NCBI RefSeq assembly: GCF_965363235.1
Contig: NC_134850.1
Span: 38,250,602-38,314,601 of the forward strand
DNA length: 64,000 bases
Reading direction: 5' to 3'
From: Mytilus galloprovincialis
Lineage: Eukaryota; Mollusca; Bivalvia; Mytilida; Mytilidae
Below are positions 1 to 64,000 of this stretch, piece by piece. Positions within the stretch are counted from its first letter, which is position 1. Each line of letters begins with the position of its first letter. The translations under genes and the position numbers were made by a program. Below the pieces are notes generated by a model. It was not told the DNA's origin. It did no database searches and was given only the letters and a program-made list of their open reading frames with translations.

Positions 1-63
1 CAGTGTTTGTTCCATTATTTAACATCTTTTGTCATTGTTAATAAAGCTTTATATTCATTTCAG

Positions 64-273
64 GTTGTTTTGAGGATGTTATTTTATCAGTCTTACCTGC
101 AGATGCCAGATGCAAAATTCTTCCTTCTTGTTTAGGCATTGATTGTTGTTTAGGTGTAGATTTCTTACAGCACAAATTCAAGGCTTCATTTGAACTGGAT
201 ACATGCAATCACCAGTTAAATTTACAGATAGACAGATATCAGAAGACACTCAATTTGACAGATTATACATATG
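64..273 (+). CDS. Module 1, exon A
   Basis: First exon seen. Acceptor TTTCAG at 58-63; the first two bases complete a codon begun upstream, so at least one exon precedes it. Six cysteines including CC and LDTC. The usual GIEK is replaced by QIDRYQ. Sequon NLT. Ends in YTYG at a phase-1 donor. Confidence 0.9.
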
Positions 274-3200
274 GTATTTATAATTGATTTATAGTTTAAT
301 GCATAAGCTAATTGTTTATACATTTGTATTGCTATAACTAAAAATGAGTATAAAGGAATATTATTCTATTTAAAAATAATCTCTGGACGTTGGCATTTGT
401 TAGCAGCATGTTAACTAGGAGATGTTGTCTTTTCTTATCCTGTAATGATCAGAACAAGAACATTTAATTTGATATTAGCTGCTTTCTTTGCAATCTGTTT
501 TACAAAACATAAGGTGTTAAAACATAGGGTGGTTTCATTCAAAGTATAGAGTGGGGGTAGGTAGACCAGTTTTTCATTCAGACTTTTTTTCTATGCTCAC
601 TTAGCATGCTGGTCATGTTAAAAGCAGGCTAAATATTTATATCACATTAAATTGTTCCCATGAAGAATGGGTATCATTTTCAACAATATTTAACTTTTAA
701 TGTTCATTGATTTGGTTAATTTAAACCATTTTAAGGTAAATAAGTGATGAAATTATTTTTTCAGTAGATCTATGAAGATGTGGTGTGAGTGCCAATGAGA
801 CAACTCTCCATCCAAATAACAATTTAAAAAAAGTAATTCAACTCTTTCTAAATATTGTAAAGATGTACTGCATTTAATCTGTTACTTTTTTTTTCTTCAA
901 TTTACAGGATCCAAACAGAAATTAAGCTTCATGAATGTTGTTATAATAGAGTAAGTTGTTTAATGCAGATGCCAAGTTCTTGTTAATATATTTTTGGGCA
1001 TATGAAATGAAGTTACATCATGGTTCAATGCCATGAATTTCCTAAATTTTCAGATTATTTTCTTTCATTGATATTTTTATAGTGTATTTTCTGGCTCATT
1101 GATGTATACCGTCTTTTGTTCAAATGTAGTAAAGATTTTATTCCTGACTAGTTCATATTTTAAATGCACACTGTAAGAGAATTATTTTATTTGAGAGAAG
1201 GATATGTTTTTCTTTTAAGGTATATGATAGAAGATCTTGTCTCTGAGAATAAATTCCAGATCACTTTGAATATCAGCCTCTGTTTTGAAACTTTCAAAGA
1301 CTGTTTGACAACTGTTCATGTTTTAAAGGATACTAAATTGCCAAAAGTATTTTGTGACTGGGGAACTGGTTTCCCGCAAGGTAATATTTCATCGTTTATT
1401 TGTAATTTAATTGAACAAGCTACAATTTACCATAAATATTACGATAAGAGAGAAAATTTCCATTTGTTTTAGATTTCTATTTGATAAACATCTAATATTT
1501 GAGCCAAGTTAAAGGTAAAGTGCAATTTCTTGTCTTGCTTATTGTAAATAAATACTTTTTTTCAAAATTCCAATAGGGAACATAATTTTTATAATTGTAT
1601 AAATAAACCAATTTTTGAAGGCGTTTAAAACTACATGGCTGACATTTCTTTTTCAATCATTGAAAAGATGTTATAGATAACATTTTATCTATAACATCTT
1701 TTCAATGATTAAAAAAGAAATGTCAGCCATGTAGTTTAGAGGAAGGCCAATGGCCGAAACGTCTTGAAAAATTGGTTTATTTATACAATAGTAAATAAAT
1801 AACTTTTGTCAAACAATAATGTGTCAAAATCATAGACTACATAATGGTAGAAGATGTCTTACTCTTATACTTTGTTGTTTTTACAGATTTTTCACTGACA
1901 TCATTATTAAAGCAAACACCAGAGACAGTAACAGACGTGTTACCAGCAGTAATCATTGAAAACATCTTGACCAAACTTAGAATTAGAGAATTTTTGCTTT
2001 CACCATCTTGCTCTAGATCCACTTTCCCACTTTCTAAACACAATTCTTTGATGAACAGTAAGTAAAACTTAATTATCTGCAAATCCACTTTTTCAGTTGT
2101 ATATCTTTTCTCAATAGCAATTTCCTGTATTATGATATCAAGGCAAACAAAATTCTTTCTTTTTAGAATGCTTTTGAAAAGATTTCAATATTATTTTGAA
2201 AATATCATATAATTGCAGTATATTGCTATTCTTCTTGAGCATCACAGATTCCTAATTATTTTACATATATTGTATATACCTGTATATCAATCAGACCTAG
2301 CTTCTTACTTTGAGTGCCATGATTAATGTTTTTATTTTGGTAAAAATATTTGTTGTAGATTGTTCCAAGTTAGTTGACTTGCCAACTTTACCATCAGATG
2401 TATCATGTTATATACCGGAATCCTGCATGGAAGTACAGTGTTGCGTTGATGTTAAGCCTATCAATAAAACCATCAGCCTACATATTTCACTTGATCCATG
2501 TGTGTATGAAATGGAAATTGCAATAGAGACATTGAATGTTAAAAAGTCCCTTTTGACATATGTATGGGGCGAAGAGGAGGTATTCTCTCTTCAAGGAGGT
2601 ATCAAACTAAAGTATGTTTTATTATATGGATTATTTAGTTCATGTATTTAGAATGAATGAACTCAACAACAACTTAGACTTATAATCTAGTGATATGTTT
2701 GCAAATGGCACAACTATTCTGTTTACAGTCCAAATTAAGCATATAAAAGTTACCACAGGTCTCATTTGACCTTCAACAATGAACAAAACCCATACAATAT
2801 AGCTATCTGTAAAAGGGCTGACATGACAAAATGTGAATCATTTTTTATGAAAAATTCAGCCTGATTAAACTTAAAACAATAACAGCTAATTTCCCAATGC
2901 ATGTATAGCAAGAATTTGGTTAGCTGGCTTGCTTTGTTTGTATATTGTATAATAGTAATTTAGATAACATCCAATTGAATTAAACTATAAAATATACAGG
3001 CTTAAGTTTGCCTATTTTTATTGTTTGAAGATGTTTATCTTAAGTACAAAGCTAGGGTAAACATTTATACAAACAAAGCGAGCAAGCCAACCAAAGATTA
3101 ATTTTCAAGCTTAAGGAAATTAGCTGTAAAAAAAGACAAATATTTCATTCAACAACCAACTACAACCACTGTAATACTATAGTTTTTTCTGTTCATGGTT

Positions 3201-6200
3201 ATTTTATAATTTTGAAATTTTATTGAAGGTACACAATTTTTGATCTAGCAGAGGAAGGGATGTATATGGTTGACTTGAAGTTTGAGCTTTGTTTGGAATA
3301 TACACATCCAAATGACTGTATTTTGAATATCATCCTCATGAATAAACAGAAATTTCCAAAGCCATTGTGCAACTGGGATGAAGGATTTTACATTCCAGGT
3401 ATGGACTTTATTTATTATTTCCTCTAAGTATGCTTCAGTCACTATTAGAGTATATTTTGAGTAAGGATTAAAAAAAGAATCTTGTTTTGGTCTTTCCGTT
3501 CACTAAGAGAAAGGAAATTTTTTTAATTACCAGATATGACTAAAATGATTTTGAAATATGGTATGGATTATATTGTAGTGATCTACTTTGATATTTGTAA
3601 GAATATTGGTAAGTGGAAAGATATTTTTGTGTTAAGCTTTTAAAAAGAATATGGAATTTCCTTCAAACATTTAGACAGTTCAGAGTAGCTTATGAATTGG
3701 TGTTTTTTGCCCATAAAAAAAACATCTACTTTATATCTAGAAATGATCAATTGTTGGCTTTGTCAAAGAAAAAATAATTCTGTGATTGATTTATTTTAAT
3801 TTAAGGATTTTCCTTGAGTAAATGGCTAACTGATAACAAATTTAGTGACAACACAACACTAGATGCATTTGTGGTAGCCCAATTAATGGAAGAAATGAAT
3901 CTGAGACCATATATGAAGGACCCACAATGTAAAAGGGACGAAGCTTCATATTTTAACATCAATCACAATGGATGGAATATCAGTAATAGTATGTAAAAAT
4001 AATGAATTTATTTTAGAACAAAAGTCTGGTCCAAAGTACAATTATGAGATTTTGTCCACATCTTTTCTTTTGTACCTACTTAACCAGTTTAAAATGAACT
4101 TTTCAGGAATAATATGGTAAAGGTTTTTCTTAAAATTTGAAGAAAAAAACCCATAGCAACCACGTGCAATTCCTGATCCTAATTTGTCCTGTTTTAGATC
4201 TGTTTCTCGAAGTTTTAGAAAACTATAAGAATACCTCTTAACACATTATGATATTGCTTATAATAGAGTTTTCCAGTGGAACCTCTGTTAGGCACAACAA
4301 ATATATGTTTGCATTTGTTCTGAATGAGATACTTAGTTAGCATAGTTCTGTTTGTGCATGATATGAATTCAGTTTTATACTGACTTGTGAATAAATTTTA
4401 TACATAAAAAGGTTGAAAGCAATTTGAAACTAACAAAAATTTTATACTTGTTACTTATTCCTCTTTTTTTTTAAATTTCTTATGATAACTTTTATTTCAG
4501 GATGTGAAGATACAAATATGGATTTGCCAACACTACAGTCAAGTCTTTCATGTCATATTATGAATAGCTGTATGGCAGTTGATTGTTGCATGGATGTACA
4601 GAAACTTGGTCTCTCTCTGGATTTTTATTTTAACTTGGATATATGCAATAACAGATTCACAGTTGGAGTTGAAAACCTGAACAAAACAACATCAATGTTG
4701 AACATTGAATTTGGGACAATTCAGACATTCTCCTTTATGGGACTTCTTAGAATGAAGTGAGTAATTTAGGTTTATGTTTTTAAATGATCCAAAAGAGGGG
4801 GGAAATAAATTGACAATTTTATGAAGAAAAAAAAATAAGAAACAATCAAAAGTCAAATATCAGTAGACAAAACACAATATAGAAAACTAAAGACCGAAGA
4901 ACAGAAACCTACAAAAACTTGAGTTGATCTCAGGTGCTCTGGAAGGATAAGCAGATCCTACTTAACATATGTGGCACCCATTTAGATAGTAGAAACATGG
5001 TGATAGGTCTAATTCTTAAACAACTATATGCATAATTCAAGTTATTTCCTTAGAATAATCTGATATTTAAATGTACAAAAGACATAATGTTCAACCCCTG
5101 AGAATGACTAGTCACATGCAAAATACATGGCATACTATTACTAGAAATAACAAGTCATCAACAAATATGGTCTTTAGATGGACACCATACTCGAAACCTG
5201 GCTTTAGGTGGGATTCTTTTTTTTTGTTTTCTGTATAGTTTTTGTTTGTTTGAATAACAAGTACTTTTGGGATAATAATTATTAAGCTAACATATTAAAA
5301 TGATTATGTGGCATTAGTTGCTATCTCAGCTCTCGTTGCTATATATTTTTATGTTATTTTAGTTACCAGATCTATGATTTCCCAAGTGAAGGAGTATTTG
5401 TTGTTAATGTCAACGTGAGTTTATGTTTAGAGTCAATTGGATGCATCATTCAACAAACAGTGCTTCAGGATACAAAACTACCAAAACCACTTTGTGACTT
5501 AAATGAGGGATTTTCTGTAAAAGGTAATATATGTTTATATCTTTCCTCACATTTTTTTTGCTCATGAATGGGGAAATATTCTGATATTTTTTTTGTATTT
5601 TATGTCATATGCACACACTTGGATATAATATGGCCAGTTTGTATTGATATAGAAAGGTTGAGTACCATGAAAAAGACAACAACTTTCCACAGGAAAATTG
5701 GCAATCCTAGTCACTCAAGATCAGAGTCAAAAGCATCTTACCCCATACTAGGTTTGAAACCTAAACCTCAATGTATGAAGATTGCTGTTAACTGTAGAAG
5801 AACTACAAAGGCCACATGGAACTATGGCATCAATGTAATTTGTTAATCACAACTAATGTCCAAGTACTTTTGATTTCAGATTTTTCTTTGACACACTGGT
5901 TAGAAAAGCAAGATGTAGTTATTTCAAAAACATTACCAAAGTCCACAGTTGACCTGTTATTCCATCAGTTAGGAATATCAGGATATCTGAAAGATCCTGG
6001 ATGTATTCACTCAACATACAATACTGACAGTCTGGGATGGAATACTTTAGGTATAATACTAAAGATAAGATTAGGAAAATCAAAATGTCATAATCTATAC
6101 CTGTTGAAAGAAGAGTTCCTGTAGATTTCTTTATTCATTTTTGATACTTCATTGATATCTTGTTGGTTTATTTTTATCAAATTACGCGTACTGTATAAGC

Positions 6201-9200
6201 ATATAGGAAATTTGTATGTTGTTGAAATCCTAGTTAAATTTTTGCAGGAATAATAAACCACTAAATACTTGAACTTTTTATGCCCCACCTACGATAGTAG
6301 AGGGGCATTATGTTTTCTGGTCTGTGCCTCCGTTCGTCCGTTTGTCAGTTCGTTCGTCCGTTCGTTCGTCCCGCTTCAGGTTAAAGTTTTTGGTCGAGGT
6401 AGTTTTTGATGAAGTTGAAGTCCAATCAATTTGAAACTTAGTACACATGTTCCCTATGATATGATCTTTCTAATTTTAATGTCAAATTAAAGTATTGACC
6501 CCAATTTCATGGTCCACTGAACAAAGAAGATAGTGTGAAGCTCAGGTTAAAGTTTTTGGTCAAGGTAGTTTTTGATGAAGTTGAAGTCCAATCAACTTGA
6601 AACTTAGTACACATGTTAACTATGATATGATCTTTCTAATTTTAATGCCAAATTAAAGTATTGACCCCAATTTCACGGTCCAGTGAACATGTAAAATGAT
6701 AGTGCGAGTGGGGCATCCATGTACTATGGACACATTCTTGTTTTTAAAGATATAGTTGTCTTTTTGCTGTTGCATTATTTTTTCAATCAATCTGAAAAGG
6801 AAAGCTTTTGAAAAAAATATAAACATGAAACTTTCTCTTTTTCTTTGGAAAGACAGGAATGAAACATGCATGAATAATTTTGATATTTGTGCAGTTCTTG
6901 ACAATTTTTATTTTTTATTTTAGCTTGTCCAGAGAATATTTCACTTCCTCACCTACCAGTATACGTAAGCTGTCGTTTACCAAGTTACTGTACAGGACTA
7001 CAATGTTGCATGGAGGTATCTCTCCTTCAAACAACATTTCAAACACATGTTTTGTTAGATGCTTGTGCCTACAAACTCAGTTTTGGAATTGAGAAACTTG
7101 TCATCAATGAGTCCTTGTTTGACTACACTTTTAAAACATGGAAAACTGTATCACTAGGAAATATGGTCAGACTAGTGTAAGTATATACAGTTGATGAAAT
7201 TACGAGAAACTGATTATGTTTTGATTATTTTTAGACGGAATAAGAAATAGATGTGTGGTTGACTATACTTGCAATGCCAGTGGCGGATCCAGGGGGAGGG
7301 TTCCGGGGGTTGGAACCCCCCCTTTTTTTTGGATGATGAATGCATTTGAATGGGGACATATAATGGACCCCCCCCTTCAAATAGCTGGATCTGCCACTGA
7401 ATGCATTGAAAATTATTTCTCTTGAGGGTATGGTTTCAATTGAGGTTGTGTTAATTTTAATACTTATAAATAACACTAAATTTTTCATGCAGAAGTTGAC
7501 ACTTGAAATTAGATTTAATTAATAGATTGATTGATTGATTGGTGCTTAATGCCAGAGTGCCTGGGAGAACCACCAATCATCAGCTAGAGTGCCTGGGAGA
7601 ACCACCAATCATCAGCCAGAGTGCCTGGGAGAACCACCAATCATCAGCCAGAGTGCCTGGGAGAACCACCAATCATCAGCAGCAGAACTGTCGCCCTAGT
7701 CAATTAAGATTGGAGTTGAGCACACCTGCCATGTGCAGGGTTTGACCTCACAACCTCATTGTTGACATGTTAGTGATACTGTTGATGAACCACTTGTGCC
7801 ACTGAGGACCCCACAATTTATTCTTGTATGGACAAATGATTAACATTTAATTCTTGTGAATAAATACTTTTGAACTGCAAATGATGCCATCTTTCAATAA
7901 GACATTAAAGTTCTTAAATAAGTAATTGTTAAGTTATTTTGTGTATTCAAATAGGTTTAGGATAGAAGAAATTAGAGTTGAGAACATCTATCTGATTGAT
8001 GCTAAGATCAGTGTTTGTTTTGAGACTTATGGAGACTGTAGATACACATTTGACATTTTGGATGGTGTTAGTATACCAAAACAACCATGTTCATGGTCTG
8101 ATGACTTTGTCATTCCAGGTTAGTCAATAAACATATATGGTGTTTTTTCTGTAGCATGCATGTTTTCTTTCCAACTTGGTATCATTGTGTTTTTCCAGTA
8201 ATTGATCATGAGCAGTTGTGAGAGTCACTGAAATGCTTAAAATATTGCAAATTTTTCACAAGATGGCTAAAATTTGAAAAAAATAGTACAAAAAGAATTG
8301 AGAGAAAAAATGTATTTCAGGTTTTAACATTAATAACTGGATGAGTGATAAAGGACTAAGTAGTTCCATGAAGCGGTTACCTCCAATCCTGATATCACAG
8401 CTATTAGAAGATCTGGACCTGGCTGATTATCTTTTGAATCCAACATGTGACCAGTCAGCTGATAAATACAAAACTGACCACAACCATGGATGGAATTCAG
8501 GTTATAACATTAGTTGAAAAAAGTTACATTTATGTAAGAATGTCTGTAATAATATAAATATTGACGGTTACATGGTAAATTATATTGACACTTAAAATAG
8601 ATATTGACGGTTGCAGGGTAAATTATATTGATTTAAAACAGTCATCCTTACCAATCATATGGATGAATCAATCAAAGACTTACAAGTGTGATTGCAAATG
8701 AGACAGCTATCTGCCAAAGATCAAAGATCAAACTACAAGTAATTTTATTGGCTTCAATGAGTATAACCACTGTCATATGGTATGATAATTTATAGAAATC
8801 ACCTTGGACTACAGACCCCTGATTTTAAACAAATAGAAGATGATGTGGTGTTATTCTGTAGATTCTAAATGACTGCTTAAATTTTAATTTTTCAGAATGT
8901 TCAGCAAATGTGACAGTTCCCGCCCTTCCTGAATCAATAACATGTCACTTAGACAACACTTGTACTGGATTTAGTTGTTGTGCTGACATAGATTTCATAA
9001 ATAGAAATGTGAACTTTTTTCTCAAGATAGACCCTTGTAATTATAAACTAAATATTGGTATTGAAAAATATCAGTACGAAGTTTTCCTTATGGATTTTGA
9101 GTTTGGGATTCAGAAGCATTTTCATATTGGAAACGTAATTGAAATCAGGTATTTAAGTTTATAATTTGAAGGTATATAATCAGAAATGTATAATTTATGT

Positions 9201-12200
9201 ATTTGATGCAAACTTAAAATTGAATTACCCTTAGATGTTATGTCATTTTTCGTTTTTGTTGAAAGAAATCATTTATAGTGTACTTGCAACACGTTCAATA
9301 CATTTCTTATCCAATTAGTGAATAGTTTCAAAGATCCTGGTAGGAATAAAAGTTTTCTTTTTGCAGCTACAAAATCACAGACTTTCAAGGATTGTCAGTA
9401 TACTATATGGATTTGGAATTTAAAGTTTGCTTCAATGATGGTGGTCCATGTGCTTTTGAGGCTACAATTTTTTCACAGACTGAATTACAAAAGGGCCATT
9501 GTGACATGAGCAAAGGGTTTTTAGACACAAGTAAGCATGATTCAACAAGATTTGTATAAGCCCCAAAGTTGCTTATTTTGCTTTTATTTTATTTACTCAT
9601 TTGTTTGGTATTTTTTTCTTTGGCTTAATAAGATAGGTTGAAATAGTTCTAACTCAAAAAGGAGTAGGTCCAGTAAGACCCCTTTTTGGCCCCAAAATAT
9701 AGCAGTTTTACAAAAATATTAAATGTAAACTTTTAGTTATTTATTGGAAAGTAGAATGCTTCTGCTACATGCTGTTTTTGACAATACAGTGCACATCTAT
9801 TGGGTACTAGCATCATTAAGTCATGCTAAATTACTGAAATCTTTACAATTTCAGCATTTAAGTTAAATTTTTGACATTTTCCGTCTTTAATGAAAGTGGC
9901 CGCATTTGTGTTCATTCTTACTATTGAAAGGTAAGTTGTATTTGATGATAATACATAACATATTTGTTGAGAATGAACACGGATTTCGGCCACTTTCATT
10001 TTTGACAAAAACTATCTGAAAAGTGACATTTTTGGCATATTTGATAGATTTTTCATTTTTAAGCTTGAATCGGAGTGTTTTTAATGACTAAATCAGATAA
10101 AATCTTTCACTCAAACTTATTGAATCAACTAAAATAGACACATAAGGTTTAAAAAGTGTCCAAAATCTTTCATCATATGAACCTGAAATTTGATGCCAAA
10201 ATCAGTCCTTTATCCTTTATAAACAGTATGATGATAACTGGTAATAGAGTTTATTGAGAGGTTATTGTTTTAAATTTACAGAACAACTATGTAGATATAA
10301 AGCTGATCTCTTAAATTTTTATTAAATTTTGTAAGGAATGAACGTATGAAGGACTGAAATATTGTAAAAAAGTAATTTAGTTCTTATAGTTAAGTTTAAA
10401 GTTAAATTAACTTAACATGGAAGTAATAGTTAAGTTTAAAGTTAAATAACTTAACAAGGAAGTAAAGCCCTTAGCTAGTTGAACAGAAACTGAAAGGCTT
10501 TTATATATCAACTGTAATATACCTTATATGTTATTCAATTTTCAGACTGGTCTATATCAAAATGGTACACTGATATGAATATAGACACATCTGAAAAACT
10601 TTCTGTAAATGCAATATTGATGCTTTTGGACACCCTTGGAATAGCACCTTTTCTTAAAAAGGAGAAATGCAGTAGACATGATCCAAGCTCTATATTTGCT
10701 GCCCAGTACCAGGGTTGGAGTACAGGTAAGGCATATTATTTGTTTTATTAAGTAAAAACACTTAATACCTTAAATATTTTGATAAAATGCTTTCTAATCA
10801 TACTGTTTTGGAAACTATAAACAATATTATAATTTGTGCCAACCATGAACACCCTCAAGTTATCTTAGCTACTGTAAACCAACATATTTTCGCAAGTGAT
10901 TTATTTTCACAACTTTCAAGAAAACAAAAATAATGCAAATGTTTTAAACCAGGATCATTCCTTGTCTAACTATATCAAGTAAATTTGAAAAAATTGCAAA
11001 CTTAAATCGCCAGGAATTGGGATGGAAAAGTCTGAAAGCGAAATAAAGTATCTGGAAAAATAATTAAAACTGGTTTGCAGCAATTTTTTTTTTTTATCCG
11101 TTACAGATTGTAGCTCAAGCTCCACAGCACTGCCTCAGCTTGACACATCTGTGATAACATGCTACTTAGATGACAGTTGTAACAACGTCCAATGCTGTCT
11201 TGATGTGGAAATAATTGACAGATCTATTCATTTCTATTTGAATATCGATCCATGCAACTACCTCATTAAAATTGGAATAGAAAGATTGGAGATGGATATT
11301 TTGCTGAGCAGTTATCAATGGGGTGAATGGGAAGACATGGATTTGTATGGAGTCCTCAGGATTAGGTAAGTTTGAAACTTGTTTTTGTAGGTTTCCCATT
11401 TTTGTAATTCTTATAATTTGATATGTTATGTTATAGTCTTGCAAGCTAATGTCTTCAAATAAAACATTATATAATAGTCACACATGCAATAATCTCAGAT
11501 GTCATTTGCTTTCTATATGAATATGAATGTGACCCATATTTGCTATATAAATTCAATCTTCAGTATAATAAGGCAAGTCGTTTTAAATGTACTTCTTTTA
11601 ACCCTTGAAGACATAAGATTTCATAATATATAGCACATCAGGAATAAGGTGATTATGGTCATAAAGCAAGATTGTATACTAGACAATAAAAGGGCTGTCT
11701 TTGCAGGCATCATCCTCTTTGGTCGGTCCCATCACCTACTCTTAAGAATGGAATGTTAACGAGCAATGTTAAACTTTCCCTATAACCAACTTTTTTCCCC
11801 CAGCACTGACACAAAGTTTATATTGATATGAGGTATAAAGCATTTTACTATAATAGTTGCAGAATGCAATTTTTTTTTCAAAATTGAAGTTAATGCAAGT
11901 TGAACGTTTTCTTTGCTGTGTTACCTGCTTTATTTCCTATAGTGGTGTAAACATTTTTTAATTCTTAAATTATAGATACTTGATTAATGATTTTTCTGCC
12001 GAACAAGAATATGTTATTTCCATGACTGCTAGTGTATGCTTGGAATCTGATGGAACCTGTCAAGAATTTCACATCCTGGACAGAAATAGAGTACCAAAAC
12101 CATTGTGTAACTGGGATAAACGATTCAAAATACCAGGTTAGTTAAATGTGCATAAGTAAAAATTTGTCAGAAATCTTTTTTTTTTTACAGTGATTCCCTA

Positions 12201-15200
12201 ATTTTCAATGGAATGTGCAGTTATTATTTGCTTTGAATAAGGAATTATAAAAAAAATTATATAAATTACTTTTTTTTAGAACAAACAACATTTTGAATGA
12301 TGCTTCTCAAAGCCGGAAAATCAGCTCCTCAAGGTTTTGATTGTTCTAATCTCTGGAATAAAAATAATGAATTATAGTATTTATTTATTCTTTATGAGAG
12401 ATGTTCTCTATGTAAACCACCAGAGCTTCCTTTGTGTTGACAGTGTACAGTATCCTTGTTTAAAAATTCTTATTGGGAACACATATAACATATCAATTCT
12501 CATTAGATAGATGCTTTACTAATTTATTGTAGATTTTTCTGTTTCTGAATACATGTCAGAAAAAGGAGTGACTCAGCTTAACCAAATGGCAACCTCAGAT
12601 GTACTTGAAACTCTAGGAGTATCATCTTATTTGAAGTCTCCATCTTGTGACAGAAATGCAGCACCTTTTACTGTTCACAATAATGGATGGTCAAATGGTA
12701 TTTATATTGATGTTTTCTTAAGATTTTATAATACATCAGATTGATGTTGTGTTTTTCAATTTTCAAATTTTAGACACAAAGTAAATTACTTTGCACTCAT
12801 AACATAACTTTGATATGTGAAAACTAACATAAAGTGATATATTCAAAAGATAATTTTTTCTTAATTCTATTTTACTTTACTATAGATTGTTAAAATAACA
12901 TTTTATATATTTGGTACATGTGAAGAGATTTTCTTGGATTACCTTCATTAAATTCACTCAAAACTCAAAAATTTGAAAAGCAAGATAACTAGAAATAGAG
13001 AGTTTTCTTTTTTCTATGTTATTATTTTACAGATTGTGCATCAGCCATCGGTTTAAATGAAGCCATTTCTGGTCATTCTTCTTGCTATATTCCTGATAAA
13101 TGTACAGCCATACACTGCTGCACTGATATCCCACTCCTAAACATCACTGTAAATACTGGTATTGATATGGATATTTGTGACTATCGACTAACTGTTTCAC
13201 TGGAAGAAGTAACCCTTGAATTTTCATTGGTTGACTATGAATATGGATCTCGGAAGAAATTTTCTCTATTTGGGTTATTCGATGTCAGGTATATATATTA
13301 AGGATAAATAATAAGAAAGACACAATTAAAAGATATGAACTCAGCTAAGCTACGACTCTTACTTTGTGAGATAAACAAGCAAGCAAACTTGTAAAATAGT
13401 ACAGACACAACTAATGCAATACATTGTTAGTATGAAGAAAAGAGATAAGTTGTATTTTATATAAAACAAATTGATTGATTGATTGGTGTTTAAAGCCACT
13501 TTTAATATTATTGTGCTAGTTTGTGGTGGTCAGTTTTCATTGGTGGAGGAAACTGAAGTGCCCTGAGTGAACCACTGAACCCTGAAAAATGACAATCCAA
13601 GTCAATTAAAATTGGAGTCAAGTTCACCTGCCTAGTGTGAGAATCAAACTTACAACCTCAGTGTTGTTTACTTAGATCAATTGGCCTTTGAAGCCACTGC
13701 TACGGCAAATTCATTAATGAAAGAAGAAACAGATAATGATGAAATACTTTTATAGCTATGTATTATAGCTGGAGTTGACACTAGAGTCTATTTTGATTTT
13801 GCTGTAAAGTATCGGTTGTCAATTTTTCATTGAACCCATTTTTGCAATTATCAAGATAGAAAACAGTATTCCTCATTAATACTCCACTATGTATTTGTTA
13901 AAATATTGACCTTTTTTTCTTTTAGCTTCATAATAAAAGATCTGACCAGTGATAATATTGTTGTGCTCAGTGTGAATATTTCTTCATGTTTAGAATCAAC
14001 TGGTATTTGCCAGTTTGAGCAAACTTTGATGAAAGAAGTTCAACTTCCTAAACCTAGCTGTCAAGTGAATTTAGGATTCAAGAACCCAAGTATGTACAGC
14101 TGTAAAATTTAATGTTGAAGTTAAAATAAAATTGCAGTTTTTTATGTATATTTACAGATAACCTATATGCATATTTAAAGGTTTTGTGCGCACCAGTTTG
14201 CAACATATAGATCTACTGGTATCCTATGTTATTGTTTTGCTGATGATTTATTTTGATTAAAAACATTCACAGATTAAACCAGAAAAAAACTATTTTCACA
14301 CTTTTACTTGCAGTAGAGTTGAATCATTAATTGCTAAAAACTTATTTTGATATTTGTAGATTTTACACTCACAGAGTTCTTATCACAGAATGGACTGAAT
14401 TTTGATGGAGTACAATTGACTTCTTACACAACATCAGTACTTCTCCAGGATCTTGGTGTAGCCCCATTCCTCCTACAGAGGCAGTGTGATCCAAGTGATT
14501 TACCTTACTACCCAAAAAAGAAGGGATGGAATAAAGGTAAGATACTTTGTGAAGTTTAACTTCCCTGGTCTGAAAGACACTTGAAGTTACTGCTTATGTA
14601 AAGCAAAATTCCATCCGGATGAAATCTCATCCAGTTAAAAAAAATGTTACAGATGATGTTAAGATGGAGCTAATTCCATTACAAGCTGTAAATTTTCCTA
14701 CATCTTTATACAAATAAGTAGAATTTGTATAATTGTCAATAAGAACTATCCACCAGAGTCAAAAAGATGTCATGGTTTGTTACACTTTTATAGATATTCC
14801 CTTCTGAAACACCTAGGTTAACTGATAGGGTTGGTCATTGCTGGCATTTGGCATAAATCGAGTTGAGTAATTCAGTCTTTGTAGAGCCTGAAGTTTTAAA
14901 ATGTATGCAAACATTCCTTTATGGGATTTGTAAAGAAAAATGAATTATGATATTGTTTGCAGACTGTCAGAAGGAAGTAACTTTGATTGCATTGGATGAA
15001 TCCACAGCCTGTCACCTTTATGACTTCTGTACTGGAATAACGTGCTGTACAAATGTAGAAATGATTGGCAGATCTATAAATACATATCTTACACTGGATC
15101 CCTGTAACAAAAGGATGAGCATAGGGATAGAAAAGTTTACTGTTAACATCAGTCTCTTAAACTACAACTTTGGCAAACAAGAGCATATAAAACTGTATGG

Positions 15201-18200
15201 ATTTGTTGGTCTATAGTGAGTATATTTAAAGGGAAACTTCGCAAAAAAATCAAAAATTGATATTATGTTCATTCTGTATAAAAATGCTCAAATTCATACA
15301 TATCAAAGTTTTATTCCGCTAGATGAGCGATCACCATTGATTTTAAATTTAAAGTATAAATTCTCTGCGTTCAGCCATTTTGTCTTCTTTCTCGATTAAT
15401 AACAACGATATGTCTATAAACCACAAAGGACCAATACGACAGTAACCGATGTAGTCGTAATTGCGTGTGGATATCTTGTCACTCGTACGGTTGTTTTATC
15501 TGACTAACTAACTTGATACGGAAAATATTCTTATTTTTTTTATAATTACCATGGTCTGTTGTTTTTAAACCGTTTTAAAATATTGGAATTAGGTAAAAAG
15601 TCGAAGTTGAAATCATAAATAAGTGTTCCGTGAAAATTGTTTTCGAAAATCTAATTTGTTCATAATTCTTTAAAGTAATAAACTTTTTTCAAATAAATTC
15701 TGATCTTCCCTCATCTGATCACCAGAATGGCTAAAGGTATTACTTCCAAAGGTATTGTGAGGTGAGGTGACACGTCCAGGTATTCAAGCGATTTCCTGTC
15801 TGGCTTGCAAGTTCATGCATCGTTTCACTTCAGCAGGTATTGATCAGTGTACACGGCCGATAACTCATAACTTTCCATTTTGAACTATCAGATGTATAAT
15901 ATACAAGTCTGTCTTACTTGTCATTACTAAACTCATACGCTTGTTTATAAATAACATTTCTGGTGTAAAGAATATTATTCATAAAAATATAAATAATACC
16001 CAAAAAAATAAGATTTGATGAAATTAAAATCTATTTAAATATTTTTTCCAAGGGTAAATTTGGATAAAAAGTAATATATACTCGTTGTCAATAGTGAAGG
16101 ACAGAGTGGAACATACCAGAAATATTGATTTATAAAATGAACGCACTTGTCGACGATTCGTTTATAAGACTGGGTAGAAAGTTACGGAACTATAGCGCAA
16201 TCTAAAATATATACATGTATACATTGAACATAAGAAAAAAAAAAATATTTTGAATAAATTAGGGTAAAAGTTTTGTAAAAAGCCTAGTCCACGTATGCCA
16301 ACAGTATGTAATCATCGAATGTCGATAGGCTATTGTATACCAAAAGAAAAAGAAGAAGAGAACCAATTTGATTTAAATACAGGTCGATGTATAACTTGCT
16401 TCGGTTCATCGAAGTTGTGGACATAGTAAAATCACAGATTTATATTTCAATAAGATTGTTCTCGAACAAAGGAAGGAATTCGTCATCACAATTGTTATAT
16501 ATGCCACTGGACGGACACTAACTTTAAAAATAAATTGCTTGTCCGCTAAATAGGGGTATTCTTGTCAGATAAAAGAGATAAAAAAATAGGGAAATATGAC
16601 ATTAAATTGTTCTGCCTTTTTTTTAAACATCGTTAAAAAGATGTGTATTTAAGGTGAACGCCACAAGAACCCTGTAATACTAGTACGAGAGTATAGCATG
16701 TAAACATTCCTTCTCAATAATATGGTTGTATTCGAAATCTTTTCATACAGATTGACAACTCATGGTCCGATATGCATGTAATATTTGCCACATGACGCCC
16801 ATAGTTCTTTCTACCATCATCATCTTATTCTTTAATATTGCTGTTAACATCGATGGTTCACACCCAAACAAAATGGGAGTGATGTACCTTCAGAGCTTCT
16901 CCGTGTTATAACTTGTGAATCTTAATATATAGACAAAAATTTGGTATTGAAATGAATCTACATCTCACAAACAGGATGTTTAAATAACGATTTTGAGTAA
17001 TCCCCTAACAAACCAATATAAACGTATGGCAAGATATAACCATGATTGAAGGAATTTAGTTTTTGTCAGACGCAAGAACTCATCACTATCATAAACGTAT
17101 ACGTATATATGCATGCAGTTTCAAATATCAAGAACAAGCCAGCGATGTCGATAGTCTGTTTTCTAACTGTTCAGAGTTAGACATGTCACTTGTTCATTCT
17201 TGGAAGCCTTCATATTCCCCGTCCAACGATTGGAACTCTTTCTGGTTGTGTTGACTATATATGCTTGTATGGTTATTCTGTCGTTTATCTGTACAACTGG
17301 TTGCATTTCCTCTCCTTTCCCAACAAACAAACTAACGAAACGCTACTAGTCTGCTTTCTCTGGAGCTCATCCTCAATGGCGCTTACACGTCAGGAAACTT
17401 ACATGTATACTAATAATGATTGTTTCAAGAACAACGATGTAGGGACGAACTATTCTAATTTCGTCAATATCAGTTATGCATGACTAAAATATAAGTTTTA
17501 TTACAACAACTGTATTTGGTTTAGAATGTATGTTAACTAATTAATGTGTTTTTATAGACTAGCTCAAATCCTCATCCAAATAATATAATCTATATGTAAT
17601 AATCGTTTCCTACCACACCAAGATTTAATGCTAAGCGGTAGACATATTTTAGGTACTAATTAAGTAATTAAATGAACAATATTATTGATAACAATAATTA
17701 ATCATTAATGTGCAAAGATTAAAAAACAACAGTAGTTTTTCTTTATTTGTACGTATTATATTCCGCTTCGGTAGAGTTATCTTCAAATAGTTTCAGATTT
17801 TAATTAATACATGGGTTTCAAAAGTCTAAATGTAAGTATGCTCGTACATTTTTTTGCCTAATAAAGACAATCAAAATGCTTTGGTGAAGCTATTTTTAAT
17901 TTCTAAGTTCCCCTTTTTTATGAGACATAAATCAAGGACAAGAGGTGTATATCATTTCATTCTGACACATGAATTAAGTTTTCCGTCTTTAACCGAAAAT
18001 TGTTTATTTCTTAGTAAATTAATTTATTTGAATTCAAATAAATAATAGCACCAACTATAATTAAATAATTCCACGGCGATCTATTTTCATTTGTCACCAA
18101 CTTGAATATGTATTTTAAATGTGTGTATTAAATGCTCCCTTGTTTTATAATCCACTGATCCGAATAGACAGTCACACCTGGCAAGGTGTGTCCTAGAGGC

Positions 18201-21200
18201 GTGGTTAACATGATACCGAAGTGCAAATAACAATTTACCTTTCAACAAGCCATCTACGAGTTTTGCCACAGAACCGTGAATACACACATCGTATAAACCT
18301 AGTCATAGCAGAGACAGTAAAAGGTCACTAAGAGTACACCAACATATTGTCTTTACAGATTATTGTTCACCTTATCAGTCCGAAAATGCATTAATTAAAA
18401 ATAAATTTATAACATTTTGTGTTGTCTAAAAAATTAATTTGAATATATACGTTTAACATAGAAAATTTATCTCATGACTATGTACAATTGCACGTCTGTG
18501 CGTTTTATCTTCTGATCATCGACTGGTTATTAGATAAAGCAGAAGTCATCGACGCGCTTACGATTACGTTAAAATATGATTAAAAACCAAGACTTTTAAT
18601 GATCGTATTTTAAATCCCGGCATGCAAAAACCAGGAGAAAACGTCACGACCTACAGGAAGTTGTTAATATTTTTTCATTGATTATTGAATTTCTCCTTTA
18701 TTACTGCAATTATAGCGATAAAACTTTGTGAATATATATATTATGTCATAATGAACATATTTAAACCATAAGTAAAAAATCACGAATTTTCCCTTTAATA
18801 GTCATAGGAATTGATAGATTTTCAATTAAACAAACTGTATTATATGTTTATTTTGTGTACAGTAATATTTGGATAAAAAATATGGATTTTATTGAAAAAA
18901 AATGATAATATAATTTATAAAGATACATTGAAATAATTTTTTTTTGGTCATACTTTTGGTTCATAGTTTTACATTTTATACTTCTCAAGTGTACAAGTAT
19001 ACTACTGAGATAAGACTGGAATGAAGGTCTTCCTGTAAGCAACTTGATGAAAATAAAATATTGAATTGGGGTATACTATTATCTGCCCCTGATACAGTAT
19101 GCATTTGATACCCTTGTATGTTAATCTATGAAATATAAAAATGAAGATGTGGTATGATTGCTAATGAGAGAAAACTCTCCAGAAGAGACTAAATGACACA
19201 GAAATTAATAACTGTAGGTCACCGTACTAACTTCAACAATGAGCAAAAAGCCCATACAGCATAGTCAGCTGTAAAAGGCCCTGAAATGACAATATAAAAC
19301 AGTTCAAACCAAAATTCTAACAGCCTAATTTATGTACAAAACATACTATTGCTTACTATGTGGTATGGGTTTTGCTCATTGTCAAAGGCCAAGCTGTGAC
19401 CTATAAGCTGCCAACTTATGCATTATTTGGTGTCTGGTAGAGAGTTGTCTCTTTGGCAAGTTTTCCACATCAGTTTCATTTTGGTATTTAAATTAAATGT
19501 GTTGTTTTCATAGCTTTGTCGTTTGATTGGTAATTATATTCATTGAATTTTAATTTTTTTGTACATTTTTTTTTTTTATAGCTTTATGATAAAAGATTTT
19601 CCAGGAGAAAGACAGTTTGAAGTAACACTTGATCTAAGTATTTGCTTTAATTCAAATTCTCCATGTGAAATATCAGTACCAATTTTGAAGAATACCATCC
19701 TTCCCAAGTCCATATGTGAGTGGAAAAGTGATTTTATTGATCCAAGTAAGTGCTTTAAAGTTTTGATATAAGGTAGTTTATCATAAAATTCTGATAACTT
19801 GACACTAAATACACATGTTCATAATGATGTTAACTGTTGAAAATATATGCCAAAAAAGAATTTTGACCCAGAATTACAGTTCACTGAACATAGAAATCTG
19901 ATAATAAGGCTCCGCCAAATGGCTGTTCTCCCTATAGTGATTAGTCTGTTGGTCTGTAACTAATTGTGGCCACGCTATATCTAACGAACCATGATAATTT
20001 CTTACTTTATACTTTACATGTATAGTAACCAATATCAGAGGGTGTGTTATAATGTTTGTACATTTATCAAATGATCTAGATCTAAGTTCAAGGTCAAAAC
20101 TTTAGTTTCAGTTGACAACCCCATGTCTTAATGTAAAGATCATGTTCACTCTATATCTAGAGAAATGTTTAGATTTTAAAATTTATACTTAAGATGTGTA
20201 TTACCCAATACCAGAGAGTGTGTCATATTGTATGTACAACTTCCTAGATCAAAGTTCTAGGTCATAAACTTTGGTTTCAGTGGACAACCATATATAAAGA
20301 TGATGTCTGCTTTATATCTTCAGAACCATTATGAATTTATAGTTAATACTTGACATTTATATTAACCAACACCAGAGGGTGTGTCATAATGTATGTACAA
20401 CTTTTTAGATCAAAGATCAAGGTCAGAAACTTTGACAATCCAATGTTCTATGGTAAAAATACATATTTTTACCACATATAAACAATATGCTATTTATCTC
20501 GATGATGTCTAGTTGGTTGTGCTTGTTGGCATTCTGTCCTATAGACACATTTTCTTGTTTAATTATATTAATGTAAATGTGAAAACAAGGGTGAATCTTA
20601 ACTATATGTGGACACAAAGCAAGTGTATTTGTTGACAGAGATTTAAATCATGAGGAGGTGACCAGTGGTTACAGTTTCAATATCATTTTACTTTAATGTT
20701 AACAGCAAAAATACATAATATTGTGCATTGCTATAAAGAACACTAAGAACTTTGCTAAGATTGAAATACTAGTTCTTTATCTGTTCTATTATCAAGTATT
20801 TTCATCATGTTATGTTTTGTTTTTCTTGTGTAGATTTTTCATACATGATGTTTTTGGTGGGAAAAGGTTTAACCATAGAAAGTACACTTAGTGAGAATGA
20901 TATGACAGACCTAATGGAAACACTTGGTCTAACAGACTTTTTACTAAAAGAGTCCTGCAGTTTAGTTGGATGGATTAATGGTTAAGTACAAAACTCTGTT
21001 GTAAATGGTCTATTAAATTGATATAAATAAATAACCATAAGATGTACTAGCACTCTCCATGTTTTACTGGGATTAAATCTAAAGTTTTTATTTGTTTCAA
21101 TACTGATCTCTTGTGTATATCAATGATCACTACAAGTTTAAATTTACAGCCGATTTCAATGAGTTTGTAGCTGAAGGTAAAATCTTTGGTTAGCTTGAAG

Positions 21201-24200
21201 TCATTGTAATGTCAGGTATGCTACCCTCCTTTCAAAGTAGCCAAGTCCAACAGACAGATAGATTGTTATCTGTCAGACTAGTCTACTCTAAAAGTATGGT
21301 AGTTTATCAAACCTAACAATGACTTCACAGTTCAGCTAACAAGCAAGCTAACCTAAGATATTACCTTTGGCTACACACTCAATAAAGTCAGCTGTAAAGC
21401 AATCTAAGTTTTTCATCTGTGAGTAGTTTTTAAGTTGAAGTGGTTATATATGTCTAGATATTTAAATACAATTATAACTTTTATGGAATGTACTTCATTT
21501 GTTGTTCCATCGTAAATTACATTTAATCAAATTGTCTGAAATTAAAAATTGAAATAAAGATAAAGTGATTTCTGAGTTCCATACCTCTCAAATATGATTG
21601 GTTGATATTATCTTTACATTGAATAAAATGCTTTAGTCTTCGGTTGAAAGCAATGTAATAGACTTTAAAATTTGAAGATGGCATAAGATTAGTCGAAGTA
21701 AATATTTATATCAGGAAAATGTAGATACATGTATCGTTCTTTTATTTAAGCATTCATTAATGTATTACGTATTTACAGAGTGTAATCAATCCATGGCAGT
21801 TTTACCCAGTAACATACAACCAGTAGGCTGCCACATCAGTGACTCCTGTAACACAGTAGACTGTTGTATAACACTGGAGAAGATTGGTCGATCATTTAAA
21901 ACTTTCATCAACATAGATCCTTGTCTCTTTAAGCTTAATGTTGCCATTGAACAACTGCAGTTCAGTAAATGGTTGTTTGACTATGAATGGGGATATCATG
22001 ACCAGGTCTGGCTTTTTGGATTTGTTAGAATGGAGTATGTATACTAAATTATAGTACTGTTGATTCATTATGAATTGTGGGATACTCATTTTTGGAAAAT
22101 GACGCAGTCATTGTTCCATAACTGCCGACCTGAACTTCATTACATTTCTCTGCCTACCGCGCTTGGTTTCGTATTTCCTATTTTCCATACAAACTGGAAT
22201 CTGCTTGTGTTATCATTATGCATCATTGTGTAGTATTAATTCAGCCAGGACCCAGTTTACACTGGTTTTTGCTTGTATTCCACTACACTCGAACAAAGTG
22301 TTGTAGTTTGACGGGAACCAGTTTTAAAATTTGTAAACTACAAAACGTAATCGGTTATTGTTCATTCCGTTTTGGTGTTTCATACCGACTTATATGGTTT
22401 GAATAAGCTTAAGACCCTTCAAACATTAATGTGATAGGTATATTAAAGATTGTTTTACAAAAGGATTGAACTGTTTTACTTTCAAAGTCGTACTATAGGG
22501 ATATCTGTCATATACGGATTTCCACTCTCACCGGTTAATTTCTTCTTTTACACGTGCTTTGGAAACTTCCTGTTTAATCGCAAGTTTTAAAATTGTTTTT
22601 GAGTGAATTAAACTTATTTTAACAATCATGAAGCGTTCCAGAATCATTTTAAAGCAGTTTCTTCTTCTCTTTGATGATGGAAAATAGGTTTTCTCAAGAA
22701 AATACCGCAAACGATCGCAGAGGAATTGAAACGTACAAGTCAAGTCGGCACCTGGTTAAATTGGCATCTAGTCAAATCGGCACCTATTCGACGTCAATTC
22801 GGCATCCAATAATATTTGTTATAATATTTTCTATTCAATTAATTAATTACTGTTACCAAGTACATAGTGAATATGTTGTTGTGTATTTTGGTAAACCACG
22901 AAACGAAAGTGAATATGTAGTGTATAAAGGTAAACAACGAAGCCCTTACAAAAGCTGTTGTTTTAACAATTAGACAATTTGTGTAATTGTAAAAACAAGT
23001 CAATTATTAAAATAAAATGGAAAACTATGAGTCCCTTTCAATAAATCAAACTTTCATGCCAAATAATTAGCAAATTTAAGGTGTTTGTCTTTCAGTAAAG
23101 TTTAAACAGCATTAAACCAACAATCCTGTAAAATGCTCAACTGGTTGAAATAATGCAGAAAAATACACAATATCTCATGTATTAGTCCAAATAATTATGA
23201 CGTCTGGCAAGGCTATTTTATTATTTTTCTGGGACGCCTTCATACGACGTTCGTAGGAAGGCGTCCCAGAAAAAAAATTAACATAGCCTTGCGGTTATAG
23301 GAAGGTGTTCCAGAATAAAATTAAAAAGCCTTGCCAGACGTAATAATTATTTGGACTATTCATATATATATATATCATTAAAAATACACCAAAAAAGTCA
23401 TTAGTTGAGAAAAATAAATATATACAAAATGTACATGAACACCCAAAAATGTGAAAGTTAGTATTTAACTCTTTTTGCTTAAATACTGAAAAAAATTCTG
23501 GCAACCCCTTTCTTATTTTTACCCTATTGCGTAAAATACTGTTAAAAATATATATTTAACATGGGTGACGAATTGACTATATCAGGTGTCGATTTTAACC
23601 AGGTGCTGATTTGTCCAGGTGCCAATTTAACTAGGTGCCAGTTTGACTAGAATTTTTTGACAAATGTTTGAAACTATCTGAGTTTCATTCGACCTTTGAT
23701 AGCAGTAACAAAAAGATTATTTACTTAATATTTTGTGGGAGAAGGGGGTTCAGACTGTGTGGTATCAGGTCTGTTTGTGCCCAATACATTTTCGCACCCT
23801 ACACGTTCGCACATTCACACTCTACTCATTCGCGCCCAATTTTAATTCAAATTCAAGTTGAATAATTGGAAAATCATGGTTGTTGTTTTAAATTGCTTTG
23901 GTGTAAATACTGAATGTATTTATAGCTTGGTATGAGTAAAACATTGAAGATTTAAAAGGAAAAAACACAAAAGATAATTGTTTTTAACAGCTTGGTCCCA
24001 TTGATCTGAAACAACGAAACAATAAAACATAGCAATCCACTAATATAACCAAAACATGATAAAATTTATTCAACACGCAGAAACAAACATAGTCAGAATC
24101 TCACTTCATTTTGAAACAAGTCAATGAAACAAGTTATAGCAATACACTAACCAAAACATGATTAAGAGTTATTCAACACAAAATAAAACGTTGACAAAAT

Positions 24201-27200
24201 ACCACTTTATTTAGAAAGGATTATTATTATTTTTAGCAATACCTTATCCAAAACATGATTAAGATTTATTCAACACAAAAAAAAATTGCTGTCTCACTTT
24301 ATTTTGAGACAATGACAACAATTATACTTATAAGAAAACACTTGCTTACAGAGTTATTAAACACAAAACCAATTAAGATTGGGTGCGAACAATGTAGGGT
24401 GTGAAAGTGACAGGGGTGAAAATGAGTGGACGCAAACGTGAATGGAAGCGAACGGACCCAGATTCAGACTATGTACCAGTGAGAAATATACAAGCCTTTC
24501 TACGGTATTTATTTGTACAATTCAGCTAGTCTTGACCTATTCATTTGTCTTAAAAAACCAGCCAGTTGTCACCTTCACTTCACACACACACACATATACG
24601 AATATCAATTATATGCTCACGATACATGTTGCATTGTTAAACTAATTACGGTATGTGAAAATCAAGACTTGCATAAAAACTATCCCAATATTAGAGACAG
24701 TGGCGTCATTTTTCTTCAGAGCTTTCAGCTCTTTGATTATGATTTTTTGGGGATAGGTGAACCACAAATTTAAAACAAATTTAAATGATCAATAATTAAG
24801 TATGAATTTTCTATAGGCTTGTATGCAGACTTAAGGGAGTTCGCTTCTCGGTTTCAAAGTAATTAACTTTTCAAAAAACTAGTTTATATAGATAGGGGAT
24901 TAATAAAGGAATCCAAAGGCCAAAAATAATTTATAGGTCTCCGTGCTTGTTTTCGAGATAATAGTCATTGAAATTTTGGCTGGAGAATATTCTCTCTTGA
25001 CTTTTCATAGCTTTACCATTGACAAGTTGAAGTTCTCAAAAACTGTTAAAAAATAATTAAAATTTTATAAGACTTATACAGATGGCTGATCATTATACAT
25101 GTAAAAGATTCACAAAAAGAAAAATGGGGGTCACCGGGCAAATATTTTCAAGGTATTCAAATGGATAACACCAGAGGATTCCGAAAATCTGGCAAAAAAT
25201 CTAAAACACGACAGGCCAGCTTCCTTAATCAAAACAAGGAAATCAAATATCCACAAAAATATGATTTTTCCTCAATCCATGAAAACAAAGATCAATCCAC
25301 AATATATGAGACCATATGTTATTTTTAAGAGTGGAAGATACAACACGAACCCTACCAAAAACTGGGGTGATCTCAATATGTCTTCTATCCTGATAAAACA
25401 TTGTACTCTCATCAAACTAAAAGATTCATTTTGAATATTATAAAATTTTATCAAATTTATATAATTACCTGTGTTTTATTTCAAAATTTCATTTTTCATC
25501 TTAATGATCATTGCAGGTTTAGAATAGTGGATTTAACAGCTGAGGGACAGTACCTGATAGATTTAACACTGAGTGTGTGTATGGAGGCTGATAGTTCTAT
25601 ACATTGTGAATTATCTATCCAGATTTTCAACCAATATAAACTGCCAAAACAAAAATGTAACTGGAATACTGGTTTCTTTATAAGCAGTAAGTGTAATGTA
25701 TTTTGATGGGTTTTTTTTATCCACAGGTTAATATATTTACAGTCTTTAACAATAGACATATTTCTATACAATATACCAAGTTCTAAATTGTCCAACTTGA
25801 AAAAAGAAGAAGATTATATTCAACAGTGAGCATAAAAGATCTGCAAATCAACACCAACAAAAAAATAAACACTGACAAGTTTTTTGACTAGTTGCTCAGT
25901 TCGAAGGAATGAATCTATTATGCAACTTATAAAAGTATTTTCACATTTACATTCTAAAAGCCTCCTGCAAACATCCTGCAGAAGCAAAGCTTTAGGTTTT
26001 CATTTTCCTTTTAATTTTTTGATTTTTCAGATTTTTATCTACAAAATTGGTTGACTGAGAAAGGATTTCCTAACGTCTCTCCTTTGCATGCTTACACAGT
26101 AAAACAGCTACTGTCTGACCTAAATGTAGCTGCTTACCAAATTGATCCTCCATGTTGGATGGATAAATCATATCAGAATGAATGGAAAATTGGTAAGCTT
26201 CTGTAGATTTTGATCATTCTGTGTTCAGATAACCTCACAGGACTTATAATTTATAAATGTCCACATGTTCTCCAGATTTTGTCTAAAATAAAAAAAAATA
26301 AGCAAAGTTGTTTTGTTGCAGTAATCTTTTGACTTGTCATGATATATTTGAATTTCATGGCAAAAATAAGGAGGTAGTTGTATTATTGCCAAGGATATCC
26401 ACCAGATTTCAAATGTCTTGAATGTAATCAATTATTTTATTTTCTTGTGTGGTATTGTTATGTTTATAATTTAAGTGTTTTTCTATGAGATATATGTACT
26501 TTTTTTTTACAGAATGTCCACATAACATAACCTTACCAACATTGCCTGACAACATTATTTGCAAACTTTTTGAGTCCTGTACAAAAATAGAGTGTTGTGC
26601 TGCGATACCACTGCTTAACACAACATTTAGCTTTTATCTGGATGTAGATACTTGTCATTCAAGTGTAACTGTTGGGATAGAGAAAATGTACCACAAGTAT
26701 AGCCTGCTGGATTATACCTATGGAGAAACAGAACATTTCAATTTGCTTGGGTTGGCAAGAATGAAGTATGTATGCTTCATTATTACAGTAGTAAAGCTGA
26801 TAACAATTCAACAACTTCAAATTATCCATTTGTTATCATCAAAAACACTAATACCTGGAAAATTTAATAATACATTATATTCTGCTTACAAAAGTAGAAG
26901 GCATTATGTTTTCTGACCATGCATCTGTTTTGTCTGTCCAGTATCAGGTCAATATATTTTTCAAAGATATATTGAAAATAACTGTATTGAAAGCATATTT
27001 TAATAATCTCTGCCAGAATGTTGAAGATCAGTTTTATCTAATCTCACACTATTATTGAACACTCCTGACCCTGACATAGCACATTCAAATTTACTTTGGA
27101 CCAACTAAGACTGTAAGAGGAGTACATAGCAATAAAGTATATTATTGAAAAGTTAATTAACAGCCACTTTTTTAAATGGTTACAAAAAATAAAAAATCAT

Positions 27201-27510
27201 GTATTACATCAACCATTCAAATTATTTATTAAAAAAGGAAAAACATTTTTAAATGAAATTTGATATAGTCAAATAAAAACAGCTGTGCTACTGGTCAATT
27301 CGATCATCTTAAAATGTTTGATATTACAGGTATACCATAGAAGATCTTCCTAATCTAGAAAGGATTGTTCTGAATTTAACATTCAGCTTTTGCATAGAAT
27401 CAAATAGGTCATGTGAATTTGTAACAACTCTCCTGAAAGATATGGTGTTTCCCAAACCTCTGTGCCAAGTGGATACAGTTTTCCAGACCAAAGGTAAAAT
27501 AAGGATGATA

Positions 27511-27541
<31 letters not shown>

Positions 27542-30500
27542 AACTGATTTAAGATAACAGGCTTATAATTTTGTATGCCATGTCTAGTCTATAGCTACAA
27601 AAGACTCATCAATAATGCTGGAATACATATAAATATATAATCTTGTTAAAGTACTAATAATTGTTTCTATTGGCTTCTCAGTGTCCTTTTAAAAAGGTTT
27701 AATGTATTTATATTTTGAAATTATTAAGGAAAAAAGAGATGTAGAATACCAATGGGATATTCAAAGTAGAAAATAAACTGACAACGCCATGGTAAAAAAG
27801 AAAAGACAATTTTAAACTGCAAACAACGGTACACAAAACATAACATAGAAAAACCACAAAATGAACAAACTTATTTTAGATCGTCTTGAATATGCATTTA
27901 ATATTTAATTAGCCTCTTGATGTTAAGCATCATCCTCCGGCAAAGTTCAGATGGTCATAGACCTCATCTTTATCTCTTTGTTTTCAGATTTCTCTTTAGA
28001 ACAGTGGAATAGAGAAAGAAAACTGACATCAGATGCCATCTTACCTGAACATTATGTATCTGAACTTCTTGAACAAACAGGGTTGTCAAGATACATTACT
28101 AATGATACTTGTAATATGGCCATGCATGGAGTGGATGGCAATGGTTGGATAAAAGGTAGGGCACTATTTCAAATAGGAATATTTATTTCACCTTGGTTCA
28201 TTTATATCTGTGGTTTTTTTTTTTTTTTTTTTTTTTTTGGGGGGGGGGGGGGTGGTAACCCTATGTTACTGACTTAATATCTAAACTTCCAAGGATTATC
28301 ACTACCTTTTTGATATACAAAATATAGTACATTGATCATAACATTCTATATATCCTATCTATGAAAATTTTCAGAAATTGGTCACTGTCATATATGCTTA
28401 GATTGTTCCAGTCACAAAATAATGCTACTCCTATCAAGACAAGAGTGCACACACTGAAATGTCTCGCCTTCTATACTAATCATTGATATTATGTTGATAG
28501 TCCTAAGTATAAAGCTAAGCTTTATAACAACTGTCACATAAACTTAACATTAACCAAGATAACTAAACATAGACCAATGAACCTTGAAAATGAGGTCAAG
28601 GTCAAATGAACCATGCCAGGCAGACATGTACAGCTAACAATGCTTCTATACAACATATATAGTTGACCTATTACTTATAGTTTAAGAAAAATAGACCAAA
28701 ACACAAAACTTAACACTGTGCAATGAACCGTGAAAATGAGGTCACGGTCAAATAAAACCTGTGCGACTGACATAAAGATCATAAAATATTTCCATACACC
28801 AAATATAGTTGACCTATGGCATATAGTATTAGATAAAAAGACCAAAACTCAAAAACTTAACTTTGACCACTGAACCATGAAAATGAGGTCAAGGTCACAT
28901 GACATCTGCCCACTAGACATGTACACCTTACAATCGTTCCATACAACAAATATAGTAGACCTATTGCATATAGTATGAGAAAAACAGACCAAAACACAAA
29001 AATTTAACTTTGACCACTGAACCATGAAAATGAGGTCAAGGTCACATGACATCTGCCCGCTAGACATGTATACCTTACAATCGTTCCATACAACAAATAT
29101 AGTAGACCTATTGCATATAGTATGAGAAAAACAGACCAAAACACAAAAATTTAACTATAACCACTGAACCATGATAATGAGGTCAAGGTCAGATGACACC
29201 TGCCAGTTGGACATGTACACCTTACAGTCCTTCCATACACTGAATATACTAGCCCTATTGCTTATAGTATCTGAGATATGGACTTGACCACCAAAACTTA
29301 ACCTTGTTCACTGATCCATGAAATGAGGTTGAGGTCAAGTGAAAACTGTCTGACAGACATGAGGACCTTGCAAGGTACGCACATATCAAATATAGTTATC
29401 CTATTACTTGATTACTTATAATAAGAGAGAATTCAACATTGCAAAAAATTTGAACTTTTTTTTCAAGTGGTCACTGAACCATGAAAATGAGGTCAAGGAC
29501 ATTGGACATGTGACTGACGGAAACTTCGTAACATGAGGCATCTATATACAAAGTATGAAGCATCCAGGTCTTCCACCTTCTAAAATAAAAAGCTTTTAAG
29601 AAGTTAGCTAACACTGCCGCCGCCGCCGGATCACTATCCCTATGTCGAGCTTTCTGCAACAAAAGTTGCAGACTCGACAAAAAGCATATAACTTTTGCAA
29701 GGTGCAGGAATATAGTATCTGTTCTAAAAATATAAATGATGTCATTATTAAAGCCATCTTTAAAAAGTGGGAGTTATCTCCCATTGTCCAGAATTTTAGT
29801 TGAATTAACTTCAGCCACTGCTTTATTCAATGCAATATTTATTTATTTGACTTCCTACTGATAATTTAAACCAAGCTTTACCTTTCAGTGCTTACAAGCA
29901 CTTTGATTTACCTTTACTGTGGAAACTAAGAGTTCTGTAAAGTAATACTAAGTGGAATGTCATTATATAGATTTTAGTGTCAGAGATTAAAAAAAACTAT
30001 AAAAAACTGTTTTAATCTTCTTACTGGACATATTCAATGATGGAACTTAGTAAATTGAAAAAAAATATTTCTGTGTTTAACCTGATAAACTTTAAAACAA
30101 TTATATTATTTTGTAGATTGTATTGAAGATACAGTTCTACCAAATATTACATCATATCCACTTGTTTGCCAACTGAAAAGTAGCTGCACAGAAATATCTT
30201 GCTGTTTGAATCTGGAGTCCATTAGGAAAACCATTGAAGTGTATCTAGGACTTAACCAGGATTTACAACTACTTGAGATTAGAATTGGAGAGCATACCTT
30301 TTTGGATTCCTTTCTGGGATTTAATTTTGGTATATTATTAAGGGGATATAAGATCTAGAGAAGGGGACAATCAAAGACCACACATCTTTTAGTTTTATAA
30401 ATAGATAAAACCATGGTAAAAAAATAAGAAAGGCAGATAGAAAAACAATCTGATACTCATCGCATATAAAAATAAGGTCATAATTCAGTGATGCCACATT

Positions 30501-33500
30501 TCTATAAAAGAGAACAGGATTAAAATTATGATTCAATTCTTTTTAGATATAACATGCATTCCTTCAAAAAAAGGAATATTGCAGAGAGACAGCAACTTAA
30601 CATTTAAAAATGTTTACAATATTGCCTCTTTTATTATGTCTGTTTTATGCCAGTGAATTTTTTTTTTTAAATTATCTACTTTTGTTCAGCATATTGAAAA
30701 GACTAATGGATAATATTTATCTTTTTTTCAGGTGCTGATCATGAATTGAGATTGTTTAATGTGTTCAGATTAAAGTATGTTTGATTTACATCATTTTTGC
30801 TTGAATTTCAATTCTTAAAAACAATAGTCTTGTATTGAAAACTGTTTTGGACTATACAAAAATAAGGAGATGGTTGTCAACAAGACAACTCTTCTACAGA
30901 AACAAAAGAAATATTTTTTACCTGAAGTAGCAGTTAAGGGATATTTGAACAGTTTCTGAAATGATGTGTTCCCCTTTCTCATTTCATTTTCATTTTATGT
31001 GTTAAAGCAATAGTTTCTAATTTGCTAAAATTTCTTTCTTACAAGAAAAATGTTAAAGGGGTATTTAGACAGTTTCTGAAATGATTTTTACCATCCATCT
31101 CTTTTTTTTAATTCTTTTTTTTTTTAATACATATATTTGATATTAATTGAAAATAAATCAATTCATGTGTAAAATGTTCATTTTTTCCCCCAGATACAAC
31201 ACATATGACTTACTAAGTTCAAATGAATACTTGGTAACATTAGAATTGTCTGTTTGTTGGGAAAGTTACAAACCATGTGCTTGGAATACTTTTATACTAA
31301 AGAGTACAAGACTACCTAAACAACTAAGACATTTGCAGAATGATTTCCGAATTGCAGGTAGGCAATTCAGTGAATTAATTTTTAAAAGTTAACAACAAAA
31401 AATTCCTAGATTAAGTAAAAGTTCAAAAGATTTAACCATATGAGTATATTAGAATGTGTTTCTAAAATAAAGAATTAAAAGGAGAAAACAAATTGATCCA
31501 TGTATTTGTTCTTTTGATTTCCTTTTGATAAGTTCATTTACTACTGTCAAATATATCTGATATTATAAAGCTGATTTACGCTCGTCTTTTTACAAGGCAA
31601 TGGTTGTATAAATGAACCTTTTGAATCAGTGACTGTTAAAGCCATTAAGCACACATTGATTCAATTTGGAAAGGCATCAATTTGAGAAAAGATAAAAATG
31701 TCTTGTATAATAATTTGTGAAATAAAAGACATGTCTACTGTTGTTTAGAGATATATTGTTTCTTTTGCAGATTTTGACCTTTCAGATTGGGAGTATGAAA
31801 GAAGTATTAATTCTAGAAATTTAAGTAGTCTTGAACTTCTGAAATTAAACAATGATTTGGACATTGCCAGGTATTTCTCAAATGAATGTAAAAGCAACAC
31901 AGTACACTCAGACAGCTGGAAATCTAGTATGTATAAACATATTCTTTTTTCTTTTATTGCATAGAGTTTGCTGTTTTTTTTTTTTTATTGTAAAGCATTT
32001 TTATTCATTGAAACTATAGCAGTCTTTGATTTATTCTGTAGTAAAAAAATAATATTTGTAATAATAGGCATTAAGATTTTATGTCAAATAATACTATATG
32101 ATGGTCTGTTAAGATACTTAAAACTGAAATGCCTGTAATGCCAATCTGTGACAAAATAAGCAATATTTTTAGAATGTTTGGCATCTATCAGTTTACCAGC
32201 ACTTCCATCAACAACAATATGCCATCTGGGTGACACATGCAGTAACATCAACTGTTGCGTTGAAGTTCCTGTTCTTCAGAGATCTTTTAACATGTTTCTG
32301 GATCTGGATGCTTGTAACCTAAAGTTCACTGTTGGAATAGAAAAACTACGCTTTGTCCAGATGCTTTTTGGCTATCAATGGGGAAGGAACAAGTCTTTTT
32401 GGCTAAATGGAATTTTAAGACTCAAGTAAGTAAATACGCTAGGTTAAGTTACTGTCTACTTAAATAACAGCTTCGCATTACACATTCAATTAATTTAAAT
32501 CAACATAAAATTTTATCTTTATCTGCATTTTGTATTTCATGTCCCTTTTTAAATGTTAACAGCTTTGTTCTATTCTTTGGGATTATGTTTGTAGATTTAA
32601 TTTTAGACATTTAAACATAACTTCTTTTCTAATAGAAAAAAAAAAACAGAGAGAGCCAATTAATTACAATTTGTATTTATATAAATTCTCAATTGAACAT
32701 CATATATATCAAAGTTTTATTTATTTATTTCAGCTATCAAATAAATTATTTACACTTTGCTAAGAAGTATAGATTATCAGTAACACTTGAAGTTTGTATG
32801 TCATCAAGAGAACCATGTTTACAACATATAACACTACTTGACAATGTTGACCTGCCCAAAGAAAAATGTGATTGGAGACAAAATTATACAATACCAAGTA
32901 AGTATACATTCTTGTATCATACTATGATTAAAATGTATTAAGACCATAAAGAAGAAACAAGATCCCATTTTGTGATTTGCCTATTAAAGTTAATATAAGT
33001 ATTAGTAGAATTCAATCATAATCCCATACTTTACTTATTAATTAATGCACAGATGAACATGATCATGCTCAGCATTTAACAAAAAATCCTGTCAAAAAGG
33101 TAATGGGGCCATCTCAGAATTGCATCTAGGTGAGAGTTTTTGTTCCATGTTAAAGAGCTCACTGTGACTTTAGGATGAAGAACAGCAATAACAGGGTTGT
33201 TCCTTTGCTTTATCTTTTTTATGTGCCCATAGTGATTTTGATTATGAATAAAATAAAAACCCATTTTTTTTCTTTTTCCTTTTTTACATGAATTGTTTTT
33301 AGTGAAGTGAAAAACTGTCATGCTTAATATAAACTTAACATTTGAAAGATATTGATATGTCATATGTGGGTCAGTATCCCTCAAATCAAAAGAACACCAT
33401 GATCAGGACATGTCACAATTTTATACTTCAATTTATTGATGATCTTCATCTCAAATTTAAGTTTTGCATCTACTCTAATGTGCAAACTTACATATTTTTT

Positions 33501-36500
33501 TTATGATTTTAGGTTTTGCATACAATGACTGGAGAAACTCCAAGCTTAATCATCATGATATTTCTGAACAAGAGCTTGCATTGCACCTACTTGAGGAAAC
33601 AAGTATAGGACTTTATATGAAAGAGAGTTCATGTCCAAAACACTTTGAAGATAACATCTTAATGTCAGGTATGTAATTGTGTATGGAATATAGAAGGTTT
33701 GGTCAATTCAGATTTAGCCAGCATAATGTATGATTGCCTACAATATTAGTGTTTACTATGTTTTACATTCTTGGCAAACATCTCTCCATCTGTCACATAT
33801 CAGGTTAAATTGTTGTCCAAACATCATTTGTGGTCCCCTTAACTTGAAACTTGGTGTACAAGTTCATGATGATTAATTTTCTATTTTTTCAATATTTGGA
33901 AAATCGTACCCAGATATTAGTTAGAACAACCGAAAGGTGCAAACAGATATTTCTGATCAGAGATCATTTGTGGTAACTTCAGCTTCCCAGATATAAAGTC
34001 AAAACAATAACTGGTAAGAATAACCCTAAATATGCAAACAGATATTGCTAATTGCAAAACTATAAAAACACAGAAATGATGAAAATTAAAAAAAATGAAT
34101 AAAACAAAAATTGCATATTATTATATAGAAACAACAACCAACAGTTATGTGACAAATGGGAATTCCCTTAAAATTGGCACATGTTTAGTTTAAACCAATA
34201 TTTTGACAAGTAAATTACTTCATATCAAACATCCAGTTTATCATGAACATCATGTTAAGGAGGGGTATTTGCAAAAAATTCCAGTCAAGAGAATGTTAAA
34301 TTTCACGAGCCGTAAGGTGAGGGAAATTTATTCTCAAGACTGGTATTTTTCGCAAATACCCCTCAAGAATATGCTATATCTGTTTAATTACACTGAATGT
34401 TAATGTTCAAAAATGCATTGATGATCCTGACATTACAAGCGTCCAGTCGGATAGAGTATTTTTGGCAAAAACCACGGCAGAGAGTGTAAAAAAGGCATAT
34501 CCTTTTAGCATATACCCTGGTGGCATTAAAAAATGAATGATATTCATTTGGTTACAGTAAATTGGTGGGAAATACACTGGCTATCAACCAATCAAAACCC
34601 AGGATTCTTACATAAAGTGTAATTATATCAGCAAACATATTTTCGAGAAATTGTTTTATCCACCCAACAATTGTGAATTGCCAATATTACCATTTTTAGA
34701 CAAACTGTATATTCTCAAGACCATATCTAAATACAATTGACAAAGTCATGATATGCCTCTGACATAAACTACAAGAAAAAAAAAACCATACAAGTCATAT
34801 CTAAGATGAAAACAAAATTTAGATAAAACATTTATTTGCAGTATTTCTACATTATATATTTTCAATTTTGACTTTATATACTCTTTTGATCATGACCATG
34901 CATATATGTTACAGATTGTCCAAAGATTATGAACATAGACCCATTAGATGGACCTGTTAGATGCTATATCAATGGTCATTGTAGTTCTATAGACTGTTGT
35001 GTCTATGATGAGAAGATACTGACAAGCCTCAATGTATTCATTAATATTGATTCCTGTAATGATGTTTTAGAAGTCGGAATTGAAAATTATAAATTTTCAA
35101 AATCTCTTCTTGAATTTGATTGGAGTAAGTATTTTTAGCTCACCTGGCCCAAAGGGCCAAGTGAGCTTTTCCCATCACTTGGCGTCCGTCGTCCGTCGTC
35201 CGTCGTCTGTCGTCCGTCGTTGTCCGGCGTCGTTAACTTTTACAAAAATCTTCTTCTCTGAAACTACTGGGCCAAATTACACCAAACTTGACCAAAATCA
35301 TCATTGGGGTATCTAGTTTAAAAAATGTGTCCGGTGACCCGGCCAACCATCCAAGATGGCCGCCATGGCTAAAAATAGAACATAGGGGTAAAATGCAGTT
35401 TTTGGCTTATAACTCAAAAACCAAAGCATTTAGAGCAAATCTGACAAGGGTTAAACTTGTGTAACAGGTCAAGATCTATCTGCCCTGAAATTTTCAGATA
35501 AATCGGATAACCTGTTGTTGGGTTGCTGCCCCTGAATTAGTAATTTTAAGGAAATTTTGCTGTGTTTGGTTATTATCTTGAATATTATTATAGATAGAGA
35601 TAAACTGTAAACAGCAATAATGTTCAGCAAAGTAATATTTACAAATAAGTCAACATGACCGAAATGGTCAGTTGACCCCTTTAGGAGTTATTGCCCTTTA
35701 TAGTCAATTTTTAACCATTTTTCGTAAATCTTAGTAATCTTTTACAAAAATCTTCTCCTCTGAAACTACTTGGCCAAATCAATCCAAACTTGGCCACAAC
35801 CATCTTTGGGGTATGTAGTTTGAAAAATGTGTCCAGTGACCCAGCCATCCAATCAAGATGGCCGCCATGGCTAAAAATAGAACCTTGGGTAAAATGCAGT
35901 TTTTGGCTTATAACTCAAAAACCAAAGCATTTAGAGTAAATCTGACATGAGGTAAATTTGTTTATCAGGTCAAGATCTACCTGCCCTGAAATTTTCAGAT
36001 GAATTGGACAACCCGGTTTTGGGTTGCTGCCCCAGAATAAGTAATTTTAATGAAATTTTGCTGTTTTTGGTTATTATCTTGAATATTATTATAGATAGAG
36101 ACAAACTGTAAACAGCAATAATGTTCAGTAAAAAAAGATTTACAAATAAGTCAACATGACCAAAATGGTCAGTTGACCCCTTTAGGAGTTATTGCCCTTA
36201 ATAGTCAATTTTTAACCATTTTTCGTAAATCTTAGTAATCTTTTACATCTTCTCCTCTGAAACTACTTGGCCAAATTACACCAAACTTGGCCAAAATCAT
36301 CATTGGGGTATCTTGTTTAAAAAATATGTCCGGTGACCCGGCCAACCATCCAAGATGGCCGCCATGGCTAAAAATAGAACATAGGGGGTAAAATGCAGTT
36401 TTTGGCTTATAACTCAAAAACCAAAGCATTTAGAGCAAATCTGACAAGGGGTAAAATTGTGTAACAGGTCAAGATCTATCTGCCTTGAAATTTTCAGATA

Positions 36501-39500
36501 AATCGGATAACCTGTTGTTGGGTTGCTGCCCCTGAATTAGTAATTTTAAGGAAATTTTGCTGTTTTTGGTTATTATCTTGAATATTGTTATAGATAGAGA
36601 TAACTTGTAAACAGCAATAATGTTCAGCTAAATAAGATCTAGAAATAAGTCAACATGACCAAAATCGTCAGTTGACCCCTTAAGGAGTTGTTGCCCATTT
36701 TATTCAATTTTTAACAATTTTCACTAATTTGGTAAATTTTTGTAAATTTTTACAAAATATTTTTCACTGTATCTAAAGGTCCAAGTTTATTATAGATAGA
36801 GAAAATTCTAAGTACCAAGAATGTTCAGTAAAGTAAGATCTACAAACACATCACTATCAGCAAAACACAATTTTGTCATGAATCCATCTGTGTCCTTTGT
36901 TTAATATGCACATAGACCAAGGTGAGCGACACGGGCTCTTTAGAGCCTCTAGTTTAGGTATACCGGTAAATCTTGTTAACATAAAGATTTATGTGTTTTG
37001 ATTTCATATCGTAATTTGAAAAAACTGAATAATAAAGATTTTTTTCCACTAACCAAATCATTCACAAAATCAGTTGTGTCTGTTTGCTTCTATCCATAGT
37101 TTCAATTCTTCATCAAGCATTCTTTTCACAAACAACGTGCAGAGCACATACACAATGATTTCTAACTAAGGTCACATCCAGGTTCCAAATGCAGTTGAAA
37201 TTATTGAAATTATTGTACAATAAGATAATGTTTCAAATTACACCAACTAAATCATATTTAAGGCTGCTTTAAATGATTTTTTGAAATATTATGAATTTTA
37301 ACTTCTTTCTTTATAGAAACACAGCATCAAATTTATCTTGGAGGAATATATAGACTTCAGTAAGTTGTCCTTAAGTTAACAAGAGTATTTTTTAATTTAA
37401 TTTCATTTTTTTTTTTTAGCTCACCTGGCCTAAAAGGCCTAGTGAGCTTTTCTCATCACTTGGCGTCCGGCGTCCATCGTCTGTCGTCCGTCGTCGTCGT
37501 TAACTTTTACAAAAATCTTCTCCTCTGAAACTACTGGCCCAAATTAAACCAAACTTGGCCACAATCATCATTGGGGTATCTAGTTTAAAAAAAGTGTCCA
37601 GTGACCCGGCCAACCATCCAAGATGGCCGCCATGGCTAAAAATAGAACATAGGGGTAAAATGCAGTTTTTGGCTTATAACTCAAAAACCAAAGCATTTAG
37701 AGCAAATCTGACATGGGGTAGAATTGTTAAATAGGTGAAGATCTATCTGCCCTGAAATTTTCAGATGAATCGGATAACCCGTTGTTGGGTTGCTGCCCCT
37801 GAATTAGTAATTTTAAGGAAATTTTGCTGTTTTTGGTTATTATCTTGAATATTATTATAGATAGAGATAAACAGTAAACAGCAATAATGTTCAGCAAAGT
37901 AAGATTTACAAATAAGTCAACATGACTGAAATGGTCAGTTGACCCCTTTAGGAGTTATTGCCCTTTATAGTCAATTTTTAACCATTTTTCGTAAATCTTA
38001 GTAATATTTTACAAAAATCTTCTCCTCTGAAACTACTGGGCTAAATTAATCCAAACTTGGCCACAATCATCTTTTGGGTTAGTAGTTTGAAAAATGTGTC
38101 CGGTGACCCGGCCATCAAACCAAGATGGCCGCCATGGCTAAAAATAGAACATGGGGTAAAATGCAGTTTTTGGCTTATAACTCAAAACCCAAAGCATTTG
38201 GAGCAAATCTGACATGGGGTAAAATTGTTTATCAGTTCAAGATCTATCTGCCCTGAAATTTTCAGATGAATCGGACAACCCATTGTTGGGTTGCTGGCCC
38301 TGAATTAGTAATTTTAAGGAAATTTTGCTCTTTTTGTTTATTATTTTGAATATTATTATAGATAGAGATAAACTATAAACAGCAATAATGTTCACCAAAG
38401 TAAGATTTACAAATAAGTCAACATGACTGAAATGGTCAGTTGACCCCTTTAGGAGTTATTGCCCTTTATAGTCAATTTTTAACCATTTTTCGTAAATCTT
38501 AGTAATCTTTTACAAAAATCTTCTCCTCTGAAACTACTTGGCCAAATTAATCCAAACTTGGCCATAATCATCTTTTGGGTTAGTAGTTTAAAAACTGTGT
38601 CCGGTGACCCGGCCATCTAACCAAGATGGCCGCCATGGCTAAAAATAGAACATGGGGTAAAATGCAGTTTTTGCCTTATAACTCAAAAGCCAAAGCATTT
38701 AGAGCAAATCTGACATGGGGTAAAATTGTTTATCAGGTCAACATTTATCTGCTCTGAAATTTTTAGATGAATCGGACAACCCGTTGTTGGGTTGCTGACC
38801 CTGAATTGTTAGTTTTAAGGAAATTTTGCTGTTTTTAGCTCACCTGGCCCAAAGGGCCAAGTGAGCTTTTCTCAGCACTTGGCGTCCGGCGTCCGTCGTC
38901 CGTCGTCTGTCGTCCATCGTCTGTCGTCCGTCGTCGTCTGGCGTCGTTAACTTTTACAAAAATCTTCTCCTCTGAAACTACTGGGCCAAATTATACCAAA
39001 CTTGGCCACAATCATCATTGGGGTATCTAGTTTAAAAAATGTGTCCGGTGACCCGGCCAACCAACCAAGATGGCCACCACGGCTAAAAATAGAACATAGG
39101 GGTAAAATGCAGTTTTTGGCTTATAACTCCAAAAACCAAAGCATTTAGAGCAAATCTGACAGGAAGTAAAAATGTTGAACAGGTCACGATCTATCTGCCC
39201 TGGAATTTTCAGATGAATCGGATAATCGGTTGTAAGGTTGCTGCCCCTGAATTGGTAATTTTGAGGAAATTTTGCTGTTTTTTAACCGGATTTTTGTGAC
39301 AAAAATGTCGGTTATTGATTTGGGGATGTACGGCGGGCGGGCGGTCGGTCGGGCGGGCGGGCGGGCGGGCGGGCGGGCGTCACTCAAATGTTGTCCGTGC
39401 ATTAACTCATGAACCGTTCAACCAAAGCTTTTAACATTTTAATATGTTGTTACTGACAACTAAATGAAGGTCAAGTTCAATAATGGCGATTTTGACTTTT

Positions 39501-42500
39501 ACCGTTCAGGAGTTATGGTTCTTGAAAGATTGAAAAATGGAGTTTCCAGTCGTGTCTGTGCATTTACGCATGAACTGTTCTACCTAAGCTTCCCAAATTT
39601 TAATATGTTGTTACTGATGACAAAATGGAGGTCAAGTTCAATAATGACGATTTTGACTTTTACCGTTCAGGAGTTAAGGTTCTTGAAAGATTGAAAAATG
39701 GTGTTTCCAGTCGTGTCCATGCATTTACACATGAACTGTTTTACCAAAGCTTCCCAAATTTTAATATGTTGTTACTGATGACAAAATAGAGGTCAAGTTC
39801 AATAATGACGATTTTGACTTTTACCGTTCAGGAGTTATGGTTCTTGAAAAATTGAAAAATGGTGTTTCCAGTCGTGTCCGTGCATTTTCTCATGAATCAT
39901 TCAACCAAAGCTTTTGAAATTTTTATATGTTGTTACTGATGGCAAATTAGAGGTCAAGTTCAATAATGATGATTTTGACTTTTACCGTTCAGGAGTTATG
40001 GTTCTTGAAAGATTGTGAAATGGCGTTTCCATTCACGTTGTTGCATTTACTCATGAACCATTCAATCTAAGCTTTTCAAATTTTAAGATGTTGATACGGA
40101 TGACAAAATGGAGGTCAAATTTGATATTGACGATTTTCACTTTCACCATTCATCAATAATGGTTCTTGTGATATTGCCAGGACACAAATAAATATTAATA
40201 AATCCGGTTTGCTGTCGTTGTGACAGCCTCTTGTTTGTTATTATCTTGAATATTATTATAGATAGAGATAAACTGTAAACAGCAATAATGTACAGTAAAG
40301 TTAGAACTAAAAATAAGTCAGTATGACCAAAATAGTCAATTGACCCCCTAAGGAGTTATTGCCCTTCATAGTCAATTTTTAACAATTTTCTTAAAGTCAT
40401 AAGAAACCTCAAATAAAAAAAAAATAATGCATATGATTTTTATAACTCAATGGATAGTTTCATTATAAAACTTATGTACATATACTTTTTTCTGAAGAAA
40501 ATTCTTTAATTTATTCATATTTAGAAGAAGTTTACTTTATTTGAAGTTTACATATTTTCCGTATGCAAGGTGACCTCAGTGTGACCCATCTCGTAAAAAT
40601 CCGGTGACCACAATACGCATGGATGTCCTTAAAATAAACTATTATCTGAATTTACATGTTAAACACGTGCTCAATTTCCATGCTTTTTTGTTTATTTTTC
40701 GTCAATTGTTGACAAACAGGTGACAATCGTTAAACTTCGGCTTCAAAACACGAACTTTAATTACCTGCCATATTTTCACAACAACACTGACCGATTGAGA
40801 AAAAAAATTGACAATTATACGAAATTTACACGAAAAAAATGATAAATTCGAGCACAGAAGACGAAGTTTAGGATGTTTGTATGCATTAGTTCAAGAATTG
40901 GAAGAACATTATTTTTCACCGGTCACTCGTTTCTTATGACTTTAAAATTTGAAGATTTTCAATAACATTTTCCACAGAAAGTACTATTATAGATAGAGAT
41001 AATTGTAAGCAGCAAGAATGTTTAGTAAAGTAAGATCTACAAACACATCACCATCACCAAAACACAATTTTGTCATGAATCCATCTGTGTCCATTGTTTA
41101 ATATTCACATAGACCAAGGTGAGCGACACAGGCTCTTTAGAGCCTCTAGTTGGTCATTATCTTGAATATTATTATTGATAGAGATAAACTGTAAACAACA
41201 ATAATGTTCAGCAAAGTAAGATTTACAAATAAGTCAACATGACCGAAATGGTCAATTGACCCCCTTAGGAGTTATTGTTCTTTATAGTCAATTTTTAACA
41301 ATTTTAACATTTTCCACTGAAACTAATGGGCCAAGTTCATTATAGATAGAGATAATTTTAAGCAGCAAGAATGTTCAGTAAAGTAAGATGTACAAACACA
41401 TCACCATCACCAAAACACAATTTTGTCATGAATCGATCTGCTTCCTTTAATATTCACATAGACCAAGGTGAGCGACACAGGCTCTTTAGAGCCTCTAGTT
41501 TTAAATTTTGTAAGTAAGGTCAAAAGCAGTAAATTTAACAGTCTTCATCATACAGTAAAAGATTTGTATGTTATAACAGATGCATGTATTATCTTCCTTC
41601 ATGTTACAGACTTGTTTAAAATGCATTAATTGAACAAATTTGTAAATTCATTCACAATATTCTAAAGGCATGTATTAAAATATATAACTTTATATTTTTC
41701 TGAAGTTTTCAACTTGAAGAATTACCTAGAAGTAACAACTATATTATCAGTATGAATATAAGCATATGTTGGGATTCTGAAGCCACATGTGATTACAGGA
41801 TTACAGTCCTTGAAAACAGTATTTTAGCAAAAGAATATTGTGATTGGAGAAGGCCATTCCTAAAACCAGGTATTTGAGTTAAAGGTGTCTTACATTTATG
41901 ACAGCTTTTGTATGAGCTCTATGAACTTTTGTTTTGAAGACCTTGCCTTCTGTCAAATGCTATTGAATTAAGATAAGTTCAATAAAATAGCTCCCAAACT
42001 GGGTTTGTAATTCTTACCTGTACAAGTTGAAGGTAGCCCCTAATCTTGAATTATTTTTAATTTGCCTAGCCTAAGTACATGGAATCTCACTAAGAATGAA
42101 TTATTTTATAATTTGTATTTAAATGATTCTTTTTTGATTTTTTTGAAGATTTCTCTTTGACCAAATGGGAAGCTGAAAATGGATATCCTGCAAATACACC
42201 TTTACATGGACAAGCATTGACAGATTTACTGGAAGATATTGGTGTTTCCAAATATTATGAGAGTAAACAATGTAATACAAGCAGCCGTCCTGATTTTGCA
42301 CTAACAGTTGATAGATGGAGTTTTGGTAAGGATTTATTCATCTATACAGTGAATTGATTATGTAAAGTATTTTGTTTACCACCACATAATTATTGGTGAT
42401 AATGTATCCTTTAAATCTGTATGTATGATGACAATGATGTGGTCCCAACAAATCATAAAATCTGTATGTCATTGTGTTATTCTTAGGGTTAAATGATGAA

Positions 42501-45500
42501 AGAAAGAGTGGTTAGGACAGAAAAGTCATGAAAAAAATTAATATGTTTTTGAATACACAAGCTACAAAAACCACTGATTTTCCCTTACAAATAATATTTT
42601 GCATAATAAAATTTATTTCAAACAATAGACAAAAAAACAAGGCCCTTATGACAAGGTTTACTTGTCAATGGTGTTCTATTATAGTTATGTTTTCCCACAA
42701 CTTTTCAGCGTGCCCTCATAAAGTCAGCTTGGTTTTACCACTCCCAGACAACATTGTTTGCAGCCTTTCTGAAACATGTACCAGTGTGGATTGTTGTATG
42801 GATGTGGAGCTGCTGAACAAATCATTCCACATTTACTTGGACATTGATCCTTGTTATCATAGACTTACAGTTGGTATTGAACAGATGCAGTTTAACAGAA
42901 GTCTGCAAGACTATAGTTGGGGTATGGAAAAATATTGACAATGACTGAGAACAAGTCAAACTTATTCAAGTTTTCTGTATTGGCTACAAAATCAATGTAA
43001 TTCTTCTGTTAAAACAAATTATTTGTTATTTTGTTTATAGAGAAGCATAAATCAGTAGGTTCGAACCTGTGGTTCTTGTAGCTAATTTCCCAATGCTTGT
43101 AGAGAAACTTTGGTTTGCCTTCTTGGTCTCTTTATATTTAGTCATTATGCATTATGCATTGTATACATTAAGAATGACATTTACAAACAAAGATAGTCAC
43201 AGTTGAACCTGTATATATTATTTTCTTAAATTTATTTGAATGCAATTACAATTGTACAATATACAAACAAAGCAAGCTAGCTAGCCAGAGTCTTACTGTA
43301 CATGCATTTGGAAATAAGCTCTAACATGTACAATACTCTACCCTAATTCTAACAAACTATTACCAACTATAATCCTTCCATGAATAACTGTATGTTTATG
43401 AATTGCTTTGTTTCCTGAATTGCATTTTCAAGAAACTCTTTTACGATATTGTTTTTATAATTTAATGATATCCTGTTTAAAAACAGAACCAATGTAGTTA
43501 TTTGAAAACAAATATCTAGTTTAATATTTTGTAGGTACAGTCTTAGAAGTATCATTACTTGGAGTTATAAACATGAAGTAGGTATTCCTATTAGACAAAA
43601 CTTATGAATTAAACATGTTGAAGATGGTGGTAACTTTAATTTCCATTTATTTAAACACATTGTTTATGCATTGTAAACATTTCACAACAAACAAATATGA
43701 TGAAATAGGAAGATTTGCTTTTTTTTTAAAATAATTTCTGCCTTGCATCTGTTTACACTTCATGCAACAGAACAGGGTTTTATTTTGCAGGGATTATCTT
43801 CTCATCTTAAAATATCTAAAAAAGAAGCATATTCTGAAAAAGAAGCAATTATTGTCCTAGTTGCAGTTTATATTTATTATGTAAAGAATTAACATGTCTT
43901 TTAACAAATGTAAATGATCATACATTATTCTAAATATCTTCTTTTACAGTTTTACAATAGATGATTTGCCCGATGATAAGATGTTTATAGTCAGTATGAA
44001 TGTGTCAGTTTGTTTTGATGCTAACAGTACTTGTGAAGATGACATAGTGAATGTTCTGAACAGTGCCCTACTACCCAAACAGCAGTGTAAATATTCAGAG
44101 GATTTTAATGTAGAAGGTAAGATTATAATTGCTCACAGGATGAATAACTGAATATTGCATGTAAATTTTTGATGCCCTTCCTGCAGTAGTGGAATGTAAT
44201 TGTTAGAGCATTTTAATCTATATTTCATTGAAACATGGCAATCTTATTTGGATATAGCAAGAACTTTTTATCACTAGGTTTAAAATCAAAATGTTCAGGT
44301 CAAATAGCTTGATGCTGGTGACTGTACCTTAGCTTTACCTAAACAATATTTTTTATAATTGTATAAATAAACCAATTTTTCAGTATTTGTTTAAATTGAC
44401 CATGGTTTTTATTAAAAGCTGATTTAGCTTTTACTGTATTCAGTAAGTTTATAAGGGCATAGAAAATTCAAACTTAAACTTATAAATCTTCTTATTTTTT
44501 TACAAGACTTTTCTTTGACCAAGTGGATGTCAATTAGAGATATAGATGACTTAAAAGAGTACATGTTGTACCAAGTGTTTGAGGAGCTAGATGCATCATC
44601 TTTCTTGAATGACTATTCCTGTGATAGATCAAAAGAACCATGGGGACCAACAAATGATGGCTGGATAAGAGGTAAATCGATCATCAGTATTAGCTGTTTT
44701 ATCATTTCTTTTATCTCAAAGAATTTTTGTTTAAAAATTACAAAAAAAACAATTGTACCCTGTCAATGTTTAGTAAAATATGATCAAGAACTGTGACAAT
44801 TACACTGAAACAAAATCATGGTGCTAGGATTTGAGTTTGGATTTCTCTTTTAAAAAAAATCATCAAGCAAACATTATCATTAAGCTATTTAGACATTTTT
44901 AGAGGGACTATTAAAGTATACATGTATTTTCATTTGCTGATGATTTTATCACTCAAATGTTAGTATCATATCCTTCAAAATTCATAACATAGTTTATTGC
45001 AAGATATCCACATTAGCACATTATTGTTTCAAAGATTAAATGTTCATTAAAGATACCATTTTATTTTCAGAATGCCCGAAGTATTTATCACTTCCATACA
45101 TAAGCAATAGGGAGACTACATGTATAATCATGGATACATGTACAGGAATAAAGTGTTGTGTGGAAGTATTGTCTCTTGGAAGGTCATTTGTATTCTCCTT
45201 TGAACTTGATGCATGCAACTTCCAGTTAACCATTCATATAGAGAAGTTTGTCTACAATGAAACGCTTGTTAATTATGTCTATGGTAAGAAATACAGCAGA
45301 AAATTATAAATGTTGAGTTACATGAAATAAATTAAGTGATGGACTTATATCCTATACATATCATTATATATCATACAAATAATTTTATACATGCAGTTAT
45401 TTGGACATGTCCCCTGGCTGTTACTGTGCATTAAAAATGTTGTTGAATACATATTATTTATTTATATTATTGTATAGAGGGTTATTTTTTAGTGTGTAAA

Positions 45501-48500
45501 ACTTCACGATTTTCATTATAAAATAAGGTAACAAAATATTTTTGTGGTTTTTATTTTTGTGTAATCAAAACGTTTATCTATACCTTTGCATGTACACTTT
45601 TAATTTGGAAGAATTTATTTTGGCAATTTTATTCTATCTCTGAAAATAAGCGAAAAATTTACACCCGGTGAAAAGAATACGCTTATAATGCGGTATTTTT
45701 TACTCAGATTTCATTAAGTTCAAACCTTTGACAGTTGGTAACAATTGTGCATAGAACACTAGAAGTTCAGGAATTCATATGATAGGTTTGGGTTTAGATG
45801 GTTGATGATTTGATAGATAGATATAGTTGTGGAAGGAGTAATTGTATGGAACACTTTAATTTGAAAAATACAAGCCTATTCAGATTCCAGGAAAAATAAA
45901 ATACAAATATAGCCTTTGTATGAGGGTGATACAAGGATATATTGACCTGAAAGAAGTATATTGACGGAGGACGAAGTGTGAGGTCGATATAATTTTTGGG
46001 TTGATATATATTCTGTATTGACATACAAAGGCTGTATTTGTTATATTATTAATTTCCAACCTTACTGATTTGTATTAAAATCATAATTTGATTTTGTGGA
46101 AATTTTATAAATATCATATTGTCTCCTTGACATTATCAACAAATTATTTGTTATTCAATTTACTTTTTTTGTTTGTTTGACAATTTATGACGTAATAATG
46201 TATTTGAAGATTTTTTTCGTCAAATAATCGATCACAGATATCATTTGTTTCAAAACGTTTAACAATATCAATTACATGACGTCACAAAGTATATCTGCTT
46301 TTTAGATTTTCCAAAAATAACCGTGCAATATGCTTTTTGCTATCTGCCATTTTCTCTCTACCTTCAAAAATATAGTTTGACATGTGACTATCCCTAAACA
46401 TATCAAATTTGTTTAAATATACGAATTAATAATATTATGTGATGTTTTTAGAATGGTATATGCAGAGTTGATTATCTGGTATTTACATTTTCTATTTTCA
46501 GGGACTCATCATCAGTTTTATTTGAAAGGAATTTTCTTAATTGAGTAAGTTAATATATTCACTTATAACAAAATTTTACTTTACAAAATTAAATGCAAGG
46601 ACAATTTGATAAAAAAAAATACATTCATACTAATATGAACAATAAGCTTTATTAGAACCTGCTGAGGCTGACTTTTAATCATGATATTTTTTTCACATAA
46701 TGTATTTACAACCAATAGAAGTCTAATCAAATATATGACAGTCTTCCACAAGCTAATATTATAAAAAAAAGTATAGTTACCAATGAGAAACTCTCCACCA
46801 GTGAGCAAATGATTTAGAAAGTTCGCAATGTTACTATATGTCTCTGTAATACCTTAAACAATGAGCAAGAACCCATACTGCATAGCAAGCTATAAGAGAC
46901 CCTAAAATGGCAAATATGAAACAATTCAAATGAGAAAGCTGGCTTGATTTATGTAAATAAAAATGGGATAACAACTGACAACCACTGAATTGCAAGCTCC
47001 TGACTTGGGATAGGCACATACAGAATATGGCAGGGCTAAGATTTTTTTTATATTTCTTATTAACCTTAGCAGTCAACTACTTCCTCATCCAGTTGCAGGG
47101 CTACAGCCACCTCATAGAAACTTATTGACATAAATTCATATTATTAGTTTTGTAGATGCCTATGCAATAACCCACCATAATCTGAAAGATTCATTGAACA
47201 AGATTGAATTTTACATGTGTAAATTCAGTTTTAAGATATTAAGTATCCCTAATAACATATAACTTGGGGGGGGGGGGGTGGGGGGGGGGAGGAGGGGATA
47301 TGAAGCTGCAACTAAAGTAGATTGTGCTGCTAAAGTTGTGTTTCAAGGACTTTTCCTTATTATCCTCTTTCATTTTAAACTTCTTGAACTCTGTTTTTAT
47401 TTTTGGTGAATAACACCAGTAAAGAAACTTTTCTTGTTTTTTTCTCAAGTCATTTAGTAGGTATAATATTTAGCATATTAAATCTGGTCATGTTTTGTAG
47501 GTACACTGTTGATGAGTTGTCATCTTCAGAATATATAATATCTCTAAGCCTTGGTGTATGCTTAGAGTCCTCAGAACCCCATTGTATGACAAAACAACTT
47601 ATAGCAGACAAAGTCAGTCTACCTAAACCATCTTGTGATTGGAATCAAGGATATAGAATTCAAAGTAAGTAATACAAGTTGTGTAGCTTAATGATTTGTA
47701 AAAGTATCCTTTTTTCGTCATTTACAGAAGTAACTCAAAAATGAAAACTGATGATCCATTCAAAACAATTTTTTTAAGCCTGAAGAGGATAATTTTATTA
47801 AATCTTTTCAATTTGTACTGCAGATTTTTCCTTACAAGATTGGGCAACAACAAGAGGCCAAGAATTTACAAATCTCACAGAACTAGCAGTTTTACAAGTT
47901 TCAAGTGACCTTGGGATATCTAAGTTTTTCAAGACACCTTCATGTGTTAGAAATGGAATATTTTATCAACCAGAAATCTTTGGTTGGAAAAGAGGTAAAA
48001 CATAACTGTAAAATTAGTTCTATAAATTTTAAGAACTTATAAGTGGCCAAATTATGAATATGTATGTATGTGTTACATACATATCAATTTAGTTTATGGA
48101 AACCAATTTGTTTTCATAATAGTTTTATGTACACAACTGTTTGGAAAATAATGCAAATATTAATTATCAACAAAAAGTCAAATTAGGATCTTACCTCATA
48201 TCAACAAAGCTGGAAAATGTTAAGAAATTAAAGCTGGAAAGAACAGACAAAAAAAGAATATTTAAAAGTAATCCCACAGTAGAAAATACTATGTTTTGTT
48301 TACATTGTTTATTTTTTTTTAATTGCAAAATTGTTTTAATTGACAAAATGTTCGTTTTGTTATGCATATTGGTTTATAAATGGACAAATTATCATATTGA
48401 GTTTGATTTACACAGAAAATTTACGTTCTTTTCTGTCAATAATTTATTTAAAAAAATTGAATACTGTTTATTTTCATAGTTCATCATATTATTTGTTTTC

Positions 48501-51500
48501 AGATTGTCCTGTAACAACAAAACTTCCTGAACTTCAGCCAGGAATGACATGTGTCTTATTGCCTTCCTGTACTGAGGTTGACTGCTGTATAGATGTTGAA
48601 ATAGTTCATCACTCCTTTAATGTTATCTTAAAACTGAATCCCTGTGATGAAAACCTAATTGTTGGCATTGAAAATTTTATTTTTCCAATATCTCTATATG
48701 AGTTTGATTGGGGTAAGTCAGCTATGAAGAAATATGAAGGACACAAAATGTAGTTATCATTGGTTTAATATCTGATGATTAATTAACCCATATGAAGATT
48801 TTTTTAAATCAAGACCTTGTAAGCATCTCAATTTTTATCAAAATATGTGACTAAAGTTTATCATAGCTTATACTGGATAATTGTGACCTATAAGCTAAGA
48901 ATGCAGTTAATGAAAAGTTAGCTTAAAACGTTTTATTTTTTGGTCGTTTTTATTAGTAGTCCTATAATAAAAGGAGATAAAATGGAAGACAGTTCTTTCT
49001 TACATGAAATCAATCCCAGTACATGTACTTCAAAATGGATTGCATACAGTTTTATGAATATGTTATGAACTGTATACAAACCAAGGAAGATGTTCTTACA
49101 CCAGTATGATTATAAATTTACATTCACATACACTTTGAAATTTGTAACTAAAATTTGTTTTTATTCTATGAGTAATTTCTTATTTTATTTTTTATTTTAG
49201 GAGTCAGAAAGAAACTTTATTTAAATAATGTTATTCGTATAGAGTAAGTATGTTAATGGAATCCTTCTAAGACGTTCCTTTTTGATAGTATTTTCTTATC
49301 TCTGCAAAAATTGTAAATAAAAAAAGCTGAATTTCCTTGTCCTTATTCTTGGCTTTAATTCAAAGCTATTAGTTGAAAATATACCAATTTTCTAACATAT
49401 GATCAACTATAAAAAAAATTAATTTAAATATGAGTAGCTTTGAAAAGTTTATATTTCAATTAAAATAGCCTTCTTTAAAAGTTATTAAATGTTGTAAAAA
49501 AGATGAAATTGCTCAGATGTTTCCCAATTACAATGGATTACAAAACATAATTAACAAACAGATACCTGTGGTTTTATTCAGTTTTAAACATATTAAACAC
49601 AAATAAGAGGATGTTGCATGGTTGACAATGAGTCATCTCTCCAACAGAGACCAAATGATGTAGAAGTTAACAACTATAGGTCACCGTACAGCCTTCAACA
49701 ATGGTCCAAACCTATATTGTATTGGCAATCATACCACATCTTCTTTTTATGCCCCACCTACGATAGTAGAGGGGCATTATGTTTTCTGGTCTGTGCGTCC
49801 GTTCGTTCGTCCGTTCGTTCGTCCGTTCGTTCGTTCGTCCGTCTGTCCCGCTTCAGGTTAAAGTTTTTGGTCAAGGTAGTTTTTGATGAAGTTGAAGTCC
49901 AATCGACTTCAAACTTGGTACACATGTTCCCTGTGATATGATCTTCCTAATTTTAATGCCAAATTAGAGATTTTACCCCAATTTCACGGTCCACTGAACA
50001 TAGAAAATGATAGTGCGAGTGGGGCATTCGTGTACTGAGGACACATTCTTGTTTATATTGTAAACAATTCAAACAAGAAAACTAAAGGTTGTATATAACT
50101 GAAATACAAGTACCATATCTTTTTTTCATTTTTAGTTATTCTGTATATGACCTGAAGAGTGATAGTAGTTACTTGGTAGATATGAATGTAAGTGTATGCT
50201 TTGAATTTTCCAAGCCATGTTTGATTGACCAAGTAGTCCTGAATAAAACTAAGCTGTCAAAGAAACCATGCAAGTGGCAGACTGGGTTTAAAAATTCAAG
50301 TAAGTTTATATCATTATATCTGTTTTTGAAACATTTTGTTATTTATAAACAGTAGATTAAAACCAATTAGCCTGAAGGTTCATTATTTCTAGGACATACT
50401 GAAGATTTACACTTCTATATGCATATTCATTATGCTTGGTCAAAGATTTTCTGACTCTAGCATCTAGGATGATTATATTCAGTACATTATTGTTTTACCT
50501 AGAGATAATATTTATTCCATTTGGAACTTATATTATGAGGAACTTATATTTCATGACAATTGAAACAAAAAACCTAAACAAGCTTTTTATCTGGTAGCAT
50601 TATTAACAAAATGTTTAAAAAAATGTTCAGTAATTAAATAATTCCTATTTATAGGTTTTAGTTTATCCTCATGGAAGAATTCATCTGATGTTGATCCATC
50701 ACAACCATTAAATCAGTTGGAGATAAGACAGCTTGAAGAAACTCTTGGAATAGCTCCTTTCCTGTTGGACAATGCCTGTCAAAGATTTAACTCTCCTTAT
50801 ATTCCTCAAACTGATGGATGGAGAACAGGTTTGCTATATTTTATTACTCCTTCTTTTTACTCCCCACCTAGGGCATTCATTCATTTGTTCGTAAGTCTAT
50901 CCTCTCAGTCTCCTGCTTCGGGTTATAAATTTTGGTCAGGGTAGTTTCTTATGAAGTTGAAGTCCAATCAAAATGAAATTTAGAACACATGTTCCTTATG
51001 GTATGAACTTTCTAATTTTAATGACAAATTAGTTTTGACCCTAATTCCACAGTCCACTGAACATAGAAAATGATAATGTGAGTGTGGCATCCATGTTCTA
51101 TGAACACATTCTTGTTTAATGTAAAATGATTTTAAAAGACTGCATTGTATTTATATAGTTAAATTATTGTTCAGTTAATAATAGATTAAGTTATTTGTAA
51201 ATAGGTACCAACCCTTTGGGTTATAAAATGATGTTCTTTATGATTTTTTTTTATAGACTGTTCACAAGGGATCAGGAATTTACCATCACTCCTGAGTAAT
51301 ATGAACTGTTACATAGATCAGTCCTGCACAGCAGTCCAGTGTTGTATTGATGTCAATGAACTAGGACAATCTATAGAGATTGGAGTTGAGATTGATCCAT
51401 GTGACTTCAGGTTGACAGTCAGAATAGAGAAATTGAGTTTTGATGTTACATTGTATGATTATGTGTGGGGTAAGATTTCTTAAAAAATAAATTTTTTATA

Positions 51501-54500
51501 CAAACTAAATGACTATCCGGAATATTTAGAAAATTAACTCATGTGTAAACACTTCAATCAGAGAATTGGATATGAAAATATATAAATGAAATTGACCTCT
51601 CACAGATTTGCTGGACAAAAAAGATCCTACACTGTAAAAAAAATTGTCACATTATATTTTTTCAGGAAAACAAGAATATTTAGATCTCTATGGAGTCATT
51701 CAGATTTCGTAAGTTTGTTATACAGCAAGACTATCATACACCTTATCGCTATTAGCCTTATCGGCCGGCCGACCCGGCCGCTTGAACTTTTGACGCATAC
51801 AACAATCACTTTTCCATTGTGGCGTCAGATATTTTGTTTTATGACGTCAAAATTTTACGGGAACCTGTGTGATATCCAGTAATGGCGGACAAATAGCGAT
51901 AAGGTGTATTTGCACCCAAACCACCCCATCCCCACCCAACCTGTATATTCTGCTTATTTAGTCAATCAGTGGGATTCAAATATGTATTTCCTGTTTAGCT
52001 TTTGATTAGTGCTTTTGGAAAGGAAAAGAAAGGGCAACAGATTTAAGAATTATTTATTATATTCATAAAATATTGTAGTTAAAATATCCTTTTCTGCTTA
52101 CTAGTCATGTTTAACTTTTTATTTACTAAACTAAAAAGTGTTCATGTTCCTATTCAGCAATTTTACTTGACTTCTTTAACTTTATATTATTATTTTTTTT
52201 AGGAATATGTGAATTTTTGGTATACAGTTATTAATCTTTATTTCAGATTTGTAATTAGAAACTTATATGAGGAAAAATTCTATTTGATTAGCCTAAATTC
52301 AGCAGTTAGTTTTGATGCGAGAAGAGAAGAGGAATACAGCATTATACTAGAGAACAACCTACTACCAAAGACAGTCTGTGATTGGTCATCTGATTTCTAT
52401 ATTCAAAGTATATATACCGGCCTTTTTAAAAATTGTATACTGAGTATTCATTATTATTTGATGGATACCAATTTTTGAGGACTTTGTGGTAACCTTGGAA
52501 CCACAAATTCTAATAACCAACGAAGTACAAATCTTCTATATGAATTTATGCTGACTTTGGCAAAACCCTGAAATCAAATATCCACAAAAATGCGAGTTTT
52601 TTCTAAACCAATGAAAAATTGGTATCCACAATAAAATAAACGAAACCAAAGTAAACTAAATAGAGCTATTAAAAAATATCTGCTGTTGACAATCACTTAA
52701 ATTAAAATTTGTTGAATTTGAGTTTTTTAGTGATCTTGATTTAACAGAATTTCATTAAAAGATAATAAAAGACAAGTTTTCTATTGTTAATGGAATGGAT
52801 AAAGGATTATGTAAAAATTCTTGGGAAATCTCTAGAAAATCAAAGGAATGTGCTGTTATTGCTGTTCATTAACTCAGAGTTACTGTCAGCTAAAGCTCAC
52901 AATTTAACTGTAAGTTCAAGACAATCCCTAGCACCTACTGAAGCATAGATTTTTGTAAAATCACACTACATTTGTATAGAAATAGTAAGATTTGGTATGA
53001 TTGATAATGAGATAACTTTGCATCAAAGAACACAGATATAAATAATATCAACAAATTGGAGACTATTATGGACAATTTTATAAATGCTAACATATAACAT
53101 TATTTAAAATTTGCCTGACATTTGTATAAAGCTTTCTAATACTTTTTTATTATCTGTATAAGATAGTGTCAGTAAGATATACTTTTGTTTTTACAAGATA
53201 CAGCATTCAGTTATCTTTCATATGTGTTTATTTCAGAATTCTCATTGACAAACTGGTTACAAAAGAAAAACTTAAGGATTGAGGATTCAATTCCAAGTAA
53301 TATTTTATACCAGTTGTACGAGGAAACAAATATAGGTCATTACTTTCTGGATAACAAGTGTTCTAGACTGGTCTATCCTTTCGATAATAGTTGGACTAAA
53401 GGTACAGTTATCTTTAGACAGATATATAATTCAAATATCACAACCATGAGAAAAAAGAGTACTTTTGCTGACCATAAATTATTAACAATATTGGCTCAAT
53501 GTGAGTTTTGCAAAATTAACTCAATCTACTTTCATTTGGCATGATTGTCAGTCAAAATTTGCTGGCGGATAGATATTATTAATTGCTTATTTTCCTCACC
53601 AATAAAATTATATTTATGTATTGAAAGTTGAATTAATCATACCAAAATGCATATATACATAAACAGAATTTAATTAAAACTTTTTACGGTTAAATTTTGT
53701 TTCGAATTCGTTCTTGTGAGCACGCAGACGGCTTATTTAAATCTTGAGACCAACCTTTCATTTCATTTTTATTTTAAAACAAAACATGATTTGTAACATG
53801 AAATCTAAAAATCAATGTAAAATTTTTTTTTTTTATACATTTATAATGTTGTATGTTGTAGATTGTGCTATGAACATAACTTTCCCGATGTTACCACCAG
53901 ATGTGTCCTGCTTTATCACAGATACATGCACAGGGGTTCAGTGTTGTGTTATGAATACTTTATTACAACAGACATTTGAAATCTCATTTCTATTGGACAG
54001 CTGTAACAAGAGAATAAGTATCAGTATAGAGAAAATACAATATAATAACACATTATTGGATTTCAAATTTGGTAAGATGTAAATAGTATGTGAAAAAGTA
54101 TCAAGTTTAAATATTGTTCATGAATTACTTCCCCTTTTTAAAAAAGATGTTGCTAGTCATACTTTTGAGCTTGCCACTCAATGCATATAATACATAAAGA
54201 TGTTTCCAAACAAACATAGTGAAAATCAAGCCATTTTGTTAGTCTTGTACAAGTTCATATATTTATACCACACTTACATGTCCTAAGTATGTTGTAATTA
54301 TTTCCCCTGGAAGTTAAAAAGCCATCCATTCACCTATCCATCTATACATTACTCCCTCCCTTCATTGATCTATCCATCCAATTTGTTTCTAAATTCTTTA
54401 CTGGACACAAACAATACAAAAGATAACTCATGAGGAAGATACTATATGCAAAAAAGATAAGTTCTGCAAACATATCTTTGTAAATGAGGAAAAAGGAGAT

Positions 54501-57500
54501 ATTTACCAACAAAATAAAACCTACCAAATGGCAAAATTATGTTTAAAACTAATCTGTGTAGACATCTTGAATGTATAATATGCTGTTGAATTGTTATCTT
54601 TTTATAATTTTAGGCACTTACTACTCCTTCAGCTTACAGGGAATAATTCAAGTTCAGTAAGTATTTTAATTCAGTGACATTTCTAGGCTTTTTGATGGGT
54701 TGACGAAAACCTCTAGCAATAAAATAGAAGATGATTTGCAAAGGTATAGTCAAAATCATGAGTTTAAAACAAAGTGACAAGCTTAAGGCCATGACAAAAA
54801 ACAAAAGAGTGATCAAAAGGCAACACTGAAAACTACAGACTGTGACTAACACCACCATTATCCAAGGGTTGATCTCAGGTGCTCTTGATGTATAAGGGTG
54901 TAATATATTCATTACATTTCATAATTGAATTCAAATTATATGTTATACCATTGTGTTTGAAAGTAAATGACAGACATTAATTTATTGTAAATATTTAAAT
55001 AAAGCAAATGTTAAATAGAAAAGGCATCAATTAGAAAATGAGGGAAAACAAATGAAAGATAATTAATACTTTTGTAAAATCACTCTTTCAGATACAGTAT
55101 AGAAGATTTGTATACTGAGATGTACTACTTAGTAAATATGAAAATTCAGTTTTGCTATGAAAGTACAGAGCCTCAATGTGATCACCAGTTCATCATTCTA
55201 CAAAATACAAAACTTCCTAAAAGACAATGTGATTGGAATAGTGGATTCAGTTCTCCAGGTAAATCAATTTTAGGATTTTTTATGCCCCACCTACGATAGT
55301 AGAGGAGCATTATGTTTTCTGGTCTGTGGCTCCGTTCATCCATTCTTTTCTAGTTCTAATGTAGTCATAGCTAATAGTTAAACCAAAAAAAAGCAACAGC
55401 AAACCGCAGTATGTTATCAAATGATTTGACGAAGTATAGATATAGTTGTAGATAAAATTTTGCCATCGCTGAAATTCCAAATACTATGTACAGATTGAAT
55501 GTGCTTTGTGAAACAATCTATGGCTCTCTTAATTTTTATGCTGATGAACTTTAGTCAGCTTTCAAATTTTTACTTTTGATAATTAGATCCTCTGCTTTAC
55601 TTACATTCATTCAAATTTTCTGTTTTAAAAGTTTCTGCAGATAGTTGGAATACATCTTTACCTTTTCAATATTTTTTAAAGAATAATGATAAAAAGAAAT
55701 AACTTATTTTCAGGATTCTCCTTGGACACTTGGTATAATGAGCATTCTTTGTCATCTGGATCAAAGTTAGAAGATTGGATGATCTCTGAACTACTCAATG
55801 ATCTTGGAATATCACCCTACCTGCATGTTTACCAATGCTCAAGACATTCATCACCTTTCTATCCAAGTAACCTGGGATGGAATAAAGGTAGAAAACAATA
55901 TAAGTTATTTAAAGTCTTGTTTTCCATTGCATATGTTGCGATGGGTTTTTTAGCAATTTGAAATCGTAGCAAATGGATTTTTTTAAGATAAATTTTGCTT
56001 ACATTCTATATAGTTAAATTTATACAAACTTGAAATGTATTTTAGAAAATATGTTTCTCTAAAGAATGTTAAAGACATTTGATTAATTGATTCTGAAAAG
56101 GAATTTGGACTTCATTTCATAACTGTTTGCAAGATAAAGATAACAGTGCATGTACAAATTTATATACTTCTTAATTCTATGTTTAGAAAAAGAAAATATG
56201 TCAATTCATGACAACTGATGAACTCGATATCCTGGTTTTTCCAGTAGACGATTCTATTACGTTTTTAACATATGTGTTGAAACTTATTTTCGTACGACAT
56301 TTTTGCATTTTTTTCTTTATCAGTTTTCGTGTTTGAAGATCATTAATCCCAAGTTTCCTGAAATTGGTTAAGGGCTACGTTTGTGAAATGACTATTTAAT
56401 TTCGTCTTTGTCCTTGGACACAAACCCCCTTTTTTACGGAAAATTATTAGACGATGTCCTGCGATGTTTATGACAGCTGAGTAATAATATTTCATTGAAC
56501 ATATATGAAAGAAATGATGATAAGATAGCATACCAAACATATTGTTAGAAAGGGGAAATATATTTTTTTTTCATATTTTTCTGTCTTGAGAGATATTTTT
56601 TTTTCTTTTTTTTTCCGACCAACCTACCCGACTTTTTCAATGGGAAAATCCGTAAACTAACAAATTAAAAAACCCTGGCCTTATGTATGCCTTCATTGTG
56701 TTATGGTAGCCCACTATGAGCATTGTGTTATGGTAGCCCACTATGAACATTGTGTTATGGTAGCCCACTATGAATGAGGGGTCTTGATAAAAGTTAATTT
56801 AAAAATGTCTGTCTTCAAGGTCAAGGTTACAAATTATTTCTGATGGTGGCACCCAAAAATAAAATGGAGTTCAAACTTCACTAATTATTTTTAGCTCAAA
56901 GTGAGCTTTTCTCATCACTTGGCGTCCGGCGTCCGTCGTCGTCCGTCGTCCGGCGTCGTCGTTAACTTTTACAAAAATCTTCTCCTCTGAAACTACTGGG
57001 CCAAATTAAACCAAACTTGGCTACAATTATCATTGGGGTATCTAGTTTAAAAAATGTGTCCGGTGACCCGGCCAACCATCCAAGATGGCCGCCATGGCTG
57101 AAAATAGAACATAGGGGTAAAATGCAGTTTTTGGCTTATAACTCAAAAACCAAAGCATTTAGAGCAAATCTGACATGGGGTAAAATTGTTCATCAGGTCA
57201 AGATCTATCTGCCCTGAAATTTTCAGATGAATCGAACATTTTGCTGTTGGGTTGCTGCCCCTGAAATGGTTATTTTAAGGAAATTTTGCTGTTTTTGGTT
57301 ATTATCTTGAATTTTATTATAGATAGAGATAAGTAGTAAACAGCAATAATGTACAGCAAAGTAAGATTTACAAATAAGTCAACATGACTGAATTGGTCAG
57401 TTGACCTCTTTATGAGTTATTGCCCTTTATAGTCAATTTTTAACCATTTTTCATAAATCTTACTAATCTATTACAAAAATCTTCTTCTCTGAAACTACAT

Positions 57501-60500
57501 GGCCAAATTAATCCAAACTTGGCCACAATCATCTTTTGGGTTAGTAGTTTGCAAAATGTGTCCGGTGACCCGGCCATCAAACCAAGATGGCCGCCATGGC
57601 TAAAAATAGAACATGGGGTAAAATGCAGTTTTTGGCTTATAACTCAAAACCCTAAGCATTTAGAGCAAATCTGACATGGGGTAAAATTGTTTATCAGTTC
57701 AAGATCTATCTGCCCTGGAATTTTCAGATGAATTGGACAACCCGTTGTTGGGTTGCTGACCCTGAATTAGTAATTTTAAGGAAATTTTGCTCTTTTTAGC
57801 TCACCTGGCCTGAAATGGAATGGAACCAAACATGGCATGAATGTTCCTTATGAGGTGCTGACCAAGTGTTGTTACTTTGTAGCCGATCCATCATCCAAGA
57901 TGGCCGCCAGCGGGGGACTTAGTTTAACATAGGACGCTATGGGAAATGCATACAAATGACTTCTTTTAGAGAACCACTGAATGGAATGAAACCAAACATG
58001 GCATGAATGTTCCTTATGAGGTGCTGACCAAGTGTTGTTACTTTGTAGCCGATCCATCATCCAAGATGGCCGCCAGCCGGGGACTTAGTTTAACATAGGA
58101 CCCTATGGGAAATGCATACAAATGACTTCTTTTAGAGAACCACTGAATGGAATAAAACCAAACATAGCATGAATTATCCTTATGGGGTGCTGACCAAGTG
58201 TTGTTACTTTGTAGCCGATCCATCATCCAAGATGGCCGCCAGCGGGGGACTTAGTTTAACATAGGACCCTATGGGAAATGCATACAAATGACTTCTTCTA
58301 GAGAACCACTAAATGGAATGAAACCAAACATTGCATGAATGTTCCTTATGGAGTGCTGACCAATTGTTGTTACTTTGTAGCCGATTCATTATCCAAGATG
58401 GCCGCCAGCGGGGACTTAGTTTAACATAGGACCCTATGGGAAATGCATACAAATGACTTCTTTTAGAGAACCACTGAATGGAATGAAACCAAACATGGCA
58501 TGAATGTTCCTTATGAGGTGCTGACCAAGTGTTGTTACTTTGTTGCTGATCCATCATCCAAGATGGCCACCAGCCGGGGACGTAGTTTAACATAGGACCC
58601 TATGGGAAATGCATACAAATGACTTCTTTTAGAGAACCACTGAATGGAATAAAACCAAACATAGCATGAATGTTCCTTATGGGGTGCTGACCAAGTGTTG
58701 TTACTTTGTAGCCGATTCATCATCCAAGATGGCCGCCAGCGGGGGACTTAGTTTAACATAGGACCCTATGGGAAATGCATACAAATGACTTCTTCTAGAG
58801 AACCACTAAATGGAATTAAACCAAACATAGCATGAATGTTCCTTATGGAGTGCTGACCAAGTGTTGTTACTTTGTAGCTGATCCATTATCCAAGATGGCC
58901 GCCAGCGGGGGACTTAGTTTAACATAGGACCCTATTGGAAATGCATACAAATCACTTCTTCTAGTGAACCACTGAATGGAATGAAACCAAACATGGCATG
59001 AATGTTCCTTATGTGGTGCTGACCAAGTGTTGTTACTTTGTAGCCGATCTATCATCCAAGATGGCCGCCAGCGTGGGACTTAGTTTAACATAGGACCCTA
59101 TGGGAAATGCATACAAATGACTTCTTTTAGAGAACCACTGAATGGAATGAAATCAAACATGGCATGAATGTTCCTAATGTGGTGCTGACCAAGTGTTGTT
59201 ACTTTGTAGCCGATCCATTATCCAAGATTGCCGCCAGCGGGGGACTTAGTTTAACATAGGACCCTATGGGAAATGCATACAAATGACTTCTTTTAGAGAA
59301 CCACTGAATGGAATGAAACCAAACATTGCATGAATGTTCCTTATGAGGTGCTGACCAAGTGTTGTTACTTTGTAGCCGATCCATCATCCAAGATGGCCGC
59401 CAGCAGGGGACTTAGTTTAACATAGGACCCTATGGGAAATGCATACAAATGACTTCTTTTAGAGAACCACTGAATGGAATAAAACCAAACATGGCATGAA
59501 TGTTCCTTATGAGGTGCTGACCAAGTGTTGTTACTTTGTAGCCGATCCGTCATCCAAGATGGCCGCCAGTGGGGGACTTTTGAATGAAATTAAACATGTT
59601 CCTTTCCTTATAAATGAGGTTGTGTTGTCACTTTTAGCCAAATTTTATATTTTTTTATATGATTTCAAAAACCCAAGTAGAATCAGGTGAGCGATACAGG
59701 CTCTTGAGAGCCTCTAGTTGGTTATTATCTTGAATATTATTATAAATAGAGATAAACTATAAACAGCAATAATGTTCAGCAAAGTAAGATTTACAAATAA
59801 GTTAACATGACTGAAATGGTCAGTTGACCGCTGTAGGAGTAATTACCCTTTATAGTCAATTTTTAACCATTTTTCGTAAATCTTAGTAATCTTTTACAAA
59901 AATCTTCTCCTCTGAAACTACTTGGCCAAATTAATCCAAACTTGGCCACAATCATCTTTTGGGTAAGTAGTTTGAAAAATGTGTCCGGTGACCTGGCCAT
60001 CCAACCAAGATGGCCGCCATGGCTAAAAATAGAACATGGGGTAAAATGCAGTTTTTGGCTTATAACTCAAAACCCAAAGCATTTAGAGCAAATCTGACAT
60101 TGGATAAAATTGTTTATCAGGTCAACATTTATCTGCTCTGAAATTTTTAGATGAATCGGACAACCCGTTGTTGGGTTGCTGACCCTAAATTGTTAGGTTT
60201 AAGGAAATTTTGCTGTTTTTGGTCATTATCTTAAATATTATTATTGATAGAGATAAACAGTAAACAGCAATAATGTTCAGCAAAGTAAGATTTACAAATA
60301 AGTCAACATGACCGAAATGGTCAATTGACCCCCTTAGGAGTTATTGTTCTTTATAGTCAATTTTTAACAATTTTCATAAAATTTGTAAATTTTTACTAAC
60401 ATTTTCCACTGAAACTAATGGGCCAAGCTCATTATAGAGATAATTTTAAGCAGCAAGAATGTTCAGTAAAGTAAGATGTACAAACACATCACCATCACCA

Positions 60501-63500
60501 AAACACAATTTTGTCATGAATTCATCTGCTTCCTTTATTATTCACATAGACCAAGGTGAGCGACACAGGCTATTTAGAGCCTCTAGTTTTCTGTAACAGC
60601 AAGCCTCAACCAGCCATGAACATAAATGACTTAAAAAAATATGTCAAAATGTGAAAAATTGACAAAAAAAATAATAATGGTGAATTTAATCAATAGGCAT
60701 TCATGTACACCATGTAGGTAAATGGAGGATGTGATATTGTTTTGATGGATTGTGGTTTTGATATATTTTCTTATTATAATGGCATATTGAATTGTATAAT
60801 ATTATGATAGTTATCAAGATCTGATATGATTTTTGATTAGAAGTTGTTTTTATTTTATTTTCAGGTTGCATAAAGACACTCAATCTTCCACAGATTCCAG
60901 AACCAACAACCTGCTATATAGATACAAGTTGTACCAGAGTAGAATGCTGTGTGGATGTAGACTTTGTTCCATACTCCTTCCATATTAACCTGAATATAGA
61001 TCCTTGCAAACAGATGATAACAGTTGGCATTGAGAAATTCCACAGAAACATTTCACTATCAAACTACAAATTGGGTATATTTGCTATATGTTTCATGATG
61101 TCTTAAAATTTGAACTTATCGAATTTCAAGTCAAATGTTATGATACACAAATACAGCCTAAATATTAATCAATTGGTATGTTTAAAAAAAAAATATTCAA
61201 CTTTTAATACAGTGTTTTGTAGTTTCATTTTTGCTTTTTTTTTTTTTTTTTTTTTACACCAAATGATATTAAAAGCATTCCTGAATATAGTAAATACAAT
61301 CTGATACAATAGAACCTTGCATGATGGAGGTAGGAATTTGTATTTTGTTTCTTTCATAGGAGTGCAGGAAAGTTTTTGGCTTGCTGGTGTATTGCGTCTG
61401 TCTTACAGCATAGAGGATTTTAGTGGTGAAAGCATGTACTTAGTCAGCCTGAACATGAGTGTTTGTTTTGAGAGTAACAAGCCTTGCCATGTGTCTGCAC
61501 AGATACTTAGTAACACCTGGCTGAAAAAGATATTGTGTGCATGGGATACCAGCTATTATCAGTCAAGTAATGAATTTTTTTTTATATAGTGTAATCAAAC
61601 ATTCATTGCTTTATTTTGAAGATAATCTGAAAAATATCATTTTCTATTTAACACTAAAAGGAACCAAAAATATGCTAAAATTAAATAAAGAAGATGTGGT
61701 GTAAATGTTGGATGGGACCTAATGATAGGTCCTAGCTTTTTGTGAGACCATGAATTGCTTATCTTGTTAAAGCTTCATTGACATTACGTAAAAAAAACAC
61801 CGGAAGGTTTAGATCTTCTACTGCGTATTAAGGTCTCAACTATTTAAATTTCAGTCTTCAGAGAAATATTCAACATAGATAGTGATACTTGGCACATCTT
61901 GCAATATTTAAGTAATGAAATATGGTATGATTGCCCATGATACAACTGTCCCCTAAAGGACAAGAATGTGAACAACACAGTATGTATGACCTTCAACAAT
62001 GAGCTAGACTCATACTAATAAACTATAAAAGGCTAAGGGATTAAAACATTTTAAAAAATTCAAACAATAACCAATAACCAGATTTAAACAAATAACATTA
62101 AAAGAACAACTGCTAGACAACAACCAATGTAAAACAATCATGACAGACAACAACCATTATTACTTACAACTACTGGTGTTTTGACAGTTTCATTAATTTC
62201 ATGGCTCGCAAATAAATAAAAAAGCATGTTTTGAATTGGTAAGAGCAAATGAAGCAATAATTGTGTAACACATATTCCCTTTTTAAGTACATTTTTCTCC
62301 TTTTCAGACTTCTCCTTGGCTTACTGGTTACAAAGCAAAAAGATGTCTCTACCACTGCCAGATTATGGTCAGCTCCTACTGTTTGAAGATGCTGGCATAG
62401 CTCCATATTTACAGGATGATCAATGTGGGGAAGATCTGTCCAAGTTCACCAAATTATCCTTCACAAATGGTTTGTAATTATATTCATTTTACTTCAACTA
62501 CCAAACAATGATTATAGACTGTACAAATTTTGTAATATCAAACAATACATTCTCATACACCTGTAAAGAAAAGAAAAAAACAATAGAGATATGCATGAGA
62601 AACAAAGCAAATTATCTATGAAATATACAAAAGTTATCTGGGCAGAAGAATTAGATGTATTTCTTTTTTCAAATGAAGAAAAGTGATTAGATGGCGACAG
62701 AATCATTTATATAATTACATTCTGAATTAAAGAGCTGTACAATTTTGCTGTTGCATAAAATAACACCTTTCAAATTGTAGAAATTGGATTCATTTGATGG
62801 AAGTGATCTCTTGGATAAGCATGTTACATCTCCTTTTTTTTCTCACATTTGTATTGTTTTTGCAGCATGCCCATTGTACACACAAGCAATGCATTCTTTA
62901 GAGGTTCCATGCCATTTGTCAGCATTATGTACTGGTATTGAGTGTTGTGTCCATTTCAACAAGTTAAACAGAGACTTCCATACCGTAGTACTAGTTGATC
63001 CATGTTCTTATGTTGTTACTGTTGGCATTGAAGATTTTGTATACAATACTTCAATAACAGAGTTTTCCTTTGGTAAGAATAATTTTACTATTTTTTACCA
63101 TTTCTTGTAATATATAGTTATGAGTCACAGTAGTAAACTTTTTTAAAGAGAGATCTTAGAATACAGCAACAAGTTAAAACAAATCATCTGTATAGAATAT
63201 ATTTGGTACATCGGAATTTCAGATTTTTATATTTGGTGAATACTTATTAGTTTGCAAATCAATATTGTAGGGAGAATATAACATTCCTTTGATTAATTTT
63301 GTTATTTTCACTAAAACACATACTGACCATACAGTATCTTTGAAAATATGTATGAAATAGATTTTAATAGTTACTTTATAAATTTTAGGTGCTGTTAAGA
63401 AATTCTCATTAGCAGGAATTGTGAATATAGAGTATGTATACAGTTATATAAATTTGGTGTCTAGATAATATTTGAGTTATAAACATAAATTGAATTCAGT

Positions 63501-63927
63501 TAATTTATGAATTCCTTCAGTTCAGTTCACATTGCTACATATGGGAGAAAGAAAAATGAAAACCTGTTTTGACAGTTTAATGTGGTACATATTACTGTCT
63601 ATTTAATGACAATTGCTAGACAGATTATTAGTGAGAAGCAAGTACTATTTAATGAAAATATTCACCTCATCCAATTCCAGTGGTTGACTTGTTTCATGAA
63701 AAGTTTGGGAAGTCAAACTTCTAGTTATCTGGCCTCGTCAATAAGCTTTGTAAATTCTTTTAGATTGGTCATCTACTACCTAGAAAGGGAACATTCATAT
63801 CTAGTATCAAAGAATATAAGTATATGTACAGAGAGTCAATATGCTTGTGAACAGAACTATGTGATACTCGAGAATATGATGCTACCAATCTTACAGTGCA
63901 GTAATAATGGTGGATTTATTGAAGAAG
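64..63927 (+). CDS. Interior of a giant gene: 20 tandem cysteine-rich A-b-B-C modules (68 exons; both ends outside the window)
   Basis: Function unknown; I recognise no named family. Each module of about 195 residues reads: exon A, Cys1 as its second residue, then C-x-L, S-C-T, a CC doublet, D-P-C (Cys6), V-G-I-E-K and YxWG; exon b, about 14 residues ending in a hydrophobic strand; exon B, Y-x-I-x-D-L, a strand ending V-C-F-E-S (B-Cys1), P-C (B-Cys2), L-P-K-x-x-C-D-W (B-Cys3); exon C, D-F-S-L-x-x-W, L-G-I-x-x-Y-L, one Cys, G-W-N. All exons have AG/GT borders, and exon lengths satisfy the phase pattern 1-1-2-1 throughout. The 11,568 coding bases contain no stop. Alternating hydrophobic residues in A, b and B suggest beta strands. 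Sequons such as NIT, NKS, NET and NVS recur, which with the cysteines suggests a secreted product. Introns without a recognised element include 3399-3805, 3983-4500, 10726-11106, 11366-11975, 12137-12532, 12698-13032, 14537-14962, 31358-31770, 32898-33512, 43578-43949, 44672-45070, 47995-48502, 48713-49200, 53402-53861 and 54072-54613. The gene continues past both ends. Confidence 0.93.
773..832 (+). repeat. Fragment of the mytilid AAGATGTGGTATGATTG repeat
   Basis: Matches the start of the copy at 19138: GAAGATGTGGTG followed by CCAATGAGACAACTCTCC. It lies in intron A1/b1; the rest of that intron shows nothing I recognise. Confidence 0.6.
908..950 (+). CDS. Module 1, exon b (43 nt)
   Basis: Split-off end of domain A, about 14 residues ([10 protein letters not shown]). 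Acceptor TTTACAG, donor GTAAGT; enters in phase 1 and leaves in phase 2. Found by its length and phase match to the other b exons. Confidence 0.85.
1220..1380 (+). CDS. Module 1, exon B
   Basis: Contains YMIEDL, SLCFET, KDC and LPKVFCDW: all three B cysteines. Sequon NIS. Acceptor TTTTAAG, donor GTAATA. Confidence 0.92.
1594..1789. repeat. Long near-perfect palindrome
   Basis: Inner arms 1627-1679 and 1686-1738 pair over about 53 bp with two mismatches around a 6-nt loop. Outer arms (ATTGTATAAATAAACC and its complement) close at 1594 and 1789. The unpaired segment 1739-1762 contains GGCCAATGGCCGAAACGTC. The outer arm sequence recurs alone at 44358-44381. Confidence 0.8.
1887..2057 (+). CDS. 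Module 1, exon C (divergent)
   Basis: Begins DFSLTSLL, so the Trp of FSLxxW is absent. It keeps the single cysteine (SPSC) but also lacks the final GW. Donor GTAAGT. Confidence 0.88.
2359..2611 (+). CDS. Module 2, exon A+b fused
   Basis: First fused copy: YVWG runs on without an intron into the b segment ([12 protein letters not shown]). Six cysteines (CC, LDPC). Sequon NKT. Leaves in phase 2, as a separate b exon would. Confidence 0.93.
2740..2830 (+). repeat. Fragment of the mytilid AAGATGTGG repeat (distal part)
   Basis: Resembles 19225-19290: ACCTTCAACAATGAACAAAACCCATAC, then a GCTGTAAAAGG-like stretch. Just upstream of the MITE. Confidence 0.5.
2882..3127. mobile_element. MITE, 246 bp (family 1)
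   Basis: Imperfect terminal inverted repeats of about 60 bp, beginning ACAGCTAATTTCC and containing GGCTTGC and CTTTGTTTGTAT; no coding content. Similar copies lie at 43079 and 21146. Confidence 0.7.
3229..3398 (+). CDS. Module 2, exon B
   Basis: YTIFDL, ELCLEY, NDC and FPKPLCNW. The loop between the first two cysteines is longer than usual (170-nt exon). Donor GTATGG. Confidence 0.92.
3806..3982 (+). CDS. Module 2, exon C
   Basis: [17 protein letters not shown] and NGWN. Sequon NTT. Donor GTAATA. Confidence 0.9.
4501..4756 (+). CDS. Module 3, exon A+b fused
   Basis: Six cysteines (CC, LDIC); VGVEN in place of VGIEK. Sequon NKT at the position before the SLLDY-like strand. Ends FSFMGLLRM at donor GTGAGT. 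Confidence 0.93.
4805..5010 (+). repeat. Mytilid dispersed repeat (GATCTCAGGTGCTC type)
   Basis: GAAAACTAAAGACCGAAGAAC, then GATCTCAGGTGCTCTGGAAGG and CAGATCCTACTTAACATATG. Partial copies occur at 25318-25385, 27755-27870, 30370-30450 and 54740-54915. Confidence 0.55.
5363..5523 (+). CDS. Module 3, exon B
   Basis: YQIYDF, SLCLES, GC and LPKPLCDL (Trp of CDW replaced by Leu). Sequon NVS. Acceptor ATTTTAG, donor GTAATA. Confidence 0.9.
5683..5800 (-). repeat. Degenerate tRNA-derived SINE fragment
   Basis: GGCAATCCTAGTCA, CAAGATCAGAGTC and GGTTTGAAACC match the body and B-box region of the copies at 7519 and 13475, with many changes. Minus orientation. Confidence 0.5.
5880..6050 (+). CDS. Module 3, exon C
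   Basis: [23 protein letters not shown] and GWN: close to the family consensus. Acceptor TTTCAG, donor GTATAA. Confidence 0.92.
6281..6743 (+). mobile_element. HINE/pearl-like element, TGCCCC family, two core repeats
   Basis: 5' hairpin TGCCCC...GGGGCA, then a CGTTCGTC microsatellite, two core repeats with a 166-bp period (TTAAAGTTTTTGGTC at 6381 and 6547), 3' hairpin TCCATGTACTATGGA, then ACACATTCTTGTTT. No coding capacity. Bivalve pearl elements have this layout. Confidence 0.75.
6924..7176 (+). CDS. Module 4, exon A+b fused
   Basis: Six cysteines (CC, LDAC) and FGIEKL. The Gly of YxWG is replaced (DYTFKTW). Sequons NIS and NES. Donor GTAAGT. Confidence 0.93.
7278..7399. mobile_element. 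MITE, 122 bp, CAGTGGCGGATCCAG ends
   Basis: Terminal inverted repeats CAGTGGCGGATCCAG and CTGGATCTGCCACTG, flanked on both sides by AATGC. CAGTG ends are common in hAT-like elements, but I see only 5 bp of likely target duplication. Confidence 0.7.
7519..7815 (-). mobile_element. tRNA-derived SINE with a 32-bp internal tandem repeat
   Basis: Read on the minus strand: a tRNA-like head with A-box-like TGGCACAAGTGG and B-box-like GGTCAAACCC, a body containing CCAATCTTAATTGAC, then a (CAAT)n tail. Positions 7555-7682 hold four copies of a 32-bp unit (GAGTGCCTGGGAGAACCACC...), an expansion absent from the copy at 13475. Confidence 0.7.
7955..8118 (+). CDS. Module 4, exon B
   Basis: FRIEEI, SVCFET, GDC and IPKQPCSW. 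Donor GTTAGT. Confidence 0.93.
8321..8500 (+). CDS. Module 4, exon C
   Basis: [27 protein letters not shown] and HGWN; the 180-nt length keeps frame. The donor GTTATA is weak but follows GWNS at the family position. Confidence 0.85.
8558..8632 (+). repeat. Two-copy tandem repeat of about 45 bp
   Basis: ATATTGACGGTTRCA followed by GGTAAATTATATTGA occurs twice in tandem in intron C4/A5. The rest of that intron (8501-8895) shows nothing else clear. Confidence 0.6.
8896..9148 (+). CDS. Module 5, exon A+b fused
   Basis: Six cysteines (SCC, IDPC), IGIEKY and FEFG. Sequon NVT. Acceptor TTTTTCAG, donor GTATTT. Confidence 0.93.
9367..9530 (+). CDS. Module 5, exon B
   Basis: YKITDF, KVCFND, PC and LQKGHCDM: Trp of CDW is Met, but all three cysteines are kept. 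Acceptor TTTTTGCAG, donor GTAAGC. Confidence 0.9.
9889..10000. repeat. Foldback repeat
   Basis: Arms 9889-9920 and 9969-10000 (AATGAAAGTGGCCG... and its complement) pair with few mismatches. It sits within a probable larger dispersed repeat (about 9650-10210) of unknown class. Confidence 0.65.
10386..10465 (+). repeat. Short tandem duplication
   Basis: ATAGTTAAGTTTAAAGTTAAA...AACTTAACAWGGAAGTAA occurs twice, about 42 bp apart, and each unit is itself partly palindromic. Confidence 0.6.
10546..10725 (+). CDS. Module 5, exon C
   Basis: [21 protein letters not shown] and QGWS. The codon shared with exon B makes the sequon NWS. Confidence 0.9.
11107..11365 (+). CDS. Module 6, exon A+b fused
   Basis: Six cysteines (QCC, IDPC), IGIERL, YQWG, then LYGVLRI. 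Longest A exon here (259 nt). Donor GTAAGT. Confidence 0.94.
11976..12136 (+). CDS. Module 6, exon B
   Basis: YLINDF, SVCLES, GTC and VPKPLCNW. Acceptor ATTATAG, donor GTTAGT. Confidence 0.92.
12533..12697 (+). CDS. Module 6, exon C
   Basis: [24 protein letters not shown] and NGWSN; Trp of FSLxxW is Tyr. Donor GTATTT. Confidence 0.92.
13033..13288 (+). CDS. Module 7, exon A+b fused (divergent)
   Basis: Six cysteines (HCC, MDIC), but GIEKL reads SLEEV. YEYG, then FSLFGLFDV. Sequon NIT. Frame and splice sites are normal. Confidence 0.9.
13475..13690 (-). mobile_element. tRNA-derived SINE
   Basis: Starts with TTGATTGATTGATTGGTG (the tail in reverse), then AGTCAATTAAAATTGGAGTC and an ACTTACAACCTCAGTG segment. 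Same family and orientation as the copy at 7519, without its 32-bp expansion. Confidence 0.65.
13926..14089 (+). CDS. Module 7, exon B
   Basis: FIIKDL, SSCLES, GIC and LPKPSCQV (no Trp after the third cysteine). Sequon NIS. Donor GTATGT. Confidence 0.92.
14360..14536 (+). CDS. Module 7, exon C
   Basis: [24 protein letters not shown] and KGWNK. The intron-split first codon is Asn, making sequon NFT. Donor GTAAGA. Confidence 0.93.
14963..15215 (+). CDS. Module 8, exon A+b fused
   Basis: Six cysteines (TCC, LDPC), IGIEKF and YNFG. Sequon NIS before the LLNY strand. Followed by a 4.4-kb intron that carries a transposon-like element. Confidence 0.93.
15230..18794. mobile_element. 3.6-kb TTAA-flanked DNA-transposon-like element
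   Basis: Ends AGGGAAACTTCG and (reverse complement of the right end) AGGGAAAATTCG are inverted repeats. TTAA flanks both sides (15226-15229 and 18795-18798), as for piggyBac-type insertions. A further shared stretch, ATGTTCATT, lies about 45 bp inside each end. The interior is AT-rich but uses CG more than the surrounding introns. I find no recognisable transposase, so it is probably non-autonomous or decayed. It occupies most of intron A8/B8. Confidence 0.7.
19118..19490. repeat. Inverted pair of mytilid AAGATGTGG repeats
   Basis: A plus copy at 19138-19335 (AAGATGTGGTATGATTGC, ACTGTAGGTCACCGTAC, TCAACAATGAGCAAAAAGCC) faces a minus copy at 19365-19480 (GGGTTTTGCTCATTGTC, GAGAGTTGTCTC). The transcript could fold into a long imperfect hairpin just upstream of exon B8. 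Confidence 0.7.
19582..19745 (+). CDS. Module 8, exon B
   Basis: FMIKDF, SICFNS, SPC and LPKSICEW. Acceptor is a long T tract ending ATAG; donor GTAAGT. Confidence 0.93.
19800..20475 (+). mobile_element. HINE/pearl-like tandem-core element
   Basis: 19800-19895 resembles a TGCCCC-family core (ACACATGTTC, TTTTGACCC, TTCACTGAACATAGAAA). From 19899 a different family begins, with three core repeats marked by GTGTGTYATAATG at 20042, 20218 and 20379 (spacing 176 and 161 bp). It ends at a perfect 10-bp stem with 4-nt loop, TGGTAAAAAT/ATTTTTACCA, 20451-20474. Confidence 0.6.
20834..20980 (+). CDS. Module 8, exon C (short)
   Basis: At 147 nt it is the shortest C exon: [12 protein letters not shown] is followed after only a few residues by GW, so the usual stretch between Cys and GW is missing. 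Frame kept. Junction sequon NFS. Donor GTTAAG. Confidence 0.85.
21146..21395. mobile_element. MITE, 250 bp (related to family 1)
   Basis: Long imperfect inverted repeats, starting ACAGCCGATTTCAATGAG and ending CTCAATAAAGTCAGCTGT, with GGTTAGCTTG inside each arm. Confidence 0.65.
21779..22034 (+). CDS. Module 9, exon A+b fused
   Basis: Six cysteines (DCC, IDPC), VAIEQL, YEWG and LFGFVRM. Sequon NQS. Donor GTATGT. Confidence 0.94.
22735..23650. mobile_element. Foldback element 1, ends built of short subrepeats
   Basis: Inverted ends at 22735-22807 and 23569-23650 are each made of tandem units of about 17 bp (consensus near TCAAATYGGCACCTRGT). Foldback-type transposons have ends of this kind. 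The interior contains the MITE at 23183 and no recognised gene. Confidence 0.65.
23183..23358. mobile_element. Palindromic MITE, 176 bp, inside foldback element 1
   Basis: Outer arms TAGTCCAAATAATTAT and GACGTCTGGCAAGGCT pair with AGCCTTGCCAGACGT and ATAATTATTTGGACTA. A second hairpin inside (TTTCTGGGACGCCTTC and complement, 23224-23271) surrounds ACGACGTTCGT. Confidence 0.8.
23750..24475. mobile_element. Foldback element 2, with TTCGCACCCTACA subrepeats
   Basis: Inverted ends at 23750-23846 and 24369-24473 consist of degenerate units like TTCGCACCCTACA and are unrelated to element 1. The interior carries three direct repeats of about 100 bp (CCAAAACATGAT at 24049, 24151 and 24248). The rest of intron A9/B9, to 25516, shows only the repeat fragment at 25318-25385. 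Confidence 0.65.
25517..25686 (+). CDS. Module 9, exon B
   Basis: FRIVDL, SVCMEA, HC and LPKQKCNW. Slightly long loop between B-Cys1 and B-Cys2. Acceptor TTGCAG, donor GTAAGT. Confidence 0.93.
26031..26192 (+). CDS. Module 9, exon C
   Basis: [29 protein letters not shown] appears as EW. Sequon NVS. Acceptor TTTTTCAG, donor GTAAGC. Confidence 0.88.
26513..26765 (+). CDS. Module 10, exon A+b fused
   Basis: Six cysteines (ECC, VDTC), VGIEKM, LLDYTYG and LLGLARM. Sequons NIT and NTT. Donor GTATGT. Confidence 0.94.
27330..27493 (+). CDS. Module 10, exon B
   Basis: YTIEDL, SFCIES, RSC and FPKPLCQV. Sequons NLT and NRS. An A27 homopolymer starts 24 bases downstream. Confidence 0.92.
27517..27543 (+). 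repeat. A27 homopolymer
   Basis: Uninterrupted run of adenines starting 24 bases after the donor of exon B10. Confidence 0.95.
27988..28155 (+). CDS. Module 10, exon C
   Basis: [29 protein letters not shown] and NGWIK. Sequon NDT. Donor GTAGGG. Confidence 0.92.
28214..28252 (+). repeat. T25-G14 homopolymer pair
   Basis: 25 thymines directly followed by 14 guanines, 58 bases into intron C10/A11. Confidence 0.95.
28439..29683 (-). mobile_element. HINE/pearl-like element with 147-bp core repeats
   Basis: Read on the minus strand: 5' hairpin GTCGAGTCTGCAAC/GTTGCAGAAAGCTCGAC, then a (CGG)n tract, core repeats carrying TGACCTCATTTTCATGGT, then a 3' hairpin AGTGTGTGCACT followed by CTTGT. The marker lies at 28581, 28727, 28874, 29021, 29168, 29315 and 29478, so five of six steps are 146-147 bp. 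The intron rest (29684-30116) shows nothing. Confidence 0.75.
30117..30329 (+). CDS. Module 11, exon A (lacks Cys6)
   Basis: Five cysteines only: the LDPC position reads LNQDLQ and GIEKL reads RIGEH. Frame, length and splice sites are normal. Its loss of Cys6 matches the loss of B-Cys3 in the same module. Sequon NIT. Confidence 0.85.
30732..30774 (+). CDS. Module 11, exon b (43 nt)
   Basis: [11 protein letters not shown], matching the end of fused A exons. Acceptor TTTTTTCAG, donor GTATGT. Confidence 0.87.
31194..31357 (+). CDS. Module 11, exon B (lacks Cys3)
   Basis: LSVCWES and KPC are kept, but after LPKQ the usual C-D-W reads RHLQ, so B-Cys3 is missing. Acceptor CCCCCAG, donor GTAGGC. 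Confidence 0.88.
31771..31926 (+). CDS. Module 11, exon C
   Basis: [11 protein letters not shown] and [13 protein letters not shown] appears as SW and the segment after the cysteine is short. Sequon NLS. Donor GTATGT. Confidence 0.86.
32173..32425 (+). CDS. Module 12, exon A+b fused
   Basis: Six cysteines (NCC, LDAC), VGIEKL, YQWG and LNGILRL. Fused layout although modules 11 and 13 on either side are split. Sequon NKS. Confidence 0.94.
32734..32897 (+). CDS. Module 12, exon B
   Basis: YQINYL, EVCMSS, PC and LPKEKCDW. Sequon NYT. Acceptor TTTCAG, donor GTAAGT. Confidence 0.93.
33513..33668 (+). CDS. Module 12, exon C (no GW)
   Basis: [25 protein letters not shown]; the end reads NILMS with no GW. 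Donor GTATGT. Confidence 0.87.
33810..33900 (+). repeat. Degenerate TGCCCC-family core fragment
   Basis: CCCTTAACTTGAAACTTGGTGTACAAG resembles the core of the element at 6281. Weak match. Confidence 0.35.
34260..34364. mobile_element. Foldback MITE, 105 bp
   Basis: GAGGGGTATTTGC and ATTCCAGTC at the left pair with GACTGGTAT and GCAAATACCCCTC at the right; the centre, TTTCACGAGCCGTAAGGTGA, is also palindromic. The rest of intron C12/A13 shows nothing else clear. Confidence 0.75.
34915..35124 (+). CDS. Module 13, exon A
   Basis: Six cysteines (DCC, IDSC), VGIEN and FDW. The donor GTAAGT is followed only 12 bases later by a repeat element. Confidence 0.92.
35137..36954 (+). mobile_element. HINE/pearl-like element E1, AGCTCACC family, three ~500-bp cores
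   Basis: Starts at hairpin AGCTCACCTGGCCC/GGGCCAAGTGAGCT, then a CGTCCGTCGTC microsatellite, three core units of about 500 bp (CTGAAACTAC near 35258, 35760 and 36255), then 3' hairpin GGCTCTTTAGAGCC and TCTAGTTT. Each unit contains ATCCAAGATGGCCGCC or a close variant. It begins 12 bp after the splice donor of exon A13. Confidence 0.8.
37317..37359 (+). CDS. Module 13, exon b (43 nt)
   Basis: [11 protein letters not shown]. It lies between two large repeat-filled introns; acceptor TTTATAG, donor GTAAGT. Without it the frame from A to B would break. Confidence 0.87.
39283..40234 (+). mobile_element. HINE/pearl-like element, AACCGG family, nested in E3
   Basis: 5' hairpin AACCGGATTTTTGTG/ACAAAAATGTCGGTT, a GGGC microsatellite (39332-39378), about four 161-bp core repeats (GTTGTTACTGA at 39446, 39607, 39768 and 39929, degenerate at 40090), then 3' hairpin GCTGTC/GACAGC and CTCTTGTTT. 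A third sequence family with the same layout. Confidence 0.8.
40395..40941. mobile_element. TTAA-flanked MITE, 547 bp, nested in E3
   Basis: Ends AGTCATAAGAAAC and GTTTCTTATGACT form a perfect 13-bp inverted repeat; TTAA flanks both sides. The uninterrupted sequence of the host repeat at 60370-60410 shows the empty site. No coding content. Confidence 0.78.
41706..41869 (+). CDS. Module 13, exon B
   Basis: FQLEEL, SICWDS, ATC and LAKEYCDW. Sequon NIS. The acceptor CTGAAG is weaker than usual, chosen because phase and FQLEEL fit. Confidence 0.9.
42149..42325 (+). CDS. Module 13, exon C
   Basis: [30 protein letters not shown] appears as RW. Sequon NTS. Donor GTAAGG. Confidence 0.92.
42709..42921 (+). 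CDS. Module 14, exon A
   Basis: Six cysteines (DCC, IDPC), VGIEQM and DYSWG. Sequons NKS and NRS. Upstream in-frame codons up to 42528 are intron read-through. Acceptor TTTTCAG. Confidence 0.94.
43079..43320. mobile_element. MITE, 242 bp (family 1)
   Basis: TAGCTAATTTCCCAATGCTTG at the left and GGAAATAAGCT at the right, with AACAAAGCAAGCTAGCTAGCC near the right end. Same ends and size as the copy at 2882. Confidence 0.65.
43535..43577 (+). CDS. Module 14, exon b (43 nt)
   Basis: [11 protein letters not shown]. Acceptor TTTTGTAG, donor GTAGGT. Confidence 0.86.
43950..44116 (+). CDS. Module 14, exon B
   Basis: FTIDDL, SVCFDA, STC and LPKQQCKY. Sequons NVS and NST. Donor GTAAGA. Confidence 0.93.
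44507..44671 (+). CDS. Module 14, exon C
   Basis: [24 protein letters not shown] and DGWIR. Donor GTAAAT. Confidence 0.92.
45071..45283 (+). CDS. Module 15, exon A
   Basis: Six cysteines (KCC, LDAC), IHIEKF and YVYG. Sequon NET. Acceptor TTTTCAG, donor GTAAGA. Confidence 0.94.
45895..46047. mobile_element. Foldback MITE, about 150 bp
   Basis: Left arm AAATAGTA-like ATACAAATATAGCCTTTGTATG (first 20 bases shown in spaced form: ATACAAATAT AGCCTTTGTA) pairs with right arm CATACAAAGGCTGTATTTG. An inner pair, ATTGACCT and AGGTCGAT, continues the fold. The remainder of intron A15/b15 shows nothing. Confidence 0.65.
46502..46544 (+). CDS. Module 15, exon b (43 nt)
   Basis: [12 protein letters not shown]. 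Acceptor TTTTCAG, donor GTAAGT. Confidence 0.88.
46765..46945 (+). repeat. Diverged mytilid AAGATGTGG repeat
   Basis: CCAATGAGAAACTCTCCACC, AACAATGAGCAAGAACCCATAC, AGCAAGCTATAAGAGACCC and AAACAATTCAAATGAGAAAG follow the order of the copy at 19138. Confidence 0.65.
47265..47296 (+). repeat. G-rich tract with quadruplex potential
   Basis: A run of guanines broken by single T and A bases. It could form a G-quadruplex in DNA or in the nascent transcript. Confidence 0.85.
47501..47664 (+). CDS. Module 15, exon B
   Basis: YTVDEL, GVCLES, HC and LPKPSCDW. Followed by the shortest intron of the gene that I traced (159 bp). Confidence 0.94.
47824..47994 (+). CDS. Module 15, exon C
   Basis: [23 protein letters not shown] and GWK. 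Junction sequon NFS and internal NLT. Acceptor GCAG, donor GTAAAA. Confidence 0.92.
48503..48712 (+). CDS. Module 16, exon A
   Basis: Six cysteines (DCC, LNPC), VGIEN and FDWG. Acceptor GTTTTCAG, donor GTAAGT. Confidence 0.94.
49201..49243 (+). CDS. Module 16, exon b (43 nt)
   Basis: [12 protein letters not shown]. Acceptor TTTTAG, donor GTAAGT. Confidence 0.88.
49608..49730 (+). repeat. Mytilid AAGATGTGG repeat, partial
   Basis: GACAATGAGTCATCTCTCC, GAGACCAAATGATGTAGAAG, TAGGTCACCGTACAGCC and TTCAACAATGG. A TGCCCC-family element begins directly after it. Confidence 0.7.
49750..50053 (+). mobile_element. HINE/pearl-like element, TGCCCC family, one core
   Basis: 5' hairpin TGCCCC...GGGGCA, a CGTTCGTCCG microsatellite, one core repeat, then GGGGCATTCGTGTACTG and ACACATTCTTGTTT. 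Same family as 6281-6743 with one core instead of two. Confidence 0.75.
50136..50299 (+). CDS. Module 16, exon B
   Basis: YSVYDL, SVCFEF, PC and LSKKPCKW. Sequons NVS and NKT. Donor GTAAGT. Confidence 0.93.
50655..50828 (+). CDS. Module 16, exon C
   Basis: [24 protein letters not shown] and DGWR. Sequon NSS. Weak donor GTTTGC, fixed by GWRT and phase. Confidence 0.9.
50860..51116 (+). mobile_element. HINE/pearl-like element, TGCCCC family, diverged
   Basis: Same order of landmarks (CCCCACCTA, GTTGAAGTCCAATCA, ACACATGTTCC, CCACTGAACATAG, CACATTCTTGTTT), but the 5' hairpin and microsatellite are eroded. Begins about 30 bp after the donor of exon C16. Confidence 0.65.
51257..51469 (+). CDS. 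Module 17, exon A
   Basis: Six cysteines (QCC, IDPC), VRIEKL and YVWG. Domain A is intact although domain B of the same module lacks two cysteines. Confidence 0.94.
51666..51708 (+). CDS. Module 17, exon b (43 nt)
   Basis: [12 protein letters not shown]. Acceptor TTTTTCAG, donor GTAAGT; a palindromic MITE starts 29 bases downstream. Confidence 0.88.
51738..51907. mobile_element. MITE, about 170 bp, ACACCTTATCGCTATT ends
   Basis: Perfect inverted ends ACACCTTATCGCTATT and AATAGCGATAAGGTGT, flanked by TA as in Tc1/mariner-type insertions. GC-rich interior (CGGCCGGCCGACCCGGCCG). Confidence 0.8.
52247..52407 (+). CDS. Module 17, exon B (lacks Cys1 and Cys2)
   Basis: The VCFES strand reads AVSFDA and the PC position reads REEEY, so B-Cys1 and B-Cys2 are both gone, while B-Cys3 remains in LPKTVCDW. 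Frame is open and splice sites are good. Confidence 0.9.
52978..53050 (+). repeat. Diverged fragment of the mytilid AAGATGTGG repeat
   Basis: AAGATTTGGTATGATTGATAATGAG with decayed continuation. It lies in intron B17/C17, which otherwise shows nothing. Confidence 0.5.
53237..53401 (+). CDS. Module 17, exon C
   Basis: [26 protein letters not shown] appears as SW. Donor GTACAG. Confidence 0.92.
53862..54071 (+). CDS. Module 18, exon A
   Basis: Six cysteines (QCC, LDSC), ISIEKI and FKFG. Sequons NIT and NNT. Acceptor TTGTAG, donor GTAAGA. Confidence 0.94.
54614..54656 (+). CDS. Module 18, exon b (43 nt)
   Basis: [12 protein letters not shown]. Acceptor ATTTTAG, donor GTAAGT. Confidence 0.88.
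55092..55258 (+). CDS. Module 18, exon B
   Basis: YSIEDL, QFCYES, QC and LPKRQCDW: near consensus. Donor GTAAAT. Confidence 0.94.
55283..55345 (+). mobile_element. 5' fragment of a TGCCCC-family element
   Basis: TGCCCCACCTACGATAGTAG, GGAGCATTATG and TTTTCTGGTCTGTG, then the match stops without core or 3' end. Confidence 0.7.
55714..55887 (+). CDS. Module 18, exon C
   Basis: [25 protein letters not shown] and LGWNK: one of the best consensus copies. Followed by the longest intron of the window (4,977 bp). Confidence 0.94.
56694..56775 (+). repeat. 27-bp tandem repeat, three copies
   Basis: CATTGTGTTATGGTAGCCCA plus CTATGAG/A repeats at 56694, 56721 and 56748 with almost no divergence. The intron part before it (55888-56690) is AT-rich with nothing recognised. 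Confidence 0.85.
57798..59718 (+). mobile_element. HINE/pearl-like element E5, 166-bp core array, nested in E4
   Basis: Starts AGCTCACCTGGCC and ends GGCTCTTGAGAGCC then TCTAGT, so its ends belong to the AGCTCACC family, but its core is different. Confidence 0.78.
57811..59580 (+). repeat. Tandem array of a 166-bp unit, about 10.7 copies
   Basis: GCCGATCCATCATCC or a variant recurs at about 57882, 58048, 58214, 58381, 58546, 58712, 58878, 59044, 59210, 59376 and 59542. Units are nearly identical, so the array is young or homogenised. Each contains ATCCAAGATGGCCGCC or a close variant. Confidence 0.88.
60865..61074 (+). CDS. Module 19, exon A
   Basis: Six cysteines (ECC, IDPC), VGIEKF and YKLG. 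Sequon NIS. Acceptor TTTTCAG, donor GTATAT. Confidence 0.94.
61360..61566 (+). CDS. Module 19, exon b+B fused
   Basis: The only copy in which b ([13 protein letters not shown]) runs into B (YSIEDF, SVCFES, KPC, ILCAW) with no phase-2 intron. The 207-nt exon equals 43 plus 164. Starts after TTTCATAG and ends at GTAATG. Confidence 0.93.
61915..62050 (+). repeat. Diverged mytilid AAGATGTGG repeat
   Basis: GAAATATGGTATGATTGCCC, GACCTTCAACAATGAGC and ACTATAAAAGGC in the usual order, in intron B19/C19. Confidence 0.6.
62308..62469 (+). CDS. Module 19, exon C (no GW)
   Basis: [24 protein letters not shown]; the end reads LSFTN with no GW. Junction sequon NFS. Weak donor GTTTGT. Confidence 0.88.
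62866..63072 (+). CDS. Module 20, exon A
   Basis: Six cysteines (ECC, VDPC), VGIED and FSFG. Sequon NTS. Acceptor TTTTTGCAG, donor GTAAGA. Confidence 0.93.
63389..63431 (+). CDS. Module 20, exon b (43 nt)
   Basis: [12 protein letters not shown]. Acceptor TTTTAG, donor GTATGT. Confidence 0.88.
63764..63927 (+). CDS. Module 20, exon B (last exon in window)
   Basis: SICTES, YAC and LPILQC: all three cysteines. Sequon NIS. It ends in phase 1 at donor GTATAT, so a C exon should follow beyond 64000. Confidence 0.88.
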
Positions 63928-64000
63928 GTATATTTGATTAAAAAAATGTATTTTGTAATAAGATTTGTTTACAAAGGAAGTATAAAAGAACAACTTGTGA

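Follow-up and report, generated by a model that had tools for sequence, protein, structure and literature searches.

Whether cysteines that disappear together from a repeated protein module were bonded to each other is the question raised by a 64,000-nt stretch of the Mytilus galloprovincialis genome (GCF_965363235.1, NC_134850.1:38,250,602-38,314,601, forward strand), called here the window. The whole window lies inside a single gene, whose modules are arranged in tandem and number about 30 or more; in one gene of the family approximately 33 modules were counted. A module is ca. 200 residues in size and is encoded by exons A, b, B, and C. As judged from the splice dinucleotides, the introns are in phase 1 at the C/A, B/C, and A/b borders and in phase 2 at the b/B border; the module borders are symmetric, both of phase 1, and A-b-B is itself a 1-1 unit with the inner phases 1 and 2. 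Exon b, invariably devoid of cysteine, was found in all 20 modules of the window: as a separate exon in nine, fused to A in ten, and as part of a b+B exon in module 19. Nineteen modules are complete; in modules 12 and 19 exon C was located at 33512 and 62307, respectively. Cysteines were tallied per exon, with splice-consistent borders used where a donor was found, as follows:

64..2057, + strand: module 1, exons A, b, B, C; 10 Cys
2359..3988, + strand: module 2, fused A+b, B, C; 10 Cys
4501..6050, + strand: module 3, A+b, B, C; 10 Cys
6924..8500, + strand: module 4, A+b, B, C; 10 Cys
8896..10725, + strand: module 5, A+b, B, C; 10 Cys
11107..12697, + strand: module 6, A+b, B, C; 10 Cys
13033..14536, + strand: module 7, A+b, B, C; 10 Cys
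14963..20980, + strand: module 8, A+b, B, C; 10 Cys
21779..26192, + strand: module 9, A+b, B, C; 10 Cys
26513..28155, + strand: module 10, A+b, B, C; 10 Cys
30117..31926, + strand: module 11, A, b, B, C; 8 Cys
30117..30329, + strand: exon A11, without A-Cys6
30732..30774, + strand: exon b11, no Cys
31194..31357, + strand: exon B11, without B-Cys3
32173..33668, + strand: module 12, A+b, B, C; 10 Cys
34915..42325, + strand: module 13, A, b, B, C; 10 Cys
42709..44671, + strand: module 14, A, b, B, C; 10 Cys
45071..47994, + strand: module 15, A, b, B, C; 10 Cys
48503..50828, + strand: module 16, A, b, B, C; 10 Cys
51257..53401, + strand: module 17, A, b, B, C; 8 Cys
52247..52407, + strand: exon B17, without B-Cys1 and B-Cys2, B-Cys3 retained
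53862..55887, + strand: module 18, A, b, B, C; 10 Cys
60865..62469, + strand: module 19, A, fused b+B, C; 10 Cys; the basis of the structure model
62866..63927, + strand: module 20, A, b, B; the C exon lies beyond the window end (L185:1372)

The standard module comprises ten cysteines, six in A, none in b, three in B, and one in C. According to the preliminary description of the window, 17 of the 19 complete modules have exactly ten cysteines and the other two have eight, and the recount gave exactly these figures: module 11 lacks A-Cys6 and B-Cys3 (five cysteines in A, two in B, eight in total), while module 17 lacks B-Cys1 and B-Cys2 (one in B, eight in total). The absence of odd totals, also claimed there, was found in all 19 complete modules, which have either ten or eight cysteines; the probability that four random losses over 19x10 cysteines leave all modules even is 0.0067. 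The limits given for the observation, 30117 and 52407, are the exact start of exon A11 and the exact end of exon B17.

The data are probably accounted for by tandem modules in which A-b-B constitutes one domain, with B-Cys1 to B-Cys2 and A-Cys6 to B-Cys3 disulfides whose partners are lost together. A, b, and B would fold together as an all-beta domain, with C forming a separate part with one cysteine; the first disulfide would span one hairpin of B, and the second would join the A half to the B half over two exon borders. Where selection on a bond lapsed at one module position, both of its cysteines would be replaced, the module would still be used with four bonds, and the loss state would then be passed on to duplicated genes.

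Covariation of the cysteines was followed among paralogues within one M. galloprovincialis genome, in which the family is carried by at least 17 genes. The compiled set comprises 121 A, 178 B, and 67 C matches. Among the A matches, 97 are full, with all six cysteines, seven lack Cys6 only, and 17 are partial; among the B matches, 128 have all three cysteines, 25 lack Cys1 and Cys2, seven lack Cys3 only, and 18 are partial; the cysteine of C is present in 64 matches, the other three being cut off at the locus end. Single losses occur in two of the 17 partial A copies: in a minisatellite unit (L081) Trp replaces Cys1, and in a stub (L032) Ser replaces Cys5. No extra cysteine was found within the aligned range of any match of this set. 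A single extra one is present in one B exon, that of module U (see below) in the C7 31.3-Mb gene (L182); this module has nine cysteines if its A and C exons, searched for and not found, are normal. The most 5' module, N1, has four cysteines in A and three in B, and no C exon was found for it with confidence. A single module of a single gene points to a putative A2-A4 bond.

B-Cys1 and B-Cys2 are both absent from module 17, with B-Cys3 present, in 13 of the 13 genes read, and the same holds in 12 of 12 genes for module U (L083:6872), located upstream of the window within the same gene. In a quick tree of 162 B exons, made with the Cys columns removed, there are two changes at B1 and two at B2, which fall on the identical two stems; modules 17 and U do not form one clade, and the losses are separate events. 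The chance of B1 and B2 sharing both stems, weighted by branch length, is 3e-5. In the joint structure model described below B-Cys1 (residue 200) ends the predicted strand 190-200 and B-Cys2 (residue 207) lies two residues before the strand 209-220, the two cysteines flanking a single predicted hairpin. The B-Cys1 to B-Cys2 disulfide, predicted from the window, is well supported by the two separate double losses, by the lack of a loss of Cys1 only or Cys2 only in any of the 160 B exons covering both positions, and by the strands flanking one hairpin.

The position of B1 and B2, only seven residues apart within one exon, and the divergence of modules 11, 17, and U at other columns as well would also suit chance or linked events with no bond involved, B1 and B2 being lost by replacement of a short stretch and module 11 changing at its two sites by coincidental drift. 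Such an origin is unlikely, given that the double loss of B1 and B2 arose separately on the same two stems with none of the 160 B exons losing just one of them, that the frames are open and B-Cys3 is retained in all 25 B exons devoid of Cys1 and Cys2, and that A6 and B3, lying in exons ca. 0.9 kb apart in the window, are both present or both absent in every one of 13 genes.

This last pattern concerns module 11, in which seven of the 13 genes lack both A-Cys6 and B-Cys3, six have both, and none has one of the two. In the corresponding tree, made with the Cys columns kept in, a single branch with an ultrafast bootstrap of 88 divides the six genes from the seven. The A-Cys6 to B-Cys3 disulfide proposed earlier is, at the sequence level, supported as far as the both-or-neither distribution is concerned, but the tree contains one evolutionary event only. 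Modules 11, 17, and U lack residues that are otherwise nearly invariant, which would agree with modules in decay, the loss of cysteines being a mark of pseudo-modules. This reading is very unlikely, as the same state is held in seven, 13, and 12 genes, respectively, with open frames and the other cysteines intact, and the splice signals are in place in the window copies of modules 11 and 17. Bonded partners lost together remain the preferred explanation; it is from the observed counts, the co-occurrence among paralogues, and the numbers of events on the trees that we infer the two bonds.

The joint A/B model was obtained with AlphaFold2 from an in-frame intron read-through of module 19, the linker being artificial. 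Its mean pLDDT is 67 and its pTM 0.56, and its placement of A relative to B is not reliable; the block means of pLDDT are 85-92 at residues 11-60 of A and 78-89 at residues 171-220 of b+B, but only 61-72 towards either end of A and 68 in the surroundings of B-Cys3. The five strands of A in the joint model recur in a further model, built from A+b alone. The predicted strand 170-185 crosses the b/B border, and this, together with the exon phases, is consistent with A, b, and B being a single folded unit, as had been proposed; the unit is, however, not closed, as A-b-B has nine cysteines, and therefore one of them should pair with exon C. One idea is that the cysteine of exon C pairs with Cys1 of the A exon of the next module, across the C/A border. 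In PDB Foldseek searches the best matches had E 0.6 for the A+b model and 0.45 for the long model, none reaching E <= 0.001, and neither model had a significant match to the ConA-like lectin/LamG/pentraxin fold; the joint model had no fold match at E <= 0.001 among predicted viral proteins.

No convincing Pfam match was obtained, the best E being 0.022, for 14 single stretches and for 57 exons from the alignments A1, A2, and A3, the matches with bit scores shown being under the curated cut-off, and a PDB sequence search with exons A and B gave nothing below E 0.7. Literature searches gave no description of such a mussel or bivalve family or giant modular gene, as judged by titles or the beginnings of abstracts. 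N-glycosylation sequons are more frequent than in shuffled sequences in A (75 vs 49 +- 6) and in B (119 vs 65 +- 7), where one fixed column bears a sequon in 75 exons, and show no enrichment in C exons (26 vs 35 +- 5.5). The encoded protein is probably extracellular, either secreted or displayed there. As the CC pair and the even counts would suit metal sites too, the cysteines might be thought to bind a metal (zinc) and form no disulfides, with the sites lost as units. It is very unlikely that they do: a zinc site usually has four ligands, whereas here the cysteines vanish in twos, B1 and B2 flank one predicted hairpin, and the sequon enrichment in A and B suits a secreted protein.

Class 1-1 secreted modules, such as EGF, sushi, and LamG, have symmetric phase-1 borders, are rich in disulfides, and occur in tandem copies. 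The mussel modules share with such proteins the phase-1 borders, the cysteine richness, and the tandem copies; unlike them, exons A, B, and C have no convincing Pfam match and the mussel models no PDB fold match below E 0.4. Pairwise loss of cysteines is already known biology. The PhyloCys method is based on the tendency of bonded cysteines to vanish together, joint loss on a branch pointing to a bond (PMC4498770), and the logic of inference in PhyloCys and in correlated-mutation methods is the same as in the analysis of the mussel modules; PhyloCys, however, relies on large sets of homologues, whereas the mussel sample consists of gene and module duplicates within a single genome and includes few events. 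The ZP modules of nematodes are cysteine-rich extracellular modules whose bonds differ between paralogues, and a reshuffled bond has been reported as well (PMC7456536). The mussel modules resemble them in cysteine richness and in a probable disulfide variation between paralogues, but the mussel exons submitted to Pfam have no ZP match, unlike the nematode modules, and the sole mussel candidate for a reshuffled bond is the extra cysteine of L182.

It is possible, although somewhat doubtful, that an undescribed giant secreted family of at least 17 genes is represented here, in which the disulfide set specific to each module position is preserved when the gene is duplicated. The set would comprise four bonds at U, 11, 17, and perhaps N1, and five elsewhere, so that stiffer and looser modules would alternate along the chain in a constant arrangement, with one bond linking each of them to exon C. 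The evolutionary sample behind the disulfide map consists of gene and module duplicates alone. The results suggest that exon borders cut through a single folded domain. The disulfide map is open to testing, concerns a large repeat family without a name in the libraries searched, and could guide the expression of single modules for structural and functional work.

The module, a repeat unit of about 200 residues, is encoded by exons A, b, B and C, the first three present in 20 copies each and exon C in 19, all on the plus strand of the window. Exon A carries six cysteines in the pattern C-x14-C-x5-C-x4-CC-x18-C, exon b none, exon B three and exon C one (numbered below within each exon). Exon b is free-standing in nine modules, fused to exon A in ten (modules 2-10 and 12) and to exon B in module 19, which indicates more than one loss or gain of the introns flanking exon b. 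Judging by the splice dinucleotides, the intron phase is 1 at the C/A, B/C and A/b borders and 2 at the b/B border, so that A-b-B makes one symmetric unit and C another. A tandem array of 166-bp units (window positions 57814-59579, 10.6 copies, 94% matches) lies between modules 18 and 19. The window covers 38250602-38314601 of contig C13; the gene extends from 38208903 or further upstream to 38332687 or beyond, and about 33 modules were counted in the stretches of it that were read. By the number of strong exon A matches, these exons occur in 17 or more genes, spread over five contigs: an early exon A of the window's gene gave at least 17 matches at E <= 1e-14, each in a different gene, and exon A of N1, the most 5' module found, at least 17 at E <= 3e-11, followed by two weak ones. 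A stray exon A match, at C7:9858651, lies outside the counted genes.

As the preliminary description had claimed, 17 of the 19 complete modules of the window contain ten cysteines, while module 11 lacks A-Cys6 together with B-Cys3, and module 17 B-Cys1 together with B-Cys2. If the four losses fell at random, every module would stay even with P = 0.0067. Bonds within both pairs had been predicted from this pattern, and the paired-loss reading survived a covariation check on paralogues from the same genome.

For module 17, exon B was compared in 13 genes, the window's and 12 others, its 13 best matches coming from 13 different genes. B-Cys1 and B-Cys2 are absent and B-Cys3 retained in all of them. 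The same two cysteines are missing from module U (L083:6872), located upstream of the window in the same gene, and this state, again with B-Cys3 retained, recurs in 12/12 genes, among whose 11 others are genes of contigs C9 and C2; the matches in the C7 31.3-Mb and C13 5.6-Mb genes are weak (E 0.0012 and 0.0019). A quick tree was built from 162 B exons with the cysteine columns removed. On it B-Cys1 and B-Cys2 each change twice, both times on the same two stems, that of module 17 (13 rows, SH-aLRT 94) and that of module U (12 rows and two partial copies, SH-aLRT 90), which do not make one clade. Module U is a second, independent case of the joint loss. Three changes of B-Cys3 were counted on this tree, an artefact included, since two partial copies in locus L089 stop before Cys3. 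In the AlphaFold2 model B-Cys1 ends strand 190-200 and B-Cys2 precedes strand 209-220 by two residues, as would be expected of a cross-hairpin bond. With two double losses behind it, a B-Cys1/B-Cys2 disulfide is very probable.

Module 11 was sampled as exons A and B of the window's gene and 12 others. The 13 best matches of its exon B fall in 13 different genes, as do the first seven of its exon A; in the remaining six genes exon A was taken as the A match immediately upstream of that exon B, the one in the C13 5.6-Mb gene being weak (E 0.41). Both A-Cys6 and B-Cys3 are absent in seven of the 13 genes and present in six, and none has just one of them.

State of module 11 in the 13 genes, by contig and position
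A-Cys6 and B-Cys3 absent: the window's gene; C13 at 37.8, 38.8 and 39.4 Mb; C7 at 9.7, 24.3 and 31.4 Mb
A-Cys6 and B-Cys3 present: C13 at 5.6, 41.3, 41.7, 42.1 and 42.7 Mb; C1 at 8.3 Mb

No clear counterpart of module 11 or module 17 was found in the four genes on C9 and C2. In the 13-gene tree the six genes with both cysteines form one side of a branch (ultrafast bootstrap 88), hence a single event in which both residues changed. The tree is blind to direction; loss is the simpler reading, because Cys6 is present in all other full A exons. The AlphaFold2 model places A-Cys6 (residue 47) in the turn that joins strand 36-45 to strand 50-55, and B-Cys3 (residue 224) four residues past the last strand, where model confidence is lower. 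The A-Cys6/B-Cys3 bond is backed by a both-or-neither pattern in 13/13 genes, but one that goes back to one event, and we consider it likely.

At the two gene ends, eight A, eight B and six C exons, some of them weak profile matches, have the usual cysteines, except exon A of N1 (L186:2302-2553; G000:C13:38208903). In this exon the alignment shows Tyr in place of Cys2 and Ala in place of Cys4, with Cys1, 3, 5 and 6 retained, and this joint absence suggests a third bond, A-Cys2 to A-Cys4. The corresponding model residues, 16 and 27, lie in paired strands 14-18 and 24-31 of one hairpin and, by the register inferred, should be opposite each other. The other 16 genes have matches to this exon; a search for exon C of N1 gave no confident match. 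The last B-like exon found (L187:8023-8277, a weak match) is followed by an in-frame run of basic residues, which we take to resemble a furin-type cleavage site.

The compiled exons were counted after removal of overlaps; they are not a random sample, as positions 11, 17 and U were deliberately sought and many rows are closely related. Among 121 exon A matches, 97 are full with all six cysteines (in 17 of these Cys1 lies just beyond the aligned range, its presence having been checked), seven lack Cys6 and 17 are partial. The 178 exon B matches comprise 128 with all three cysteines, 25 without Cys1 and Cys2, seven without Cys3 and 18 partial; the cysteine of exon C is found in 64 of 67, the other three being truncated by the locus end. 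No compiled match has an extra cysteine within the aligned range. Counter-evidence comes from two partial A copies with a single loss each, one a minisatellite unit in L081 with Trp at Cys1, the other the L032 stub with Ser at Cys5, and from module U of the C7 31.3-Mb gene, whose exon B bears an extra cysteine near its start, ahead of the aligned range (L182:229; 31310.2 kb); exons A and C of this module were sought and not found. Minisatellites have grown out of family exon pieces at four loci: L081 and L047 hold 138-bp units from the first half of exon A, which in L081 form about ten copies within a single open frame, L038 has 80-bp units from the terminal part of exon B, and L089 has 144-bp units from exon B. 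In 75 compiled B exons an N-glycosylation sequon occupies one fixed column, its Asn lying two positions ahead of the SVC motif.

The logic applied here is already established, since PMC4498770 infers disulfide bonds from tandem mutations on trees; what is new is the gene family and its proposed disulfide map. The five strands of exon A agree between two AlphaFold2 models, and strand 170-185 spans the b/B border. Fold searches with these models gave no significant match; weak ones (E 0.6 and above) hint, as a lead only, that A+b may resemble lectin-like folds. That A-b-B forms one folded unit, as proposed earlier, is plausible, but as it contains nine cysteines, exon C should join the bonding.
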